A stretch of 64,000 nucleotides of DNA from an uncultured Oscillospiraceae bacterium (lineage in GTDB: Bacteria > Bacillota > Clostridia > Oscillospirales > Oscillospiraceae), in the NCBI GenBank assembly GCA_944387065.1, contig CALXDM010000008.1, positions 1-64,000 on the forward strand. Reading direction: 5' to 3'. The position numbers and the translations under genes were made by a program. The notes beneath the pieces were generated by a model, which worked only from the letters and a program-made list of their open reading frames with translations, did not search any database and was not told the DNA's origin. This document shows, piece after piece, positions 1 to 64,000 of the stretch. The number at the start of each line of letters is the position of its first letter. Positions within the stretch are counted from its first letter, which is position 1.

Positions 1-2
1 AG

Positions 3-65
3 CCGACGCAAGTTGTCAACCATGACCGCCGTAACATGGTAGATGTAAAAAGTATCGCTATCTAA
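3..65 (+). other. Possible C-terminal end of an upstream gene
   Basis: One forward frame is open from the window edge to a TAA at 63-65 and would encode about 20 residues ending NMVDVKSIAI. A strong hairpin follows 50 bases later, as expected after a gene end. It is too short to identify a family and could be chance. Confidence 0.2.
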
Positions 66-113
66 CCCCAGCAAAAGGCCGCCCTGTCCTAATTTCAACC
101 TCTAAGCCGACCA

Positions 114-154
114 AAAGGCTGTGCCCCGGGAAGGACCCCCGGGGCACAGCCTTT
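114..154. terminator. Hairpin terminator between converging units
   Basis: A near-perfect stem of about 17 bp (AAAGGCTGTGCCCCGGG paired with its complement) with a short loop lies just past the stop of the minus-strand gene ending at 173. The flanking A/T runs are short on both sides, so it may serve both strands. Confidence 0.7.
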
Positions 155-172
155 GCGATTGAAGGAAAGATC

Positions 173-2389
173 TCACACCCGGTCCCGGCGCTCCAGCAGC
201 TCCAGCAGCAGCCGCTCGTTTTCCCGGGCGGCCTGGGCCAGCTGCTCGGACCGATCCCGCAGCCGGGCCAGGGTGCCGTCATAGTCAGCCATGAGCCGGT
301 CCACACAGTCCGCCGCGGCCGGGCCGTCAAAGTGTTCCACATGCCCCGCCGCAGGCATCCCAAGCTCCCGCAGGTAGCTGTCCACCTTGGGATCGTACAC
401 CAGGCCGACGCAGGGCACCGCCATGCGCGCGGCGAAGATCAGCGTGTGCAGGCGCATGGCCAGACACAGCTTGGACTGCCCCAGCACCGCCATGAGCTCC
501 TGGGGGACGCAGGGGGTGTCCAGCAGCCAGGAGGGCTCCTGCATAGCCTGGCGCACCGCCTGGGCAGCGGGCCGGTCCCGGTCAGGCTGCATCAGCAGGA
601 AGAGCACCTCCAGCCCATGGGCCCGGCGCAGGTGGTCGCACACCCCGGCCAGGGCCTGGGAAAACCCCTCCACCCCCGGCCAGGCCCGCACCGATACCAC
701 CGCGAAAGCCCGGTCCGCGGGCAGCCCGGCCTGGGCCACCAGCTCCCGGCCCCGCTGGGGCGGAGCAGGGACCAGGTTGAACACCGGGTCGGCGGTGACG
801 TACAAGTCCTCCCGCTTCACCCCCATGGCCCGCAACTCCTGCTGGGAGCTGCGATCCCGCAGGGTGACCAGGGCCGCCCGCTCCACCGCCCGCTTGACCC
901 GGCGGCGGTTGCCCGGCCTGCGCAGCGGGCCGATGCCGTTGGCGTAGAGCACCACCGGCCGGCCCAGCAGTCGGGCTGCGCCCATGACAGTCAGGTAGTA
1001 CATCAGGGAACGGGTGGAGGTCCTGTCCTGAAGCAGGCTGCCCCCCCCGGACAACAGCACATCGCAGCGGCGCAGGGCCTGGAACACCCGCCAGGCTCGG
1101 AACCGGGGCTCCGCCTGCACCTGGCACATCCGCTGGGTGAGACCAGGGGCGTTAGACAGCACTGTGATGTCCACCTGGTCGCTGGCCGCGGCGATGCCCT
1201 GGCAGATGGATTGCAGGATGGCGTCGTCCCCGGCGTTGGAGAAGCCGTAGTAGCCGCTCATCACCACCCGGTAACGGCGTTGGCGCACCTGCTCGTACAC
1301 CTCCAGGCAGTCCTGGGCCATCCGATGCACCGAGTACTGCTCCAAAACCACCTGGCGGCCGTATGAACCCAACTGCCCGCGCCGCTCCGGCTCTAACGCC
1401 AGAGCCGCGCGCACCTCGTCAAGCAGGCGCTGGGGGGTGGGCAGGGGAAAGCCCCGGCAGCAGAAGTTGCCCGCCTGGGCGGGGGCAAGCTGCTCCGGGG
1501 TGAACAGGCCCTGGCAGCCCTCGTTGCCCGCCAGGATCACCGGCTTGGCCGCCGCCATGGCCTCCAGCGCGGCCCGGGACACCCCCACGAACAGGTCCCC
1601 CGCGGCCACGATCCGGTTGATGTCCGCACGGGGCCCGGTCAGCACCACGCAGGGCCGCCCCAGCGTCCGGTTCACCTGGTCGGCCTTGGACTGGAGCTCC
1701 TCCAGCAGCTCGCCGCCCCCCACCAGCACCAGCTGGACGCCGGGGACGGCCCGCTCCAGCTCCGGAGCCAGCTCCACCAGCTGGCCGGCCACCAGGGCCC
1801 GGTCCCGATCCATCCGGCTGACATGGCAGAGCACCGGCCGGGCCGGATCCAGCCCCAGCTCGGTCAGCACCTCCTTCCGGGGCAGGTCGGGGGAGAACTT
1901 CTGGGTGTCGATGCCGTTGACGGTGACGCTGATGTGTCCCTCAGGCAAGTTGTACTCCTGGATCAGATATTCCTTGATGTCCTGGGACACGGCGATGGTG
2001 CGCTGGCCCCAATTGGTGAGGTAGCGCACCAGGCCCCGGTTCTCAAAGACCCAATGGGCCGTGGTGACAAAGGGGAAGCGCAGCTTCCGCCACAGGGTGG
2101 CGCACAGGAAGGCGGGGATGCGGGCATGGGCGTGAACCACGTCGGGCCGCTCCTGGCGCAGCACCTTTCGGAGCAGCGACCTGGCCCGGAGCATACACCG
2201 CAGGTCCCGGCGGTGCATGGGCACGCAGTAGTGGCGGATGCCCGCGGCCTCGATCTCGGGCACGTAGATCCCCCCGTTGGAGGCGATGGCCACGTCGTGC
2301 CCCTGGGCCCGGAGCTGCTTGGACAGCTCCACAATGTGGGTCTCCGCTCCGCCGATGTCCAGCCCCATGGTCGCCATCAGGATGCGCAT
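173..2389 (-). CDS. Fusion of family 4 glycosyltransferase and CsaB-like polysaccharide pyruvyl transferase
   Basis: 738-residue two-domain protein. Residues 1 to about 370 are a GT-B glycosyltransferase: the N-terminal MGLDIGGAETHIVELSKQL is the usual donor/acceptor loop, and an SRAALEAMAAAKPVI segment matches the GT4 nucleotide-sugar site. From about residue 374 the protein restarts with VVMSGYYGFSNAGDDAILQ, the signature of CsaB, which transfers pyruvate from PEP onto secondary cell-wall polysaccharide; LLSGGGSLLQDRTSTRS and RLHTLIFAA follow in the usual order. CsaB proteins are normally about 350-400 residues and free-standing. It is the last gene of an operon with a flippase and a polymer ligase, so it probably modifies a wall polymer at the inner membrane face. 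Domain calls are firm; the sugar acted on is unknown. Confidence 0.9.
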   Translation of the reverse strand: MRILMATMGLDIGGAETHIVELSKQLRAQGHDVAIASNGGIYVPEIEAAGIRHYCVPMHRRDLRCMLRARSLLRKVLRQERPDVVHAHARIPAFLCATLWRKLRFPFVTTAHWVFENRGLVRYLTNWGQRTIAVSQDIKEYLIQEYNLPEGHISVTVNGIDTQKFSPDLPRKEVLTELGLDPARPVLCHVSRMDRDRALVAGQLVELAPELERAVPGVQLVLVGGGELLEELQSKADQVNRTLGRPCVVLTGPRADINRIVAAGDLFVGVSRAALEAMAAAKPVILAGNEGCQGLFTPEQLAPAQAGNFCCRGFPLPTPQRLLDEVRAALALEPERRGQLGSYGRQVVLEQYSVHRMAQDCLEVYEQVRQRRYRVVMSGYYGFSNAGDDAILQSICQGIAAASDQVDITVLSNAPGLTQRMCQVQAEPRFRAWRVFQALRRCDVLLSGGGSLLQDRTSTRSLMYYLTVMGAARLLGRPVVLYANGIGPLRRPGNRRRVKRAVERAALVTLRDRSSQQELRAMGVKREDLYVTADPVFNLVPAPPQRGRELVAQAGLPADRAFAVVSVRAWPGVEGFSQALAGVCDHLRRAHGLEVLFLLMQPDRDRPAAQAVRQAMQEPSWLLDTPCVPQELMAVLGQSKLCLAMRLHTLIFAARMAVPCVGLVYDPKVDSYLRELGMPAAGHVEHFDGPAAADCVDRLMADYDGTLARLRDRSEQLAQAARENERLLLELLERRDRV

Positions 2390-2402
2390 GGCCCCACCCC
2401 GC

Positions 2403-2921
2403 TCACTGCCCCTGATCCCCTTGGGGGATCTGGATGTTCATCACCCGGCCCACAAAGCTGGCATACTTGGTGGTGAAGGTACGGTTGCTGTTCACCCCCA
2501 GGGCATACACCCGATTGAGCAGCACCGTCCCATCCGCCTCCACCAGGGCCTGGCCCTCAATGGTCAGCAGCAGGTCGTAGTAGCCCTGGGCGGGCACCAT
2601 GGCCACCGTGCCGTCGTCCAAGGAGGCCTGGTTGGTGCCGTCGCTGACCTGGATCTCGATGATCTCCCCCAGGGAGCCCCCGGTGCTCCGGGCCGGGTCA
2701 AACAGCTGATCCCCCTCCTGGATGGCCTCCAGCATCTCCTGGGGCTGGTTTTGCAGCCGCATCTGGTAGACCACCGGCACGGTGGCCACCGTGCTCCCCG
2801 TCTGGGGCATCTGGTTTTTCAGGTAGACGGCGGCCACCAGCACCCCGGCCACCACCAGCACGATCACGTCCAGGATGCTGATCTTGCCAAACAAACGGCC
2901 GTCCCGATCTATCAGCTTCAT
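2403..2921 (-). CDS. DUF4330 membrane-anchored protein (copy 2)
   Basis: 172 residues. The N-terminus MKLIDRDGRLFGKISILDVI followed by one hydrophobic segment (about residues 15-36) is typical of DUF4330. The rest is a beta-rich extracytoplasmic domain, so a single-pass protein facing outward. ATG start with GGAGGG upstream; its first four bases overlap the stop of the preceding gene. The family has no assigned biochemical role. It lies between two glycosyltransferase genes, which suggests a part in polymer assembly or export (inference). Confidence 0.8.
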   Translation of the reverse strand: MKLIDRDGRLFGKISILDVIVLVVAGVLVAAVYLKNQMPQTGSTVATVPVVYQMRLQNQPQEMLEAIQEGDQLFDPARSTGGSLGEIIEIQVSDGTNQASLDDGTVAMVPAQGYYDLLLTIEGQALVEADGTVLLNRVYALGVNSNRTFTTKYASFVGRVMNIQIPQGDQGQ

Positions 2922-3421
2922 GCCTGCCCCTCCCTTTCGATCTGCGTCACCCGGCCGCTGCCCATGTACCCTGGGCCCCGGGCGGTGATGGCCTGGCCCA
3001 CCCGGAAGTCATAGCCACCATCCAGCAGCAGCGCGTCCTCCTGCTGGGTGCAGGCGCTCTCCACCGTGATGTATACATCCTCATACCCCTCCAGCTGGGT
3101 CTGCACATAGCACCGGTTCTCCTGATCCAGCACCTGGGCCAGGGCCGGCTCAGCCCGGACGGACACCACGGTGCCCAGCCGATGGTTCTCCACCGTCTCC
3201 TCCAGCTGATCTCCCGGCTGGATCAGTTCGCTGTCCCCCTGGGCCATGCGCTGGATCAGGATGGTGTAGCGCACTGTGCCGGCGGCGCTCTCCTGCCCGC
3301 TTCCACCGTCGGATCGCAGCCCAAACCACACCAAGGCTCCCCCCACCACGAGCACCAGCACCAGGATGAGCCCGTCAAACAGGTTCAGCCGCAGGCGGAA
3401 TTTTGGATTACTCTGTTCCAT
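2918..3421 (-). CDS. DUF4330-like membrane-anchored protein (copy 1)
   Basis: 167 residues with the same build as its downstream neighbour: short cytoplasmic N-terminus (FRLRLNLFDGLILVLVLVV), one transmembrane segment, then a domain containing ERMAQ/EGDQL-like repeats shared with copy 2 (compare IQRMAQGDSELIQPGDQLEE with MLEAIQEGDQLFDPA). The two look like a divergent tandem duplication. Start ATG has AAGGAG upstream. The gene overlaps the glycosyltransferase before it by 14 bases, so translation is probably coupled. Function unknown. Confidence 0.75.
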   Translation of the reverse strand: MEQSNPKFRLRLNLFDGLILVLVLVVGGALVWFGLRSDGGSGQESAAGTVRYTILIQRMAQGDSELIQPGDQLEETVENHRLGTVVSVRAEPALAQVLDQENRCYVQTQLEGYEDVYITVESACTQQEDALLLDGGYDFRVGQAITARGPGYMGSGRVTQIEREGQA

Positions 3422-4538
3422 GGTTGTCTCCTTTCAGCACGTCCAGGTATACCTGCTCCACGTTCCGGGCAAAGCCCTGGCCGGTGAAGCGGGCCAAAAA
3501 TTGCTCCCGGGCCTGCCGGCCCAGCTGCGCCCGGGTGTCCGGCTGGTCCATCAGCCGGGCGATGGCGCCGGCCAGCGCCCCACTGTCCCGGCTGGGGAAA
3601 ATCAGCCCCGACATCCCGTCCTCTACAATCCACGGGTTGCCCCCGTAGCTGCTGGCAATCGTAGGCAGCCCCAGGCTCATCCCCTCCAGCAGGGCCAAGC
3701 TGGTGGCCTCGGTGCCATAGGAGGCGTTGAGCTGTACGTCCAGCAGGGACAACACCGGGGCCACATCGGACTGAAAGCCCAGGAAGAACACGGTGTCCTC
3801 CAGCCCCATCTGAGCCGCCTGGGCCCGCAGCCGTCCCTCCTCGCCGCCCGTGCCGGCCACCAGGATCTGAAGGCGCCGGCCTTCCTCCTTCAGCTGCCGG
3901 GCCGCCTCCAGGATGTGCTGGTGACCCTTATAGGGCTCCAGGCGGGCCAGGATGCCGGCGGTGAACACCCCTTCTGACAGCCCGTACTGCTCCCGCAGCG
4001 CCCGGCACGCTTCCGGGCCGCTGCGCGCCACCGGGGCCACCCCGTTGAGGATGACCCGGATGCGCCCTGCCGGCACCCCCGCGTCCACGAGGTTCTCCGC
4101 CGCGGCGGGGCTGACCGCGATGATCTGGTCGGCATAGCGCAGGTTCACCCACCGGTTGAGCCACCGCCCCGGGGGATAGCGCAGCTTGGCGCTCACGGGA
4201 AAGACCGAGTGGCGGGTGTACACCACCTTCTTCCCACACCGCCGGGCGGCGATGCGCCCGGACAGTGCGCCGTGGGTGTGCACCAGGTCGGGCCCCTCCC
4301 GACGGATCAGATCCACCAATGTCTGCACGTCCTGCCGGTGGTAGGACCGCTCAGCCATCCCCACCACCGGCAGCACCCGGGCCCCCGCCTGCTCCAGCGG
4401 AGTGGTCAGGGCGCTGCCCACCGGCACGGCCACCCAGGTCTCAAAGCGGTCCCGGTCGGCATAGCGCAGGTAGTTGAGGATCACCCGGCCCGCCCCGCCG
4501 ATGTTGCTGTCGCTGATGATGTTGAGCACCCGGATCAC
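3408..4538 (-). CDS. Family 4 glycosyltransferase
   Basis: 376 residues, GT-B fold. N-terminal SDSNIGGAGRVILNYLR is the glycine-rich loop; ARLEPYKGHQHILEAARQL (about residue 211) begins the nucleotide-sugar domain; YGTEATSLALLEGMSLGLP carries the E-x7-E pattern of retaining GT4 enzymes. The GTG start sits in a GTGA overlap with the ligase stop and has GGAGG seven bases upstream. It probably adds one sugar to a lipid-linked precursor on the cytoplasmic side. Donor and acceptor cannot be read from sequence. Confidence 0.9.
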   Translation of the reverse strand: MIRVLNIISDSNIGGAGRVILNYLRYADRDRFETWVAVPVGSALTTPLEQAGARVLPVVGMAERSYHRQDVQTLVDLIRREGPDLVHTHGALSGRIAARRCGKKVVYTRHSVFPVSAKLRYPPGRWLNRWVNLRYADQIIAVSPAAAENLVDAGVPAGRIRVILNGVAPVARSGPEACRALREQYGLSEGVFTAGILARLEPYKGHQHILEAARQLKEEGRRLQILVAGTGGEEGRLRAQAAQMGLEDTVFFLGFQSDVAPVLSLLDVQLNASYGTEATSLALLEGMSLGLPTIASSYGGNPWIVEDGMSGLIFPSRDSGALAGAIARLMDQPDTRAQLGRQAREQFLARFTGQGFARNVEQVYLDVLKGDNHGTE

Positions 4539-5986
4539 AGCCTCACCTCCCGCTCAGGCAGCTGGTCCCGCCGGGCCAGCAGCGCCCCCAGGGCCACAAA
4601 GACCCAGAACAGCAGCATGACCCGGTAGTTATAAAAGGAGTAGTCGGTCATGGCCTGGACCAGGAAGCCTGACATGCCGGCCAGCACCGCCGCCTGGTGC
4701 AGCCGGCTGAAGGCGTCCCGCGTGCGGCTGAAGGCGGCGCACAGGTCCCGGAAGAAGTGGAACAGCAGCAGTAGGAAGACCGCCAGGGCGGCCATGCCCG
4801 CGTCGCATACGATCTGCAGGAACAGGTTGTGGGAATGGGGGGCCACGATCTCATTATAGCTGTACCGGGGATAGACCAGGTTGAAGGCCGCCTCCCCAGG
4901 CCCCACGCCGCACAGCCAGTAGTCCCGGAGCATGTCCAACGTCCCCAGCCAGATGGACAGCCGGTAGGAGGTGGAGGTGTCCTCCAGATTGCCGATGCTG
5001 GTAAAGCGGGCGATCACCGTGTCGGGCATCAGGAAGTACAGGGCCACCAGCAGCACCGGCACCAACAGCAGCAGACGGGGCTGCAGCAGCAGCACGAACA
5101 CCAGCCCCGCGCACAGTAGCCCCAGCCAGGCCCCCCGGGACAGGGTGAGCAGCATGCAGAGGCACATCACCCCGCAGGCGAACAGGTAGGCCGCCCGTGG
5201 GCCCCACCCCTTTGCCGACAGCAGCCCCGCCCCCCCCAGGGGGATGATCAGGATCAGGTATTGGCCCAGCATATTGGGGTTGCCCAGGGTGGAGGGCACC
5301 CGGAAGCTGATGTCTTGGAACATCTCGGTGTCCACCCAGGCCTGGGACTGGTAGCCCCAGCCAAACAGGTACTGGCACACTCCATACAGCGCCACCACCG
5401 TCCCCGCCGCCACCAGCACCAGCACCAGGCCGTCCAGCTGCCTGCGGCTGTTCACGGCGTTTTCCAGCACGATGGCAAACAGGAGGAAGGCCACCGTCAG
5501 CAGCCCCACCGGCAGGCTGCCCGACGGGTTGACAGAAAACAGGGTGGCAACCAGGTAGACGGCGGCGTACAGCCAGATATACCGGTTGAACGAGGCATGG
5601 CGCAGCTCCAGATCCCGCCGCTGCACCAGCCGCAGCAGCAGGGACAGGGCGCTGACCAGTACCAGGGCCAGCACCGCCATGGTGGGCAGGATGGGGGCCA
5701 GGGCCGCCGCGGCCAGCGCCCACAGCCAGGTTTGCTGGAAGATGCTGCCCTCCAGCAGCCGGTTCAGGTGAAGGACCTCATAGATCCGGCACAGCAGCCG
5801 TCGCAGGGCCCGCCACAGCCAGGTGAACACGCTGTGCTCCGACTCCTCCCGCTCCCGTTGGGCGGGCGGGTGGAGGAACCACTGGGCCAGCCCGCTGCCG
5901 CGCCATTGCTCCCCGCACCATAGGGCCAGGGCCGCCAGAATCCGATACAGGACGCTGGCCTGTAAAATCCGCTGGATGCGCTGCAT
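4535..5986 (-). CDS. O-antigen ligase/polymerase family membrane protein
   Basis: 483 residues with about ten hydrophobic segments. The C-terminal half has Wzy_C/O-antigen-ligase features: TLSRGAWLGLLCAGLVFV, then GVGPGEAAFNLVYPRY and APHSHNLFLQIVCDAG, the HSHN-LQ motif before a late transmembrane helix. Such proteins polymerise or transfer lipid-linked glycans on the outer membrane face; in a Gram-positive this would be a wall or capsule polymer rather than O-antigen. AAGGAGG precedes the ATG. It follows murJ by only three bases. Confidence 0.85.
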   Translation of the reverse strand: MQRIQRILQASVLYRILAALALWCGEQWRGSGLAQWFLHPPAQREREESEHSVFTWLWRALRRLLCRIYEVLHLNRLLEGSIFQQTWLWALAAAALAPILPTMAVLALVLVSALSLLLRLVQRRDLELRHASFNRYIWLYAAVYLVATLFSVNPSGSLPVGLLTVAFLLFAIVLENAVNSRRQLDGLVLVLVAAGTVVALYGVCQYLFGWGYQSQAWVDTEMFQDISFRVPSTLGNPNMLGQYLILIIPLGGAGLLSAKGWGPRAAYLFACGVMCLCMLLTLSRGAWLGLLCAGLVFVLLLQPRLLLLVPVLLVALYFLMPDTVIARFTSIGNLEDTSTSYRLSIWLGTLDMLRDYWLCGVGPGEAAFNLVYPRYSYNEIVAPHSHNLFLQIVCDAGMAALAVFLLLLFHFFRDLCAAFSRTRDAFSRLHQAAVLAGMSGFLVQAMTDYSFYNYRVMLLFWVFVALGALLARRDQLPEREVRL

Positions 5987-5989
5987 CGC

Positions 5990-7558
5990 TCAATCCTCCT
6001 TCCCCGTGCGCCGGGCCAGCTTGCGCCAGACCAGCTTCATCTCATCCAGCCGGAGCAGCCCGGCCAGCAGAAAGTAGACCACCGCCCCCACTCCGGCGCA
6101 GGCAGCCAGCAGCAGTACCTCCCCCAGCTTGTCCGCCGGCAGCAGCCCGGCCAGTCCCTGCCGGGCCATCCAGACCACCCCAGCCATCCCTGCCGCACAT
6201 AATAGCATCTTGCCAAAGTCCAGGGCCAGGGCCCGGTTGACTACCCCATCCCCGCGGATTTGCAAGGGGATGAGCAGCAGCAGAGCGTAGAGGGTGGAGG
6301 ACACGGTGGAGGAGATGGCCAGCCCCGCCACCCCCAAAGGCTGGGTGAGGAACACGCACAGTACCAGGTTGGCCAGGATGGACACCCCTCCCGCCACCAG
6401 CGGGGCCCGTCCCTCCTGCCGGGCGAAGTAGGCCCGGCTGAGGATGTTTTGCAGCGCGTACCCCACCATTCCCAGGGACACCCACACCAGAGCCTGGGAG
6501 GTGATGTCCACCGAGAAGGCGTCAAAGGCCCCTCCGCCGTACAGGAAGGACACCAGGGGCCGGGCCAGCAGCATCAGCCCCGCCGCCATGGGCAGCACGA
6601 AGAACAGGCTGCTGCGCACCGTCTGGCGCAGGGTGTCCTGAAAGTCCTGCTGCCGGCGCTGGGCGGTCAGCCGGGAAAGTTTTGGGAAGATCACGTTGGT
6701 GATGGACAGGATGAACACCCCGGCGATGACCAGATACAGATTGGTGGCGTACTCCATGGCCGACACCCCCGCCCCCCCGTACAGGTGGGAGCCGAAGCGG
6801 CTGTTGATGGTCAGGTTGATGGGCTGCACCCAGGTAGACACCATCACCGGCCCCATCAGGGCGAAGGCCTGGCGGATCCCCTCTGAGCGCAAGGAGAAAT
6901 CGGGGTGGTAGCGAAAGCCGGTCCGGCGCAGGGAGGGCACCTGTACCAGCGCCTGGAGCAGCCAGCCCACCAGGTAGGCCACCGCCAGACCATACACCCC
7001 GTAGTCCTCGTCCAGCAGATAGAAGTAGCCGATGATGACCAGGTTGGACACCGCGCTGATCAGCGCCGGGACGTGGAAACGGTCCATGGCCTGGAGGATG
7101 CCCACAAAGGAGAAGGCCACCCCGGTGAGCAGCACGGTGGGGAACATCACCCGGGTGAGAGAGGCGGCCAGGGCGGCGGTCTGATCGTCGTACCCGTCGG
7201 CAAACAGGGCCACCAGCGGCTCGGCCAGCAGAATGCCCAGCAGGGTGAGGACGGCGGTGAGCAACCCCATCACCGACAGGAAGTTGCCCCCGAAGCGGAA
7301 GGCCGCCTGCCGCCCCTTTTGCGTCATGGTCTGGCTGAAGACCGGGATGAAGCAGGCCGCGATGGCCGAGGAGAACACCACGTCGAAAAAGACCCGGGGG
7401 ATCCGGCTGGCGGTATAGAAGGCCATGGCCTCCATGCCGGTGGTGCCGTAGTGGACGGCCATCAGCCGGTCCCGGAACAGCCCCAACGCCTTGCCCAGCA
7501 AGGTGATGAGCATCACGGCGCTGATGGTGCCGGTGGCGTGATCGCTTTTCCTGGCCAA
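5990..7558 (-). CDS. murJ: MurJ/MviN-family lipid-linked precursor flippase
   Basis: 522 residues counted from a TTG at 7558. That start has GGAGGG six to seven bases upstream and is followed by LARKSDHATGTISAVMLITL. A longer frame opens at 7666, but its first codons overlap the promoter -35 and -10, so it is not a credible start. About 14 hydrophobic segments and the MurJ-typical GLFRDRLMA, FFDVVFSSAIAACFIPVF and SSLFFVLPMAAGLMLLARP segments are present. It flips lipid II or a similar undecaprenyl-linked glycan. As first gene of a polymer operon it may serve that polymer rather than bulk peptidoglycan (inference). Confidence 0.9.
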   Translation of the reverse strand: MARKSDHATGTISAVMLITLLGKALGLFRDRLMAVHYGTTGMEAMAFYTASRIPRVFFDVVFSSAIAACFIPVFSQTMTQKGRQAAFRFGGNFLSVMGLLTAVLTLLGILLAEPLVALFADGYDDQTAALAASLTRVMFPTVLLTGVAFSFVGILQAMDRFHVPALISAVSNLVIIGYFYLLDEDYGVYGLAVAYLVGWLLQALVQVPSLRRTGFRYHPDFSLRSEGIRQAFALMGPVMVSTWVQPINLTINSRFGSHLYGGAGVSAMEYATNLYLVIAGVFILSITNVIFPKLSRLTAQRRQQDFQDTLRQTVRSSLFFVLPMAAGLMLLARPLVSFLYGGGAFDAFSVDITSQALVWVSLGMVGYALQNILSRAYFARQEGRAPLVAGGVSILANLVLCVFLTQPLGVAGLAISSTVSSTLYALLLLIPLQIRGDGVVNRALALDFGKMLLCAAGMAGVVWMARQGLAGLLPADKLGEVLLLAACAGVGAVVYFLLAGLLRLDEMKLVWRKLARRTGKED

Positions 7559-7637
7559 GCCGTTCCCTCCTCTCCCACCCCCGAAACGGGGCCCTTCCGG
7601 GCTTTCGCAGCCCGGCCACATCAGTTCAATGGACAGT

Positions 7638-7666
7638 ATTGTACACCAACCCCTGCCCTTTTTCAA
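7638..7666 (-). promoter_or_regulatory. SigA-type promoter for the murJ operon
   Basis: Minus-strand TTGAAA, 17-base spacer, TACAAT. The transcript would have a leader of about 70 bases containing a small CCGGGCT/AGCCCGG hairpin (7597-7615) before the TTG start. Confidence 0.65.
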
Positions 7667-7752
7667 CCATCCTCCGGGAGATTCATGGCTTGTTCACACT
7701 TTTGCCGGCCCTTGGCTGTCCTGCCCAGCCGGCCCCGGCGGGCAGGGACGCA

Positions 7753-7781
7753 TTGAACTGCGGTCGATTTTATGCTATCAT
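7753..7781 (+). promoter_or_regulatory. SigA-type promoter for the SLH phosphodiester glycosidase gene
   Basis: TTGAAC, 17-base spacer, TATCAT, about 85 bases upstream of the chosen ATG and divergent from the murJ promoter. Confidence 0.55.
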
Positions 7782-7866
7782 TATCCTATCTGCCCGAATT
7801 TTGGCTCTTCCAGAGCCCCAACGCCCCGGATGGGGCGATTCCACGGATGATGAAAAGGAGCGTGCC

Positions 7867-10659
7867 ATGAACCGCAACACCTTCCCCCGCCTGGCCCGGC
7901 GCCTGACCGCTCTGGTCCTGGCCGCGGCGCTGCTGATCCCCACCGCCTTTGCCACCGCCGGCGACCCCCAGCTCTCCACCACCCAGGCCCTCACCGACCA
8001 ACTGACCTACCGCAACACGATCTCCGAACACCCCTCTGCCGGCCGGGTGGAGAGCTTCTCCCTGGAGCTGGAGCCGGGGGGCTCGGTCTACCCCATCGCG
8101 GTCCAGGCCAGCGGCAGCATCTACGGCTCGGGCACCATCACCCAGGCCATCCAGGCAGCCGAGGCCATGGGATACCATGTGGTGGGGGGGATCAACGGCG
8201 ACTTCTATACCCCCGGCACCGGCATCCCCAACGGCTTGGTCATTGAGCATGGCGTCTACCGCTCCAGTTCCGGGGGCTACCCTGTACTGGCAATGGTGGA
8301 CGGCCAGCTCCAGCTGTCCCAGGCCCCCCAGGTGGCCCTGACCCTCACCAACAGCCGCACCGGCCGGGTGGACGCCCCGGACCACTTCAACAAGTGGCGC
8401 AACTATGACGGGGGGCTGTACCTGTTCAACGGCGACTTCGACGCCTCCACCCATACCGAGGGCTCCGGCGGCTGGATCGTCGTGCTGGAGCTGACCCCGG
8501 ACAGCCAAGGGGCCGCCCTCACCGTCAACTCCACCTTGACCTTGGAGGTGGTGTCCGTCACGGACACGGCCGAATCGGTGGCCATCGGCCCCAACCAGTA
8601 CATCCTCACTGCCGACCACTACTCCTCCAGCGTGGAGTTCTTTGACGGCTATCAGCCCGGCGACCAGGTCACCCTGACCACCACCTGCGCCGACCCCAAC
8701 CTGGCCCAGGCCCAATGGGCCATGGGCTGCGGCGACATCATCGTATCCGGCGGCTCGGTTACCGACAGCTCCAACTGGGTCTATCCCACCGGCCGGGCTC
8801 CCCGCACCAGCGTGGGGGTCAAGGCGGACGGTACCATGGTGCTCTACGCCGTGGACGGGCGGCAAAGCGGCTACTCCGGCGGGCTGACCGAGCTGGATCT
8901 GGCCCAGGAGATGCAGCGCCAGGGCTGCGTGTGGGCCGTCAACCTGGACGGGGGCGGCTCCACCACCTTTGCCGTCCAGCTGCCCGGCCAGAGCAGTCCC
9001 ACCGTGGCCAACTCCCCCTCGGACGGGGGGCTGCGGGCCTGCGCATCGTTCCTCTTGCTGGTGACCGATCCCTCTGCCGCCGACGGGGTTGCCCGGCAGC
9101 TGGCCCTCCAGGAGGACGGGCTGGTGGTGCTGGCCGGCTCCAGCGTCACCCTGGGCAACGTGGTCAGCGTGGACGGGGGCCTGGAACCCGTCCACAGCCG
9201 GGTATCCGACGCCGTGCTTACCTCAGCGGGAGGGCTGGGCAGCTTTGACGGCGGGGTGTACACCGCCGGCTCCACCCCAGGGACGGACACCATCTCCATC
9301 ACCTCCGAATCCCTGGGCCTGTCGGGCACCGCCCAGATCCACGTGGTCAGTTCCCTCAGCCAGCTGAGCGTCACCCAGGCGGGCAGCGGCGCCCCTGTGT
9401 CCTCCCTGCAGGTGGCGGCAGGCCAGAGCGTGGCGCTGAGTGCCACAGGCACCTACTGGTCCCGCTCCGCCCTGCGCGCCGGCTCCGGCGGGGTGAGCTG
9501 GTCGGTGAGCGACGGGGCAGGCTCCATCACCCAGAACGGAGTGTTTACCGCCTCGGCCGTCGCGCAGCCCGGCGTCATCACCGTCTCGGCCGGCGGGCTC
9601 ACCCGCACCATCCCCGTCAACCAGACCCAGCACGCCCACACCGACGTCACCCCGGACCACTGGTCCTACACCGCCGTGGTGTTCTGCTACCAGCAGGGCA
9701 TCGTCAACGGCATCAGCGACACTCTGTTCGGCCGGGACGACCCAATCCGGCGGCGGGACTTTGTGGTCATGCTCCACAATGCCCTGGGCCAGCCCCAGGC
9801 CACCGGCTCCTCCGGCTTTGCCGACGTGGAGGCCGGGTCCTACTATGAGGGCCCGGTCACCTGGGCCAGTCGCGCGGGGCTGGTGCTGGGTGTCTCCGAC
9901 ACCCTCTTTGTCCCGGATGATCCCATCACCCGGGAACAGGCCGCTGTCATCCTGCACCGGGCCCTGCCCCTGCTGGGGCTGGACGCCCCAGAGCCCGAGC
10001 TGTCCGTCCTGGAGCAGTTTGCCGACCAGGCCCAGATCTCCGGCTATGCCAGGCAGTCGTTGGCCGTGCTGGTCTCCCTGGGCATCCTCAACGGCACCGG
10101 CGAGGGGATCAACCCCCAGGGGATCCTGACCCGGGCGGAGATGGCCGCGCTGCTCTACCGCCTGCTGGGGGAGCAGAGCAACACCCCCGACGCCCCCCAG
10201 CTTGGCCCTGACGCCACCCTGACCCTCTCCCCCACCTCAGGGACGCTGGAGTCCTCCCAGTCCCTCACCCTCACCGCCACCCTCACCGGCGGCACAGGGG
10301 AGATCACCTGGACCTCCAGCAACCCGGACGTGGCGGTGGTCTCCGGCCAGGGCGTGGTCACCAACGTGTACCTGGGGACGGGTTCCCCGTCGGTGACCAT
10401 CACCGCCCACTGCGGGCCGCTGAGCGCCAGCGCGGTGTTCCAATGCGCCCCCGCCCAGCAGGTTGGCCTGGTCACCGCCAGCCCCAGCCTGAACGTCCGT
10501 TCCGGCCCGGGCACGGGCTATTCGCTGGTGGGCAGCCTGGCCACCGGGGCCCAGGTGGCCGTGCTGGCCGAGCAGAACGGCTGGTACCAGGCGCTGTTCC
10601 CCAGCGGTTCGGCTGCCGTCACCGGCTGGGTGTCGGCCAGCTATGTCACCCTGTCCTGA
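7867..10659 (+). CDS. SLH-anchored phosphodiester glycosidase family protein
   Basis: 930 residues from the ATG at 7867, which has AAAAGGAG upstream; an in-frame ATG at 7639 lies before the promoter and is discarded. Signal peptide about residues 1-30 (hydrophobic core, then ATAGDPQ). Residues about 100-400 form the NAGPA/phosphodiester glycosidase domain: GGINGDFYTPGTGIPNGLV, RTSVGVKADGTMVLYAVDG and VNLDGGGSTTFAV. Residues 400-590 look like Ig-like/linker domains. Three SLH repeats follow (about 591-775, with FADVEAGSYY and ITREQAAVILHRAL), then an Ig-like Big_2 domain and a C-terminal bacterial SH3 domain (SLNVRSGPGTGYSLVG). The family cleaves N-acetylglucosamine-phosphodiesters. SLH and SH3 domains would hold it on the wall polymer. 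Confidence 0.92.
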   Translation: MNRNTFPRLARRLTALVLAAALLIPTAFATAGDPQLSTTQALTDQLTYRNTISEHPSAGRVESFSLELEPGGSVYPIAVQASGSIYGSGTITQAIQAAEAMGYHVVGGINGDFYTPGTGIPNGLVIEHGVYRSSSGGYPVLAMVDGQLQLSQAPQVALTLTNSRTGRVDAPDHFNKWRNYDGGLYLFNGDFDASTHTEGSGGWIVVLELTPDSQGAALTVNSTLTLEVVSVTDTAESVAIGPNQYILTADHYSSSVEFFDGYQPGDQVTLTTTCADPNLAQAQWAMGCGDIIVSGGSVTDSSNWVYPTGRAPRTSVGVKADGTMVLYAVDGRQSGYSGGLTELDLAQEMQRQGCVWAVNLDGGGSTTFAVQLPGQSSPTVANSPSDGGLRACASFLLLVTDPSAADGVARQLALQEDGLVVLAGSSVTLGNVVSVDGGLEPVHSRVSDAVLTSAGGLGSFDGGVYTAGSTPGTDTISITSESLGLSGTAQIHVVSSLSQLSVTQAGSGAPVSSLQVAAGQSVALSATGTYWSRSALRAGSGGVSWSVSDGAGSITQNGVFTASAVAQPGVITVSAGGLTRTIPVNQTQHAHTDVTPDHWSYTAVVFCYQQGIVNGISDTLFGRDDPIRRRDFVVMLHNALGQPQATGSSGFADVEAGSYYEGPVTWASRAGLVLGVSDTLFVPDDPITREQAAVILHRALPLLGLDAPEPELSVLEQFADQAQISGYARQSLAVLVSLGILNGTGEGINPQGILTRAEMAALLYRLLGEQSNTPDAPQLGPDATLTLSPTSGTLESSQSLTLTATLTGGTGEITWTSSNPDVAVVSGQGVVTNVYLGTGSPSVTITAHCGPLSASAVFQCAPAQQVGLVTASPSLNVRSGPGTGYSLVGSLATGAQVAVLAEQNGWYQALFPSGSAAVTGWVSASYVTLS

Positions 10660-10688
10660 CGCACCCCCGGCGAAAGTCACTTGGATCC

Positions 10689-10724
10689 GCGGCGGTAGCC
10701 CCGAGTCTCTGGGGCTGCCGCCGC
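10689..10724 (+). terminator. Stem-loop after the glycosidase gene
   Basis: A 14-bp stem with one wobble (GCGGCGGTAGCCCC with GGGGCTGCCGCCGC) and an 8-base loop. There is no T run, so it may be a weak or Rho-type end. The rest of 10660-10864 holds only a poor promoter candidate (TTGACG, 15-base spacer, TATATC with extended TGT) near 10760-10786. Confidence 0.45.
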
Positions 10725-10864
10725 AGCCTGTCTCCCGCCCCAGCCCTGGGCGAAAATGGTTGACGGGCCACCATTTCTGTTATATCCTGAACAGGCAACC
10801 AACGGAGTTGTCCGCACGGCCCGCCCCGGCCGGTCTGCGGAGCGCGAGCGAAGGGGGAGCGAAC

Positions 10865-11803
10865 ATGCGAGAACAGGAACTGATCCAGCGCATCCTGGCC
10901 GAGGTGCGCAAGGCGGTGCTGGGCAAGGACACGGTGCTGGCCCAGGTACTGCTGGCCATCCTGGCCCGGGGCCACGTCCTGCTGGAGGACATCCCCGGCG
11001 TGGGCAAGACCACCATGGCTCTGGCCTTCTCCCGGGCGCTGGGCCTGCGCTACCAGCGGGTGCAGTTCACCCCCGACGTCATGCCCTCCGACCTGACCGG
11101 CTTTTCCATCTTCAACCGGGAGACAAACGCCTTTGACTACCGTCCCGGCGCGCTGATGTGCAACCTCTTCCTGGCCGACGAGCTCAACCGGGCCACCAGC
11201 CGCACCCAGTCGGCCCTGCTGGAGGCCATGGAGGAGGGGCAGGTGACGGTGGACGGGGTGTCCCGCCCCATCGGCCAGCCCTTCGTGGTGATCGCCACCC
11301 AGAACCCGGTGGGGGCGGCGGGCACCCAGCCCCTGCCCGACTCCCAGCTGGACCGCTTCGCCCTGCGCCTATCCCTGGGCTATCCCTCCCACCGGTCGGA
11401 GGCGGCCATGGTACGGCAGCGCCAGACGGGAAACCCCTTGGACCGGGTGGAGCAGGTGGCCGACCACGCCCAGCTGGAGCAGCTGCGCCAGGCCGCCGAC
11501 CAGATCTATGTGTCCGACGACGTGCTGGACTACCTGCTGGCCCTAGTGGCCGCCACCCGGCAGCACCCCCTCATCCTCCAGGGGGCCAGCCCCCGGGCCA
11601 CCCTGGCCCTGACCTGCGTCAGCCGGGCGTTGGCCCTGGCCTCTGGCCGAGACTACATACTGCCTGAGGACGTGCAGGCCGTCTTCCCCCACGTCATCGC
11701 CCACCGGCTGGTGCTCTCCCCCAAGGCGGAGGACAGCCCGTCCGCCCGGGATGAGCTGCTGGCCGCCCTGATGCGAGGGGTGCGGCCCCCCCGGCTTCGG
11801 TGA
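10865..11803 (+). CDS. MoxR-family AAA+ ATPase
   Basis: 312 residues from ATG 10865 (AGGGGGAGC upstream). Walker A EDIPGVGKTTMALAFS, Walker B NLFLADELNRATSRTQSALL, sensor VVIATQNPVGAAGTQPLPDSQ and the C-terminal lid PRATLALTCVSRALAL are all typical of MoxR. Members act as chaperone-like ATPases, commonly encoded with a DUF58 partner and a transglutaminase protein as here. The downstream gene starts inside its stop codon (GTGA overlap), so the three genes are one operon. Confidence 0.95.
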   Translation: MREQELIQRILAEVRKAVLGKDTVLAQVLLAILARGHVLLEDIPGVGKTTMALAFSRALGLRYQRVQFTPDVMPSDLTGFSIFNRETNAFDYRPGALMCNLFLADELNRATSRTQSALLEAMEEGQVTVDGVSRPIGQPFVVIATQNPVGAAGTQPLPDSQLDRFALRLSLGYPSHRSEAAMVRQRQTGNPLDRVEQVADHAQLEQLRQAADQIYVSDDVLDYLLALVAATRQHPLILQGASPRATLALTCVSRALALASGRDYILPEDVQAVFPHVIAHRLVLSPKAEDSPSARDELLAALMRGVRPPRLR

Positions 11804-12789
11804 ACATGGCCAGCCGTCGCATCGTCTACGGGTTGGCCCTGCTGGCCGCCCTCGCCTTTCAGATCTTCTATGACGGGTATCTGGCCCAGTTCCTGCTGGT
11901 CTGTCTGCTGGCCCTGCCCGCCCTCTCTTTGCTGCTCAGCCTGCCCGGCCTGGCGGGGCTACGCCTGGCCCTGTCCCCCTCCAGCCCCCAGCTCGCCCAG
12001 GGCCAAGAGGGGCAATGGCGGCTGACCGCCCGCAGCTCCCTTCCCCTGCCCGTCGCCCGGCTGACCCTGCGCCTGACCTTCCACAACGCCCTGACGGGCG
12101 CCACGGCGGCCCAGCGGCTGCAACTTGCCGGCCTGGCCAGTGGCCAGACCCGCCCCCTTCCCCTGGAAGGGGACCATTGCGGCGCGCTCACCTGCCGGGT
12201 CAGCCGGGCCAGGGCTCTGGACTTCCTGGGCCTATTCTCCCTGCCTATCCACCGGCCAGACCCCGCCCAAGCCCTGGTGCTGCCCCAGCCCGTCCCCCTG
12301 GAGGAGCTGCCCGGGCTGGAGCCCCTTCTGGCCCAGACCGGGATGGGGCCGGGCTCCGCTCCGGACGAGGAGGACGAGGAGCTGCGGGACTATCGACCCG
12401 GCGACCCCATCCGCGCCATTCATTGGAAGCTCTCCTCCAAATACGACGCGCTGGTGGTGCGGGAGCGGGCCCTGTGCGGCCGGCCCCAGGTAGCCCTGTC
12501 CTTCGATCTGTTCGGCCCACCGGCGCGGCTGGACCGGGTGCTGGCCCGGCTGTGGACCGCCTCCCGCTTCCTGGCGGGGCGGGGACTGGCCCATGAGATC
12601 TGCTGGACCGCCCCGGACGGGCAGCCCCGGCGGGAGGTTGTGGACGGCCAGGGCCAGTTGCTGTCCTGCATGGCCCGCATCCTCTCCCAGCCCGCCCCGG
12701 CGGCCCGGCCCCAGCCCTCCGCCCCGCTGCCCCACAGCCCCGGGCTATCCCGCCTGCACATCACCGCCGGAGAGGAGGATGCGCCATGA
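11800..12789 (+). CDS. DUF58 domain protein
   Basis: 329 residues. The GTG start overlaps the moxR stop; an ATG at 11806 is an alternative. Two N-terminal membrane segments (about residues 8-48), a beta-rich middle, then the DUF58 signature DEELRDYRPGDPIRAIHWKL followed by ALVVRE near residue 205-225. DUF58 proteins have a von Willebrand A-like fold and pair with MoxR ATPases. The exact role here is unknown; envelope assembly is the usual guess from context. Confidence 0.92.
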   Translation: MNMASRRIVYGLALLAALAFQIFYDGYLAQFLLVCLLALPALSLLLSLPGLAGLRLALSPSSPQLAQGQEGQWRLTARSSLPLPVARLTLRLTFHNALTGATAAQRLQLAGLASGQTRPLPLEGDHCGALTCRVSRARALDFLGLFSLPIHRPDPAQALVLPQPVPLEELPGLEPLLAQTGMGPGSAPDEEDEELRDYRPGDPIRAIHWKLSSKYDALVVRERALCGRPQVALSFDLFGPPARLDRVLARLWTASRFLAGRGLAHEICWTAPDGQPRREVVDGQGQLLSCMARILSQPAPAARPQPSAPLPHSPGLSRLHITAGEEDAP

Positions 12790-15029
12790 CCCAGCCCTTT
12801 TCTCCCCGCCGGCAGAGCCGCTGGGGCCTGGCTGTGCTGGCCGACGCTTTGCTGGTGACGGTGCTGCTGGCCGCTCTGGCCCGGTTCTGCCTGACCACCT
12901 ATCTGCAGCCCTTCTACTACGATCTCCTGGCCGTCTCCTTTGCCCCCACGGGCGGGCTGCTGCCCATCCCCCTGCTGCCCGCCCTGGGTGTATGTGTGGG
13001 GGCCGGATTGACGGCCACGGCGGTATGGTCGCTGCCCCGGTTTCGCTGGCTGGCGGCGGGGGTGCTGCTGGCAGCGGCAGGAGGGCTGCTCTACTACCAT
13101 CGGCTCCTGCTGTCCTGGGGTGCCCTGGCCCTGTGGGAAACCCTGTCCATCCTGTTCACCGACGCCACCGGCTTCCCCGGCTACTTCGTCTGGGACGCCC
13201 TGCTCTCCCCTACCCTACGGCAGCAGGCCATCCAGTCCCTGCTGGCCGCGGCGACGGCGCTGTATGCCCTGGCCCTGGCCTGGGCGGTGGTCCGGCTGCG
13301 CCGCTTTTGGCCCGTCTTTGCCCTCACCCTGCCCTGGCTGATCCCCGCCTTTCTGGCCGAGGTGGAGCTGGACTGGCCCGCCCTGATGGCGGTGTGTGCC
13401 TGCTGGGCCGCCCTGCTGCTGGCCAGCCTGTCCGCCCGGGCCGGACGGGAGGCCGGGGCCCGGGTGACCCTGCTGGCTCTGCCCGCCAGCCTAACCCTGA
13501 TCCTGGGAGTGTCTCTGGCCTTCCCCCGTCAGGACTATGTCCAGCCCACCTGGGCCACGGCAGCCCGGGATGAGTTGCTGGCCCTGGACTGGTTCGCTTC
13601 AGGCAGCCCCCTGGAGGGCGGCTTCTCTGACACTCCAAACGGTGGGACAGAAGCCCTGGCAGAACCCGAGGTGGACCTGTCCGCCGCCGGACCGCGGCGG
13701 TACACCGGCCGGGCGGTACTCCAGGTGGAGGCCACCCACGCCGGTCCCATGTACCTGCGGGGCCTGGTCTACTCCGACTACACCGGGTCGGCCTGGACGG
13801 GATTGCAGATCCACACCCTGTCCGGTCAGGCGGCCCAGGCCCTTGACGGAGCGGCCCAAGGCCTGTCCGCCGCCCGCATTCAGTCCCTGTCCGGCTCCAG
13901 CACCCTGGCCTACCTCCCCTATCGAACGGTGCAGGTCCAGGACGTCTCCACCGCCCCCGCCGCCGCCCTGGCCCTGCCAGAAGCCGTAGCGGCGTACAGC
14001 GTGTCCTACCTTCCCCTGAAAGGGGAGCCCATCCCGGAAGGGGAACTGGACAGCGCCGTCCTGGAGGGCGGCCTTTCCCGCTACCTGGAGGTTCCCCAGC
14101 AGGCTTCCGCCTTCCTGCACGCCTGGTATCAGCAGGCCCAGTGGGAGCTGGCGGACAGCGGCGTACAGCCCGCCGGTGGGGCCACAGGCCCCTACGCCTG
14201 GCAGCTCGACACCGCCGCCCAGATCGCCCAGCTGCTGGCCCGGAACGCCCAGTACGACCTGGGCGCCCCCGCCGTCCCAGAAGGGGAAGACTTCGTATCC
14301 CACTTCCTGGGGGAGAGCGGCCGGGGCTACTGCGTCCACTTCGCCAGCGCCGCCGCCCTGTTGCTGCGCCTGGAGGGGATCCCCGCCCGGTACGTCAGCG
14401 GCTACGCGGTGAATATCCCCGGCTCCGGCCAGGCCCAGGTGCTGGACTCCAACGCCCACGCCTGGGTGGAGATCTATCTGGAGGGCTACGGGTGGTACCC
14501 GGTGGAGGTCACCCCCTCCGTCCCCAGCCAGGAGGATCCGGAGCCCCAGCCCTCTGCCACACCCACCCCCACTCCCGCTCCATCCACCACTCCCTCCCGC
14601 GACCCGGAGTCAACCCTGGAGCCCGACGCAACTCTCCCCCCTCAGCAGACTCCCGGCGAGCAGGCGGAAACAGAAGCCGGCACCCCGATCTGGCTGGCCT
14701 GGGCCATCCCCCTGCTGGCTGTGCTGGCCGCCCCCTGGGTACTGTGGGGGCTGCGGCGGCTGGGCTGGCGGCGGCTGGAGCGCCGCCCGGACGCCAACGC
14801 CGCCGTGCTGGCCGCCTGGGTCTGGTTCCAACAGCTGGAGCGGTGGGGCGGTCAAGCCGGCCCCATGGCCCGGGAGCTGGCCGGCAAGGCCCGGTTCAGC
14901 CAGCACATTCTCACCCCGGAGGAACGGGGCCAGATGCTGGCCGAGCTGGGCCAGGAGATCCTTCGGGTTCGGCAGGGCCTACCCATGTGGAAGCGGCTGC
15001 CCTTTGCCCTGCTCTTCCCCCTGCCTTGA
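12786..15029 (+). CDS. Membrane transglutaminase-like (TgpA/DUF3488 type) protein
   Basis: 747 residues, ATGA overlap with the preceding gene. About six membrane helices in residues 15-245, then an extracytoplasmic region with a transglutaminase core at about 515-575: GRGYCVHFASAAALLLR (Cys nucleophile), SNAHAWVEIY (His) and GWYPVEVTPS, where the third catalytic position reads Glu rather than the classical Asp. A Pro/Thr-rich linker follows (about 580-620), then a further membrane helix near 635-655 and a cytoplasmic tail of DUF4129 character. Together with MoxR and DUF58 this is a common three-gene envelope operon. Confidence 0.92.
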   Translation: MTQPFSPRRQSRWGLAVLADALLVTVLLAALARFCLTTYLQPFYYDLLAVSFAPTGGLLPIPLLPALGVCVGAGLTATAVWSLPRFRWLAAGVLLAAAGGLLYYHRLLLSWGALALWETLSILFTDATGFPGYFVWDALLSPTLRQQAIQSLLAAATALYALALAWAVVRLRRFWPVFALTLPWLIPAFLAEVELDWPALMAVCACWAALLLASLSARAGREAGARVTLLALPASLTLILGVSLAFPRQDYVQPTWATAARDELLALDWFASGSPLEGGFSDTPNGGTEALAEPEVDLSAAGPRRYTGRAVLQVEATHAGPMYLRGLVYSDYTGSAWTGLQIHTLSGQAAQALDGAAQGLSAARIQSLSGSSTLAYLPYRTVQVQDVSTAPAAALALPEAVAAYSVSYLPLKGEPIPEGELDSAVLEGGLSRYLEVPQQASAFLHAWYQQAQWELADSGVQPAGGATGPYAWQLDTAAQIAQLLARNAQYDLGAPAVPEGEDFVSHFLGESGRGYCVHFASAAALLLRLEGIPARYVSGYAVNIPGSGQAQVLDSNAHAWVEIYLEGYGWYPVEVTPSVPSQEDPEPQPSATPTPTPAPSTTPSRDPESTLEPDATLPPQQTPGEQAETEAGTPIWLAWAIPLLAVLAAPWVLWGLRRLGWRRLERRPDANAAVLAAWVWFQQLERWGGQAGPMARELAGKARFSQHILTPEERGQMLAELGQEILRVRQGLPMWKRLPFALLFPLP

Positions 15030-15109
15030 CGTTTCCCCAGGGCTGTGCTATCCTGTGGATGAGCCGCCCGCCAGGCGGGGGCCATCCGATTGATACGGGA
15101 GGGATTGCC

Positions 15110-15600
15110 ATGTTCCGACCGATGCGCCGCCATCGCCAGGCCCTGTCCCATGAGGCGTGTGAGGCTGTGCTGCGCCGGGGCACCTCCGGCGTGCTGGCCC
15201 TGGCTGGGGATGACGGCTATCCCCCGTCCCCCTCAGCTACGTCTACCACAACGGCAAGCTCTACTTCCATTGCGCCAAGGCCGGGCACAAGCTGGACGCC
15301 ATCGCCCGCAGCCCCAAGGCCAGCTTCTGCGTTATCGACCAGGACCAGGTGGTGCCTCTGGAGTACACCACCTATTTCCGCAGCGTCATCGCCTTTGGGG
15401 TGGTGCGGGTGCTGGAAGACGAGGGGCAACAGCGCGCCGCCATTGAGCAGCTGGCCATCCGCTACGCCCCCCAGGACAGCCCCCAGCACCGCCAGCAGGC
15501 CATCCAGGCCGAGTGGAGCGCCCTTTGTATGCTGGAGATGGAGCTGCACCACCTGTCCGGAAAGCAGGCCAAGGAGCTGGCCCTGCCCAAAGGGGAATGA
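15110..15600 (+). pseudogene. Frameshifted PNPOx/NimA-like flavoprotein gene
   Basis: The ATG at 15110 (GGGAGGG upstream) starts MFRPMRRHRQALSHEACEAV and reads to GDDGYP. The frame then breaks near 15221-15226, and the next frame continues as SYVYHNGKLYFHCAKAGHKL through to TGA at 15598-15600. Together these resemble pyridoxamine 5'-phosphate oxidase-like/NimA-like FMN proteins of about 155-165 residues. Restoring four missing bases between TATCCC and GTCCCC would give the family-typical GYPYAVPLSY. The rest of both halves is intact, so this is either a recent mutation or an assembly error. Confidence 0.75.
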
Positions 15601-15640
15601 ACGCCCCCACAACTGCATCCTGCCGCCCGCCGGGGCGTTT
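15600..15640 (+). terminator. Terminator after the flavoprotein gene
   Basis: AACGCCCC pairs with GGGGCGTT across a 24-base loop, ending in TTTTG, beginning at the last base of the stop codon. Confidence 0.5.
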
Positions 15641-15654
15641 TGCTTGTGTAGTAG

Positions 15655-15692
15655 GCCCGCGTTACTGGTGTAACGCGGGCTTTTTATTTTTT
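15655..15692 (+). terminator. Strong intrinsic terminator
   Basis: Perfect 11-bp stem GCCCGCGTTAC with its complement, a TGGT loop, then TTTTTATTTTTT. The second terminator in tandem after the flavoprotein gene. Confidence 0.85.
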
Positions 15693-15706
15693 GGAGGTTG
15701 GAGCAG

Positions 15707-15796
15707 GTGCTGGGCCGGGTCTCCGCCTACCTGGTTCCCGCCGTGGTGGTGTGCTTGGGCGCTGTGTTGGCCGGATGGGGCGCGGCCCTGCTGTAA
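15707..15796 (+). CDS. Possible 29-aa hydrophobic peptide
   Basis: GTG at 15707 lies nine bases after GGAGG (a TTG at 15698 abuts the GGAGG and is too close). It would encode a peptide that is almost wholly one membrane segment (VSAYLVPAVVVCLGAVLAGW) and ends at TAA 15794-15796. It sits directly after a strong terminator, so a separate promoter would be needed and none is clear. Could be chance in GC-rich DNA. Confidence 0.3.
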   Translation: MLGRVSAYLVPAVVVCLGAVLAGWGAALL

Positions 15797-15821
15797 GCTC
15801 CGTCCCATGTGCAAAACGGCA

Positions 15822-15850
15822 TTGCCAAACGAGGGCATTTTGTGTAGAAT
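15822..15850 (+). promoter_or_regulatory. SigA-type promoter for the two-component system
   Basis: TTGCCA, 17-base spacer, TAGAAT, about 78 bases upstream of the response regulator GTG. Confidence 0.6.
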
Positions 15851-15927
15851 AGAATCTGATCCCATCTGTCATCTCCCGCCCCGCCGCGACCGGGGCCGGC
15901 CATCCTTGGAACCCGGAGGCGAATCCT

Positions 15928-16620
15928 GTGCGTATTTTAGTGGTGGAGGACGAAAAGGATCTAAACCTTCTACTCCAGAAAGCCTTGAAGAAAGCCGGCT
16001 ACACCGTGGACGGCTGCTACGACGGGGAAGATGCCCAGCTGCACCTGCTGGGTGCGGAGTACGACGGCATCCTGCTGGATGTGATGATGCCCAAAAAGGA
16101 CGGCTATACCCTGGTCAAAGAGCTGCGGGAGCAGGGGATGGACACCCCTGTGCTGTTCCTCACCGCCCGGGACAGCGTCTCCGACCGGGTAAAGGGGCTG
16201 GACCTGGGGGCGGACGACTACCTGGTCAAGCCCTTCGACTTTGACGAGCTGTTGGCCCGCATCCGGGCCATGACCCGCAAGCACACGGGCAACCGGACCA
16301 ACCGCTTCACCGCGGGCGACCTGGTCATGGACGTGGGACAGCGCAAGGTGACCCGGAGCGGCCAGGAAGTTCCCCTGCTGCCCAAGGAGTTCTCCATCCT
16401 GGAGTATTTGCTGCGCAACAAGGAGAAGGTGCTCTCCCGGGAGCAGATCGAGGACCGCATCTGGAACTATGAGTACTCGGGCAGCTCCAACAATGTGGAC
16501 GGTTACATGAGCCGGCTGCGCAAAAAAATTGACGAGGGGCGGCCGCAAAAGCTCATCCACACCATCCGGGGAATCGGCTGGGTCATCCGGGAGCCCTCCA
16601 GCCAGGGAGGCCCCCGGTGA
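15928..16620 (+). CDS. OmpR-family response regulator
   Basis: 230 residues; GTG start with CGGAGG eight bases upstream. The receiver domain (1 to about 115) has the acidic pair VVEDEKD, phospho-acceptor Asp in ILLDVMMPKKDG, Thr in LFLTARD and Lys in DYLVKPFDFDEL. A winged-helix DNA-binding domain follows, with PLLPKEFSILEYLLRNK and a C-terminal HTIRGIGWVI strand. Its stop overlaps the GTG of the kinase gene by four bases. A likely target is the PepSY lipoprotein gene downstream, though no classical direct-repeat site was identified. Confidence 0.97.
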   Translation: MRILVVEDEKDLNLLLQKALKKAGYTVDGCYDGEDAQLHLLGAEYDGILLDVMMPKKDGYTLVKELREQGMDTPVLFLTARDSVSDRVKGLDLGADDYLVKPFDFDELLARIRAMTRKHTGNRTNRFTAGDLVMDVGQRKVTRSGQEVPLLPKEFSILEYLLRNKEKVLSREQIEDRIWNYEYSGSSNNVDGYMSRLRKKIDEGRPQKLIHTIRGIGWVIREPSSQGGPR

Positions 16621-17969
16621 AGGGGCTGAGCGTCAAGGTCAAGATCACCATCTGGTATGTGCTGCTCATGGTGCTGATGGCCGGGCTCATGCTGAGCTTT
16701 CTGGTGCTGGTCAGCGGCTCGGTGTCCACCCAGACGGCCATGGACCAGCTGGACCAGGCGGTGCGGGCCAACCTCACCCAGGTGGACATGGTGGACGGCA
16801 GCCTGCAGCTGGGGGAGGACTTCGTGTTTTCCGACAATGGCGTCTACATCCTGGTATACAGCCAGAACGAGTCTTTGCTGGCCGGCCAGGTGCCCGTGTC
16901 CTTCACCGCCAGCGAGCCCTTCCAAAACGGCCTGACCCGCCCGGTGAGCGTGGGGGCCAACCAGTACTATGTGCTGGACTTCTGGGTGCCGCTGAGCTGG
17001 GAGAGCGGCGTGTGGCTGCGGGGCATCCTGGAGGCCCCGGAAAACCCCCAGCTGCTTACCAACCTCATGCTCATCGCCCTGATCATCATGCCGCTGCTGA
17101 TCGTGCTGGCCGCCCTGGGGGGCTATTTCATCGCCCACCGAGCCTTCCATCCCCTGGATCAGATCACCTCCACCGCGGCGGCCATCAGCGAGGCCTCCGA
17201 CCTGTCCCGCCGGGTGGACATCCCGCCGGGCAACAACGAGTTTACCCGCCTGGCCCGCACCTTCAACCAGATGTTTGCCCGCCTGGAGCGCTCCTTTGAC
17301 GCCGAGCAGCAGTTCACTGCCGACGCATCCCACGAGCTGCGCACCCCCGTGGCCGTCATCAAGAGCGCCTGCGAGTATGCCCAGCGGTACGGCGAAAGCC
17401 CCGAGGAGCAGCGGGAGACCCTGGCCATGATCCACCGCCAGGCCGACCGGATGACCGCCCTCATCGGCCAGCTGCTGTCCATCACCCGCCTGGACCAGGG
17501 CACCCACATCGCCCACCAGGAGAAGGTGGATCTGTCCAGGCTGGTTCAGGAGGTCTGCCAGGACCAGCCCTATCCCCAGGACCGGCTATTGGCCCAGGTG
17601 GAGCCGGGCGTCACCGCCCGGGCGGATCCGGCCCTGCTCACCCGGCTGCTGCAAAACCTCATCGACAACGGCTTTAAGTACGGCAAAGAGGGGGGGCATG
17701 TCTGGGTTTCCCTGCGTCAGGAAGCTGGGGAGATCCTGCTCACCGTCCGGGATGACGGGATCGGCATCCCCAAGGACCAGCAGGAAAAGGTGTGGCAGCG
17801 CTTCTACCAGGTGGACGCCGCCCGCACCGGTGAGAAGGGCGGAGCCGGCTTGGGCCTGTCCATGGTCCAAAAAATTGCCCAGGCCCACGGGGGCACCATG
17901 AGCTTGGAGAGCATCCCTGACCTGGGCAGCACCTTCACCCTCCATCTGCCCCTGTCCCAGCCCAGCTGA
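16617..17969 (+). CDS. Sensor histidine kinase
   Basis: 450 residues. Two membrane helices (about 8-32 and 145-170) bracket a roughly 110-residue outside sensor with no recognisable named domain. A HAMP linker is followed by HisKA with the phospho-His in DASHELRTPVAVIK. The ATPase domain has N box LLQNLIDNGFKYG, G1 VRDDGIGIPK and G2 GGAGLGLSMV. The GTG start overlaps the regulator stop. The signal sensed is unknown; a PepSY lipoprotein encoded next door could modulate it (inference from similar three-gene sets). Confidence 0.97.
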   Translation: MKGLSVKVKITIWYVLLMVLMAGLMLSFLVLVSGSVSTQTAMDQLDQAVRANLTQVDMVDGSLQLGEDFVFSDNGVYILVYSQNESLLAGQVPVSFTASEPFQNGLTRPVSVGANQYYVLDFWVPLSWESGVWLRGILEAPENPQLLTNLMLIALIIMPLLIVLAALGGYFIAHRAFHPLDQITSTAAAISEASDLSRRVDIPPGNNEFTRLARTFNQMFARLERSFDAEQQFTADASHELRTPVAVIKSACEYAQRYGESPEEQRETLAMIHRQADRMTALIGQLLSITRLDQGTHIAHQEKVDLSRLVQEVCQDQPYPQDRLLAQVEPGVTARADPALLTRLLQNLIDNGFKYGKEGGHVWVSLRQEAGEILLTVRDDGIGIPKDQQEKVWQRFYQVDAARTGEKGGAGLGLSMVQKIAQAHGGTMSLESIPDLGSTFTLHLPLSQPS

Positions 17970-18011
17970 GCCCTCTGCCCAGCCGTTTTCCCATCCGTTT
18001 CATCCTGGCCT

Positions 18012-18031
18012 CATGTTACCCTGGTAACATG
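18012..18031. promoter_or_regulatory. Perfect 9-2-9 palindrome before the PepSY lipoprotein gene
   Basis: CATGTTACC, CT, GGTAACATG, ending about 30 bases before the ATG. It could be an operator or a small mRNA hairpin; no T run follows, so it is a poor terminator for the kinase gene. Confidence 0.5.
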
Positions 18032-18061
18032 GGGCCACCCCCAAAGAAAGGAGCCCTTTCC

Positions 18062-18991
18062 ATGAAGCTGACACGCAGATCCATCGCAGCCCTGTGCGCC
18101 GCCGCTGCGCTGACCCTCTTGGCCGGCTGCTCCCAGCCCAGCAGCCAGGCGGAATATATCGGCCTGGACGCGGCCAAGGCCATCGCCCTGAGTGCCGCCG
18201 GCGTACCTGAAGCGGCCGCCGCTTTCTCCACCACTGGGCTGGACCGGCAAAACGGCACCGATTTCTATGCCATAGACTTCACCGCTAACGGCCAGAGCTA
18301 CTCCTACGCCATTGACGCGGTCACCGGCGTCATCATCACCAGCCAGGCCGGCGCCCAGGTCAGCGCCAGCCCGGACCCCTCCGCCAGCATGGACCCCACG
18401 CCCAGCCAGGCCGGCGACAGCGGCTCCGGCGCTGTTGTGCCCAGCACATCTCCCAACACCGCCCAAAGCGCCAACACCAACACCAATGCCGGCTCCAGTT
18501 CCGGTTCCAACTCTGGCTCCAACTCCGGTTCCAACTCTGGCTCCACCGGCACCGGCATCACCGCCGATCAGGCCCGGCAGATCGCTTTGAACCACGCGGG
18601 CCTCAGCGCCGGCCAGGTCACCTTCCTGCGCAGCCAGCTGGACTGGGAGAACGGCCGCCAGGTGTACGACGTGGAGTTTTACAGCACTTCCAACTACACC
18701 GAGTACGACTATGAGATTGACGCGTCCACCGGTACGGTGCTCTCCTATGACTATGACGCGGAGTACTATACGCCCCCCAACACCGGGGCCACCGCCATCT
18801 CCGCCGACCAGGCCCGGCAGATCGCCCTGGCGCGGGTGCCTGGCGCCACCGCCAGCAACATCGTGGAGTTTGAGGTGGACCGGGATGACGGCCGCCTGGA
18901 GTATGAGGGCACCATCTTCTATAATGGCATGGAGTACGAGTTCACCATTGACGGTTACTCCGGGGCCATCCGGAGCTGGGAGGTGGACTGA
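18062..18991 (+). CDS. Lipoprotein with three PepSY-type repeats
   Basis: 309 residues from the ATG with AAAGGAG upstream. Lipobox LTLLAGC puts the modified Cys at about residue 22. Three similar modules follow, each with an A-x-x-IAL helix then a strand pair ending in a YxI/YEFTI-D-x-x-(S/T)G motif: about 32-97 (AIDAVTGVI), 165-235 (YEIDASTGTVLSYD) and 245-309 (FTIDGYSGAIRSWE). The first two are joined by a low-complexity Ser/Gly/Asn linker. PepSY domains are thought to inhibit or sense proteases. Placed just after a two-component system, it may be its target or sensor partner (inference). Confidence 0.88.
   Translation: MKLTRRSIAALCAAAALTLLAGCSQPSSQAEYIGLDAAKAIALSAAGVPEAAAAFSTTGLDRQNGTDFYAIDFTANGQSYSYAIDAVTGVIITSQAGAQVSASPDPSASMDPTPSQAGDSGSGAVVPSTSPNTAQSANTNTNAGSSSGSNSGSNSGSNSGSTGTGITADQARQIALNHAGLSAGQVTFLRSQLDWENGRQVYDVEFYSTSNYTEYDYEIDASTGTVLSYDYDAEYYTPPNTGATAISADQARQIALARVPGATASNIVEFEVDRDDGRLEYEGTIFYNGMEYEFTIDGYSGAIRSWEVD
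18491..18544 (+). repeat. 12/24-bp in-frame tandem repeat in the lipoprotein linker
   Basis: Successive 12-base units of the form GG(C/T)TCCAACTC(C/T), 4.5 copies, encode alternating Gly-Ser-Asn-Ser. Copy number could vary by slippage, changing linker length without changing frame. Confidence 0.8.
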
Positions 18992-19023
18992 TCCTCCCGC
19001 TGTCCTCCCGGCCACATAGCAAG

Positions 19024-19060
19024 ACGCGCGCCGCCCGGCAGGGCGGCGCGCGTTTCCTTT
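19024..19060 (+). terminator. Intrinsic terminator after the PepSY lipoprotein gene
   Basis: 13-bp perfect stem beginning ACGCGCGCCGCCC, loop GGCA, then TTTCCTTT. The other 18992-19122 bases show only a weaker CCGGC/GCCGG pair at about 19065-19080, which could end the opp operon on the minus strand. Confidence 0.85.
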
Positions 19061-19122
19061 ATCCCGGCACTGAGGCCGGGGCACAGTGACATCAAAAGGT
19101 TGGAGACTCAGCCGGGTCGCCC

Positions 19123-19401
19123 TCACCGCCACAGGACGATGAGCAGCGCGATGAACAGGCCAAAGGCCGCCAGGAAGACGGCCGCGATGAGCAGCGCCGC
19201 CTTCAGCGCCCCCAGCACATACCAGCGGCGCTCCCGCCCGGTCATGGCATCCCTGTCCGCCTTCCCAGGCCCCTCCGTCCCCTGGCCGGCCCGCGGCCCG
19301 GGAGGCGGACCGGGCATCCACATCCGCTGGGGAAAGACCCCGCTCATGTCCGCGACGGTGCGCCCGTCGTCATCGTCGTAGACCTTCCGTTTCCTGGCCA
19401 T
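19123..19401 (-). CDS. Small single-pass membrane protein of the opp operon
   Basis: 92 residues. Its ATG (cat at 19399-19401) overlaps the oppF stop as ATGA. N-terminal half is polar and Pro/Gly-rich (VYDDDDGRTVADMSG, then PGPPPGPRAG). A charged GRERRWY leads into one long hydrophobic segment near the C-terminus (ALKAALLIAAVFLAAFGLFI). No family recognised. Translational coupling to oppF suggests a link with the peptide transporter, but nothing in the sequence shows one. Confidence 0.7.
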   Translation of the reverse strand: MARKRKVYDDDDGRTVADMSGVFPQRMWMPGPPPGPRAGQGTEGPGKADRDAMTGRERRWYVLGALKAALLIAAVFLAAFGLFIALLIVLWR

Positions 19402-20453
19402 CACGGATCGTACAGGTGGCAGACCACATAGTGGCCCGGCTCCACCTCCCGCTGAATCGGCTCCTCCTCCACGCACCGCTGGGTGCAATGGGGGCAACGG
19501 GTGTGGAACTTGCACCCGGAGGGCGGGTTGGCCGGAGAGGGTATGGAGCCCTCCAGCACGATCCGCTCCATGCGCACTGTGGGATCGGGCACTGGGATGG
19601 CGGAGAACAGGGCCTTGGTATAGGGGTGCATGGGATTGCGGAAAATGTCCTGGGTGCTCCCGTACTCCACCAGGTTGCCCAGGTACATCACCCCCACGCT
19701 GTCCGAGATATGCTCCACCACCGACAGGTCGTGGGAAATGAACAGATAGGTCAGCTTGTACTTCTCCTGCAGCTGCTTGAGCAGGTTGATGATCTGCGCC
19801 TGGATGGACACGTCCAGGGCGGACACCGGCTCGTCGCACACCACGAACTCGGGGTTGAGGGCCAGCGCCCGGGCGATGCAGATGCGCTGGCGCTGGCCAC
19901 CGGAAAACTCGTGGGGATAGCGGTCCTTGTGAAAGGGCTGGAGGCCGCAGTTGTCCATCACCTGGTCGACATAGTCGTTGAACTGCTCCTTGGGCACCAG
20001 GTGGTGCTCCCGCACCGCCTCGCCGATGATCTCCCCCACGGGAAGGCGGGGGGGCAGGGAGGAAAAGGGGTCCTGGAAGATGATCTGCATCTTGGTGCGC
20101 AGGGCACGCAGCTGCTTGGGGGACAGGTCGTAGACCTCCTGGCCATTGAAGAGCACCTGGCCCCCAGTCTTCTCCCCAGACAGGCGCAGGATGGCCCGGC
20201 CGGTGGTGGTCTTGCCGCAGCCCGACTCCCCTACCAGCCCCATGGTGGTGCCCCGCTTCAGGTTAAAGGTGACCCCGTCCACCGCCTTGACCTGGCCCAC
20301 GGTTTTGGACACCATGCCCCCCTTGATGGGAAAGTATTTCTTCAGCTGGTTGACCATGAGGATATATTGGGGGTCATACTCCACCGGGGTAAAGCCGCCG
20401 TCCTCAGCGGGGCCCCGGGCCCCGGCCGGCCTGTCAGTTTTCCGCTCCGGCAT
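19401..20453 (-). CDS. oppF: Oligopeptide ABC transporter ATP-binding protein OppF
   Basis: 350 residues from ATG 20453 (AAAGGGGGAG upstream). The frame is open further 5' to 20564, but that part lies inside oppD and has no ribosome site. Walker A GLVGESGCGKTTTGRAILRL, signature HEFSGGQRQRICIARAL, Walker B FVVCDEPVSALDVSIQ, and the C-terminal oligopeptide/dipeptide extension with CKFHTRCPHCTQRC, a Cys cluster that may bind a metal or Fe-S. Starts 20 bases before the oppD stop. Powers peptide uptake together with OppD. Confidence 0.96.
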   Translation of the reverse strand: MPERKTDRPAGARGPAEDGGFTPVEYDPQYILMVNQLKKYFPIKGGMVSKTVGQVKAVDGVTFNLKRGTTMGLVGESGCGKTTTGRAILRLSGEKTGGQVLFNGQEVYDLSPKQLRALRTKMQIIFQDPFSSLPPRLPVGEIIGEAVREHHLVPKEQFNDYVDQVMDNCGLQPFHKDRYPHEFSGGQRQRICIARALALNPEFVVCDEPVSALDVSIQAQIINLLKQLQEKYKLTYLFISHDLSVVEHISDSVGVMYLGNLVEYGSTQDIFRNPMHPYTKALFSAIPVPDPTVRMERIVLEGSIPSPANPPSGCKFHTRCPHCTQRCVEEEPIQREVEPGHYVVCHLYDP

Positions 20454-21603
20454 CCTCGCTCTCCCCCTTTCCGTCGCGATAGAGATAGCAGCTGACCGTG
20501 TGGGTGGGGGACAGGCGCGCCTCGGGGGGATATTCCCCCTGGCAGGTCTCCACGCACCGCTCACACCGGTCCTTGAAATAGCAATAGTTTGGCATATTGA
20601 CCGGGTTTGGCACCTTGCCCGGGATGGAGTAGAGCTTGTCCACCTTTTTGCCCACCACCGGCTTGGAGGCCATCAGCCCAATGGTATAGGGGTGGCTGGG
20701 GTTGGCGAAGATCTCCTCCACAGTCCCCTTCTCCACCACCCGCCCGGCGTACATGACCACCACATAGTCGGCTATCTCCGCGATAACCCCCAGGTCATGG
20801 GTGATGAACAGGATGGAGGAGTTGATCCGGTTTTTCAGGCTGCGCAGCAGGTCCAGCACCTGGGCCTGGATGGTCACGTCCAGGGCGGTGGTGGGCTCGT
20901 CCGCGATGATCAGCCTGGGGTTGCAGGCCAGCGCCATGGCGATGACGACGCGCTGGCGCATCCCCCCGGACAGCTCATGAGGGTACATCCGGTAGACCCC
21001 CTCGCTGTTGGCGATGCCCACCATCTCCAGCAGCTCGATGGTGCGCTGCTTCACGTCCTGCCGGCTCTTGCCCTCCCCATCGTGAAGGGCGATCACCTCG
21101 TCCACCTGATCCCCGATCCGAAAGACCGGATTCAGGCTGGTCATGGGCTCCTGGAAGATCATGGACACCACGTTGCCCCGGATGCCCTGCATCCGCTCGT
21201 TTGGCACCTTGACCACGTCGTAGGCCTTGTTCCCCAGGTTCAGGCGGATCTCCCCCTCCACGATCTGGCCTTGGGGCCGCTGGAGCAGTTGCATCAGGGA
21301 CAGGCTGGTCACCGATTTGCCGCAGCCGGACTCCCCCACCACCCCCACGGTCTTGCCGATGGGGATGTCAAAGCTCACCCCGTCCACGCTCTTGACGGTG
21401 CCCGCGTCGGTGAAGAAATAGGTGTGCAGGTTGTCAAACTCCACGGCGTTGTTGGAGTCGCGCATCCGGGTCAGGTACTCCGCCTCGGACACATTTCTGC
21501 GCTTGCGCCGCTTCTCAAAGGCGTTGGTGATCCGGCGGTTCTCCCGCGAGATGCGCCGGGCCTCCTTGGCGGAGAGATAGCCTTCCGCGTGTTTTTTTGC
21601 CAT
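20434..21603 (-). CDS. oppD: Oligopeptide ABC transporter ATP-binding protein OppD
   Basis: 389 residues, AAGGAGG before the ATG. Walker A VGVVGESGCGKSVTSLSLMQ, signature HELSGGMRQRVVIAMAL, Walker B LIIADEPTTALDVTIQ, and C-terminal CYFKDRCERCVETC. The first 45 or so residues (KEARRISRENRRITNAFEKRR) are an unusually long, highly charged extension before the ABC domain and look helical. Forms the ATPase heterodimer with OppF. Confidence 0.96.
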   Translation of the reverse strand: MAKKHAEGYLSAKEARRISRENRRITNAFEKRRKRRNVSEAEYLTRMRDSNNAVEFDNLHTYFFTDAGTVKSVDGVSFDIPIGKTVGVVGESGCGKSVTSLSLMQLLQRPQGQIVEGEIRLNLGNKAYDVVKVPNERMQGIRGNVVSMIFQEPMTSLNPVFRIGDQVDEVIALHDGEGKSRQDVKQRTIELLEMVGIANSEGVYRMYPHELSGGMRQRVVIAMALACNPRLIIADEPTTALDVTIQAQVLDLLRSLKNRINSSILFITHDLGVIAEIADYVVVMYAGRVVEKGTVEEIFANPSHPYTIGLMASKPVVGKKVDKLYSIPGKVPNPVNMPNYCYFKDRCERCVETCQGEYPPEARLSPTHTVSCYLYRDGKGESEDAGAEN

Positions 21604-21618
21604 ATGCCCGTTGCCTCC

Positions 21619-23172
21619 TTACCGCTTCATCTTGGGATCAAAGGCGTCCCGCAGCCCGTCTCCCACGAAGTTGAACCCCAGCACCGCGATGAGCAGGCAA
21701 ACGCCGGCGGGAATCCAGATGAACCAGTAGCTGGTCATCACATGGGCGTCGTTGACCGCGCTGATGATGGAGCCCCAAGAGGCGTAGGGGAACTTGACGC
21801 CCAGGCCCAGGAAGGACAGGGTGGCCTCCATGATGATGACCGAGCCCAACCCCATGGTGCAGGTGACGATGAGCTGGGGGATGACGTTGGGGATCAGGTG
21901 GCGGAAGATCCTGCGGGGTACGCTGATGCCACAGGCCTCGGCGGCGGTCATGAACTCCTGCTCCCGCAGGGAGAGGATCTGCCCCCGCACCAGCCGGGCA
22001 ATGCTTGGCCACCCCAGCAGGCCCAGCACCAGCATCAGGGCCAGCAGCCGCGTGGTGTTATCCACCTGCATCGAGTCCATGGCCGCCCCCAGGATGATCA
22101 TCAGCGGCATGGAGGGGATGCAGTAAAACACGTCCACCACCCGCATGATCACGTTGTCCACCCACTTGCCGAAGTAGCCCGACACCCCGCCCAGGATGAC
22201 GCCGATGACCAGCTCGATGAGCACCACCACAAAGCCCACCAGCAGGGACACCCGCCCGCCGTACATCAGTCGGGTGAGCATATCCATGCCGTTGCCGTCC
22301 GTGCCCAAGGGATGGGCCAGGGAGGGGCTGGCGTAGGTGTCGTAAACGTAGGTCTGCGTCTCCTGCATGACCGCCCAGACCTGGGTACTGGCGTTGTACT
22401 GGGTCTCATAGAGATGCTCCACCCCGTCCGCGCCGGTGTAGGTAAACTGGGTCAGGCCGTTTTCCAGCGCCTCCTGGAGCTGCTCCCGGAAGTCGGAGGG
22501 GATGGCCACCCCATTCTCCCGGGCCTGGACCACAAAGCGGCTGATATAGCCAATCTCCGCCCCGTCCAGCAGGATGTTGCCCCCCTCGTCCAGGGCATAT
22601 GCCACCCCATCGGCGGTGAAGGCGTCCTCCCCGTTGGTATAGGCCCTCAGAGCGGCGCGCTGCATGGTGAAGCTCAGCTCCTGGCCACCGGGGGCAGCGT
22701 TGACGACATCCTGAAAGGCGATGCCGATCAGGGTCTCCCCCTGGTACACGCTGTAGAAGTCCGCCCCCTCCTCCACCAGGCGGTAGCTGCTCCCCCGGTA
22801 CTCAAAGCTCTCCTGCCCGGTGGCCTGGGCCAGCAGGAACTGGGCCCGCAGCGACCCGCCAAACTCCTGGCCGTCGGCCGCGGCATAGCGGAACTCATCG
22901 TTCTGGGTGGCCGAGACGTACTCCTGGGATTGCAGGTTATAGGTGTAAAACACCTCGGCCTGCCCATAGGGGATCACAAGGCCGCCCACAAAGGAAAACA
23001 GGAACATGGCTGCCAGCATGATCAGGCCCAGCACCGCCAGGCGGTTGCGGAAAAACCGCTTGGCCACCAGCGCGCCGGGGGAGAGCACCTTGACCCGGCG
23101 CTCGTCATCCAGGGCCATGGCCTGGCCGTCTCGGGCCGCCTGATCCCGGCGGGCGTCCAACTTATCGCTCAT
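21619..23172 (-). CDS. oppC: Oligopeptide ABC transporter permease OppC with large outside insertion
   Basis: 517 residues against about 300 usual for OppC. Residues 1-70 hold a cytoplasmic tail and membrane helix 1 (LAVLGLIMLAAMFLFSFVGG). About 210 extra residues (roughly 70-283) follow, with GSSYRLVEEGADFYSVYQGE and many Tyr, Asp and Gly. The permease core then resumes at HPLGTDGNGMDMLTRLMYGG, with the EAA loop EFMTAAEACGISVPRRIFRH and closing LGFNFVGDGLRDAFDPKMK. By topology the insertion sits outside the cell between helices 1 and 2, where it could contact OppA or substrate. Confidence 0.93.
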   Translation of the reverse strand: MSDKLDARRDQAARDGQAMALDDERRVKVLSPGALVAKRFFRNRLAVLGLIMLAAMFLFSFVGGLVIPYGQAEVFYTYNLQSQEYVSATQNDEFRYAAADGQEFGGSLRAQFLLAQATGQESFEYRGSSYRLVEEGADFYSVYQGETLIGIAFQDVVNAAPGGQELSFTMQRAALRAYTNGEDAFTADGVAYALDEGGNILLDGAEIGYISRFVVQARENGVAIPSDFREQLQEALENGLTQFTYTGADGVEHLYETQYNASTQVWAVMQETQTYVYDTYASPSLAHPLGTDGNGMDMLTRLMYGGRVSLLVGFVVVLIELVIGVILGGVSGYFGKWVDNVIMRVVDVFYCIPSMPLMIILGAAMDSMQVDNTTRLLALMLVLGLLGWPSIARLVRGQILSLREQEFMTAAEACGISVPRRIFRHLIPNVIPQLIVTCTMGLGSVIIMEATLSFLGLGVKFPYASWGSIISAVNDAHVMTSYWFIWIPAGVCLLIAVLGFNFVGDGLRDAFDPKMKR

Positions 23173-23190
23173 ATCCAGCTTCCCCTTTCC

Positions 23191-24177
23191 TCACGCGATG
23201 CGCACACGGGGATCCACCACCGCGTACAGAATGTCCGAGATTAGGTTGCCCAACAAGGTCAGGACAGCCAGGAAGGTCATGTAGAACATGGAGAAGGGGA
23301 TATCCCCCGCCGTCATGGACTGGAAGGAAATATAGCCGATCCCATTGATGGCAAACAGGGTCTCGGTGATCAGAGCGCCGGAGAACAACCCCGGCAGGGA
23401 GCCACCCACAATGGTCACCAGGGGGATCAGGGTGTTGCGGAAGGCATGGTGATAGATCACCCTGCGCTCGCTCAGCCCCTTGGCTCGGGCGGTGCGGATA
23501 TAGTCGGAGTTGAGCACCTCCAGCATATTGGCCCGGGTGTAACGCATCAGCGAACCCACCGAGACGATGACCAGGGTGATGATGGGCAGCACCAAGTGGT
23601 GGGCGATGTCCCAAAACTGCCCCCAGCTGTCCAGCAGGGCGTGGTTGCGCCCCACCATGCCGGACACGTCAAACCAGCCCAGCTGCACCGCAAAGACCAG
23701 CTTGAGCAGCGTGGCAAAGAAGAACGTAGGCAGGGAGATACCCACCAGGGCTCCGGCGGTGATGGCGTAATCCGCCTTGGAATACTGCCGGGTGGCCGCG
23801 ATCACCCCCAGGGGAATGGCGATGACCAGCTGCAAGATCAGGGAGATGGCCCCCATGATGAAGGAGATGGGGATGACCTCCACGAACTTGTCCATCACCG
23901 GCACCGTCCAGCGCCAGCTGTCGCCGAAGTTGCCGGTGAGCAGGTTGCCCAGCTGCACAAAGTAGCCCGGCAGGAAGGGCATATCCAGCCCATATTGGGC
24001 GTTGAGCTGCGCCACCCACTCCTCATAGGGTTTGGAGCCCGGAGCGGCGGCAAGCTGCATGGCCCGCTGCTCCACGAAGGAACTGGGCAGGCAGCGCAGC
24101 AGGGCGTAGATGATAAACGTCACGCAAAACAGAATCAGCACCGAGATCAGCAGGCGCTTGATGATGAATTTGCTCAA
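23191..24177 (-). CDS. oppB: Oligopeptide ABC transporter permease OppB
   Basis: 328 residues from a TTG at 24177, with GGAGGG six bases upstream; the first residues SKFIIKRLLISVLILFCVTF fit the usual OppB N-terminus. Upstream in-frame codons lack a ribosome site. Six membrane helices, the EAA motif DYIRTARAKGLSERRVIYHH, and the C-terminal SDILYAVVDPRVRI end that marks OppB. Separated from oppA by a 215-base gap containing a strong stem-loop, so permease levels are probably lower than OppA. Confidence 0.95.
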   Translation of the reverse strand: MSKFIIKRLLISVLILFCVTFIIYALLRCLPSSFVEQRAMQLAAAPGSKPYEEWVAQLNAQYGLDMPFLPGYFVQLGNLLTGNFGDSWRWTVPVMDKFVEVIPISFIMGAISLILQLVIAIPLGVIAATRQYSKADYAITAGALVGISLPTFFFATLLKLVFAVQLGWFDVSGMVGRNHALLDSWGQFWDIAHHLVLPIITLVIVSVGSLMRYTRANMLEVLNSDYIRTARAKGLSERRVIYHHAFRNTLIPLVTIVGGSLPGLFSGALITETLFAINGIGYISFQSMTAGDIPFSMFYMTFLAVLTLLGNLISDILYAVVDPRVRIA

Positions 24178-24305
24178 ATCGAATCCCTCCAAATCAAACC
24201 GGGACCCCAGTCCCTTTGACCGCCCGTGCGCGGTGGCCCGGCTGTACACCAAGCAGCTGCCCCCGACCACGGGAGCGGCTGCTTGCTGCACAGCGGGTCC
24301 AGACA

Positions 24306-24345
24306 GGGTTCCCCGGCCAGCCCAGAGCGGGCGGCCGGGGAACCC
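24306..24345 (-). terminator. Attenuator-like stem-loop between oppA and oppB
   Basis: Perfect 13-bp stem GGGTTCCCCGGCC with its complement around a 14-base loop, no clear T run on the minus strand. In the 215-base oppA-oppB gap. Such stems commonly stabilise or partly terminate the binding-protein message. Nothing else was seen in the gap. Confidence 0.65.
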
Positions 24346-24392
24346 CCAGGAAAGCCTGCGCGTCGGTATATGACCGGCTGTTTCTCGCGGGC

Positions 24393-26675
24393 TTACTGCG
24401 TCACCAGGGACAGCGTGTGGATCTCCGCCAAGGGGCCCCAGTAGGGGGTCAGATCGGTGGGCAGGGTGGACACGTCCACCACCTGGCTGGCGATCAGGTA
24501 GGCCTCCGAGCGCTGGTAGACGGGGATCTCCACCGCCCAGTCCATGATGATCTCCATGGCCGTCTTATAGATCTCCTTGCGGTAGGTCTGATTGGTGTTG
24601 GTCCGGCCATCCTCGATGAGGGCGTCCAGCTCGGGATCAGAGATCCGGTAGTAATTGGTGGTGCCGTTGGTGTGATAGAGCTGATACATATCAGGATCGG
24701 GGGTGGCCTGCCAAGCGGCACACCACAGCTCGGCAGACCCGGTCTGATAGGTGGAGTACAGCTCGCTGGCGTTGGCGATGTCGTTGATGTTCAGCGTGAT
24801 GCCGATCTCCTGCAGCGCGTTGGCCGCATTGGTCAGGATCATATAGGTGGGGTGGTCGCCATTCCCGCCGCCGCCAATGTTCACCTGGTAGTTCAGCTTA
24901 GCCCCCTCGGGCGCAGCGGTGACCACGCCGCCCTCCACGGTGAAACCAGCGGCTTCCAGATAGCCCAGGGCAGCCTGCTGGGCGGCCTCATAGCGCTCCT
25001 GAGCGCTCATCTCGGCGGTGTAGATCGGATTGCCATCCACGTCCACAGAGTAGGCCACCTGATAACCGTCGTCGGTGGTAACCGGCGCGGCCCAGGAAGT
25101 GCTGGAGATGGGGTAATTGATGACGGAGGCCGTCTCCTCATAGTAGGAGTTGATGCCCTCATCCCGGTAGACAGAGATGATGGTGGCCAGCGCCTTGCGC
25201 AGGTTCCTGGAGGCGTCGGAAGCCGAGTCGTCGCCCACTCGCACCCGCTCGGGGTTGATGCCGATATAGCCGTAGCCCAGGTAGTCATACAACCGGGTGG
25301 TGATGACCGAGCCGTCCAGCTCCTCGCTGCCGTTGATCTGGGTCACCTGGTCGGCAACCTGGTTGGAGTAGCTGGGGTCGGCGATGTCCAGGGTGCCGCT
25401 CTGCAGCCCGGTGACCATGTCCGCCTCCGAGGTCTCCTGATAGATGAAGTTCTTGATCTTGGGCGCGCCCAGGTAGTAGTCCTCATAGGCGGTGAAGACC
25501 ACTTGGCCGTTGGCATAGCTGTCAAACACATAGGGGCCGGCCCCCATGGGATCGGTGGTCTTTTCCCGGATGATGGACAGGTCGCCCTTCTCAAAGCCGA
25601 ACATATTGTTCTCGTAGTCGTACAGGGCCTCATCGCCATAGTAGTGCAGGGGGGCGATGGGCAGGGACAGCTGGTAGATCATGGTGGCGTCCACCTCGGT
25701 GGTCACCACCCGCATGGAGTACTCGCCGGTCTTCTGGATACCGGAGATATTGGGGGCGGACTCGCCGGTCTCCACACCCAGGCTCCACTGGTCCTCATAG
25801 CTCTCCATCAGGGAGAAGAAGTTGGACCCGGCGCTCTCCGTCTGCACCGCCTCCACAAAGGTGGGGTAGGCAGCGAGGATGGCATTGAAGAAATCTGTGA
25901 GGGTGGCGTCCTGCGCCAGGTCGGGGAAGTTCCAGGCGGCGGCCGCCTCGGCCACAGAGGCCCCTTCGGGCACCAGGCCGTTGTTGATGACATAGTCCAC
26001 GATCTCCTGGGTCCAGGGCTCAATCACCGCGTCCACCTCAGACCAGAACTGGGTCTGCTGCTCCTGGGTCCAGTTGGTGAAGTCGGTGTTGTCCCGGCCG
26101 GCGTTGGCAATGAGCTGATACAGCGGGGTGATGCCGGAGCGGTACTCCTCCACCCCCTGGATGGGCCGGGAAAACAGGGTGGCGTTGCCGTCATAGGTGG
26201 GATCCAGGTAGACATACATCCCGAAGATCACGTCGTCAATGGTGGCGTTCTCCCCATCGGAGAAATAGATGTCATCCCGCATGGTGACATCGTAGTAGAC
26301 GCTGCCATCCTCGTTCTCGGTCACCGCGATGTTGGCGGGGCCATAGTAGGTGTAGTCGGTACCGTTGTACTCCCGGGTCTCGCCCTCGATGGCATTGAGC
26401 ACAGGCTCGCCCGCCCGGTCCACCGTGAGCAGGAACAGCTGGCTCATCATGACCACCTCCTCGTCCGCGGCGGCCAGGTAGAAGAAGGGGGAGAAGCGCC
26501 CCTCCAGCCCCTGCTCGATGGCCACCACCAGAGGGGTGGTCTCGTTGGCGTTGCCCTGGCCGCTATTGGCCGGGTCACCGCTGGTGTCGGTCCCGCTGTT
26601 GTTGCAGCCGGCCAGCAGGCTCAGGCTCATGGCCAGGGCAAGCGGCAGCGCAAGCAGTTTTCTTGCCTTTCTCAT
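24393..26675 (-). CDS. oppA: Oligopeptide-binding lipoprotein OppA
   Basis: 760 residues from the ATG at 26675, about ten bases after AAGGAGG (an in-frame ATG three codons earlier is only two bases from it). Lipobox LSLLAGC then a Gly/Asn/Ser-rich tether ([20 protein letters not shown]). SBP_bac_5 fold follows, with the family segment [20 protein letters not shown]. Larger than the usual 540-600 residues; the extra length lies in a region between about 170 and 300 rich in Trp, Asn and Gln. Captures peptides outside the membrane for OppBC. Confidence 0.95.
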
Positions 26676-26788
26676 TTGCGTCATATCCTCCTTGCATATG
26701 CTTGGAACCCAACGGGCCGATGGCCCGGAGTTCAAGATGAAATGGCTTGTGGGACACAAGCCGGTGGAAAAGGGCCCTTTCCCACTGT

Positions 26789-26834
26789 CTGTCCCCAGCG
26801 GGCAAATGTCCGTCATTCAGATGACAGGGGACAG
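26789..26834 (-). promoter_or_regulatory. Nested hairpin in the opp operon leader
   Basis: CTGTCCCC (26789-26796) pairs with GGGGACAG (26827-26834) and encloses GTCAT-TCAG-ATGAC. It lies at the very start of the predicted transcript, about 110 bases before the oppA ATG. A self-complementary AAAGGGCCCTTT block (about 26769-26780) is nearer the gene. Confidence 0.45.
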
Positions 26835-26845
26835 ATTCTTTGTCT

Positions 26846-26874
26846 ATTGTATCTGTTTCGCCCCGGGATGTCAA
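26846..26874 (-). promoter_or_regulatory. Consensus SigA promoter for oppABCDF
   Basis: Minus-strand TTGACA, 17-base spacer, TACAAT; the best promoter match on the core chromosome part of the window. Confidence 0.75.
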
Positions 26875-26926
26875 TTTGAAGCTCCAGCAATATCGCACAA
26901 AATTCAGAAGAGCCGTTCTGTGATTT

Positions 26927-27457
26927 TTACCAGCGCAGATTTTGCCCCACCGCCCGCCAAACACCCCCGGCAACGGCGGCCACCACCTGGCAGGCCAGGA
27001 AGCCAATGGCGGCGGCCAGCCCTGGCCCCGGCCCATGCAGGGCCAGGTAGAGCGCCTCCCCTCCGGCGGCCACGGCGGGCCCGGCCAAGGCCAGCATCCC
27101 CCGGGCGCCAAACCGCTCCACCGTGGCAGCGTACACATAGTCGGGCAGGGGGTCGCCCCCGGCGGTGAGCCGGCCCATCAACCAGAGCACCCCCACCGCC
27201 GAGAGCAGCGACCCCGCATAGGGCAGGATCACATAGGGGGCGTTTGCCAGTCCGGGGGCGGGCAGACAGCCGGCGGCCGCCACCGCCCCGGCCTGCACCG
27301 CCGCCAGGGCCCACAGCCGGGCCAGGGCCTGCCGCCGGGTCAGTCGGCCCCCCCGGTAAGGGTGGGTCTGTCCAGCATAGCGGTAGCCCCCATCGGCAGT
27401 GGGGACAAAGTCGTCCAGATGGGCCCGGCGGCCCCGGCCCTTCCGCTGCCCCGCCAT
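26927..27457 (-). CDS. Polytopic membrane protein of unknown function
   Basis: 176 residues; the ATG (cat at 27455-27457) follows the pepF stop by one base. Polar N-terminus (GQRKGRGRRAHLDDFVPTAD) then a twin-arginine-like RRQALARLWALAA helix and about four hydrophobic segments rich in Ala and Gly. No family recognised. It closes the long uvrB-pepF run. The next 250 bases downstream hold the opp promoter and leader. Confidence 0.65.
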   Translation of the reverse strand: MAGQRKGRGRRAHLDDFVPTADGGYRYAGQTHPYRGGRLTRRQALARLWALAAVQAGAVAAAGCLPAPGLANAPYVILPYAGSLLSAVGVLWLMGRLTAGGDPLPDYVYAATVERFGARGMLALAGPAVAAGGEALYLALHGPGPGLAAAIGFLACQVVAAVAGGVWRAVGQNLRW

Positions 27458-27458
27458 C

Positions 27459-29162
27459 TCAGCGGATCCCGGACAGGTCGGCCCCGTCCAGCCAATCCTG
27501 GGCCGCCTGGCACACCACCCGCAGGCAGCCCTCGTCAAAGGGGCTGTCCAGCCCGGCATTGGCCAGCAGCTGGGTGAAGGTGCGGCTGCCACCCTGGCGG
27601 GTATAGGCCATGTAGCGCGCCCAAGCCGCCTGTGGATCCTGCTGGATCAGGGCCCAGAATTGGAGCGCCACCGTCTGGGCCAGGCAGTAGTCGATATAGT
27701 AGAAGGGGCTGGAGTAGATGTGATGCTGGCGCTGCCAGCCCTCTCCCTGACTGTAGAAGGGGATGTCCCCATCCAGGCGCATCCAGGGCATATACACCCC
27801 CAAAAGCTCCTTCCACACCCTGTGGCGCTGGGCAGGGGTCATGTCCGGATTGGCGTACACCTCGTGCTGGAAATGGTCCACCAGGGCGCCATAGGGAATG
27901 AAGGTCAGCGCGCCGGACAGGTGGCTGTACCGGAATTTTTTTGCATCCGGGCCAAAGAAGCCGTCGGCCCAGGGCTCGGCGAAGAACTCCATGGACATGG
28001 AGTGGACCTCACAGGCCTCCATACTGGGCCAGGTGTACTCCATGGGCACCCGGTCCCGGTTGACCCAGGCGGCAAAGGCGTGGCCCGCCTCGTGGGTGAC
28101 CACCTCCACGTCATGCTGAGTGCCGTTGAAGTTGGCGAAGATGAAAGGCACGCCGTAGTCGGGGATGGAGGTGCAGTATCCCCCAGACTGCTTGCCCGGG
28201 GTGGACAGCACGTCCATCAGTCCGTTCTCCAGCAGGGTGCGGAAGAACGCACTGGTCTCCGGGGAGAGCGCGTCATAGAAGGCCCGCCCCTGGGCCAGGA
28301 TGTCATCAGGGCCGCCCGCCGGCCGGGGGTTGCCCGAGCGAAACTCCAGGGCGTTATCGGCAAAGCTCATGGGGTACTGCTTGCCCAGGCGCTGGGCCTG
28401 TCGGCGGTAGATGCCGTCGGCCACCGGCACCAGGTACTTGACCACCGCGTCCCGGAAGCGCTCCACATCCTGCTGGGTGTAGCAGTTGCGGCCCATGCGG
28501 TAGTAGCCCAGGGTGGTGTAGCCCTCATAGCCCAGCTTGCGGCCCATCTCATCCCGCAGGTGGACCAGCTGGTCATAGATGCGGTCCAGCTCGGGCTGGT
28601 GGTCCTTGTACCACTGCCCCTCCGCCTTCCATGCGGCCAGGCGGCGGGCATCGTCCGGGTCGTTTTTGAAGGGGGTGAGCTGGGACAGGGTGTACACCCC
28701 GTCCTCAAAGGGGATCTGGGCGGAGGCCAGCAACTTCTCATAGGCCTGGGTCAGCTCGTTCTCCTCCTGGAGCAGGGGGATGAGAGGCGGGGCGAAGGTC
28801 TTGATCTGGATCTCCGCGTTGACGAACATCAGATCGCCGTACTCCCGGGCGAAGTCCTGCCGGAAGGGGGAGTCCAGCATGGCCCGGGTCCAGGCCTGCT
28901 GGTGGGGCTGCAGCTCGGGCTCAGCGGCGTTCCAGAACTTCACCTCCCCGTCATAGAAGGCGTCCCGGGTGTCGATGGAGTGGCGGATGTGGGCCAGGGT
29001 CTGGGCCGTGTGCAGATGCTTTTGCTCCCCCTCCCGCTCCAGGAATACGGCCTTTGCCTCATCGTAGCTGGCCGCCCCTTTCAGACGGGCCGTCTGATCG
29101 CTCAGCCGCACTTTCACCTGCTCCAGATCCGGGCGTTGGTAGGGCATATCGTGAAACTTCAT
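27459..29162 (-). CDS. pepF: M3-family oligoendopeptidase (PepF type)
   Basis: 567 residues from ATG 29162, eight bases after AGGAGG; the open frame upstream lacks this signal and overlaps ywlG. Zinc metallopeptidase motif EVVTHEAGHAFAAWVN (HEAGH, M3 variant of HExxH), with the third ligand Glu expected in WPSMEACEVHSMSMEFFAEP. The tail HIYSSPFYYIDYCLAQTVAL is family-typical. Cleaves short peptides in the cytoplasm and may process peptides taken up by the opp system encoded downstream (inference from proximity). Confidence 0.95.
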   Translation of the reverse strand: MKFHDMPYQRPDLEQVKVRLSDQTARLKGAASYDEAKAVFLEREGEQKHLHTAQTLAHIRHSIDTRDAFYDGEVKFWNAAEPELQPHQQAWTRAMLDSPFRQDFAREYGDLMFVNAEIQIKTFAPPLIPLLQEENELTQAYEKLLASAQIPFEDGVYTLSQLTPFKNDPDDARRLAAWKAEGQWYKDHQPELDRIYDQLVHLRDEMGRKLGYEGYTTLGYYRMGRNCYTQQDVERFRDAVVKYLVPVADGIYRRQAQRLGKQYPMSFADNALEFRSGNPRPAGGPDDILAQGRAFYDALSPETSAFFRTLLENGLMDVLSTPGKQSGGYCTSIPDYGVPFIFANFNGTQHDVEVVTHEAGHAFAAWVNRDRVPMEYTWPSMEACEVHSMSMEFFAEPWADGFFGPDAKKFRYSHLSGALTFIPYGALVDHFQHEVYANPDMTPAQRHRVWKELLGVYMPWMRLDGDIPFYSQGEGWQRQHHIYSSPFYYIDYCLAQTVALQFWALIQQDPQAAWARYMAYTRQGGSRTFTQLLANAGLDSPFDEGCLRVVCQAAQDWLDGADLSGIR

Positions 29163-29251
29163 AGCGCAATCCTCCTGTGGCCGCCGCGGGGACGCCAGGC
29201 CGCCCGCGGGGAACTCTTCTGGGCCGGGCCGCCCCAACGGGCGGCGGGGTC

Positions 29252-29797
29252 TCATTCGTAAGCTGCCCGGCTGCCCCCGATGAGCTTTGGCCGGGTGCGG
29301 GCGCACAGCAGGGAGGCCTGTCCGATGCGGCACAGACTCAGCCGCACCGGCACCGCCACCTCCCGCAGGTGCATCCCGATGAGGGTTCCTCCAATGTCCA
29401 GCCCCCCGTGGGCCCGCACCCGCTCCACCACCACCGGGGCGTGGAACGCTTGCCAGGCGGTGGCGGCAAAGCTGCCCCCCGCCTTGGGCTTGGGCACCAC
29501 CCAGACCGGGTCGTACCCATACTGCCGGGCACAGTCCCGCTCCACCACCAGCGCCCGATTGAGGTGCTCGCAGCACTGGGCGGCCAGCCAGATCCCCCCC
29601 TCTTGCAACAGGGGATAGATGCCGTCAAACACCGCCTGGGCCGCCTCCAGGCTGGAGGCCTGTCCGATCTGCCCGCCCACGATCTCCGAGGAGGAGCAGC
29701 CCACCACCAGCAGCGCGCCCTTGGGCAGCGCAGCCACCTCCAGCAGCTCCTGGACCGCCTGCCGGGCCTGGTCGGCCCACTGCCGCGTTTTGTCCAC
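29252..29797 (-). CDS. ywlG: TIGR01440/DUF436 family protein (YwlG-like)
   Basis: 181 residues, GTG start seven bases after GGAGGG. LLVVGCSSSEIVGGQIGQAS and WLAAQCCEHLNRALVVER are hallmark segments of DUF436/YwlG, followed by HGGLDIGGTLIGMHLREVAV. Function is not established in the family. Located between pepF and a small membrane protein gene on the same strand. Confidence 0.92.
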   Translation of the reverse strand: MDKTRQWADQARQAVQELLEVAALPKGALLVVGCSSSEIVGGQIGQASSLEAAQAVFDGIYPLLQEGGIWLAAQCCEHLNRALVVERDCARQYGYDPVWVVPKPKAGGSFAATAWQAFHAPVVVERVRAHGGLDIGGTLIGMHLREVAVPVRLSLCRIGQASLLCARTRPKLIGGSRAAYE

Positions 29798-29916
29798 GTC
29801 CCATCCCTCCGTCCGTCTGTCCCCCGGGGCGCGGCCCCGGCGAGGCCCTTGCCCCGCCGCCGGACCGCCCTCCGCTTCCGCTTTTTTCTATGTAGTGTTC
29901 CGCCGGAGCCTGGGGG

Positions 29917-30237
29917 CTATTCCACCCTCCGCCCCGCCCGGGCCGGCTCCCCCGCCAGGCGCACCCCATCCCGCAGGCTCAGGGTGCTGGCCAGCAGCCG
30001 GCCCTGGGCGTCCAGGCCGTCGTCCCGGATGACCACCGTCCCCCGCCACAGCCCGGCCCGGCGCATCCAGAGCAGGGCGCGCACCGCCTGCTCCAGGTAC
30101 TCCCCCGTCCCATGCCCCTCCAGCACCACCCGGGCAGGGCAGCGCAGGGGCAGCAGCAGCCAGCCCATCCCCAGCCAGAGCAGGCAGACCAGTCCGAAGG
30201 CGGCCAGCAGGGAGAGCAAACCCTCCAAAAACGCCAT
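29917..30237 (-). CDS. Small membrane protein downstream of uvrA
   Basis: 106 residues from the ATG at 30237 (AGGAGG ten bases upstream; an in-frame GTG at 30246 is only one base from that site). One or two N-terminal hydrophobic segments (GLLSLLAAFGLVCLLWLGMG), then a soluble C-terminal part with a V-x-L-E-G-H-G and VVIRDDGLDAQGRLLAS pattern. It resembles short membrane proteins often seen near uvrA in Clostridia, without known role. No other family recognised. Confidence 0.6.
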   Translation of the reverse strand: MAFLEGLLSLLAAFGLVCLLWLGMGWLLLPLRCPARVVLEGHGTGEYLEQAVRALLWMRRAGLWRGTVVIRDDGLDAQGRLLASTLSLRDGVRLAGEPARAGRRVE

Positions 30238-30325
30238 GGTTTCCACACCTCCTGGCCCATTCTATGCCTTCGGCGTGGAATTGGTCACCCAGCGGGGCTC
30301 CCGGCCCTGGTCGAACCCACCCCAA

Positions 30326-33148
<2,823 letters not shown>

Positions 33149-33230
33149 AGTAATATTCCTCTGATATATTACAATTTGTATTTTGATTTGGGGCCGGTTG
33201 GGCCCCTCTTTTCCCGGCATCAGCAGGCTT

Positions 33231-33725
33231 TCAGTCCTCCGCCGTCACGTCGGCGGTGGCCGCCCCCACCAGGGCGATGAGGTCGGCCGGCCGCACCTCC
33301 ACCTGGAAGCCCACCTTCCCCGCGGACACACAGATGGTGTCCTGCTGGGAGCAGCTGTGGTGGAACACCGTGGGGAAGCGCTTCTTCATCCCCACGGGGG
33401 AACATCCCCCGTGGATGTAGCCGGTGAGGGGCAGCAACTCCCGGCTGGGCAGCATGGCCACCGACTTCTCCCCCACCGCCCGGGCCGCCTTTTTCAGATC
33501 CAGGGCGGCGGACACCGGGATGTCAAAGACATAGTGCCCGCCTGAAGCGCCCCGGGTCACCAACGTCTTGAACACCGCCGCCGGGTCCTGCCCCAGCGCC
33601 CGGGCCACCGTCACTCCGTCGGGGGCCTCCGCCCCGTCATGGGGATAGGCGTGGGGGGTGTAGGAGATCCCCTTTTGCTCCAGTATTCTCATTACGTTGG
33701 TTTTTTCCTCTTTCTGCTTGGCCAT
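33231..33725 (-). CDS. ybaK: Cys-tRNA(Pro)/aminoacyl-tRNA deacylase, YbaK/EbsC family
   Basis: 164 residues. [20 protein letters not shown] and [19 protein letters not shown] are the conserved YbaK segments, with the catalytic Lys in [17 protein letters not shown]. Hydrolyses Cys-tRNA(Pro) formed by misacylation. Lies nine bases after the EamA gene in the uvrB-uvrA run. Confidence 0.94.
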
Positions 33726-33734
33726 GGAATCCCC

Positions 33735-34166
33735 TCACAAAATCATCACAAAGGTGCCTGCCGTAATGAGCACACAGCCCAGCACCGTCTTGACGTCCAC
33801 CCTCTCATGAAGCACCAGAAAGGCCAGCACCACGGAGATCACCACGCTGAACTTGTCAATGGGCACCACCTTGCTGGCCTCCCCCTTTTGCAAGGCGTAG
33901 TAGTAGCACAGCCAGGACAGCCCGGTGGCCACGCCGGACAGGATTAGAAAGGCCCAGCTGCGCCCGGACAGGTCGGCCAGCCCGCCCGCCTTGCCGGTGA
34001 TTAGCACAATGCCCCAGGCCATCACCAGCACCACCGCCGTCCGAATGGCGGTGGCCAGGTTGGAGTTGATCTCCTCCATGCCCATCTTGGCCAGGATGGA
34101 AGTCAGCGCCGCAAACACGGCGGAAAGCAGTGCGAATACAAACCACATACCTCGTCTTCCCCCCAT
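33735..34166 (-). CDS. Half-size EamA-family transporter
   Basis: 143 residues from the ATG at 34166, five bases after GGAGG. About five hydrophobic segments make a single EamA unit (half of a ten-helix DMT transporter): GMWFVFALLSAVFAALTSIL, GLSWLCYYYALQKGEASKVV and the terminal VLGCVLITAGTFVMIL. Such short members are thought to work as dimers. Substrate unknown. Confidence 0.87.
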   Translation of the reverse strand: MGGRRGMWFVFALLSAVFAALTSILAKMGMEEINSNLATAIRTAVVLVMAWGIVLITGKAGGLADLSGRSWAFLILSGVATGLSWLCYYYALQKGEASKVVPIDKFSVVISVVLAFLVLHERVDVKTVLGCVLITAGTFVMIL

Positions 34167-34272
34167 CTCTACCTCCACAGCTGGACAGCCCTGTCCCGCG
34201 GCGGCACCGACAGCTCGGCAGCATCTTGGCCGCCACCCGGCGCGGCCCCGCCGCGCGGGGCAAGGGGCGGCC

Positions 34273-36240
34273 TCACTTCTTCTCCCCTCGCAGCTGGATG
34301 ATCTGGTCCCGCAACATGGCCGCCAGCTCGAACTCCAGCATCTTGGCCGCCTCTTTCATCTCCTTTTCCAGCTTGGCAATGCGCTCCATACGCTGCTGGC
34401 GGGTCAGCTGGCGGCCCTCCGTGTCGTGGCTGCCCTCCCCCTCCGGGGTGAGGGCCATCAACTCCCGTACCGACTTCTTCACCGTGCGAGGGGTGATGCC
34501 ATGGGCCTGGTTGTAGGCATCCTGCTTGTCTCGGCGGCGCTGGGTCTCCTCCATGGCCCGGGCCATGGAGGGGGTGACGGCGTCGGCATACAGGATCACC
34601 ATGCCGTCCGCGTTCCGGGCCGCCCGGCCGATGGTCTGGATCAGCGAGGTCTCCGAGCGCAGGAATCCCTCCTTGTCCGCGTCCAGGATGGCCACCAGGG
34701 ACACCTCCGGCAGGTCCAGCCCCTCCCGCAGCAGGTTGATGCCCACCAGCACGTCGAACTTGCCCAGGCGCAGGTCTCGGATGATCTCCATGCGCTCGAT
34801 GGTGTCCACGTCGTGGTGCATATACCGCACCCGGATGCCCGCCCCCTTCAGATAGTCGGTGAGGCTCTCGGCCATCTTCTTGGTCAGGGTGGTCACCAGC
34901 ACCCGTTCATCCCGCCCGATGCGCAGGTGGATCTCCCCGATCAGATCGTCGATCTGCCCCTCCACCGGCCGCACCTCCACCCGGGGGTCCAGCAGCCCGG
35001 TGGGCCGGATCACCTGCTCCACAATCTGCCCCGACCGGGTGCGCTCATATTCCCCCGGGGTAGCCGAGACGTAAACGACCTGGTTGAGCCGGGCCTCGAA
35101 CTCGTCAAACTTCAGCGGCCGGTTGTCAAAGGCGCAGGGCAGGCGGAAGCCGTACTCCACCAGAGAGGTCTTTCTGGCCCGGTCCCCGTTGTACATGGCC
35201 CGCACTTGGGGCAGGGTGGCGTGGCTCTCGTCGATGAACAGCACAAAGTCCTTGGGGAAGTAGTCCAGCAGGGTGTGGGGTGGCGAGCCCACCGGCCGGC
35301 CCTCGATCACCCGGGAGTAGTTCTCGATGCCCGAGCAATAACCCAGCTCCTGCATCATCTCAACGTCATACATGGTGCGCTGCTTGATACGCTGGGCCTC
35401 CACCAGCTTGTCCTGGCTGTTGAAGTAGGCCACCCGCTGCTCCAGCTCCTTGTAGATCTCCTGGATGGCGGCGTCCATCTTCTCCTTGGGGGTGACGTAG
35501 TGGGTAGCCGGCCAGATGGGGATGTTGTTCAGCCGCCGGATGGGCGTGCCGGTGACCACGTTGATCTCGCTGAGCCGGTCGATCTCGTCCCCGAAGAACT
35601 CCACCCGGATGGCGGTGTCTTTCCAATAGGCAGGCCACACCTCCACCGTGTCCCCCCGGACCCGGAAGGCGTTGCGCTCAAAGGCCACGTCGTTGCGCCC
35701 GTATCGAATGGCCACCAGCCGCTTGAGCAGTTCCTCCCGCTTGATGACCATGCCCACCCGCAGCGCTACCATCATGGCCGCGAAGTCCTCCGGCTCGCCC
35801 AGCCCGTAGATGCAGGACACGGAGGCCACCACGATCACGTCCCGCCGCTCCAGCAGGGAGGCGGTAGCGGACAGGCGCAGCCGGTCGATCTCCTCGTTGA
35901 TGGACGAGTCCTTCTCAATGAAGGTATCGGTGTGGGGGATATAGGCCTCGGGCTGGTAGTAATCGTAGTAGGAGACAAAGTACTCCACCGCGTTGTGGGG
36001 GAAGAATTCCCGGAACTCCGCACACAGCTGGGCGGCCAGCGTCTTGTTGTGGGCCAGCACCAGGGTGGGCCGCTGCACCTTTTCAATCACCTTGGCCATG
36101 GTATAGGTCTTGCCCGAGCCGGTTACCCCCAGCAGGGTCTGCTCGCTCAGCCCCATCTCAATGCCATTGGCCAGGGCCTGGATGGCCTCCGGCTGATCGC
36201 CGGAGGGCGTGTACTCGGACACCACCTGAAACTCTGCCAT
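34273..36240 (-). CDS. uvrB: UvrB excinuclease ABC subunit B
   Basis: 655 residues from ATG 36240 (AAGGGGGGAGC upstream). Helicase motifs: Walker [16 protein letters not shown]; beta-hairpin region [53 protein letters not shown]. The C-terminal UVR domain ([20 protein letters not shown]) that binds UvrC is present. First gene after a consensus promoter and co-directional with uvrA, so the two repair genes share a transcript. Confidence 0.98.
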
Positions 36241-36344
36241 GCCGCTCCCCCCTTGTCTCCCTCGTTGTCTGAACCATTGAACCATGTGGCGATCCCCACC
36301 CGTCCAGGGCCCTGCCCGGGCCGCCCGGAATACTGGGAAACTTT

Positions 36345-36373
36345 ATTATACCACCTGCCCGCCCCCGGCACAA
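36345..36373 (-). promoter_or_regulatory. SigA promoter for the uvrB-uvrA-pepF run
   Basis: Minus-strand TTGTGC, 17-base spacer, perfect TATAAT, about 105 bases upstream of uvrB. No LexA-type or DinR box was seen around it. Confidence 0.7.
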
Positions 36374-36397
36374 GGGCGATTTGTCCCCAGATCTTCG

Positions 36398-36439
36398 GGA
36401 AAGAAAACACACAGGGGGAGAGTCTCCGCCTGTGTGTTT
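36398..36439 (-). terminator. Terminator for the pyrE-radC unit
   Basis: Minus-strand AAACACACAGG stem with an inner GGAGA/TCTCC stem, followed by TTTTCTTTCC. It is downstream of the radC-like gene and upstream of the uvrB promoter. Confidence 0.7.
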
Positions 36440-36465
36440 GGTGTAAATTCTGTCTCACGCCGGGC

Positions 36466-36489
36466 GCTGGGGCAGCCGGCTGCCCCAGC
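36466..36489. repeat. 24-bp perfect palindrome after the radC-like gene
   Basis: GCTGGGGCAGCC joined directly to its complement, no loop and no T run. Together with the neighbouring terminator it fills most of the 301-base gap 36241-36541. Confidence 0.55.
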
Positions 36490-36541
36490 ACGTATGTCTC
36501 TGTTGCGACGCTGTTTGGTGCCCCTTCCCCATGCTTTGGGG

Positions 36542-37246
36542 TCATCTCCCCTTCAGGTAGCCGGATGCGGCCATGGAGATCATCTCGCCCGCCGCCACTA
36601 CGAAGTGGTCCACCAGCTCCACATGGACCTGGCGCAGCAGCTGGCGCAGCTCCAGCGTGGTGCGCACGTCCGCCGAGGAGAACACCGCCACGCCGGACAC
36701 ATGGTTGTGGGCCAGGGCCACCCGGCTGGCGTTACAGGCCAAGGCGATTTCCACCACCTTGCGCTTGGCCACCCCCACCTGGTCCAGGGTCCCCTCTCCC
36801 AGGGGGCGGCAGGCGATGAGCTTGCTCTTGGCGTCCATGCAAACCAGGTAGGCCAGCTCGTTGCGCGCACCCAGGAACAACGGCAGCAACAGGTCCTGAA
36901 ACTGCCAGTTGGTCAGCATCTGGCCGGACACGTCCGCGTTGAGTTCCATGTACCGGGCGGCCACCGCGGGGATCAGGCGCAGCAGGCAGGCGGCGTTCTC
37001 CCCGATCCCCTTGACCTCCCGGAGCTGCTCATAGGTGGCGTTGAGCACCCCCGTCAGGCCGCCAAAATGCTCCACCAGCGCGTGGGCCAGTGGATTGACG
37101 TCTCCCCGTGGGATGGCGTAGAACAGCAGCAGCTCCAGCACCCGATGATCGGCCAGGCCGTTCAGCCCCCGGGCCAGGAATTCCTCCTTGGCCCGCCGGC
37201 GGTGCCCCGCGTGGACGCCCCCTCCCCCCTGCTTACCCTGCTCCAT
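36542..37246 (-). CDS. RadC-family JAB domain protein
   Basis: 234 residues. N-terminal UPF0758 region with a helix-hairpin-helix (EQLREVKGIGENAACLLRLI), then the JAB/MPN core. The metal site reads LAHNHVSGVAVFSSADV, with Val where the usual motif is HNHPSG; the two His, Ser and Asp are kept. Overlaps the pyrE stop by 14 bases. RadC proteins have no settled role in repair. Sits between two units and may be pyrE-linked only by transcription. Confidence 0.9.
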   Translation of the reverse strand: MEQGKQGGGGVHAGHRRRAKEEFLARGLNGLADHRVLELLLFYAIPRGDVNPLAHALVEHFGGLTGVLNATYEQLREVKGIGENAACLLRLIPAVAARYMELNADVSGQMLTNWQFQDLLLPLFLGARNELAYLVCMDAKSKLIACRPLGEGTLDQVGVAKRKVVEIALACNASRVALAHNHVSGVAVFSSADVRTTLELRQLLRQVHVELVDHFVVAAGEMISMAASGYLKGR

Positions 37247-37904
37247 AGGTCTCCAGATAGGCCTCCATCCGCTCCCGCAGCCCGTCGTCGAGATACACCC
37301 TGCCGTCCACCGGCTTGTTGTGCAGGCAGTCTATGATCTCCCGGATGGTGACGATGGGGTAGACCTGGATGCCGTAGTCCTGGCGCAGCTCGTCCAGGGT
37401 GGTGCACGACCGGGTCCCCCGCTCCATCCGATCCACGGACACGAACAGCGCCCGCACCCGCACGTCAGCCACCCGCCGGAACAGCTCCAGGCTCTCCCGC
37501 ACGGCGGTGCCGGCGGTGACCACATCCTCCACAATGGCGATCTCATCCCCGTCCTGGGGCTGATAGCCCACCAGGGAGCCCCCCTCGCCATGGTCCTTGG
37601 CCTCCTTGCGGTTGAAGCAGTAGGGCAGGTCCCGCCCGTACCGGCGAAACAGGGCGGCCGCAGCGCTCACCGCCAGGGGGATCCCCTTGTAGGCCGGGCC
37701 AAACAGGGCGGTGATCCCCTGGGGCATATTGGCCTGGATGCAGGCGGCATAGTAGTCCCCCAGCTGGGCAACCTGGGCCCCGGTCTTATAGTTGCCTGTA
37801 TTGATGAAATAGGGGGTCCTTCGCCCGGACTTGGTGGTGAAGTCCCCAAAGGTGAGTACGCCAGCGCGCACCATGAAGCGGATGAACTCGTCCTGAATGG
37901 CCAT
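37233..37904 (-). CDS. pyrE: Orotate phosphoribosyltransferase
   Basis: 223 residues from ATG 37904 after GGAGGG. PRPP-binding motif EIAIVEDVVTAGTAVRESLE, and FGPAYKGIPLAVSAAAALFR plus KEAKDHGEGGSLVGY loop segments are typical of PyrE. Makes OMP from orotate in pyrimidine synthesis. It stands alone here, with no other pyr genes and no visible PyrR-type leader. Confidence 0.96.
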   Translation of the reverse strand: MAIQDEFIRFMVRAGVLTFGDFTTKSGRRTPYFINTGNYKTGAQVAQLGDYYAACIQANMPQGITALFGPAYKGIPLAVSAAAALFRRYGRDLPYCFNRKEAKDHGEGGSLVGYQPQDGDEIAIVEDVVTAGTAVRESLELFRRVADVRVRALFVSVDRMERGTRSCTTLDELRQDYGIQVYPIVTIREIIDCLHNKPVDGRVYLDDGLRERMEAYLETYGAG

Positions 37905-37946
37905 ATCCCGCACGCCCTCCTCTGATCTGTCTGGATGAGTGAGGCC

Positions 37947-37975
37947 ATTATACCATTGATTTTCCCCCAGGACAA
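37947..37975 (-). promoter_or_regulatory. SigA promoter for pyrE
   Basis: Minus-strand TTGTCC, 17-base spacer, TATAAT, about 45 bases before pyrE. The -35 abuts the spoIIID terminator stem. Confidence 0.7.
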
Positions 37976-38038
37976 GCGCTCCGCGCCGGCCTCCCCTCCC
38001 ACCCCGCCGGGGGAGAGGGAGCACCGGCGCGGAGCGCT
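37975..38038 (-). terminator. Terminator hairpin overlapping the spoIIID stop
   Basis: 15-bp perfect inverted repeat AGCGCTCCGCGCCGG (37975-37989 with 38024-38038) with an inner CTCCC/GGGAG pair. Its outer arm includes the end of spoIIID. Confidence 0.6.
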
Positions 38039-38285
38039 ACCCCCCTTTGTACTTCTTCCGGGTGGCGATCCCGCCTCGGATGTGCCGCTGGGCCTTGTTC
38101 ACCTCCAGCACCGCCTTCACTTGCAGGTACAAGGGCCGGTTAAAGGCAGGCAGGCGCTCGGCCAGATCTTTATGTACGGTGGACTTAGAGATCCCAAACG
38201 CCCGGGCTGCGGCCCGCACGGTGGCCTTGTTTTCGATGATGTACTGGGCCATCCGGCAGGCCCGCTCTTCTATGTTCCCTTTCAC
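38037..38285 (-). CDS. spoIIID: Sporulation transcriptional regulator SpoIIID
   Basis: 82 residues from a GTG at 38285 with GGGGAG about ten bases upstream. KATVRAAARAFGISKSTVHK is the SpoIIID helix-turn-helix, then DLAERLPAFN and the basic tail HIRGGIATRKKYKG. SpoIIID is the mother-cell regulator acting after SigE. A SigE-like promoter lies just upstream. Its presence indicates a spore-forming ancestry. Confidence 0.95.
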   Translation of the reverse strand: MKGNIEERACRMAQYIIENKATVRAAARAFGISKSTVHKDLAERLPAFNRPLYLQVKAVLEVNKAQRHIRGGIATRKKYKGG

Positions 38286-38320
38286 ATGGCAACAACTCCC
38301 CGCTCTTGGCGTCTTGGGCA

Positions 38321-38350
38321 ATCTATATGCGACGGAGCGGGGAATTATGA
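38321..38350 (-). promoter_or_regulatory. SigE-like promoter for spoIIID
   Basis: Minus-strand TCATAAT, then about 14 bases, then CATATAGAT, resembling the SigE -35 (ATA) and -10 (CATACA-T) elements with 16 bases between ATA and CATATA. Known biology: spoIIID is SigE-dependent in Bacillus. Confidence 0.5.
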
Positions 38351-38375
38351 AGGGCCGGTTTTTGCCCCCTTCCCC

Positions 38376-38404
38376 TTGCGGAAGAAGGCGTTTGCCACTA
38401 TAAT
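38376..38404 (+). promoter_or_regulatory. SigA promoter for the shikimate genes
   Basis: TTGCGG, 17-base spacer, perfect TATAAT, about 50 bases upstream of the fused aroK/aroQ gene. Confidence 0.7.
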
Positions 38405-38455
38405 AAGGTCCAGATAACCGCCGCCGGACGCCGGCGGCTCCGGGAGGTCATGTCC

Positions 38456-39394
38456 ATGGACCCATCCAAAAACATTGTCCTCATCGGCATGATGGGCAGC
38501 GGGAAGAGCACCTGCGGCCAACTGCTGGCCCAGCGGCTGGGCCGCCCTTTTGCCGACTGTGACGCTGAGGTGGAGCGGGCCTCCGGCCGCTCCATCCCCC
38601 AAATCTTCGCCCAGGAGGGCGAGGCCGCCTTCCGGGACCTGGAGCACCAGGCGGTGCAGGAGCTGGCCGGCCGGCCGGGACAGGTGATCGCCGCCGGCGG
38701 GGGGACAGTGCTGCGGGCGGACAACGTGGCCGCTCTGCGCCGGGGCGGGGTGCTGGTCTTTCTCCAGCGTCCCGCCGAGGAGATCTACGACGGGCTGGAC
38801 CGGCAAAGCCGTCCCCTGGCCCAGGGGGGGCGGCAGACCTTCCTGGACACCTATGCCCGCCGGCTGCCCGCCTACCAGGCGGCGGCAGACCTGACCGTCT
38901 CCGACTTCTCCTCCCCTCAGGCCACGGCAGAGCAGGCGCTGCAGCTGGTGGAGGGGTATCGGATGCGCTTTCTCGTGCTCAACGGCCCCAACCTCAACCT
39001 GCTGGGCAGCCGGGAGCCGGGCATCTATGGGGACCAAAGCTATGACGCGCTGTGTGCCCTGGTGCGCGGCCATGCCCAGGCCCGGGGGGCCAGCGCGGTG
39101 TGCGTCCAGTCCAATCACGAGGGGGACCTCATCGACCAGATCCAGGCCGCCCCTGGCGTCTACGACGCCATCATCCTCAATCCAGGGGCCTACACCCATT
39201 ACAGCTACGCCATCCTGGATGCCCTCAAGGCGGTGGACGTGCCCGCCTACGAAGTTCACATCAGCCACATCGACCAGCGGGAGCCCTTCCGGGCCGTCTC
39301 CGTCACCGCCCCGGCCTGCGTGGGCCAGCTCTGCGGCCACGGCTTCCAGGGCTACCTCATGGCCATGGACCACTTCCTGGAGGCCCGGCCATGA
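38456..39394 (+). CDS. Bifunctional shikimate kinase / type II 3-dehydroquinate dehydratase
   Basis: 312 residues from ATG 38456 (GGGAGG eight bases upstream; ATG 38450 is too close). Residues 1 to about 165 are AroK: Walker A IVLIGMMGSGKSTCGQLLAQ, shikimate-site Asp in FADCDAEVE, Arg in GEAAFRDLE and GGGTV. Without a break, about 169-312 form a complete type II dehydroquinase (AroQ): FLVLNGPNLNLLGSREPGIY with active-site Tyr, SNHEGDLIDQI, NPGAYTHYSYAILDAL and VHISHIDQREPFR. The fusion joins steps 3 and 5 of the chorismate pathway, and aroE (step 4) follows with a 4-base overlap. Confidence 0.95.
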   Translation: MDPSKNIVLIGMMGSGKSTCGQLLAQRLGRPFADCDAEVERASGRSIPQIFAQEGEAAFRDLEHQAVQELAGRPGQVIAAGGGTVLRADNVAALRRGGVLVFLQRPAEEIYDGLDRQSRPLAQGGRQTFLDTYARRLPAYQAAADLTVSDFSSPQATAEQALQLVEGYRMRFLVLNGPNLNLLGSREPGIYGDQSYDALCALVRGHAQARGASAVCVQSNHEGDLIDQIQAAPGVYDAIILNPGAYTHYSYAILDALKAVDVPAYEVHISHIDQREPFRAVSVTAPACVGQLCGHGFQGYLMAMDHFLEARP

Positions 39395-40236
39395 GCGCCC
39401 CCCTGCTGCAGGTCATCGGCGACCCCGTCCTGCACTCCAAGTCCCCCCTCCTCCACGGGGCCATGCTGGCCGCGCTGGGGCTGGACATCCCCTACACCCC
39501 CCAGGTGGTGCCCCGGGGCGGGCTGCCCGGCTACCTGGCCTGGGCCAAGGCCCGCCCGGTGCTGGGCTTCAACGCCACCATGCCCCACAAGGAGGACCTG
39601 ATCCCCCTGATGGATCAGCTGGACGAGGACGCGGCCCGGATCGGCGCGGTGAACACCGTATGCCTGCGGGACGGTCGGTTCATCGGCTACAACACGGATG
39701 GCCAGGGCTGCCTGGCCGCTCTGGAGCAGGCCGGGCTTTGGCCCCGGGCCCAGGTGATGGTGCTGGGGGCGGGCGGGGCGGCCAAGGCGGTGGCCCTGAC
39801 GCTGGCCGCCGCCGGGGCAGAGCAGGTCTTTGTGTGCAACCGCACCCTGGACCGGGCCCATGCCCTGGCCCAGGCCGACCCGGGGAGCAGGATCGTCCCC
39901 GCGGACTTCTCCCCGGCCACCTTGGAGCGCCTGGGCGCAGGGGCCGGACTGGTGGTCAACGCCACCAACCTGGGCATGGCCGGCTGCGGCCAGTTTGACG
40001 ACCTGTCCTTTCTGGACGCGCTGGGCCGGGACGCCGGCGTGTTCGACCTGGTCTACCACCCCGCTGAAACCGAGCTGCTGGCCCAGGCCAGACGGCGGGG
40101 GCTGCCCGCCTGCAACGGCCTGCCCATGCTGGTACACCAGGCGGTGCTGGCCCTGGAGCGCTTCCTGGACCGGCCGCTGGACCGGGCGAGTTTGGCCCAG
40201 GCGGCAGCTGCCGCCCTGGAGCGGGCGGGGGGATAG
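39391..40236 (+). CDS. aroE: Shikimate dehydrogenase
   Basis: 281 residues, ATGA overlap with the preceding gene. Substrate motif IGDPVLHSKSPLLHGAML, catalytic Lys in GFNATMPHKEDLIP, IGAVNTV, NTDGQG, and the NADP loop VLGAGGAAKAVALTLAAAG. Reduces 3-dehydroshikimate to shikimate; substrate and product are made and used by the two domains of the fused protein upstream. Confidence 0.96.
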   Translation: MSAPLLQVIGDPVLHSKSPLLHGAMLAALGLDIPYTPQVVPRGGLPGYLAWAKARPVLGFNATMPHKEDLIPLMDQLDEDAARIGAVNTVCLRDGRFIGYNTDGQGCLAALEQAGLWPRAQVMVLGAGGAAKAVALTLAAAGAEQVFVCNRTLDRAHALAQADPGSRIVPADFSPATLERLGAGAGLVVNATNLGMAGCGQFDDLSFLDALGRDAGVFDLVYHPAETELLAQARRRGLPACNGLPMLVHQAVLALERFLDRPLDRASLAQAAAAALERAGG

Positions 40237-40244
40237 CGCGCAAA

Positions 40245-40282
40245 AAAGCCTTCCAGGCCAGATGTCTGGCCGGGAAGGCTTT
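40245..40282. terminator. Bidirectional terminator between aroE and a convergent small gene
   Basis: AAAGCCTTCC/GGAAGGCTTT outer stem with inner GGCCAGA/TCTGGCC-type pairing. An A6 run on one side gives T6 to the minus-strand gene. Confidence 0.75.
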
Positions 40283-40292
40283 CCCCAGGTTT

Positions 40293-40484
40293 TTAAAGCG
40301 CGCCGTCGTCGTAATCGTCATACTCGGAAGAGCAGAAACAGTTGGCCTTTTTCTCCTCCACCTTATCCGCCAGGGTATAGAACGCGTCCACAATCTTGTC
40401 CCAATAGGCCGCGACCGCGCAGACGGCGGCGCCCAGCACGGCGATGACCGCGGCGGCTTTCAGGATGCAGCGGGCAGCTTTCAT
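40293..40484 (-). CDS. Small single-pass protein with acidic Cys-containing tail
   Basis: 63 residues, AAAAGGAGG before the ATG at 40484. One hydrophobic segment (IAVLGAAVCAVAAYWDKIVD), a short helix LADKVEEKKANCFC and the acidic end SEYDDYDDGAL. No family recognised; the two Cys spaced CFC near the tail may be conserved. It has its own promoter and terminator, so it is a genuine small transcription unit. Confidence 0.7.
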   Translation of the reverse strand: MKAARCILKAAAVIAVLGAAVCAVAAYWDKIVDAFYTLADKVEEKKANCFCSSEYDDYDDGAL

Positions 40485-40519
40485 GTCGGATCCTCCTTTT
40501 GCTTTCCTATGCAACGTAT

Positions 40520-40548
40520 AGTTTACACGATTCCGGCGGAAATTACAA
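40520..40548 (-). promoter_or_regulatory. SigA promoter for the 63-aa protein
   Basis: Minus-strand TTGTAA, 17-base spacer, TAAACT. Confidence 0.55.
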
Positions 40549-40592
40549 GGGCTCCGGAAAATTTCCCGCCTGCGCCCCGGCGCAAAACCCTC

Positions 40593-40621
40593 TTGTTTTT
40601 TCCGGTGAAATGGAATACAAT
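40593..40621 (+). promoter_or_regulatory. SigA promoter for the Asp23-fakA operon
   Basis: TTGTTT, 17-base spacer, TACAAT, about 50 bases before the Asp23 ATG; divergent from the promoter of the small gene. Confidence 0.6.
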
Positions 40622-40671
40622 GAGGGGACACATGAACGAGCGTGACAAACCCCACAGAAAGGAAGGGTTCC

Positions 40672-41022
40672 ATGAAGATCCAAACCGAGAGGGGCCGCAT
40701 CCGCCTGGCTGGCGACGTGTTCACCTACATCACCGGCGCGGTGGCCACCAGCTGCTATGGCGTCAAGGGGATGGCCTTCCGCTCCAAGACCGACGGGCTG
40801 GTCCACCTGTTGCGCAGGGAGTCCATGTCCAAGGGGGTCAAGATCACCTATCACGAGGATGACTGCATCTCCATCGAGCTGCATATCATTGTGGACAACG
40901 GCGTGAACCTGATGGCGGTCAGCCGCTCGATCCAAAGTGAGGTCAAGTACAATGTCAACCGTCTGACCGGCATCGAGGTGCGCAGCGTCACCGTGTGCGT
41001 GGATTCTATGGTCATCGGGTGA
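40672..41022 (+). CDS. Asp23/Gls24 family protein
   Basis: 116 residues from ATG 40672 (AAAGGAAGGG upstream). RIRLAGDVFTYITGAVATSC YGVKGM-type start, LHIIVDNGVNLMAVSRSIQ and the terminal VRSVTVCVDSMVI are typical of the YloU branch of Asp23. Gene pair with fakA is conserved in Firmicutes. Thought to act in envelope homeostasis; mechanism unknown. Confidence 0.9.
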   Translation: MKIQTERGRIRLAGDVFTYITGAVATSCYGVKGMAFRSKTDGLVHLLRRESMSKGVKITYHEDDCISIELHIIVDNGVNLMAVSRSIQSEVKYNVNRLTGIEVRSVTVCVDSMVIG

Positions 41023-41055
41023 TGCCGGGACAGACAGAAAGGAAATATCCGAATT

Positions 41056-42684
41056 ATGATCGATATCATTGACGGCTCTTTGTTCCAGCGCATGGTCATC
41101 CATGCCGCCGCCTCCATCGCCGCTCAGAAGCAGATCATCAACGAGCTCAACGTCTTCCCCGTCCCCGACGGGGACACCGGCACCAACCTGTCCCTGACCA
41201 TCGCCACCGCCGCCGCCGAGGCCAGGAAGAAACCCGCCCAGTCCATCGGCCAGGCCGCCGCCACCAATGCGGCCGCCCTGCTGCGGGGCGCCCGGGGCAA
41301 CTCCGGGGTGATCCTCTCGCTGCTGTTCCGGGGTGTGTCCAAGGCCCTGAAAGAGCACGATACCGCCGACGGCCAGGTGCTGGCCGCCGCCCTGAACGAA
41401 GGGGTGGGCGCGGCCTATAAGGCCGTGATGAAGCCCGCCGAGGGCACCATCCTCACCGTCTCCCGGCTGGCTGCCCAGCGGGCGGCTGCCGCTGCTCAGG
41501 AGCAGAACAGCGCCGAGTATGTGCTGGAGGCCGCCATCGCCGAGGGAGAGTCCGCCCTGGCCGACACCATCCACCAAAATCCCGTGCTGCAAAAGGCAGG
41601 GGTGGTGGACGCTGGGGGCAAGGGCTACCTCATCATCCTCCAGGGGATGCTGGACGAGCTTCGGGGCCTACCCGCCCCCGAGGTACAGGACGGCGATGCC
41701 CAGGCCCAGCAGCGGGCTGACTTCGCCTCCTTTGAAACCGGGGAGATCACCTTTGGCTACTGCACCGAGTTCATCTGCTCCCGGGGCAACACCAAGGATC
41801 CCGCCCTGCTGCGCTCCTTCCTCAACGGCATGGGGGACAGCCTGGTGCTAGTGGACGACGAGGAGATCATCAAGGTCCATGTGCACACCAACCACCCCGG
41901 CCGGGTGCTGGAAGAGGCGCTGACCTATGGCGCGCTGCTCACCGTCAAGATCGAGAACATGCGGGAGCAGCACACCCAGATTTTGGAGCAGTCCGACCAG
42001 CCAGCCGCCCCCGCCCTTGCTGAGAAGCGGTACGGGGTGGTGGCCGTATGCGCCGGGGCGGGCATGGCCTCCGTCTTTCGGGACCTGGGGGTGGACAGCG
42101 TCATCTCTGGGGGGCAAACCATGAACCCCTCCACCGAGGACATCCTCCGGGAGGTGGAACGCACCCCGGCGGAGGTGGTGTTCGTGCTGCCCAACAACAA
42201 GAACATCATCCTGGCCGCCCAGCAATGCGTGGGCCTGGTAGAGGGCAAGCAAATCGTGGTGGTGCCCACCCGCACCGTCCCCCAGGGGGTGTCGGCCATG
42301 CTGGCTATGGATCCCGACGCATCGCTGGAGGCCAATGTGGAGGCCATGCAGGCAGCCATGGATCATGTGCGCACCAGTGAGGTGACCTATGCCGCTCGGG
42401 ATTCTGACTTCGACGGCGTCGCCATCCGGGAAGGGGACTACATGGCCCTGGCCGACGGGCAGCTGTTCGGCACGGCCCACGCCCTGAACGAGCTGCTGGA
42501 GCGGCTAGCCCTGGCTGACAGCCAGCAGCAGGCGGACTTTATCAACATCTTCTATGGTCAGGACGTCCCCGATGGGGACGCTCGCCAAGTCTTGGCCCTG
42601 TTCCAGCGGCTGTGCCCCAACGCGGAGGTCACCCTGCTGTCCGGCGGGCAGCCGGTGTACTACTACATGATCTCCGCTGAATGA
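41056..42684 (+). CDS. fakA: Fatty acid kinase A (DAK2/YloV family)
   Basis: 542 residues, full family length. N-terminal ATP-binding DhaL-like domain with INELNVFPVPDGDTGTNLSL and LLRGARGNSGVILSLLFRG; the middle holds KVHVHTNHPGRVLEEALTYG; the C-terminal domain has SVISGGQTMNPSTEDILR and FVLPNNKNIILAAQQ. FakA phosphorylates fatty acids bound to FakB for phospholipid synthesis; no fakB was seen in the window. Follows the Asp23 gene by 33 bases and ends with a strong terminator. Confidence 0.95.
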   Translation: MIDIIDGSLFQRMVIHAAASIAAQKQIINELNVFPVPDGDTGTNLSLTIATAAAEARKKPAQSIGQAAATNAAALLRGARGNSGVILSLLFRGVSKALKEHDTADGQVLAAALNEGVGAAYKAVMKPAEGTILTVSRLAAQRAAAAAQEQNSAEYVLEAAIAEGESALADTIHQNPVLQKAGVVDAGGKGYLIILQGMLDELRGLPAPEVQDGDAQAQQRADFASFETGEITFGYCTEFICSRGNTKDPALLRSFLNGMGDSLVLVDDEEIIKVHVHTNHPGRVLEEALTYGALLTVKIENMREQHTQILEQSDQPAAPALAEKRYGVVAVCAGAGMASVFRDLGVDSVISGGQTMNPSTEDILREVERTPAEVVFVLPNNKNIILAAQQCVGLVEGKQIVVVPTRTVPQGVSAMLAMDPDASLEANVEAMQAAMDHVRTSEVTYAARDSDFDGVAIREGDYMALADGQLFGTAHALNELLERLALADSQQQADFINIFYGQDVPDGDARQVLALFQRLCPNAEVTLLSGGQPVYYYMISAE

Positions 42685-42751
42685 CCCGTCCTCCCCAGGC
42701 GCGGCCCCAGGGGGAGTCATTCTGATTCCCCCACCGTTCCCAACCCAGCAT

Positions 42752-42778
42752 CCCCCCGGCCATGGCCGGGGGGATTTT
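42752..42778 (+). terminator. Terminator after fakA
   Basis: 22-base perfect palindrome CCCCCCGGCCA with its complement, followed by ATTTTGT. Confidence 0.75.
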
Positions 42779-42888
42779 GTCGTCTTGGACCGGGCGATTG
42801 CCTGCATCGTTGCACCCCTTCGTGCATAGGATACTCTGTATGCGGAAAATTTGAGTGCCGTTGGGAACAGAGAAAGGAGCGATACATC

Positions 42889-42993
42889 ATGACAATCGAC
42901 CACCAGGTCCGGCAGGACCCTACCGTGCCCACCCCGGATATCGACGACCTCATCTTTTCGGGCCAGACGGGCCCTTCTATCAGTCAGCGATAG
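42889..42993 (+). CDS. Orphan 34-aa acidic peptide
   Basis: ATG at 42889 has AAAGGAG upstream at a proper distance. Encodes MTIDHQVRQDPTVPTPDIDD followed by LIFSGQTGPSISQR and TAG. No membrane segment, no Cys. A perfect terminator begins three bases after the stop, and the fakA terminator isolates it upstream, so it looks like a stand-alone gene. Family unknown. A weak TTGCAC/TACTCT promoter-like pair lies near 42810-42837. Confidence 0.55.
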   Translation: MTIDHQVRQDPTVPTPDIDDLIFSGQTGPSISQR

Positions 42994-42995
42994 CC

Positions 42996-43022
42996 AGGGG
43001 CTGCCTGTGGGCAGCCCCTTTC
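42996..43022 (+). terminator. Terminator after the 34-aa gene
   Basis: 10-bp perfect stem AGGGGCTGCC with its complement, loop TGTG, then TTT. Confidence 0.7.
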
Positions 43023-43035
43023 CCCTGCCCACCCC

Positions 43036-43064
43036 TTTACAACGGGAAAATTATTCTATATAAT
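43036..43064 (+). promoter_or_regulatory. SigA promoter for prfB
   Basis: TTTACA, 17-base spacer, perfect TATAAT, about 45 bases before the prfB ATG. Confidence 0.7.
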
Positions 43065-43112
43065 GTGCGTTGCGAAATCACGCCGGAACGGCAGGAAAAG
43101 GATGGCTCTTTC

Positions 43113-44231
43113 ATGCTGCAATTTGATGAGTACAAGGTCAAGCTCCACAACCTGAAGCCCGAGCTGGAGCAGCTGGGGCAGTCCCTGGATCTGGAGGGCG
43201 CGGCCCGGGAGCTGGATATGCTCCAGGCGGAGTCGGCCGCGCCTGGCTTTTGGGACAACGTGGAGAAGGCCCAGAAGGTGCAGCAGCGCATCAGCCAGCT
43301 GGAGGGCAAGGTGAACGCCCAGCAAAAGCGGCTTTCCAACTGGGAGGACCTGATGGTGCTGTGTGAGATGGGCAATGAGGAGGAGGATGCCTCCCTGGTG
43401 CCCGAGGTGGAGCAGGGCTATGCCGCGCTGGTGCAGGACCTGGAAAACGCCCGGCTGGAGACCTTGCTCAGCGGGGAGTATGACGACAACCCCGCCATTG
43501 TCTCCCTCCAGGCCGGGGCGGGGGGCACCGAGGCCCAGGACTGGGCCCAGATGCTCTACCGGATGTACACCCGCTGGGCCGAGCGCCACGGGATGCGCTA
43601 TACCATCCTGGACTACCAGGACGGGGACGAGGCGGGCATCAAGTCCGCCGCCATCCGCATCGAGGGCCCCCACGCCTACGGCTACCTGAAAAGCGAACAC
43701 GGGGTGCACCGGCTGGTGCGCATCTCCCCCTTTGACGCCAACGCCCGGCGGCAGACCTCCTTCGCCGCTGTGGAGGTCACCCCTGAGATTGACGACAGCG
43801 TGGAGGTGGACATCCGGCCCGAGGATGTGGAGATGCAGGTTTACCGCTCCTCCGGGGCAGGGGGCCAGCACATCAACAAGACCTCCTCCGCCGTCCGCCT
43901 CATCCACAAGCCCACCGGTATCGTGGTGGCCTGCCAGACCGAGCGCAGCCAGTTCCAGAATCGAGAGACCTGTATGAAGATGCTGCGCTCCAAGCTCATC
44001 CAGATCAAGGAGCAGGAGCACCTGGATAAGATCTCCGACATCAAGGGTACCCAGCTGAAGATCGAATGGGGCAGCCAGATCCGCTCCTATGTATTCATGC
44101 CCTATCAGTTGGTCAAGGACAACCGCACCGCCCATGAAACCTCCAACGTCAACGGCGTCATGGATGGGGATCTGGACGGCTTCATCAACGCCTACCTCAC
44201 TGCCTCCGCCACAGGGAACTGGGCCAAGTGA
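43113..44231 (+). CDS. prfB: Peptide chain release factor 2
   Basis: 372 residues from ATG 43113. The GGQ loop YRSSGAGGQHINKTSSAVRL and the SPF motif (LVRISPFDANARR) identify RF2 rather than RF1. The reading frame is continuous through the region where many bacteria have an in-frame TGA and programmed +1 shift; here it reads LGQSLDLEGAARELDML without interruption. So there is no autoregulatory frameshift. Confidence 0.97.
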   Translation: MLQFDEYKVKLHNLKPELEQLGQSLDLEGAARELDMLQAESAAPGFWDNVEKAQKVQQRISQLEGKVNAQQKRLSNWEDLMVLCEMGNEEEDASLVPEVEQGYAALVQDLENARLETLLSGEYDDNPAIVSLQAGAGGTEAQDWAQMLYRMYTRWAERHGMRYTILDYQDGDEAGIKSAAIRIEGPHAYGYLKSEHGVHRLVRISPFDANARRQTSFAAVEVTPEIDDSVEVDIRPEDVEMQVYRSSGAGGQHINKTSSAVRLIHKPTGIVVACQTERSQFQNRETCMKMLRSKLIQIKEQEHLDKISDIKGTQLKIEWGSQIRSYVFMPYQLVKDNRTAHETSNVNGVMDGDLDGFINAYLTASATGNWAK

Positions 44232-44258
44232 CCCAGCTTTCCCCACACCTGTACCCCC

Positions 44259-44289
44259 ACGCCTTCGCCGCCTCGGCGAAGGCGTTTCC
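44259..44289 (+). terminator. Terminator after prfB
   Basis: 12-bp perfect stem ACGCCTTCGCCG with its complement, loop CCT, then TTCCTC. Confidence 0.75.
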
Positions 44290-44374
44290 TCATCCTGGGG
44301 CCTGGTAGACACCAGCAAAAGGTAAAGACTTGGAAAGCCCCTTGTATTTTTTCGACTTATTTCCCCAAATGGGC

Positions 44375-44402
44375 TTGTATTTCCCCGCCGAGTTGGTAGA
44401 AT
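44375..44402 (+). promoter_or_regulatory. SigA-type promoter for the SLH 5'-nucleotidase
   Basis: TTGTAT, 16-base spacer, TAGAAT. A second CTTGTATTT lies about 34 bases upstream (near 44341), a possible direct repeat for a regulator. Confidence 0.5.
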
Positions 44403-44460
44403 GGAGAGGACGGCGGCGCGAGGTGCGCCGACCTATCCAAGAGAAAGGTGGTTTTCCTCT

Positions 44461-46683
44461 GTGAAGAAACGATTCCGCTCCCTGCTGCTGGCCCTGGCCG
44501 TGGCCGCCAGCCTGGCTGCGACGGCCTCCGCTGCCGGCGGGCCGACCGTGGCCGGCCCGGACGACATCGTGATCCTGTACACCAACGACGTGCACACCTA
44601 TATTGACAGGGGCCAGGAGGAAGGCGGGCAGGGCGCGCTGACCTACTCCAAGGTGGCCGGCTACAAGAGCACCCTGGACAACGTCCTGCTGGTGGACGCG
44701 GGCGACGCCATCCAGGGCACCGCCTACGGCTCCATGGACAACGGGGCCACCATCATTGAGCTGATGAACGCCGCAGGCTATGACGTGGCCACCCTGGGCA
44801 ATCATGAGTTCGACTTCGGTATGGAGCGCATCCTCCAGATCATGCAGCGGGAGGCCGACTTCCCCTATGTGTCCTGCAACCTCTACCACCTGGACAGCGG
44901 CACGCCGGGGGCCAACGTGCTGGACAGCTACCAGGTGCTGGAGGTCAACGGGGTGCGGGTGGCCCTGCTGGGCATCACCACCCCCGAGTCCATCACCAAG
45001 TCCACCCCCGCCTACTTCCAGGATGAGAACGGCAACTACATCTACGGCATTGCCGGCGGTGAGGACGGAACGGAGCTGTATCAGGCAGTACAGCAGGCCA
45101 TCGACCAAGCCGCCCAGGAGGCTGACTATGTCATCGCCCTGGGCCACCTGGGGGTGGATCCCTCTTCCTCTCCCTGGGCCTCGGAGGAGCTGATCGCCAA
45201 CACCACCGGGCTGGACGCCTTCATCGACGGGCACTCCCACACCTCTGTGGAGATGGAGCTGGTGGAGGACCAGGAGGGCAACCCCGTAGTCCTCACCCAG
45301 ACCGGCTCCTATCTGGACGCGCTGGGCCAGATGACCATCTCCGCCGACGGCACCATCACCACTCAGCTGCTCACCGGCCAGGACCTGGCCGATGTCACCC
45401 CTGACGCCGGCGTGCTGGCCATTGAGCAGGGGTGGATTGACTCGGTCAACGACGAACTGGGCCAGGTCATCGGCTACACCGACGACGTGCTGGACAACTA
45501 TGACGATCAGGGCAACCGCCTGGTGCGCCGTCAGGAGACCAACACCGGTGACTTTGCCGCCGACGCGCTGTACTACCTCTTTGACAACATGGGCCTGGAC
45601 GTGGATGTTGCCGTGATGAATGGCGGCGGTATCCGCAACGAGGCGGTCACAGGGGAGCTGAGCTATCTGACGTGCAGGCAGATCCACACCTTCGGCAACG
45701 TGGCCTGCCTGCAAACCGTTACCGGCCAGCAGATCCTGGACGCCCTGGAGTGGGGCGCCAAGGACGTCAGCGACGAGCTGCCCGTGGAGAACGGCGGCTT
45801 CCTCCAGGTGTCCGGCCTGCGCTATACCATCAACACCGCCATCCCCTCCACCGTGCAGCAGGATGACCATGGGGTGTGGACCGGCGGGCCCACCGGCGCA
45901 TACCGGGTCAGCGATGTGCAGGTGCTCAACAACGAGACCGGGGCCTATGAGCCCCTGGATCTGACCGCCAGCTATAACCTGGCCGGCTACAACTACACCC
46001 TGCGCAACCTGGGCGACGGCTTTGCCATGTTTGATGGGGCGGTAAACGTGCTGGACTATGTCATGGAGGACTACATGGTGCTGGCCAACTACATCCAGTC
46101 CTTCCCCGCCAACGCAGACGGGCTGCATGAGGTGACGGGCTACGGCCAGGTAGACAACCGCATCACCATCGTCCACCAGGCCCCCTCCACCCTGTACGAT
46201 GACGTGGCCAGCACCGACTGGTACTTCCCCGCTGTGGAGTACGTCACCCAGCAGGGCTACATGGTGGGCATTGGCGAGAACCTGTTTGACCCCAGCGGGA
46301 CCACCACCCGGGGCGCGCTGATGACCATGCTGGCCCGCTTTGACGGCAACCAGCTGGAGGCCACCGACCCCTGGTATCAGGCCGGCATGGAGTGGGCCGT
46401 GGCCGAGGGCGTATCCGACGGTACCATGCCCACCGAGACCGTCACCCGGGTGCAGGCGGTGACCATGATGTGGCGTCTGGCGGGCCGGCCGGAGGCCCAA
46501 GCCGACCTGTCCGCCTACATCGACCGGGACCAAGTGCCCAGCTGGGGGCTAGAGGCCATTGAATGGGCCGTGTCCAACGGCATCATGCAGGGCAGCGACA
46601 GCCAGCTCAATCCCAACGGCACGTCCACCCGCGCCCAGATTGCCCAGCTGATGATGCAGTTTTCCAAGACCGTCACGGGCTAA
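44461..46683 (+). CDS. SLH-anchored 5'-nucleotidase / UDP-sugar hydrolase family protein
   Basis: 740 residues from the GTG at 44461. Signal peptide about 1-25 (cleavage after ASA). Calcineurin-like metallophosphatase domain: IVILYTNDVHTYI, LLVDAGDAIQG, ATLGNHEFDFG and IDGHSHTSVEM give the metal ligands. The 5'-nucleotidase C-terminal domain has NTGDFAADALYYLF and VAVMNGGGIRNE. From about 577 there are three SLH repeats (DVASTDWYFPAVEYVTQQGY; TTTRGALMTMLARF; WGLEAIEWAVSNGIMQG). It would hydrolyse nucleotides outside the cell while bound to the wall polymer, feeding nucleosides to salvage. Confidence 0.95.
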   Translation: MKKRFRSLLLALAVAASLAATASAAGGPTVAGPDDIVILYTNDVHTYIDRGQEEGGQGALTYSKVAGYKSTLDNVLLVDAGDAIQGTAYGSMDNGATIIELMNAAGYDVATLGNHEFDFGMERILQIMQREADFPYVSCNLYHLDSGTPGANVLDSYQVLEVNGVRVALLGITTPESITKSTPAYFQDENGNYIYGIAGGEDGTELYQAVQQAIDQAAQEADYVIALGHLGVDPSSSPWASEELIANTTGLDAFIDGHSHTSVEMELVEDQEGNPVVLTQTGSYLDALGQMTISADGTITTQLLTGQDLADVTPDAGVLAIEQGWIDSVNDELGQVIGYTDDVLDNYDDQGNRLVRRQETNTGDFAADALYYLFDNMGLDVDVAVMNGGGIRNEAVTGELSYLTCRQIHTFGNVACLQTVTGQQILDALEWGAKDVSDELPVENGGFLQVSGLRYTINTAIPSTVQQDDHGVWTGGPTGAYRVSDVQVLNNETGAYEPLDLTASYNLAGYNYTLRNLGDGFAMFDGAVNVLDYVMEDYMVLANYIQSFPANADGLHEVTGYGQVDNRITIVHQAPSTLYDDVASTDWYFPAVEYVTQQGYMVGIGENLFDPSGTTTRGALMTMLARFDGNQLEATDPWYQAGMEWAVAEGVSDGTMPTETVTRVQAVTMMWRLAGRPEAQADLSAYIDRDQVPSWGLEAIEWAVSNGIMQGSDSQLNPNGTSTRAQIAQLMMQFSKTVTG

Positions 46684-46697
46684 ATGCCCCATCCCCA

Positions 46698-46743
46698 CTC
46701 CCCCTGCTCCAGGCCGCTCACCTAGGGCAGGGGGAGCATCTTT
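46698..46743 (+). terminator. Terminator after the 5'-nucleotidase gene
   Basis: 10-bp perfect stem CTCCCCCTGC with its complement, 19-base loop, then CATCTTTC. Confidence 0.6.
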
Positions 46744-46771
46744 CAGAAATTCCCTTTTCCTTTCCCCGCGG

Positions 46772-46800
46772 TTTACAACCCTGCTCCCATATGGTAAACT
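46772..46800 (+). promoter_or_regulatory. SigA-type promoter for the zinc-ribbon membrane protein
   Basis: TTTACA, 17-base spacer, TAAACT, about 44 bases before the ATG. Confidence 0.6.
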
Positions 46801-46843
46801 GGATGGGCAAACCAGGCAAACTCATAGAGAGAGGACTGATCAT

Positions 46844-47740
46844 ATGCTCTACTGCAAGCACTGCGGCGCCCCCCTGGAAGAGGGCCAGCACTGCCTCTGC
46901 CCCGCGGCCCAGGCGGAACGGGCCACCCTGGGCGGCGCCTTCAGCCAGGAGGAGCCCCAACCTGTCCCGCCCAGCCAGGACGGCTCCGCCCCTGAGCCGG
47001 AGGCTCAAGCCCCCAACCCCGATGCCGGGCAGGAGCAAAGCGCCGGGGAATCCCAATGGGGGTCGGGCACAACCACCACCCATTCCGGCCCCGTTTCGCC
47101 CCCTTCCCACGGCCCATCATCCCAGTTTTCCCACACCCTGAAGAACCTGCTCCCCTTCCTGCAGGCCTATTGGCACAGCCCCTCCCAGGCCACCCGTTCG
47201 GCAGTGGCGCAGAAGGATTGGCTGCTGGCAGCGCTGCTGTTTGGGGCACAGATGATAGCGGCCATCCTGGCCACGCTGTCCATCCTGTTTCAGATCCGTC
47301 GGGCCCTCTCCTCACTCTTTGGCCTGATGATGGGCGGCTTTGGGGTCCTGGACGACATGGAACTCTCCACCGCCCTGAGCATCCCCTACGGGCTGCTGGC
47401 CACGGTGCTGGGCGGCGCGTTGATGATCCTCATGCTTTTTGCCCTGGCCAAGCTGTTCAAGTCGCCGGCCTCCTTCCAGGATGCCTTCATCGCCTGCGGC
47501 GTCAACACCCTGCCGGTCACCGCGCTGCTGCTGGTGACCTTCCTGGTGGGGCTGGTCTCCTTGGGTCTTGGCCTGGGACTGCTGATCATGGTGCTGCCCG
47601 TCTTTGCCGTCTCCGGACTGGTCCCAGCCCGGCAGCTGTGCCCCGACCAGGAGCGGGGCGCGTTCCAGGCAGCCTACCTGATCGGCATCATCCTGGTAAC
47701 TGCCATCACCTATTTCCTATTCGTGGCTATCCTCTTCTAA
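46844..47740 (+). CDS. Zinc-ribbon, Yip1-like membrane protein
   Basis: 298 residues. N-terminal CKHCGAPLEEGQHCLC is a zinc ribbon, then about 80 residues of Pro/Ser/Gln-rich linker. From about residue 125 there are five or six hydrophobic segments (LLAALLFGAQMIAAILATLS; LLATVLGGALMILMLFALA; LPVTALLLVTFLVGLVSLG), in the arrangement of Yip1/DUF1282-type proteins. The central SFQDAFIACGVNT fits that group. Function unknown. Confidence 0.75.
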   Translation: MLYCKHCGAPLEEGQHCLCPAAQAERATLGGAFSQEEPQPVPPSQDGSAPEPEAQAPNPDAGQEQSAGESQWGSGTTTTHSGPVSPPSHGPSSQFSHTLKNLLPFLQAYWHSPSQATRSAVAQKDWLLAALLFGAQMIAAILATLSILFQIRRALSSLFGLMMGGFGVLDDMELSTALSIPYGLLATVLGGALMILMLFALAKLFKSPASFQDAFIACGVNTLPVTALLLVTFLVGLVSLGLGLGLLIMVLPVFAVSGLVPARQLCPDQERGAFQAAYLIGIILVTAITYFLFVAILF

Positions 47741-47748
47741 TTGCAAAT

Positions 47749-47784
47749 AACCGGGCGCCGGCAAAGCCGGTGCCCGGTTGTTTT
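47749..47784. terminator. Terminator between convergent genes
   Basis: 14-bp stem AACCGGGCGCCGGC with its complement, loop AAA, then GTTTT; its edge touches the stop of the chromate transporter gene. Confidence 0.8.
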
Positions 47785-48340
47785 ACATCTGCAGCACCAC
47801 GCCCACCACCGCAGACAGAGCAATGAAGCAGATGGGGTGCAGCGTTTTCAGGCGGGTGAAGCGCAACAGCAAAAAGACCGCCAGCGCCAACCCCACCGCC
47901 GCCCAGTGGATCCCAGCCGCCCCCGCCCCGCCGCCCGGGAGCAGGGCGATCTGGGCCACCTGGAGCATCGCCGCGGTAATCAGCGCCACCGAGGCCGCCC
48001 GCAGCCCATAAAACGCCCCGTCCACCAGCCTGGACTGACGGAAGCGCTGGAGGAACTTGGCGATCACCAGAATGATGATCACCGACGGGCACACCAACCC
48101 CAGGGTGGCCACCACCCCGCCGGGCGCCCCGGCGGTGGCAAACCCCACATAGGTGGCGGTGTTCACCCCCATGGGGCCTGGAGTGGACTCGGAAATGGCT
48201 ACCATGTCAGCCAGCTGCCCAGGGGTAAACCAGCCGGTGCGTCCCCCCAAATCGGTGAGGAAGGGGATGGTAGCCATCCCCCCGCCGATGGAGAAAAGCC
48301 CTACCTGGAAGAACTCCCAGAACAGGCGCAGATAGATCAT
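47783..48340 (-). CDS. chrA: Chromate transporter, short form (second half)
   Basis: 185 residues, ATGA overlap with its partner upstream. FFQVGLFSIGGGMATIPFL, the STPGPMGVNTATYVGF motif and VVATLGLVCPSVIIILVIA are the ChrA domain hallmarks, with about six hydrophobic segments. The two adjacent half-genes together make the equivalent of a full ChrA, likely acting as a heterodimer. Substrate in anaerobes is unproven. Confidence 0.92.
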   Translation of the reverse strand: MIYLRLFWEFFQVGLFSIGGGMATIPFLTDLGGRTGWFTPGQLADMVAISESTPGPMGVNTATYVGFATAGAPGGVVATLGLVCPSVIIILVIAKFLQRFRQSRLVDGAFYGLRAASVALITAAMLQVAQIALLPGGGAGAAGIHWAAVGLALAVFLLLRFTRLKTLHPICFIALSAVVGVVLQM

Positions 48341-48930
48341 TCCCTGCCGCCCCCTCTCCCCCGATGGACCAGCAGCCCCGCCGCCCCGGACAGCACCACC
48401 AGCGCAACCGGGGAGCACAGATAGCCCAGCGCCGCTCCCGCCAGCCCCGCCGGGCTGGGCGCAAAGGCGCCCACGGCGGACAGGATCAGCACCCCGGCGT
48501 AGATCAGCCGGGTGGGCCAGTCGGTCACGCTGCCCCGGAAGAGGCGGATCACGCTGTTGAGGATCAGCGCCACCACGCCAGCCCGCACCCCGTTGAAGGC
48601 GTGAACCACCCATGGAAGATCCATGAAATTGCTCAAAAAGGCCGCCACCACCAGGATAATGGCCACCGAGGGAAACACCAGCCCCAGGGTGGCCACCACC
48701 CCTCCGGCCACCCCCGCCCGCTTGTTGCCCACGAAGGTGGCGGTATTGACCGCGATCACCCCCGGCGTGCACTGACCCACGGCATAGTAGTCGGCCAGCT
48801 CGTCCTCACTGACCCATCCCCTGCGCTCGGCCAGCTCCCGCTGGAGGATGGGCAGCATGGCATATCCCCCTCCGAAGGTACACACCCCGATCTTAGCAAA
48901 GGTTCCAAACAGCTCCGCCATCTGCCCCAC
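48337..48930 (-). CDS. chrA: Chromate transporter, short form (first half)
   Basis: 197 residues from a GTG at 48930 with GGAGG upstream (a TTG at 48954 overlaps that site; ATG 48921 is an alternative). FAKIGVCTFGGGYAMLPILQ, QCTPGVIAVNTATFVGNKRA and VVATLGLVFPSVAIILVVA show the ChrA domain. Its SxPG position reads TPG, as does its partner's. Follows nadE by 31 bases on the same strand. Confidence 0.92.
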   Translation of the reverse strand: MGQMAELFGTFAKIGVCTFGGGYAMLPILQRELAERRGWVSEDELADYYAVGQCTPGVIAVNTATFVGNKRAGVAGGVVATLGLVFPSVAIILVVAAFLSNFMDLPWVVHAFNGVRAGVVALILNSVIRLFRGSVTDWPTRLIYAGVLILSAVGAFAPSPAGLAGAALGYLCSPVALVVLSGAAGLLVHRGRGGGRE

Positions 48931-48961
48931 GGCAGCCCCTCCTTCCTCTTGCAAAGCATCC

Positions 48962-50872
48962 TCACAGACGCTTGAGCTGCTCCAACCAAAGGCTGGCCGC
49001 CCCGTCGCTGGGCATCCGCCAGTCCCCCCGGGGAGACAGGGTCAGGGTGCCCACCTTGGGCCCGTCAGGCAGGCAGGAGCGCTTGAACTGTTGGGCGAAA
49101 AAGCGGCGGTAGAAGCGCTCCATCCACTTGAGCAGGGCCGCCCGGTCGTACCGGTCTGCAAAGGCCTGCTGGGCCAGGCGCAGCACCTTGCGGGGCGGGA
49201 ATCCCCAGCGGATGGCGTAGTACAGGAAGAAGTCGTGCAGCTCGTAGGGCCCCACCAGTTCCTCTGTGCGCTGGGCGATCTCCCCGTCCTGGGGGGGCAG
49301 CAGTTCCGGGGAAACCGGGGTGTCCAGAATATCCCACAGCACCCGGCCCAGCTCTCCCCCCAGCTCATCGGCCACAAAGGCCACCAGATGGCGCACCAAC
49401 GTCTTGGGAATCGAGGCGTTCACCGCGTACATGCTCATGTGATCCCCATTGTAGGTGCACCAGCCCAGGGCCAGCTCGCTCAGGTCCCCCGTGCCCACCA
49501 CCAGCCCCTCCCGCTGGTTGGCCAGATCCATGAGCACCTGGGTGCGCTCCCGGGCCTGGCTGTTTTCATAGGTGATGGAGTGATCCCGCATGGACTGCCC
49601 AATGTCGTCAAAATGCCGGCTCACCGCCTCCCCGATGTCCACTGTCAGCAGCCGGGCCCCCAGCTGCTGGGCCAGCTGCTCGGCGTTGGAACGGGTGCGG
49701 ACGGTGGTGCCAAAGCAGGGCATGGTGACGGCCAGGATCTCCTCCCTGGCCCGGCCCAGCAGATCAAAGGCCATGGCCGCAATGAGGATGGCCAGAGTGG
49801 AATCCAGCCCACCGGACAGCCCAATGAGGGCGCAGCGGGCCCGGGTGTGCTCCAGGCGCTGCTTCAGCCCCAGGGCGGCCAGGCGCAGGATCTCGTCGCA
49901 CCGCTCAGCCCGGTCCAGCTCCCCCTGGGGGACGAAGGGGGCGGGGGCGACCGGCCGGGTTAGCTCGGTGTCCTCCACGGTGAGGGAAAACTCCTGGACC
50001 GGCAACAGCGGCCCCTTGGGCGGGAAGGTGGACAGGCGCCGGCGCTCATAGCACAGGCGGTCGATGTCCAGCTCACTCACCGTCAGCCCTTCCTCAAACC
50101 GGCTCTCCGCCAGCAGGACTCCGTTCTCCGCCACCATATTATGCCCGGAAAACACCAGATCGGTGGAGGACTCCCCCTCCCCCGCGTCAGCGTACACATA
50201 GCCGCACACCAACCGGCCAGACTGGCCTGCCACCAGGTCCCGGCGGTAGGCCGCCTTGCCCGCCACCTCGTCGGAGGCCGACAGGTTGAGCACCAGCGTG
50301 GCCCCCGCCGCGCACAGACGGGTGGAGGGAGGCGCGGGCACCCACAGATCCTCGCAGATCTCCACCCCCACCGTCAGGTTGGGCAGGACGGCGCACCGGA
50401 ACAGCTGATCAGGAGAGAGCAGCACCCCCTCCTGCCCGGCAAAGGGGAGGGTCACCTCCCCCTCCAGCGTCCCGGCGGAGGCAAACCATCGGGCCTCATA
50501 AAACTCCCCATAATTGGGGATGTGGGTCTTGGGCACCAGGCCCAAAAGCTTTCCCCTATGTAGAATTGCAGCGCAATTATACAGTTTGTTATTGGCCCGC
50601 ACCGGCAAACCCAGGGCAGCCAGCAGGTCCAACCCCACTGTAGCCTCCATCACCTGGGCCAGGGCCTGCTCCGCCCCCTCCAACAGCGCGTCCTGCAAAA
50701 ACAGGTCGGCGCAGGTATATCCGGTCAGGCACAGCTCGGGCAGGCACAGCACCTTGACCCCCTGCTGGGCCGCCTGCCTCATCAGCTCGATCACCTGCGC
50801 CCCATTGTAGGCGCAGTCGGCCACCCGGATCTTGGGGCTGCCCGCCGCCACTTTTACAAAGCCGTCTGTCAT
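48962..50872 (-). CDS. nadE: Glutamine-dependent NAD+ synthetase
   Basis: 636 residues from ATG 50872 (AAGGAGGAGG upstream). N-terminal nitrilase-type amidase with the catalytic triad Glu in LCLPELCLTGY, Lys in LVPKTHIPNYGEFYE and Cys in VGVEICEDLWVP. C-terminal synthetase domain has the ATP pyrophosphatase loop LIGLSGGLDSTLAILIA and GTGDLSELALGWCTYNGDHM. Last step of NAD synthesis, using ammonia channelled from glutamine. Own promoter; divergent from punA. Confidence 0.97.
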   Translation of the reverse strand: MTDGFVKVAAGSPKIRVADCAYNGAQVIELMRQAAQQGVKVLCLPELCLTGYTCADLFLQDALLEGAEQALAQVMEATVGLDLLAALGLPVRANNKLYNCAAILHRGKLLGLVPKTHIPNYGEFYEARWFASAGTLEGEVTLPFAGQEGVLLSPDQLFRCAVLPNLTVGVEICEDLWVPAPPSTRLCAAGATLVLNLSASDEVAGKAAYRRDLVAGQSGRLVCGYVYADAGEGESSTDLVFSGHNMVAENGVLLAESRFEEGLTVSELDIDRLCYERRRLSTFPPKGPLLPVQEFSLTVEDTELTRPVAPAPFVPQGELDRAERCDEILRLAALGLKQRLEHTRARCALIGLSGGLDSTLAILIAAMAFDLLGRAREEILAVTMPCFGTTVRTRSNAEQLAQQLGARLLTVDIGEAVSRHFDDIGQSMRDHSITYENSQARERTQVLMDLANQREGLVVGTGDLSELALGWCTYNGDHMSMYAVNASIPKTLVRHLVAFVADELGGELGRVLWDILDTPVSPELLPPQDGEIAQRTEELVGPYELHDFFLYYAIRWGFPPRKVLRLAQQAFADRYDRAALLKWMERFYRRFFAQQFKRSCLPDGPKVGTLTLSPRGDWRMPSDGAASLWLEQLKRL

Positions 50873-50947
50873 GAAGCGACCTCCTCCTTCCCCCCCTTGC
50901 TCTGGCACGCGCCCGCCCCAGCCGTCTCAGAAGGGTAATCAGTTCTT

Positions 50948-50976
50948 ATCATACCCCAAATTCCGGGAAAATGCAA
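50948..50976 (-). promoter_or_regulatory. SigA promoter for nadE
   Basis: Minus-strand TTGCAT, 17-base spacer, TATGAT. Confidence 0.65.
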
Positions 50977-51052
50977 CCGATCCTGATTGATATTAGAATT
51001 TATGAACGATTTGCAAAATTTTTGCCACCCCGGCCGCTCCCGGGCGGAAACC

Positions 51053-51081
51053 TTGATTTTTCGTGGGAAATGGTGTACACT
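51053..51081 (+). promoter_or_regulatory. SigA promoter for punA and the deaminase
   Basis: TTGATT, 17-base spacer, TACACT, about 35 bases before the punA ATG. Confidence 0.65.
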
Positions 51082-51115
51082 AAGGCAACCATATCCAAGG
51101 ATGGGAGGGGTTTTC

Positions 51116-51961
51116 ATGGCGCATCCCTACGAGCATTATCAGCGCAGCGCCGACTTCATCCGGGGCAAGCTGAACGGCTTTACTCCAAAGGTGGCCCTGG
51201 TACTGGGCTCTGGCCTGGGCTTTCTGGGCGACCGGGTGGAGGGGGCTGTCGCCATCCCCTATGGGGAGATCCCTCACTTCCAAGCCTCTACCGCCCCAGG
51301 GCACAAGGGCCGCCTCGTGTTTGGCACCTTGGCCGGCCAGGCGGTTGCCGTCATGCAGGGGCGGATGCACCACTACGAGGGGCACTCCTATGAGGATGTA
51401 TCCTACGCCGTGCGGGTGTTGCGCCTGCTGGGGTGCGACACCCTCATCGTCACCAACGCCGCCGGTTGCGTGCGCACCGATTGGCAGGCGGGGGATCTGA
51501 TGCTCATCACCGACCAGATCAAGCTCTTTTCCCCCTCCCCTCTCCGGGGGGAGAACCTGCCCCAGTTCGGCCCCCGCTTCCCAGACGCCTCCCACCTGTA
51601 CACCCCACGGCTCCAGCAGCTGGCCCGCACGGTGGCCGCCCGGCAGGGGCTGCCCTTGCGGGAGGGGGTGTACTTCTACTGCTACGGCCCGCAGTACGAG
51701 ACCCCTGCCGAGGTGCGGGCCGCCCGCGCCCTGGGGGGAGACGCGGTGGGGATGTCCACCGCCCCAGAGGTGCTCGTGGCCGCCCACTGCGGCATGGAGG
51801 TGCTGGGCTTCACCCTGCTGAGCAACATGGCCGCCGGCATCCTGGACCAGCCGCTGAGCGAGCAGGAGGTGCTGGACGCGGCCCAGGCCGCCCAGGGCCG
51901 CTTCTCTGCCCTGGTGCTGGGCTGCCTGGAAGAGATGGGCCGCCCGGCGGGCGGAGGATAA
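51116..51961 (+). CDS. punA: Purine nucleoside phosphorylase, 6-oxopurine type
   Basis: 281 residues from ATG 51116 (GGGAGGGG upstream). Trimeric PNP family: VALVLGSGLGFLGDRVEG phosphate site, GRMHHYEGHSYEDVSY, and GPQYETPAEVRAARALGGDA with the base-binding Glu. The specificity residue in LLSNMAAGI is Asn, as in hypoxanthine/guanine-specific PNPs, not Asp as in MTA phosphorylases. The downstream deaminase would convert adenine nucleosides to the 6-oxo form this enzyme prefers. Confidence 0.95.
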   Translation: MAHPYEHYQRSADFIRGKLNGFTPKVALVLGSGLGFLGDRVEGAVAIPYGEIPHFQASTAPGHKGRLVFGTLAGQAVAVMQGRMHHYEGHSYEDVSYAVRVLRLLGCDTLIVTNAAGCVRTDWQAGDLMLITDQIKLFSPSPLRGENLPQFGPRFPDASHLYTPRLQQLARTVAARQGLPLREGVYFYCYGPQYETPAEVRAARALGGDAVGMSTAPEVLVAAHCGMEVLGFTLLSNMAAGILDQPLSEQEVLDAAQAAQGRFSALVLGCLEEMGRPAGGG

Positions 51962-52029
51962 CCCCGCACCCCACCCCAGAGTCCCGGAAACCGGGGTCTA
52001 TCCCCTCGCGGGAAAGGAGGTTCACGGCC

Positions 52030-53343
52030 ATGTCAACCCTGTTCACCCACGTCACCGCTCTGCTCCTGGACAAGGCGTTCACCACCCTGAAAGACGGCTA
52101 TATCGCCGTGGAGGGATCCCGGATCACCCACGTGGGGTCCCAGCGCCCCCAGGGGGTGTACGATGAGGTCCTGGACTGCACCGGCAAGGTGATGATGCCC
52201 GGCCTGGTCAACGCCCACACCCACCTGCCCATGACCCTCATGCGGGGGTACGGTGGGGGGCACAACCTTCAGGACTGGCTCCAGCGGTACATCTTCCCCG
52301 CCGAGGCCAGGCTGGACGACCGGGCGGTGGGCGCCGGGGCGGCCCTGGGGCTGGCGGAGATGATCGCCTGCGGCATCACCTGTGTGGCCGATATGTATCT
52401 GCGCACGCCCGCCATCGCCCAGCAGGTGCTGCAGGCGGGCATCTCCGCCAACCTGTCCTGCGGGGGGGTGTACTTTGGCCCCGAGGAGGACTTCTCCCCG
52501 GACACCTGCGCCGACTGCCGCCACCAGCGGGAGCTCACCGAGGGCTGGCACGGGGCGGGGGACGGCCAGATTCTGGTGGACGCGTCCATCCACGGCGAGT
52601 ACACCTCCTGCCCGCCCCTGTGGCGGTGGATGGCCGACTACGCCCAGGCCCACGGCCTGGGGATGCACGTTCACATTTCCGAGACCGCCGCGGAGCACAA
52701 AGCCTGCCTGGACCGCCGGGGACTGACCCCCATCCAAGCCCTGGATCAATACGGGGTTTGGGGCGGGCGGGCCATTGCCGCCCACTGCGTATACACCACG
52801 CCGGAGGACTGGGCCGTCATGGCCCAGCGGGGGGTGTCCTGTGTCCACAACCCGCACTCCAACCTGAAGCTGGGCTCTGGGGTGGCCCCCATCCCAGCCA
52901 TGCTGGCCGCCGGGGTCAACGTGGCCCTTGGCACCGACGGCATGAGCTCCCACAACAGCGCCGACCTGTTTGCCGACCTGAAGCTGGCCGCCCTGCTGCA
53001 CAACGGCGTGGGCCGTGACCCCATGGCCATGACCACCCGGCAGGCCCTGGAGCTGGCCACCACCGGGGGGGCCCGGGCTCTGGGGCGGAACGCGGGGCGC
53101 ATCGCCCCGGGGGCTGTGGCCGACCTGATCCTGCTGGACTTTGACGCGCCCAATCTGACGCCCTGCCACGATGTGGCGGAAAACTTGGTCTTTGCCGCCC
53201 ACGGCTCCAACGTGGTGATGAATATGGCCCGGGGACGGGTCATATACAGAAATGGAACCTTCCTGACGCTGGATCTGGAGCGTATTCAGGATGAAGTGCG
53301 CCGGTATGCCCTGCCCTTGGTGTTCGGCGCTGGGAAAGGTTGA
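52030..53343 (+). CDS. mtaD: 5-methylthioadenosine / S-adenosylhomocysteine deaminase
   Basis: 437 residues from ATG 52030 (AAAGGAGG upstream). Amidohydrolase with metal ligands in GLVNAHTHLPMTLMRGYGGG, MHVHISETAAEH, IAAHCVYTTPEDW and ALGTDGMSSHNSADLF. The GGGHNLQDWLQRYIFPAEA stretch is characteristic of MTA/SAH deaminases. Deaminates MTA, SAH or adenosine. Sits 68 bases after punA in the same operon. Confidence 0.93.
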   Translation: MSTLFTHVTALLLDKAFTTLKDGYIAVEGSRITHVGSQRPQGVYDEVLDCTGKVMMPGLVNAHTHLPMTLMRGYGGGHNLQDWLQRYIFPAEARLDDRAVGAGAALGLAEMIACGITCVADMYLRTPAIAQQVLQAGISANLSCGGVYFGPEEDFSPDTCADCRHQRELTEGWHGAGDGQILVDASIHGEYTSCPPLWRWMADYAQAHGLGMHVHISETAAEHKACLDRRGLTPIQALDQYGVWGGRAIAAHCVYTTPEDWAVMAQRGVSCVHNPHSNLKLGSGVAPIPAMLAAGVNVALGTDGMSSHNSADLFADLKLAALLHNGVGRDPMAMTTRQALELATTGGARALGRNAGRIAPGAVADLILLDFDAPNLTPCHDVAENLVFAAHGSNVVMNMARGRVIYRNGTFLTLDLERIQDEVRRYALPLVFGAGKG

Positions 53344-53347
53344 GATT

Positions 53348-55000
53348 ATGGCCAACTCATACTCCAAAAAAAACTCCTTCTTTGGCGGCGCGGCTATCCT
53401 CACGGCCGGCATCGTCATCGTCAAGCTCATCGGGGCGCTGTACAAGATCCCCTTGGGCAACATCATCAGCGAGGCGGCCTTCGCCGACTTCAACACCGCC
53501 TACTATATCTACTCGCTACTGATCATCGTATCCACCGGCGGGCTGCCAGTGGCCCTGTCCAAGCTGGTGTCCGAGGCCAACGCCCTAGGCCGGGGCAACC
53601 AGGTGCGCAAGGTCTTTCGCCTGGCCCTGACGGCCTTCTGCTCCCTGGGGGTGCTGTGCTGCCTGATCATGGTGCTCTTCCCCAACCAGCTGGCCGCCCT
53701 GATGAACAACACCCACAGCGCCCCCAGCATCCTGGCCCTGGCCCCCGCCCTGTTCTTCATCTGCCCGCTGTCCGCCCTGCGCGGGTACTTCCAGGGCCAC
53801 TCCCTCATGGCGCCCACCGCCGTGTCCCAGATCATTGAGGCGCTGTGCAAGCTGGTCGTCGGCCTGGCCCTGGCCACCCTGCTGGTCGCCCAGGAGGCGG
53901 AGGACTCCCTCACCGCCGCGGGCGCCATCTTCGGTGTGTCGGTGGGCTGTGCCCTGGCCATGGTGTATATGCTCTTTTGCTATCGCAGCCATCACCGCGC
54001 CCTGCCCGTCGGCAGCGATCGGCCCTCCCCCTCCCGGGACATCCTGTCCTCCCTGATCAAGCTGGCCATCCCCATCACCCTGGCCTCATCGGTGATCTCC
54101 CTGGCCAACATCCTGGACACCAGCATCATCTTTGGCCGCCTGCAGGATGCCGCCGGCTTTACCGAGGACCAGGCCCGGGTACTCAAGGGCGTGTATGATA
54201 AGGCCTTGACCCTGTACAACCTGCCCTCCGCCTTCATGACCCCCCTCACCGTCAGCGTGATCCCCGCAGTGTCCGCCGCCCGGGCGGTGCGCAACCACCG
54301 CCTGGGCGCCCAGATCAGCGAGACCGCCCTGCGCACCACCGCCCTGATCGCCATCCCCGCCGGCGTGGGCCTGTGCGTGCTCAGCGAACCCATCATCCGC
54401 CTGCTCTACCCCACCACCGACGTGGCCCTGGCCAGCTGGATGCTCCGGGCGCTGGGGGCCGCCTCGGTGTGCGTGTGCTTCATGCTCATCTGCAACGCCA
54501 TCATGCAGGCCCACCGGCAGGTCACCCTGCCCATGTTCACCACCATCGTCGGCTGTGTCTTTAAGATCGTGCTCACTTACTTCCTGGTGGGCAACCCCAC
54601 GCTCAACATCCGGGGCGGCAGCATCAGCACGCTGGTGTGCTTTGGCCTGATCGCGCTGTTGGACCTGACCATCATCAAGTTCTCCCTGGCCCGCTCGCTG
54701 AGCTATGTCCGGGTCTTTCTCAAGCCCGCCCTGGCCGCCGGGGCAATGGGGCTGGCGGCCTGGGCGGTCTACGGCCTGCTGTCCCGGCTGCTGCTGGGAC
54801 TGGGGGCCTTCCAAAGCGCCGGGGAGGATGGAGTCCTGGCCCTCTCCGGTGCGGGCAACGCCCTGGCCACCATGGGGGCCATCGGGGTGGGCGCGGCGGT
54901 CTACTTCGCCCTGATCCTGCTCACCCGGGCCATCTCCCGGGCCGACCTCTCCCTCATGCCCAAGGGGGACCGGATCGCCCGGCTTCTGCGCCTTCCCTGA
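53348..55000 (+). CDS. SpoVB/YabM-type polysaccharide flippase
   Basis: 550 residues from ATG 53348, 4 bases after the deaminase stop. About 13-14 hydrophobic segments of the MVF/MATE fold: GGAAILTAGIVIVKLIGALY, ALRGYFQGHSLMAPTAVSQI and the VYDKALTLYNLPSAFMTPLT segment are typical. In Bacillus the homologous slot before mazG is yabM. Likely exports lipid-linked wall precursors. It is the second MVF flippase of the window beside murJ. Confidence 0.88.
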   Translation: MANSYSKKNSFFGGAAILTAGIVIVKLIGALYKIPLGNIISEAAFADFNTAYYIYSLLIIVSTGGLPVALSKLVSEANALGRGNQVRKVFRLALTAFCSLGVLCCLIMVLFPNQLAALMNNTHSAPSILALAPALFFICPLSALRGYFQGHSLMAPTAVSQIIEALCKLVVGLALATLLVAQEAEDSLTAAGAIFGVSVGCALAMVYMLFCYRSHHRALPVGSDRPSPSRDILSSLIKLAIPITLASSVISLANILDTSIIFGRLQDAAGFTEDQARVLKGVYDKALTLYNLPSAFMTPLTVSVIPAVSAARAVRNHRLGAQISETALRTTALIAIPAGVGLCVLSEPIIRLLYPTTDVALASWMLRALGAASVCVCFMLICNAIMQAHRQVTLPMFTTIVGCVFKIVLTYFLVGNPTLNIRGGSISTLVCFGLIALLDLTIIKFSLARSLSYVRVFLKPALAAGAMGLAAWAVYGLLSRLLLGLGAFQSAGEDGVLALSGAGNALATMGAIGVGAAVYFALILLTRAISRADLSLMPKGDRIARLLRLP

Positions 55001-55069
55001 GCGCCCGTCCCCTGTTTTTGCCCCTTGGCGGAAAATCACGCAAAAAGCCCTTGCAGAGCAGGTGAAAGT

Positions 55070-55864
55070 ATGGTAGATTTATGGAGACAGAGTCCCTACG
55101 ACCTTTCTGACTTGGTGGAGATCGTGCGTATCCTGCGCGGCCCGGGCGGCTGCCCGTGGGATGCCGAGCAGACCCATCAGTCCATCCGCCGCAACCTCCT
55201 GGAGGAGGCCTATGAGGTGGCCGAGGCCATCGATGAGGACTGCCCGGAGCATCTGAAAGAGGAGCTGGGCGACCTGCTGCTCCAAGTGGTGTTCCACGCC
55301 TCTCTGGAGCAGGACGCAGGCCGTTTTGACCTGCGGGATGTGGCCGACGGGGTGTGCCGGAAGCTCATCTACCGTCACCCCCATGTGTTCGGCGACGCTA
55401 CGGTTGGCTCCACCGGCGAGGTGCTCGCCAACTGGGAAGAGCTGAAAAAGGCGGAGAAGGGGCAGTCCACCCAGGCCGACGCCGTTGATGCGGTGGCCCG
55501 CTCTCTGCCCGCGCTGTGGCGGGCGGAAAAGGTGCAGAAAAAGGCCGCTCAGGCGGGCTTTGACTGGCCTGACCTGGCTGGCGCGATGGACAAGCTGTCT
55601 GAGGAAGCTCAGGAGCTGCAGGCCGCTGTGGCCGGACAGGGCGACCCAGTGGAAGAACTGGGCGACCTCCTGTTTGCCGCCGTCAAGGTGGCCCGTTTCC
55701 TCCACGCCGATCCAGAGGACGTCCTCCAGGCTGCCACGGATAAGTTTTCCGCCCGGTTCCGGCTTATGGAGCAGAAGGCGCTGTCCTCTGGACGCCGGAT
55801 AGACGAGCTGTCCCTTCCGGAGCTGGACAAGCTCTGGCAGCAGGCCAAGCACAGCCCATCCTGA
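55070..55864 (+). CDS. mazG: Nucleoside triphosphate pyrophosphohydrolase MazG
   Basis: 264 residues from ATG 55070 (AGGTGA upstream; an in-frame ATG at 55025 lacks a site). Two MazG domains: the first with GGCPWDAEQTHQSIRRNLLE and EELGDLLLQVVFHASLEQD (metal-binding EExxE/ExxD helices), the second with KLSEEAQELQAAVAG and EELGDLLFAAVKVARFL. Removes aberrant nucleotides. The gene order with HU and rqcP is conserved in Firmicutes. Confidence 0.95.
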   Translation: MVDLWRQSPYDLSDLVEIVRILRGPGGCPWDAEQTHQSIRRNLLEEAYEVAEAIDEDCPEHLKEELGDLLLQVVFHASLEQDAGRFDLRDVADGVCRKLIYRHPHVFGDATVGSTGEVLANWEELKKAEKGQSTQADAVDAVARSLPALWRAEKVQKKAAQAGFDWPDLAGAMDKLSEEAQELQAAVAGQGDPVEELGDLLFAAVKVARFLHADPEDVLQAATDKFSARFRLMEQKALSSGRRIDELSLPELDKLWQQAKHSPS

Positions 55865-55951
55865 GACTTAACAGCGCCACGCCGCGCTTTAAGTAATAGA
55901 ACCCGCGGCGATGCCGCAAAGAAAACAACATCAATGAGGAGGACGCAAACC

Positions 55952-56227
55952 ATGAATAAAGCTGAACTGATCAATGCCGCTGCAGAGAAGGCCGGCCTGT
56001 CTAAGAAGGATACGGAGGCCGCCATCTCCGCCGCCATCGACGTAATCACTGCGGCGCTGTGCGAGGGCGAGAAGGTCCAGCTGGTGGGCTTTGGCTCTTT
56101 TGAGACCAAGAGCCGCGCCGCCCGGATCGGCCGCAATCCTCGTACCAAGGAGCAGATCAACATTCCCGCCTCCAAGATCCCCGTATTCAAGGCTGGCAAG
56201 GCCCTGAAGGATACCGTTTCCAAGTGA
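55952..56227 (+). CDS. hup: HU family DNA-binding protein
   Basis: 91 residues from ATG 55952 (GAGGAGG upstream). [20 protein letters not shown] dimerisation helices, [20 protein letters not shown] and the proline-tipped arm [16 protein letters not shown] are canonical. Bends and compacts DNA. Bounded by a strong terminator. Confidence 0.97.
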
Positions 56228-56230
56228 GTT

Positions 56231-56266
56231 TGTGGGCAGAGCACCCAGCTCTGCCCACACTTTATC
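56231..56266 (+). terminator. Terminator after the HU gene
   Basis: 12-bp perfect stem TGTGGGCAGAGC with its complement, loop ACCCA, then CTTTATC. Confidence 0.8.
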
Positions 56267-56296
56267 GCTCCCATCCCTGGAAAGAGGGTGTGCTTT

Positions 56297-56539
56297 TTGC
56301 GATTGGACAAATGGCTGAAGGTCTCCCGCCTCATCAAAAGGCGCACGGTGGCCAACGAGGCCTGTGACAACGGCAGGATCTCGGTGGACGGGCGGGTAGT
56401 GAAGGCCTCCTATGAGGTCAAGCCGGGCGACATACTGGAGCTGAAGATCGGCCAACGCATCGTCCGGGTGGAGGTGCTCTCCACCGCTGAGATCGTGGGC
56501 AAGGACGGCGCGGACGCCATGTACCGCCAGCTGTCCTGA
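56297..56539 (+). CDS. rqcP: S4-domain ribosome-associated quality control protein RqcP
   Basis: 80 residues from a TTG at 56297, eight bases after AGAGGG (the in-frame GTG at 56288 overlaps the ribosome site). RLDKWLKVSRLIKRRTVANE, GRISVDGRVVKASYEVKPGD and VLEVLSTAE-like tail are the RqcP/YabO S4 domain. Acts with RqcH on stalled 50S subunits. In Bacillus yabP, yabQ and divIC follow; here they do not. Confidence 0.93.
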   Translation: MRLDKWLKVSRLIKRRTVANEACDNGRISVDGRVVKASYEVKPGDILELKIGQRIVRVEVLSTAEIVGKDGADAMYRQLS

Positions 56540-56549
56540 TCCTTGACGG

Positions 56550-56576
56550 CAGGGCCCCGCTGGGGCCCTGTTTCCC
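56550..56576 (+). terminator. Terminator after rqcP
   Basis: 9-bp perfect stem CAGGGCCCC with its complement, loop GCT, then TTTCCC. Confidence 0.7.
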
Positions 56577-56650
56577 ATTCCCCCATCTCAACATCCTCAG
56601 GGTCACTTTGCCTGATTCCCGCATAATATGGGGAACAGAGGAGGTGCTTT

Positions 56651-57298
56651 GTGATGGATGAGTTGACGTTGCCCGCCCCGGAACATCAGGAGGTGTTCCA
56701 ACGGGTGTGGGCGCGGGTGATGGGGGAGCAGGCCGCCCCGCCGGAGGGCCCGGCCATCCCGGCCATGGAAATGGCGCCCGCCGCGGCTTCTGTGATGGGG
56801 GCAGCCGCTCCCGCCAGGGCGACAGACAGCCCGGCCACCCCGCCGGCCACTGTGGGGGAATCCCTGCCGCAGCCCAACGAGCCCCAGGCTCAGCCCGAGC
56901 CGGATTCCCGCACTGCCCGGCTCCGGGCACAAATCTTGGAGGCCCTGGAGGGCTGGCAATTCTACCGCCACCTGGCCCGGCGGGCCAGGGCTGGGGCCCG
57001 GGTGCTGCGCGACTTGGCTGCTGACCAGCATCGGCAGGCCCGGCGGCTGGCTGCCGCCTACTTCCTGCTCACCGGCGTGCGCTACTGGCCCACCGATACC
57101 CTTACCACCCCCCCTCGGACCCCCCTGTGGGGCGCGCTGCGCCGGCGCCATCAGGCCGAGCAGGGGGCCCAGCAAGCCTACCTGGCCGCCGCCCAGGACG
57201 CAGGGGATCCGGAGCTTGTCGAGCTGTACCAACAGCTGGCCCAGGACTGTGAGGAGCATTGCTACCAGCTTCGCGGCTTGCTGGAACAAATTACCTGA
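56651..57298 (+). CDS. Helical protein, possibly ferritin-like; unknown function
   Basis: 215 residues; GTG 56651 (GAGGAGG upstream, ATG 56654 an alternative). A short N-terminal helix is followed by about 60 residues of Ala/Pro-rich linker. From about residue 88 comes a helical domain with ILEALEGWQFYRHLARRARA, LRDLAADQHRQARRLAAAYF and LYQQLAQDCEEHCYQLRGLL. The helix spacing resembles rubrerythrin/ferritin-like bundles, but the ExxH metal ligands are mostly missing, so it may be a degenerate, non-metal member. Function not inferred. Confidence 0.6.
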   Translation: MMDELTLPAPEHQEVFQRVWARVMGEQAAPPEGPAIPAMEMAPAAASVMGAAAPARATDSPATPPATVGESLPQPNEPQAQPEPDSRTARLRAQILEALEGWQFYRHLARRARAGARVLRDLAADQHRQARRLAAAYFLLTGVRYWPTDTLTTPPRTPLWGALRRRHQAEQGAQQAYLAAAQDAGDPELVELYQQLAQDCEEHCYQLRGLLEQIT

Positions 57299-57321
57299 TC
57301 GTCTCCATAGCCATAGGAACA

Positions 57322-57360
57322 GGGAAGCTGGGGCGCGGCAATGCCGCGCCCCGGCTTCCC
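57322..57360. terminator. Terminator between convergent genes
   Basis: Stem of GGGAAGC plus GGGGCGCGGCA pairing with their complements around a single A, one bulge. It overlaps the stop of the minus-strand phosphatase gene. Confidence 0.7.
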
Positions 57361-57893
57361 TATGTCTCTTCCCGTGTGCCACTGCCTCCAGCGGCCCCAC
57401 CGCCTGAAACACCGCGCTTATCCTGCTGCCGGAAGTGCCCCTCCCTCTTCAGCCGTTCCAGCAGCCCTCGGCATCCCTCCAGCACATCCCGCCAGGTAGC
57501 GTCAAAGTCGCCGGTATACCAGGGGTCGGCGATGGAGCCGGGGCAGGCGGTATTGTCCAGCAACAGGCTCATCTTGCCCTGGGGGTCTCCCCCCAGCATC
57601 CGGGCCATATCCCGCAGGTTGGCCGCGTCCATCCCCACCAGGTAGTCAAAGTCCTGGTAGTCTCGGGCGGTCAGCTGCCGGGCCCGGTGATCTCCGCAAC
57701 GCACCCCCATCTCCGCCAGCTTCCGCCGCGTGCCGGGGTGGACTGGGTTCCCGATCTCGTCGGTAGAAGTGCCGGCAGAGTCGGGGCAGATCTCCTCCTC
57801 CAGCCCCGCCCGACGGGCCAGATCTTCCATAACATACTGAGCCATGGTGCTGCGACAGATGTTGCCGTGGCAAACAAACAGGATTTTTACCAT
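57360..57893 (-). CDS. Low-molecular-weight protein tyrosine phosphatase
   Basis: 177 residues. P-loop ILFVCHGNICRSTMAQYVM (C-x5-R-S) at the N-terminus and the general-acid DPWYTGDFDATWRDVLEGC loop in the second half are complete. The last 20 residues are low-complexity Gly. May regulate a tyrosine kinase of polysaccharide export or arginine phosphorylation; no partner is seen here. Last chromosomal gene before the integrated element. Confidence 0.95.
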   Translation of the reverse strand: MVKILFVCHGNICRSTMAQYVMEDLARRAGLEEEICPDSAGTSTDEIGNPVHPGTRRKLAEMGVRCGDHRARQLTARDYQDFDYLVGMDAANLRDMARMLGGDPQGKMSLLLDNTACPGSIADPWYTGDFDATWRDVLEGCRGLLERLKREGHFRQQDKRGVSGGGAAGGSGTREET

Positions 57894-58046
57894 TTTCGCG
57901 TCCTCGTTTTCTCAGAGAAAAAGCCTATGTTTTATCCATATGTGCGTCTTTTCAGAACTTTTCTCCGTGTTCATATTTTTCGCTCTACGCATCTCTACGT
58001 AAATTTACGCCACTGTTCACACTTTTGGTGTAAGTTTGGTGTACGC
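57894..58046. other. AT-rich junction and candidate attachment region of the integrated element
   Basis: Base composition turns sharply AT-rich between the phosphatase gene and the integrase. It contains the inverted ACGTAAATTTACG-like block (about 57997-58009) and two direct TTTGGTGTA copies 11 bases apart (58024-58032, 58035-58043) beside the integrase stop, where arm-type integrase sites usually lie. The actual cross-over bases cannot be fixed from one end. Confidence 0.45.
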
Positions 58047-59207
58047 TCAGCCGCTGCCCATGGCCTTTTTCATAGCGGCCTGGGCCGTCTCATAGCTGGC
58101 GTGGGCGTAGACATTGAGCGTCACCCCCACATCGGAATGTCCCATAAGATACTGCAGACTTTTCAGGTCGATCCCGCTGCTGGCCATCTCCGTACAAAAG
58201 GTATGCCGCAGCACATGGGGCGTGATGGAGGGCAGCTGATCCTCGTGGGTATCGTTGTACCGATCCACGATCCGCTTCATCACGTGTTCCAAGTGCATGG
58301 CTACCTTCGGCTTTCCATCCTTATCCAGGAACAGAAAGCCGGTGTGTCCGTCAATCAGCAGTTCCACCTTGGGCTGTTTGCGGCGCTGGACAGCGCTTTG
58401 AAACGCCCGATACACCGCATCGGTCATGGGGATATACCGCTCTCCGCTGGCCGTCTTGGGCTTCTCGATGTAATACTCGCAGTGCCTGGTCCGGGTCAGC
58501 TGCCGTTCCACCTTGATCCGCCGTGCCTCAAAATCAATGTCCGCTTTGGTCAGCCCATACAACTCGCTGACCCGCATGCCCGTCCCCAGCAGAATGACGA
58601 TCTCGTCGTAGTACTGGGAATAGTGCTTACTCTCCCGGATATATGCCAAGAACCTCTCCTTGACTTCTTTGGAAATTGCCTGCCGTGTCTGCGAATCGTT
58701 GGGCACCACATCGGTAATCTTGAAGGAGAAGGGATTGCGCCGGATAATATCGTCCTCCACCGCCATCTCAAAAGCCGGGCGCAGAACGCCCCGGACACTG
58801 GTGATGGTGCTGTACCTTCTTCCATCCTCGTGCAGCTTGATGAACCACTGCTTTTCGTCTGATGGCTTAATGTCACGAATCATCCGGTAGCCAAAGTCCT
58901 CTTTGCTGACCAGGTTCAAAACAAACTGATACCCCACCTTTGTGTTATACCGCACACCCGTTTTGGTGGCGATATAGCGGTGTAAGAGGTCAATAACCGT
59001 GATTTCTCCCGCAGCGTAGTTGATCCCGTCGTGGAGATCCTGCTGGATTTTTTGTTCCTTCTCCCGCAGTTGCTCCAAAGTCTTGGCATACACGCACTTG
59101 CGCTCTCCACGCACATCGGTATAGCGGTACATATAGGTGCCGTTTTGTCTCTGGCTTTCGCCGTCTCTCAATACCCGTCCTTTCCTGTCTTTTCGCCTTT
59201 CGGCCAT
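58047..59207 (-). CDS. int: Tn916-family tyrosine integrase
   Basis: 386 residues, AAGGAG before the ATG. N-terminal arm-binding domain (RRKDRKGRVLRDGESQRQNG with TYMYRYTDVRGERKCVYAKT), a SAM-like core-binding domain, and the catalytic domain: Arg in LGTGMRVSELYGL, His-x-x-Arg in TPHVLRHTFCTEMA, His in YLMGHSDVGVT and the nucleophile Tyr in LNVYAHASYE. Directs integration and excision. Faces the phosphatase gene at the element end, as in Tn916-like elements. Confidence 0.96.
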   Translation of the reverse strand: MAERRKDRKGRVLRDGESQRQNGTYMYRYTDVRGERKCVYAKTLEQLREKEQKIQQDLHDGINYAAGEITVIDLLHRYIATKTGVRYNTKVGYQFVLNLVSKEDFGYRMIRDIKPSDEKQWFIKLHEDGRRYSTITSVRGVLRPAFEMAVEDDIIRRNPFSFKITDVVPNDSQTRQAISKEVKERFLAYIRESKHYSQYYDEIVILLGTGMRVSELYGLTKADIDFEARRIKVERQLTRTRHCEYYIEKPKTASGERYIPMTDAVYRAFQSAVQRRKQPKVELLIDGHTGFLFLDKDGKPKVAMHLEHVMKRIVDRYNDTHEDQLPSITPHVLRHTFCTEMASSGIDLKSLQYLMGHSDVGVTLNVYAHASYETAQAAMKKAMGSG

Positions 59208-59245
59208 TGTGATCGCTCCTTTACGTCAGGAGCCCTAACGGGGTT

Positions 59246-59270
59246 ATTATACCACATCAGGGCCCCTGAT
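59246..59270 (-). promoter_or_regulatory. Extended -10 promoter with adjoining palindrome upstream of int
   Basis: Minus-strand TGGTATAAT at 59246-59254 without a good -35; directly upstream is the palindrome ATCAGGG-C-CCCTGAT (59256-59270), placed where a regulator would block polymerase. Confidence 0.45.
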
Positions 59271-59280
59271 TCCACTGCAG

Positions 59281-59475
59281 TTACACGGAATACTGCCCTT
59301 CCAGATACTTCTCGAAGGGCTTGCGCTTGATCAGACGCTTGTTCCCCACCCAGAGGACATAGGGGCAATCATCCGTATCTGTCAGGGAGCGGAGCTTGTT
59401 GATCCCGATCCCGTAGTAGGCCGCCGCTTCCTCCAGGGTCAGGTTTGCCTTTTCCCAAATGGGAACCGTCCGCAT
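59281..59475 (-). CDS. xis: Tn916-type excisionase
   Basis: 64 residues from the ATG at 59475 (AAGGTGG eight bases upstream). PIWEKANLTLEEAAAYYGIG, KLRSLTDTDDCPYVLWVGNK and RLIKRKPFEKYLEG match the winged-helix Xis family that directs excision with Int. It lies 73 bases upstream of int on the same strand, the normal order. Confidence 0.95.
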   Translation of the reverse strand: MRTVPIWEKANLTLEEAAAYYGIGINKLRSLTDTDDCPYVLWVGNKRLIKRKPFEKYLEGQYSV

Positions 59476-59557
59476 GAAAAACACCACCTTGGTTGGATTC
59501 CTAAAAAACTTAGGTGGTTTACTCTATACAAGTGTTTTCCCGGTTATCAGGGGACGG

Positions 59558-60520
59558 TCATTCCGTGTAGTTGTAGTGGTTGAAAACGATCTCCAGGCGG
59601 TTGTGGCCCATGGCCCCGCTGACGGCGGCGACCACCTGGGTGGGGTGTCCCCGGTAGGTGTCTCCGCAGTGTTTGTCCCGCCCGCTGAGATGGATGTAGT
59701 TCTGAGGAGTGAGGTCACCGCCAAACCAGGGCTTCTCCTGGGCCTGCTCCTGTTCCAGTTGACGGAGCAGGGCGGCGCAGTACTCGGCTCGGAAACGGTG
59801 GTTGTCGATGTGGCTGTCATAGACCCTAAAAAGGGGCTTGGTGGCTTCCTGGGCCTTATCCATGATGGAGGTCACCTGATCCTTATACTCGTTGAGAACG
59901 GGCGCTATACGCTCCTTACCGCCCTTTTCCACCAGCCTGATCCCCACCACTTGTCCCTTTCCATTCCGTACACAGTCGTTGGGGGTGATCCTTGTGATGG
60001 ACGCACGGCGGCACCCGCAGGCTTTGGCAACGGTGATCTGCTCCTGATACTTGGAAAACTGCCGCCTGTCGTTGGCCGTCTCCTCCCGGCTGCGAGTGAT
60101 TTCGGACTTCTTGCGCTGGCGCAGACCCAGTTCCCCCTTGCTGAGAGAAAAGCCCATTGCCTTGTTGATGGCGGATAAATCCCGGCTCACCGTCCAGGGG
60201 GACAGTCCTGCCCCCTCCCGCTCCCGGAGATAGGCAGCGGCGTGTGCCTCGGTGATCTGTCCGGCGTTCTTCACATTGTGGGCGGAACACCACTCCGCAA
60301 AGGGCTGCATAGCGGCCCGGTAGGTCTCCATGGTGCCAATGCTGAAAATCCCGTCCACTTTGGCGGGATTGTACCCGTCCAAATTTCCATGCTCTTTTAA
60401 GTACGCAGCTTTCGCCGCCTGTTTCGCCTCGTGCTTGCTCTGACCAAACCGGGCCAGCTTGGACAGCCGGTTCTGTAAGCCGCCCAAAATTCGCTTTGCC
60501 GCCCCTTTTAGCTTTTTCAC
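59558..60520 (-). CDS. Atypical tyrosine recombinase-like protein
   Basis: 320 residues from a GTG at 60520, eight bases after a perfect AAAAGGAGG; longer in-frame starts to 60565 lack a site. A basic N-terminus (KKLKGAAKRILGGLQNRLSK), then a SAM-like core-binding domain (METYRAAMQPFAEWCSAHNV). The C-terminal part keeps the catalytic pattern in reduced form: Arg in KACGCRRASITRITPNDC, a His-x-x-Arg-like SHIDNHRFRAEYCA, GH in AVSGAMGHNRLEI, and a terminal Tyr in FNHYNYTE. Distinct from the nearby Int, with no arm-binding domain. Whether it is active is unknown. Confidence 0.75.
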   Translation of the reverse strand: MKKLKGAAKRILGGLQNRLSKLARFGQSKHEAKQAAKAAYLKEHGNLDGYNPAKVDGIFSIGTMETYRAAMQPFAEWCSAHNVKNAGQITEAHAAAYLREREGAGLSPWTVSRDLSAINKAMGFSLSKGELGLRQRKKSEITRSREETANDRRQFSKYQEQITVAKACGCRRASITRITPNDCVRNGKGQVVGIRLVEKGGKERIAPVLNEYKDQVTSIMDKAQEATKPLFRVYDSHIDNHRFRAEYCAALLRQLEQEQAQEKPWFGGDLTPQNYIHLSGRDKHCGDTYRGHPTQVVAAVSGAMGHNRLEIVFNHYNYTE

Positions 60521-60699
60521 GGCAGGTTCCTCCTTTTTGCGCATAGCAAGTAACCGTGCGTGCATTTCATGTCCGCCCGTTTACTTGCCGCCCCTCCGAT
60601 GATAAAAATGGATTTTTTAGCGCAAATCCAAAACGCAAGGTGTTGAGACAAGCGCATTTTTTCAGATGGTTGCGCTTCCATCAGGGTTCCGTTCCCGTG

Positions 60700-60847
60700 C
60701 CCGTTTTTCCCGGCTGGAGGCCGGGAGAAAACGGGACACAGAAACGGCTTTGGGGTGTATCGCCCCCACCGTCAGCGGTTTCCAGTTGGAAACCGCTTGA
60801 CCCTCGTTGCCCTGGGGTTCTCTGTCCCTCCACGGCTGGCTGCCGTG
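60700..60847. repeat. Cluster of three inverted repeats
   Basis: 60700-60735: CCCGTTTT(T)CCCGGC with GCCGGG(AG)AAAACGGG around TGGAG. 60775-60796: GCGGTTTCC-AGTT-GGAAACCGC. 60831-60847: CACGGC-TGGCT-GCCGTG. Candidate structured RNA or conjugation/replication origin; no known family matched by eye. Confidence 0.6.
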
Positions 60848-61065
60848 TGGTGGATTGCCCTGTTGTCGTAACACCTGCGCTTGAGAAACCTGTTGTCTGT
60901 CTGACCTCCTTTTCTGATCCCTGAGATTGATACGGCATGGTGCCGTGCCTGCTGTCGATGTGGCCCTGATGCTTCTTGCGATGAAGAACCGCCCTGTTTT
61001 TGTGACTTGGTTTCTCTTTGCCGAGTTAGGTCTGTCTTACAATATACAAATCCCGAAAAAATTAT

Positions 61066-61112
61066 CAGCACCCACGGCAAAAAGTTACTGCCGTGGGTGC
61101 TGTGTCTGTTTT
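61066..61112 (+). terminator. Terminator-like hairpin upstream of the RM operon
   Basis: 14-bp perfect stem CAGCACCCACGGCA with its complement, 9-base loop AAAAGTTAC, then TGTCTGTTTTT. It would insulate the operon from upstream transcription or end a short RNA starting in the gene-free stretch. Confidence 0.65.
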
Positions 61113-61123
61113 TGATCCTTCTG

Positions 61124-61152
61124 TTGATTTTATTCGCTTTTTCGACTATAAT
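61124..61152 (+). promoter_or_regulatory. Consensus SigA promoter for the RM operon
   Basis: TTGATT, 17-base spacer, perfect TATAAT, about 40 bases before the small HTH gene. Confidence 0.8.
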
Positions 61153-61192
61153 ATACTTAACGCAATATACGTCTAAGTCCCTGGAGGTTCTT

Positions 61193-61381
61193 ATGAAGTA
61201 TCTTTCCATCAAAGAGATGTCCGAGAAGTGGGGGATCTCCACCCGCCGTATCCAGATCCTCTGCAAAGAGGGCCGTATCCCAGGAATTATCATGATCGGC
61301 CGCACCTGGGGAATACCGGAGGATGCGGAAAAACCGGCGGACGCAAGGATCAAGAGCGGGAAATATGTTAAGCGGCCCTGA
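61193..61381 (+). CDS. Small helix-turn-helix protein
   Basis: 62 residues, GGAGG before the ATG. YLSIKEMSEKWGISTRRIQI LCKEGRIPG is a MerR/excisionase-like winged helix, continuing IMIGRTWGIPEDAEKPADAR with a basic tail. Such proteins occur near mobile elements and may be DNA-binding regulators or excisionase-like. It is the first gene of the RM transcript, so it could control RM expression (inference). Confidence 0.85.
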   Translation: MKYLSIKEMSEKWGISTRRIQILCKEGRIPGIIMIGRTWGIPEDAEKPADARIKSGKYVKRP

Positions 61382-61417
61382 CTTAAAAATATAAATCACA
61401 TTCATGGAGGATAAGTA

Positions 61418-61966
61418 ATGTCAAACTTTGAAAAAATCATGACAATTATCAATGTTATTGCAATCATTGCAATTCCGATTGTCGCTGTATTTGTAGGGCA
61501 ATATTTACAGAATAGAAGTCAACAGCGTAAAGATAAACTTGATATTTTCAAAACATTGATGATGAACCGTGTCGGTTGGTCTGTTGAAAGTGTCCACGCT
61601 ATGAATGTTATAGATATCGTGTTTGCCAAAGACAAGAATGTTGGGAGTAAGTGGAAAGATTATTACACCCTACTCTGTATCCAAGAGCCAAACGATATGC
61701 AGAAACAGCAAATTCAAACTGCACAGCACAAGTTATTAGAGGCTATGGCAATTTCATTAGGATATAAAGAACAAATAACATGGGAAACCATTCAGAACCC
61801 TTATATTCCAAAAGGCATGATAGATGCCATGCAGCAACAACAGATAATCCAGCTTGGACAGGAAAAGTGGGCCGGTGCTATGGACGCATTCACCCAAATG
61901 TTTGGGAAGGGCCCTTCGTTCCAGCAGCCAGCAGAGCGGGAGGATACACACCATGCCGACACTTGA
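61418..61966 (+). CDS. Membrane-anchored protein of unknown function, RM-associated
   Basis: 182 residues, GGAGG seven bases before the ATG. One N-terminal membrane segment (IINVIAIIAIPIVAVFVGQY) then a soluble helical domain with KLDIFKTLMMNRVGWSVESV, NVIDIVFAKDKNVGSKWKDY and HKLLEAMAISLGYKEQI. May belong to DUF6680, but this is from memory and not certain. AT-rich for its first 400 bases and GC-rich near the end. Overlaps the mod start by 14 bases, so translation is coupled to the methyltransferase. Confidence 0.8.
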   Translation: MSNFEKIMTIINVIAIIAIPIVAVFVGQYLQNRSQQRKDKLDIFKTLMMNRVGWSVESVHAMNVIDIVFAKDKNVGSKWKDYYTLLCIQEPNDMQKQQIQTAQHKLLEAMAISLGYKEQITWETIQNPYIPKGMIDAMQQQQIIQLGQEKWAGAMDAFTQMFGKGPSFQQPAEREDTHHADT

Positions 61967-63512
61967 ATGGATCGGAAAAGATAAAGTCATCAACCACCAC
62001 CAGGAGGTGCCCTTCCGGGTGCTGGAGCGCCGGTACAGCTATGACGAGTCCGGACAGCACGACGAGGACAACGGCAGTGAGAACATGATCATCCGGGGCG
62101 ACAATCTGGAGGCACTGAAAGCTCTGCTGCCCCGGTACGAGGGCCGGGTGAAGTGCATCTACATCGATCCTCCCTATAACACTGGCAACGAGGGTTGGGT
62201 GTATAACGACAATGTGAACGACCCCAGGATCAAGAAGTGGCTGGGCGAGGTGGTAGGCAAAGAGGGGGAGGATCTGACCCGCCACGACAAGTGGCTGTGC
62301 ATGATGTACCCCCGACTGAAACTGCTACATAAGCTGCTGTCGGAGGATGGGGTTATTTTTATCAGCATTGATGATAATGAACAGGCACATCTAAAGCTGA
62401 TTTGTGACGAAATATTTGGGAAAAGCAATTTTATTGAAACGATAATATGGGATAAAAAGGCTGGCGCAAAAGGTGTTCCTCCGCGCAGTATGCTTGTAAA
62501 TGTTCATGAATATATTATAGCTTATTCAAAAAACTCTAATTTTAAGTTTATAGGTGAAAGACGCCTTGCGGAAGCAGAGGGTTTTAGTAATCCAGACAAT
62601 GATCCACGAGGACCATGGAGAATGTCGAACATTAAAAGCACGACCAAATCCAAGGATGAAGCATTCACAATAGTTGACCCAACAACTGGAAAACAGTATA
62701 CGAATACATGGGCGTTTTCAGCTGCTTCGCTTGAAAAAATGATACGAGAGGGACGGATATTGTGGAAGAAATCATTGCCGAAGCAGAAAGAATTCCTCTA
62801 TGAAATGAAAAATCCTAACAAGGCAATCAAAACAACATGGGGTGTTTTTGATCCGCAAAGTACGACGGTTTTTCTAAAAGAAATTTTACCAAACGAGAAG
62901 TTTGATAATCCAAAGCCTATTAAACTAATAGATTATTTGGTACAAGTTTCGGTAGGACCCAATGATATCATTCTCGACTCCTTCGCCGGTTCCGGCACCA
63001 CCGCCCACGCCGTCCTCAACATGAACAAAGCCGACGGCGGGCACCGCAAATTCATCCTGGTGGAGATGATGGACTACGCCGACAGTATCACCGCCGAGCG
63101 GGTGAAGCGGGTAATCCAGGGCTACGGCGAGGGCAAAAAGGCGGTGGAGGGCACCGGCGGCAGTTTCAGCTTCTACGATCTGGGGGAGCCGCTGCTGATT
63201 GGGGAGTGCCTCAACGAGTCCGTGGGGGCGGACAAGATCCGGGAGTACATCTGGTTTATGGAGACCAAAGCGCCCTATGCCCCGGCTTCCGGGGAGAACC
63301 CCTACTATCTGGGGACCTGCAACGACACCGGTTACTATTTCTACTATGAGCCGGAACAGGTGACGGTGCTGGACTATCAGTTCCTGTCCACGGTCACGGA
63401 GAAAAGCGGCAGTACGGTCATCTACGCCGACCGCTGCTCCATCGGGGCGGACAAGCTGGCCCAGATGGGGATCGTGTTTAAGAAGATTCCCAGAGACATC
63501 AGCAGACTGTAA
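61953..63512 (+). CDS. mod: Type III restriction-modification DNA methyltransferase (Mod)
   Basis: 519 residues from ATG 61953 (GGGAGG upstream, inside the preceding gene). Beta-class N6-adenine methyltransferase order: catalytic IYIDPPYNTGNEGW at about residue 72 comes before the SAM motif DSFAGSGTTAHAVL at about 344. The region between (about residues 130-339) is the target recognition domain and is clearly AT-rich, unlike the GC-rich flanks. The C-terminus (DYADSITAERVKRVIQGYGE; GENPYYLGTCNDTGYYFYY) is typical of Mod. Methylates one strand of a short asymmetric site and gives Res its specificity. Confidence 0.96.
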   Translation: MPTLEWIGKDKVINHHQEVPFRVLERRYSYDESGQHDEDNGSENMIIRGDNLEALKALLPRYEGRVKCIYIDPPYNTGNEGWVYNDNVNDPRIKKWLGEVVGKEGEDLTRHDKWLCMMYPRLKLLHKLLSEDGVIFISIDDNEQAHLKLICDEIFGKSNFIETIIWDKKAGAKGVPPRSMLVNVHEYIIAYSKNSNFKFIGERRLAEAEGFSNPDNDPRGPWRMSNIKSTTKSKDEAFTIVDPTTGKQYTNTWAFSAASLEKMIREGRILWKKSLPKQKEFLYEMKNPNKAIKTTWGVFDPQSTTVFLKEILPNEKFDNPKPIKLIDYLVQVSVGPNDIILDSFAGSGTTAHAVLNMNKADGGHRKFILVEMMDYADSITAERVKRVIQGYGEGKKAVEGTGGSFSFYDLGEPLLIGECLNESVGADKIREYIWFMETKAPYAPASGENPYYLGTCNDTGYYFYYEPEQVTVLDYQFLSTVTEKSGSTVIYADRCSIGADKLAQMGIVFKKIPRDISRL

Positions 63513-63526
63513 GGAGGCGGCACACC

Positions 63527-64000
63527 ATGGAGATGAAAGGCTACCAGAAGAAAGTCATTGCGGACTTGAACCGCTATTTGCAGCTTTTGAACGAGACCCT
63601 GGACTATGCCGCCGCCTTCCGCTTCTTCTGGCAGGAGAAAAGCGCCCCCTCCCTGGGCCAATACCAGGACATCATGCCAGGGGTGCCCAACCTCTGTTTC
63701 AAGGTGCCCACCGGCGGCGGAAAGACTTTCCTGGCCTGTAACGCCATCCGGCCCATTTTTGACGCTCTTCCCTTTACCAAGACGAGAGCGGTGGTGTGGC
63801 TGGTGCCCTCCGATGCCATCCTCTCCCAGACGGTGAAGGCGCTGAAAGACCCGTCCCACGACTACCGCCAGAAGATCAACGCCGATTTCGGCAGCCGGGT
63901 GGAGGTCTACACCAAGCAGGAGCTGCTCAACGGGCAGAATTTTAACCCCACCGCCGTGACGGAGCAGCTTTCCGTCATGGTCCTGTCCTATGACTCCTTC
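63527..64000 (+). CDS. res: Type III restriction endonuclease Res subunit, cut by window edge
   Basis: Open from ATG 63527 (AAGGAGG upstream, 14 bases after mod) to the last base, 158 codons with no stop. MEMKGYQKKVIADLNRYLQL is the Q-motif-like start; VPNLCFKVPTGGGKTFLACN is Walker A of the superfamily 2 helicase; AVVWLVPSDAILSQT is motif Ia; SVMVLSYDSF follows. The DExH box and nuclease domain lie beyond the window. Cuts after ATP-driven sliding once paired with Mod. Confidence 0.95.
   Translation, partial: MEMKGYQKKVIADLNRYLQLLNETLDYAAAFRFFWQEKSAPSLGQYQDIMPGVPNLCFKVPTGGGKTFLACNAIRPIFDALPFTKTRAVVWLVPSDAILSQTVKALKDPSHDYRQKINADFGSRVEVYTKQELLNGQNFNPTAVTEQLSVMVLSYDSF

Follow-up and report, generated by a model that had tools for sequence, protein, structure and literature searches.

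The window, a stretch of 64,000 nucleotides from an uncultured Oscillospiraceae bacterium, joins two modules in one operon, an arrangement shared with some members of its family and with genome G076. One is a csaB pyruvyltransferase gene whose product very probably makes the ligand of the genome's SLH proteins, and the other is a murJ-Wzy_C-glycosyltransferase-DUF4330 set. SLH domains bind pyruvylated secondary wall polysaccharide made by CsaB, and in this respect the genome is a new instance of established biology; the less ordinary part is the separable Wzy_C-DUF4330-MurJ module and its joining to csaB. The explanation that we favor as probable for the locus as a whole is that CsaB would make the SLH ligand together with MnaA, TagO and TagA, and that the MurJ-Wzy_C-DUF4330 module would flip and assemble the polymer. 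The chemistry of the pyruvyl tag is already known, but the membrane gene set is hardly described and widely conserved, and it probably exports and assembles the tagged polymer. Flipping, polymerization and attachment of pyruvylated wall polymers constitute a gap in the account of SLH anchoring; toward filling it the locus contributes specific candidate genes, a gene order that is conserved and strains that have lost the genes naturally. The genetics and assembly of these polymers are only beginning to be known (review PMC6801904).

The operon comprises six genes on the minus strand (173-7558), separated by junctions of +3, -4, -14, -4 and +13 bases, which is typical operon spacing. The first gene, murJ (5990..7558), encodes a MviN-type MOP flippase (PF03023, 299 bits; TIGR01695, 348 bits); its more likely start codon is the TTG at 7558, which a good ribosome-binding site precedes, and the mechanical open reading frame extends to 7666. 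It is followed by a Wzy_C family membrane protein of the O-antigen polymerase/ligase/oligosaccharyltransferase superfamily (4535..5986; PF04932, 84 bits) and by a stand-alone GT4 glycosyltransferase (3408..4538; PF00534, 118 bits; PF13439, 99 bits) with a GTG start that overlaps the preceding gene by 4 bases. Two DUF4330 genes come next, here called a (2918..3421; PF14221, 53 bits) and b (2403..2921; PF14221, 99 bits), whose products are paralogues with ~22% identity. The last member (173..2389) encodes a 738-residue fusion of a GT4 domain (approximately residues 1-370; PF13439) with a CsaB pyruvyltransferase (approximately 374-738; PF04230, 135 bits; TIGR03609, 289 bits). Contig C8 ends where the window begins, 172 bases beyond the csaB stop codon, and the genes that follow csaB in one relative (locus L036) encode a zinc ABC transporter, which suggests that csaB is probably the final gene of the operon. 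Divergent from the operon lies a gene for a secreted NAGPA phosphodiester glycosidase (7867..10659, plus strand, start at 7867; PF09992, 97 bits) that also carries Big_2, SH3_3 and three SLH repeats (PF00395, 91 bits over three stretches), and its SLH region matches the solved Sap SLH structures 6bt4 and 3pyw. The two transcription units are separated by a putative two-way promoter region that is conserved in seven loci, with a promoter-like site for the operon (TTGAAA-17-TACAAT, 7638..7666, minus strand) and another with an extended -10 element for the glycosidase (TTGAAC-17-TATCAT, 7753..7781, plus strand). Of nine loci obtained from related Oscillospiraceae, six carry all of these genes, including that for the glycosidase, in an unchanged order, and three are truncated by contig ends. 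Judged by such relatives, the organism stands near Candidatus Enterenecus (Oscillospiraceae). The original prediction had described this operon, the divergent SLH-anchored glycosidase and another SLH enzyme near 44.5 kb; all were found, the operon genes with significant profile matches and the SLH enzyme as a 5'-nucleotidase/metallophosphatase type protein at 44401..46683 (plus strand; PF02872, PF00149, PF00395), with the amendment that a single fused gene accounts for both the CsaB-like domain and the predicted second glycosyltransferase. Downstream of the glycosidase, at 10643-15029, are genes for a MoxR-type AAA ATPase, a putative DUF58-type protein and a putative transglutaminase-like protein, the third having no NCBIfam match.

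The CsaB half of the fusion scores 289 bits against the CsaB equivalog model TIGR03609, compared with a cut-off of 213, and contains the motif SGYYGF and the motif RLH followed by K at +20. This is the spacing of the Paenibacillus alvei acceptor residues Y14 and F16 and of the PEP residues R306, H308 and K328, with numbering taken from PMC10435577 and from a cloning primer in PMC6030368. The equivalents of R148 and R207 were missed by ungapped offsets, and LRD and VRA motifs lie nearby. A search of solved structures by sequence with the CsaB domain returned no match. The original prediction had named a second csaB locus in the genome as evidence that would count against it; a PF04230 search of the whole genome found none, the fusion being the sole pyruvyltransferase-family gene. 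The same genome has 40 SLH repeat matches on ~17 open frames. Fusion to GT4 is common in the order, such that 71 of the 78 CsaB matches above ~160 bits lie in open frames of at least 700 residues, and this fits the listing of clostridial 'pyruvyltransferases' under GT4 by CAZy (PMC6801904).

Co-inheritance was assessed across 147 Oscillospirales genomes, with the caveat that metagenome-assembled genomes are incomplete, and a genome was counted as SLH-positive when it has six or more SLH repeats. CsaB and SLH agree in 137 of the 147 (71 with both, 66 with neither, 7 + 3 discordant), and CsaB and TagA agree in 129 (75 with both, 54 with neither, 3 + 15 discordant). Because genome counts are not independent, significance was judged by shuffling labels within families in 20,000 trials, a procedure in which genus-level relatedness partly remains. 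In these trials no shuffle matched the overlap seen for the pairs CsaB/SLH, CsaB/TagA and TagA/SLH, and the CsaB/DUF4330 and CsaB/MurJ overlaps were each reached once. The predicted co-occurrence of CsaB with SLH proteins in relatives is accordingly strong and holds within families. The three SLH-rich genomes that lack CsaB (G018, G067 and G127) have TagA and have congeners that carry CsaB, so assembly gaps likely explain its absence. Seven genomes have CsaB but fall below the threshold of six SLH matches, and five of them belong to a single family, f18 (G051, G064, G109, G129 and G137), where CsaB occurs with 0-2 SLH repeats and its link to SLH is weakest; G051 has CsaB and no SLH match at all. 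Joint absence is also seen: three genomes that are each at least 99% complete, two from the window's genus and one from its family (G011, G105 and G094), lack CsaB, TagA, SLH, DUF4330, Wzy_C and a strong MurJ together. The single PF04230 gene, the ~17 SLH frames and the co-occurrence of CsaB, SLH and TagA are the basis for our view that CsaB in this operon very probably makes the SLH ligand.

In P. alvei, TagA makes the CsaB acceptor, and CsaB acts on TagA's lipid-linked disaccharide (PMC6030368). The window's genome encodes TagA on contig C4, beside a gene whose start resembles thymidylate kinase, and adjacent TagO and MnaA genes on contig C5, 1.5 kb from an LCP gene; a second LCP gene is on contig C17, and a second PF00953 protein, presumably MraY, is on contig C3. 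The full MnaA-TagO-TagA-CsaB set is therefore found in a single genome with SLH proteins and two LCPs, but the operon, which the original prediction had proposed to build the SLH ligand, does not do so alone, since the MnaA, TagO and TagA steps are encoded elsewhere. The locus resembles the csaB-tagA-tagO locus of P. alvei (PMC6030368, PMC6801904) in that all four enzymes are present, csaB lies near an SLH gene and the catalytic motifs are the same; it differs in that the genes for TagA, TagO and MnaA lie elsewhere, CsaB has a fused GT4 domain, and murJ, Wzy_C and two DUF4330 genes share the csaB operon. With the Bacillus anthracis model (CsaB, a Wzy-like protein and Wzx; review PMC6801904) it has in common a Wzy-like protein clustered with CsaB, a proposed flippase and a pathway spread over several clusters, whereas the flippase here is of the MviN/MurJ type, the DUF4330 pair and the GT4 fusion come in addition, and O-acetylation genes were not seen in this operon. 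From these genes we infer a series of biochemical steps, the sugar composition that they imply, and the sharing of CsaB's polymer by the MurJ-Wzy_C-DUF4330 module. MnaA, TagO and TagA would make a lipid-linked disaccharide, to whose ManNAc the CsaB half would add a pyruvate ketal, and this lipid-linked unit would probably be lengthened by the two GT4 activities, one in the fusion and one stand-alone. Flipping of the unit would then fall to the MurJ homologue, and outside the membrane it would be polymerized or transferred by Wzy_C acting with the pair of DUF4330 proteins anchored there. Finally, the LCP enzymes encoded on C5 and C17 would attach the polymer to peptidoglycan, where the ~17 SLH proteins, the divergent glycosidase included, would bind it.

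What, then, is the substrate of the MurJ homologue? The protein matches the TIGR01695 equivalog model over its whole length, well above the cut-off (348 versus 235.55 bits). The genome has no other strong MurJ, and the alternative lipid II flippase Amj was not found in it. One hypothesis is that the protein serves the cell as its regular lipid II flippase and happens to be encoded next to wall-polymer genes, but the argument that the only strong MurJ must have this housekeeping role loses force given that most of the order lacks such a MurJ and given a comparison of residues, and we consider the hypothesis improbable. MurJ-model matches above 100 bits occur in 34 of the 147 genomes and only 27 pass the TIGR01695 cut-off, which shows that the order lives without such a MurJ, and two SpoVB/YtgP-like proteins, which could flip lipid II, are also present in this genome. 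(The window has a gene for a SpoVB-like polysaccharide flippase followed by MazG at 53291-55864.) In Escherichia coli MurJ, the charged cavity residues R18, R24, R52, R270 and D39 are important or essential (PMC4790310); the window's protein has K, R, F, N and M at positions 18, 24, 52, 270 and 39, such that only R24 is kept, and R270 is missing in every module-linked homologue aligned. This residue test is not decisive, since the Gram-positive YtgP likewise retains few of the E. coli residues (PMC4790310). The missing residues, the patchy distribution and the SpoVB-like alternatives nevertheless support a non-lipid II substrate, and a dedicated, non-housekeeping role for the operon MurJ is plausible.

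The Wzy_C protein is the only PF04932 protein in the genome, and only the shared Wzy_C domain could be recognized in it; features that separate a ligase (WaaL), a polymerase (Wzy) or a protein glycosyltransferase were not found, and a search of solved structures by sequence with the domain gave no match. Its nearest named NCBIfam model is IctB (TIGR00947), at 179 bits or about half of the cut-off of 366. IctB is a cyanobacterial protein of disputed function that belongs to a group of Wzy/WaaL proteins (PMC4594306), and Synechococcus elongatus, which alone among 14 control genomes has DUF4330, also has SLH and PF04230 proteins. The Wzy_C superfamily also includes O-oligosaccharyltransferases, e.g., WsfB of P. 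alvei. An enzyme of that kind, glycosylating SLH or S-layer proteins instead of building a wall polymer, would be in keeping with additional weak matches to O-glycosylation ligase models, yet the best named match is to IctB, and the module is also found where SLH proteins are few or absent. We consider this possibility improbable. Hydropathy gives each DUF4330 protein one N-terminal transmembrane helix, followed in protein a by an extracytoplasmic beta domain, and the AlphaFold model of protein b (pLDDT 82) combines one transmembrane helix with a beta-rich outer domain. A Foldseek search with this model had no match at E 0.001; an EF-Tu/EF1A-type beta-barrel was the best VIA-align candidate (Z 6.2), which is a common arrangement from which the fold is not assignable. 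DUF4330 had no match in PHROGs and no mention in the literature searched, and its partnership with Wzy_C appears to be undescribed. The locus gives a first functional lead for DUF4330.

The module could act on CsaB's polymer or on another. In most relatives the two gene groups lie apart: in ~20 of the loci compared, (murJ)-Wzy_C-(GT4)-DUF4330-DUF4330 lies between trmD and ptsH-uvrC-rsmD-coaD, Monoglobus pectinilyticus, from another order, keeps all five genes in order with no csaB nearby, and only six of the sampled genomes have csaB and MurJ no more than 12 kb apart. The window is read as two joined modules on these grounds. Within the module the linkage is tight, with Wzy_C within 4 kb of DUF4330 in 58 of the 72 DUF4330 genomes against a chance expectation that we estimate at ~1% of genomes (for a density of 1-2 Wzy_C genes per 2 Mb). 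The housekeeping setting, trmD upstream and ptsH-uvrC-rsmD-coaD downstream, is seen with or without murJ and GT4 in most of loci L075-L089, L115-L121, L125, L126 and L131, from several families. An alternative hypothesis is that the product of the module is some other glycan of the wall or surface and that csaB, still making the SLH ligand via TagO and TagA, joined its operon in this lineage. Along with the separate siting in most families and in Monoglobus, this would account for the six genomes that have DUF4330 but neither CsaB nor TagA, which count in part against the original assignment of the murJ-Wzy_C-GT4-DUF4330 genes to a ligand operon; 16 CsaB genomes also lack DUF4330 above its cut-off. 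On the other hand, CsaB co-occurs with DUF4330 and with MurJ (31 of the 34 genomes with MurJ-like matches) beyond within-family expectation, the genome has a single Wzy_C, and losses within the genus take out all components together, and for these reasons we regard a separate glycan as unlikely, though less so than the alternatives for MurJ and Wzy_C. We tentatively hypothesize that murJ-Wzy_C-GT4-DUF4330-DUF4330 may be a conserved clostridial machine for exporting and assembling a wall polysaccharide, with a MurJ homologue shifted from lipid II to another lipid-linked sugar and paired DUF4330 proteins as obligate Wzy_C partners, a proposal that could well prove wrong. If true, it would give DUF4330 its first function, possibly also in cyanobacteria with unexplained IctB-type Wzy proteins. 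A layout resembling that of the window occurs in a genome of another family (G050, L093:7497-15315), where csaB, here not fused, follows DUF5693 and murJ and is divergent from a NAGPA protein without detected SLH repeats.

Follow-up and report, generated by a model that had tools for sequence, protein, structure and literature searches.

We examined a segment of 672 nucleotides (positions 60521-61192) in the window, by which we mean the whole 64,000-nucleotide stretch of DNA that was analysed. On one side of this segment lie three minus-strand genes: 1) a Tn916-type integrase (Int1; 58047-59207), which matches the Pfam models PF00589 and PF02920; 2) a Tn916-type excisionase (Xis; 59281-59487; PF09035); 3) a second tyrosine recombinase of 320 residues (Int2; 59558-60520), recognised by a PF02899 match, its catalytic residues and its GTG start. 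On the other, cargo side are plus-strand genes, namely an HTH_17 gene (61193-61381) and a DUF6680 gene (61418-61966), both detected with Pfam, followed by a type III methyltransferase (61953-63512) with the restriction subunit next to it. The list of open reading frames gives 60565 as the start of Int2; the GTG at 60520 is preceded by AAGGAGG, and a purine-rich ribosome-binding sequence precedes a GTG or ATG at this position in all five sequences compared. With Int2 beginning at this GTG and the HTH gene at 61193, the segment between them is intergenic, which agrees with the left limit of 60521 in a preliminary description of this DNA. The claim made there that the roughly 670 bases contain no credible gene was likewise borne out: the reading frames of 62-193 residues that overlap the segment are broken by single-base insertions and deletions between homologues. 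A translated search with TBLASTN, using one reading frame of the block against plasmids, recovered no match. The part from 60521 to 61068, delineated as a conserved, structured noncoding block by homology, alignment, folding and base-pair changes and not assigned to either strand, has a G+C content of 52.7% as against 64.6% for the window.

To place these genes in context we compared them with homologous loci. Two of these, L030 and L031, display both ends of an integrated island, with terminal repeats 9,994 and 4,124 bp apart respectively, and each island has its own Tn916-type integrase. Their far ends retain the peptide MIKVLFVCHGR or MCLHRILFVCHGR, a remnant of the start of a low-molecular-weight phosphatase gene, the gene itself being situated at the other end; in both islands a hairpin of the type GCCCCAGG...CCTGGGGC stands beside this attachment-site remnant. 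The left end of the island is also present in the window, and its contig stops at 66219 before any right end. Of the features of integrative and mobilizable elements, an integrase and excisionase of their own and flanking attachment-site repeats were found, the two ends being visible in L030 and L031 and the left one alone in the window. The main open reading frames of the L031 island code for Int1, a 68-residue protein of the size of Xis, Int2 and a single 225-residue protein that matches nothing in Pfam or PADLOC, and no relaxase, Rep or conjugation gene was recognised among them. Our first impression of the 225-residue cargo protein as HEPN-like found no support in Pfam, PADLOC or PHROGs. 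In the host assembly (99% complete) we detected neither a canonical relaxase nor a coupling protein: PF02534, PF03432 and PF02486 are without a match, and the one match to PF12846 falls under its cut-off. At a third locus, L032, Int2 and the block are flanked by a large serine recombinase on one side and a resolvase-type gene on the other. Comparison of the latter with L030 and L031 indicates that the Int2-plus-block module occurs in differing integration systems and with differing cargoes. Moreover, since the islands have a Tn916-type integrase besides Int2, the latter is not needed for integration.

The cargo side shows several further differences between loci. Within the type III methyltransferase gene, a central part (62434-62960) has no BLASTN match to L030, the flanks being 90-94% identical, and looks as if its target-recognition part had been swapped. 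The gene between the HTH gene and the methyltransferase also differs, coding for the DUF6680 protein in the window (61418-61966) versus another 183-residue protein in L030 (L030:6083-6634); these two proteins have a common C-terminal EDTHHADT tail. A relative of the HTH gene is found on a Pusillibacter plasmid (L033; NZ_AP023421.1), between mobC and a restriction-modification-like cluster, and a plasmid DNA search returned a single record with the match confined to the HTH gene.

We then assessed how widely the block and Int2 are distributed. One scan of genome contigs recovered Int2 relatives at L030, L031 and L032 with 92, 84 and 80% identity respectively; L006 and L036 (G315) match as L032 does, on a contig of equal length, and were taken as the same locus. 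Genome G400 has two partial copies, one in which Int2 breaks off after some 29 residues (L049, identical with L022) and the other with part of the block only (L047); the block fragments at both of these loci lie near genes that resemble, by eye, those for leucine-rich surface proteins. Among 300 genomes of the family, a DNA search recovered two, comprising the genome of the window itself and a weak 51-bp match to 61111-61161, and among 391 genomes of the class (E 1e-6) it recovered the window's own genome alone. At the level of the order (E 0.01), 13 of 394 genomes were hit, with long matches in G000, G315 and G400. The matches in the ten others are pieces of 20-36 bp that we treated as chance, three of the ten loci having been inspected for reading frames. 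A protein search with Int2 found relatives in 20 of the 394 order genomes, only that of G315 being close (80%) and that of G400 a fragment. A covariance model recovered five of the 394 genomes, i.e. G000, G315, G400 and two weak matches judged to be chance, no recombinase being noticed among their open reading frames. The phage DNA search yielded no match; viral contigs contained neither an Int2 relative nor a match to the patterns of two invariant segments of the block (blocks 1 and 2, below), and with Int1 as query they gave one relative at 25% identity.

Homology to the window stops at 61014 in L031, 61068 in L032 and 61071 in L047. Just at this border lies a perfect 14-bp stem (61066-61079/61089-61102), which is found in the window and L030 and is absent from L031, L032 and L047; T-rich DNA follows it on either strand, and the terminator scan calls it terminator-like on the minus strand only. 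Taken together, these end points and absences show that the conserved unit consists of Int2 (59558-60520) and about 550 bp upstream of it, to about 61068, with the stem marking the cargo border. Hence, of what had been described as a 14-bp terminator stem the stem itself (61066-61102) is real but lies outside the conserved unit. The proposal of a structured RNA ending at 61112, possibly with a role in defence, finds no support, as in three loci homology does not extend past the beginning of this stem. The gene contexts give it none either: in the window, L030, L031 and L032 the block and Int2 occur side by side despite changes of integrase type and cargo, and the promoter-like site retained by most homologues (see below) points the opposite way. 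The block is tied to the recombinase gene and not to the defence genes.

Examination of the block revealed a series of structural elements. Closest to Int2 is block 1 (60546-60588), an imperfect palindrome that is nearly invariant in five sequences, followed by block 2 (60638-60683), a nearly invariant stretch of 46 nucleotides that holds a stem of 5-7 bp; neither is assigned to a strand. Block 2 opens a multi-hairpin domain (60638-60876, annotated on the minus strand), which is closed by a long-range helix pairing 60638-60651 with 60863-60876. Within the domain are four hairpins, again without strand assignment: hairpin A (60689-60747), with arms at 60697-60714 and 60720-60737 in the inverted-repeat listing; hairpin E (60751-60768); hairpin B (60771-60801), with arms at 60774-60784 and 60787-60797; and hairpin C (60831-60847), whose 6-bp arms fall below the length limit of that listing and are visible in the folds. 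The three hairpins in 150 bases noted in the preliminary description were recovered at 60697-60847. The minus strand of 60566-61030 folds at -174.3 kcal/mol (z -5.6) and the plus strand of 60566-61112 at -205.6 kcal/mol (z -5.5), and in both cases none of 100 dinucleotide shuffles was as low. For the domain alone, the z-scores on the Int2-sense and the other strand are respectively -8.5 and -7.6 in the window, -7.9 and -7.1 in L030, -6.8 and -8.1 in L031, and -4.1 and -2.4 in L032.

The covariation check that had been called for in homologues gave a divided result. Across 63 pairs in six sequences, 94.1% of the cells pair and four pairs show two-sided changes, a number reached by 4 of 500 shuffles; a control slid by +1 also has four two-sided pairs, but only 48% of its cells are paired. 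In a 119-column alignment 3 of 26 pairs changed on both sides (7 of 500 shuffles), with none in the slid controls. Two of the pairs with two-sided changes belong to hairpin B and one to hairpin C; hairpin E has two such pairs in L032 with a hand-placed gap, and none in the MAFFT alignment as it stands. Thus, some stems do keep their pairing through two-sided changes, mostly contributed by a single lineage, that of L032, but further pair types are no more frequent than in shuffles (275 of 500). The structure of the block is supported by both the folding and the two-sided changes. Against Rfam release 15 the window has no match at the gathering threshold, and the seven weak matches in 60400-61420 have E-values up to 5, all far under threshold.

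We also searched for signals of transcription. A promoter scan identified a promoter-like site (CTGATA-16 nt-TATATT; 61068-61041) on the minus strand, directed towards Int2, and counted three promoter-like sites in 60400-61420 compared to a mean of 0.7 in shuffles; the boxes recur in L032 and L047 with another spacer. Inspection by eye further revealed a weak terminator-like hairpin followed by TTTTT on the minus strand (60609-60630), which is not among the calls of the terminator scan. The position of the promoter-like site, about 0.5 kb upstream of and aimed at Int2, raises the alternative that Int2 is controlled by RNA, the block acting as a long structured 5' leader or as a separate small RNA. 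Such an RNA would be consistent with the strong fold, which is deeper on the Int2-sense strand in three of the four homologues, and with a terminator-like hairpin ahead of Int2 in the window. However, the promoter-like boxes are lost in L031 and the terminator-like hairpin in L032, no Rfam family fits, and the counts of wobble pairs favour neither strand (9 versus 7; 15 versus 16 in the sense fold; 15 versus 40 in the antisense fold). We accordingly regard control of Int2 by an RNA as an improbable account of the block.

Turning to the recombinase, Int2 contains a PF02899 core-binding domain (residues 75-135 of the reading frame; E 1.3e-6, above the cut-off), and an alignment of Int2, the L032 protein and seven relatives with 23-30% identity to Int2 shows that R, K, HxxR, H and Y, including the nucleophilic tyrosine, are invariant in all nine sequences. 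The structure model of Int2 has a mean pLDDT of 57. One of the seven relatives comes from one of two loci in G608; as read by eye, these loci code for a Tn916-like integrase, an Xis-like protein, a 137-residue protein and the recombinase. The two G608 loci (L057 and L058) have a common chassis of 2.79 kb that is 88.6% identical, and then carry different cargo, of which one gene matches PADLOC HKD+Snf2 (a helicase), with no Pfam or PADLOC match at the other locus.

Int2 relatives also occur on plasmids, and the eight records examined are all typed as non-mobilizable, although the typing may not know relaxases of such a kind. The gene-free gap upstream of the relative measures 842 nucleotides in pATHE02, 685 in S. 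suis 3366, and 863 and 872 before the two recombinase copies of a Flavonifractor plautii plasmid. Nothing is annotated across the 1,338 nucleotides before the gene in pYA01-1, or across 2,733 in pRKC30SC1, a sparsely annotated record; in the remaining three records the gap crosses the record start. In the two Caldicellulosiruptor plasmids the gap and the gene are conserved to a like degree, with pATHE02 and pYA01-1 being 79.6% identical over 837 nucleotides of gap and 77.8% over 944 nucleotides of gene. The pATHE02 gap folds with a z-score of -3.0 (30 shuffles). A motif common to the block and these distant relatives was at about the level of chance, since for 3 of 48 local alignments no more than 3 of 100 shuffles did as well, and a pattern search gave it no strengthening. 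In the Flavonifractor plasmid (L071; NZ_CP095095.1) each copy (2151-3961 and 14057-15866) comprises the tyrosine recombinase and then a 258-residue gene of unknown function, each behind the gap of about 0.87 kb. The 8.7-kb Natranaerobius plasmid pNTHE02 (L072) codes for IscB and has two integrase genes, one of which is the Int2 relative.

The full catalytic set and the core-binding domain raise the possibility that Int2 is an ordinary site-specific recombinase, which would resolve multimers of the excised circle or exchange modules, with block 1 as its site and the hairpins as accessory or regulatory elements. Block 1 itself is long and palindromic, pATHE02 and pYA01-1 have upstream of their recombinase gene a palindrome whose ends are the same, AAGTAAAC and GGTTACTT, and multimer resolution would be useful on the small plasmids in which relatives reside. 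We nevertheless consider this unlikely on the whole: the half sites of the palindrome are separated by 27 bp in the window versus 14 bp in the plasmids, a single-copy integrated island has little use for resolution, and a recombination site needs no ~500 bp of conserved multi-hairpin DNA. The small plasmids with relatives also have Rep genes, which brings up a replication element of the excised circle, i.e. a single-strand or double-strand origin. Single-strand origins of a size comparable to that of the block's structure are known. On the other hand, the block is linked to Int2, and neither a Rep gene among the main L031 reading frames nor a PF02486 match in the host assembly was found, such that an origin of replication seems to us very improbable.

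Tyrosine-recombinase-type proteins with origins of transfer upstream of their genes offer a closer precedent. The oriT lies in a 456-bp region upstream of the gene for MobK of pIGRK (PMC8152469), that of TcpM of pCW3 is 150 bp upstream of its gene (PMC6137059), and that of MpsA of SGI1 is a 125-bp oriT upstream of its gene, with an essential small RNA between them (PMC6414798, PMC9299015); MobK, TcpM and MpsA are reported to be without a core-binding domain (PMC8152469). Like Int2, MobK has directly upstream a noncoding region of about 0.5 kb with inverted repeats, but it differs in the lack of that domain, and pIGRK is a plasmid whose oriT activity was demonstrated (PMC8152469). SGI1 resembles our islands in being integrated, in having its own integrase and a tyrosine-recombinase-type protein, MpsA with MpsB, and in the GC-rich inverted repeats and noncoding region upstream. 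By contrast, it is much larger, belongs to Gammaproteobacteria, assigns to the separate MpsB the core-binding function that Int2 holds in the same protein, and is the only one of the two for which an RNA (sgm-sRNA) was shown (PMC6414798, PMC9299015). The pCW3 plasmid is likewise a clostridial element with a tyrosine-recombinase-like relaxase and an oriT upstream of its gene, but it is self-transmissible with its own transfer genes (PMC6137059), and TcpM is reported to be without the core-binding domain that Int2 has. As for Tn916, Int1 and Xis match the Pfam models of its integrase and excisionase; unlike it, the L031 island has no recognised conjugation genes, and insertion is at the start of the phosphatase gene. 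The likeness of Int2 to MobK, TcpM and MpsA is one of layout, and as it has the core-binding domain that they reportedly lack, we do not file it with them. A literature search within a limited collection and set of terms recognised no paper describing the Int2-plus-block module.

Given the layout, the separate integrase and the lack of a recognised relaxase in L031, a role in transfer is the best single explanation of the module, and we tentatively propose, at a likelihood just short of even, that Int2 and the block (60521 to ~61068) might serve a small integrative island as an atypical mobilization module. Among the candidates of the preliminary description, a putative origin of transfer suits this context best: a conserved structured block lies directly upstream of a tyrosine recombinase gene, in small integrated islands with an integrase of their own. 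In the proposed mechanism, Int1 and Xis would excise the island, and Int2 would then use block 1, block 2 or both, which precede its gene, as the oriT. The multi-hairpin domain would work as a single-stranded DNA structure, as an RNA from the promoter-like site, or as both, and a helper element would supply the conjugation pore that moves the strand. As the host assembly has no PF02534, PF03432 or PF02486 match, the helper would have to be external or of a different type. Nicking, transfer, transcription and the use of a helper are what we infer here for a block that is noncoding, conserved and structured and that keeps company with Int2 across integrase types and cargoes. A more specific and somewhat doubtful version is that Int2 might unite in one protein what MpsB and MpsA do as two, as a recombinase serving as relaxase with a multi-hairpin RNA or single-stranded DNA from its own upstream region. 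The module would then represent a new mobilization class of gut Clostridia and act as an interchangeable chassis on which islands replace their defence genes.

In streptococci, some integrated islands code for an integrase without any known relaxase, and their route of movement is unknown (PMC5357655). If the proposed role is true, Int2 and its upstream block would explain the mobility of such relaxase-less islands, and more of them could be sought by looking for a second tyrosine recombinase gene that is preceded by a long, structured stretch free of genes. The block may thus help small islands of gut bacteria that carry defence genes to move between cells.
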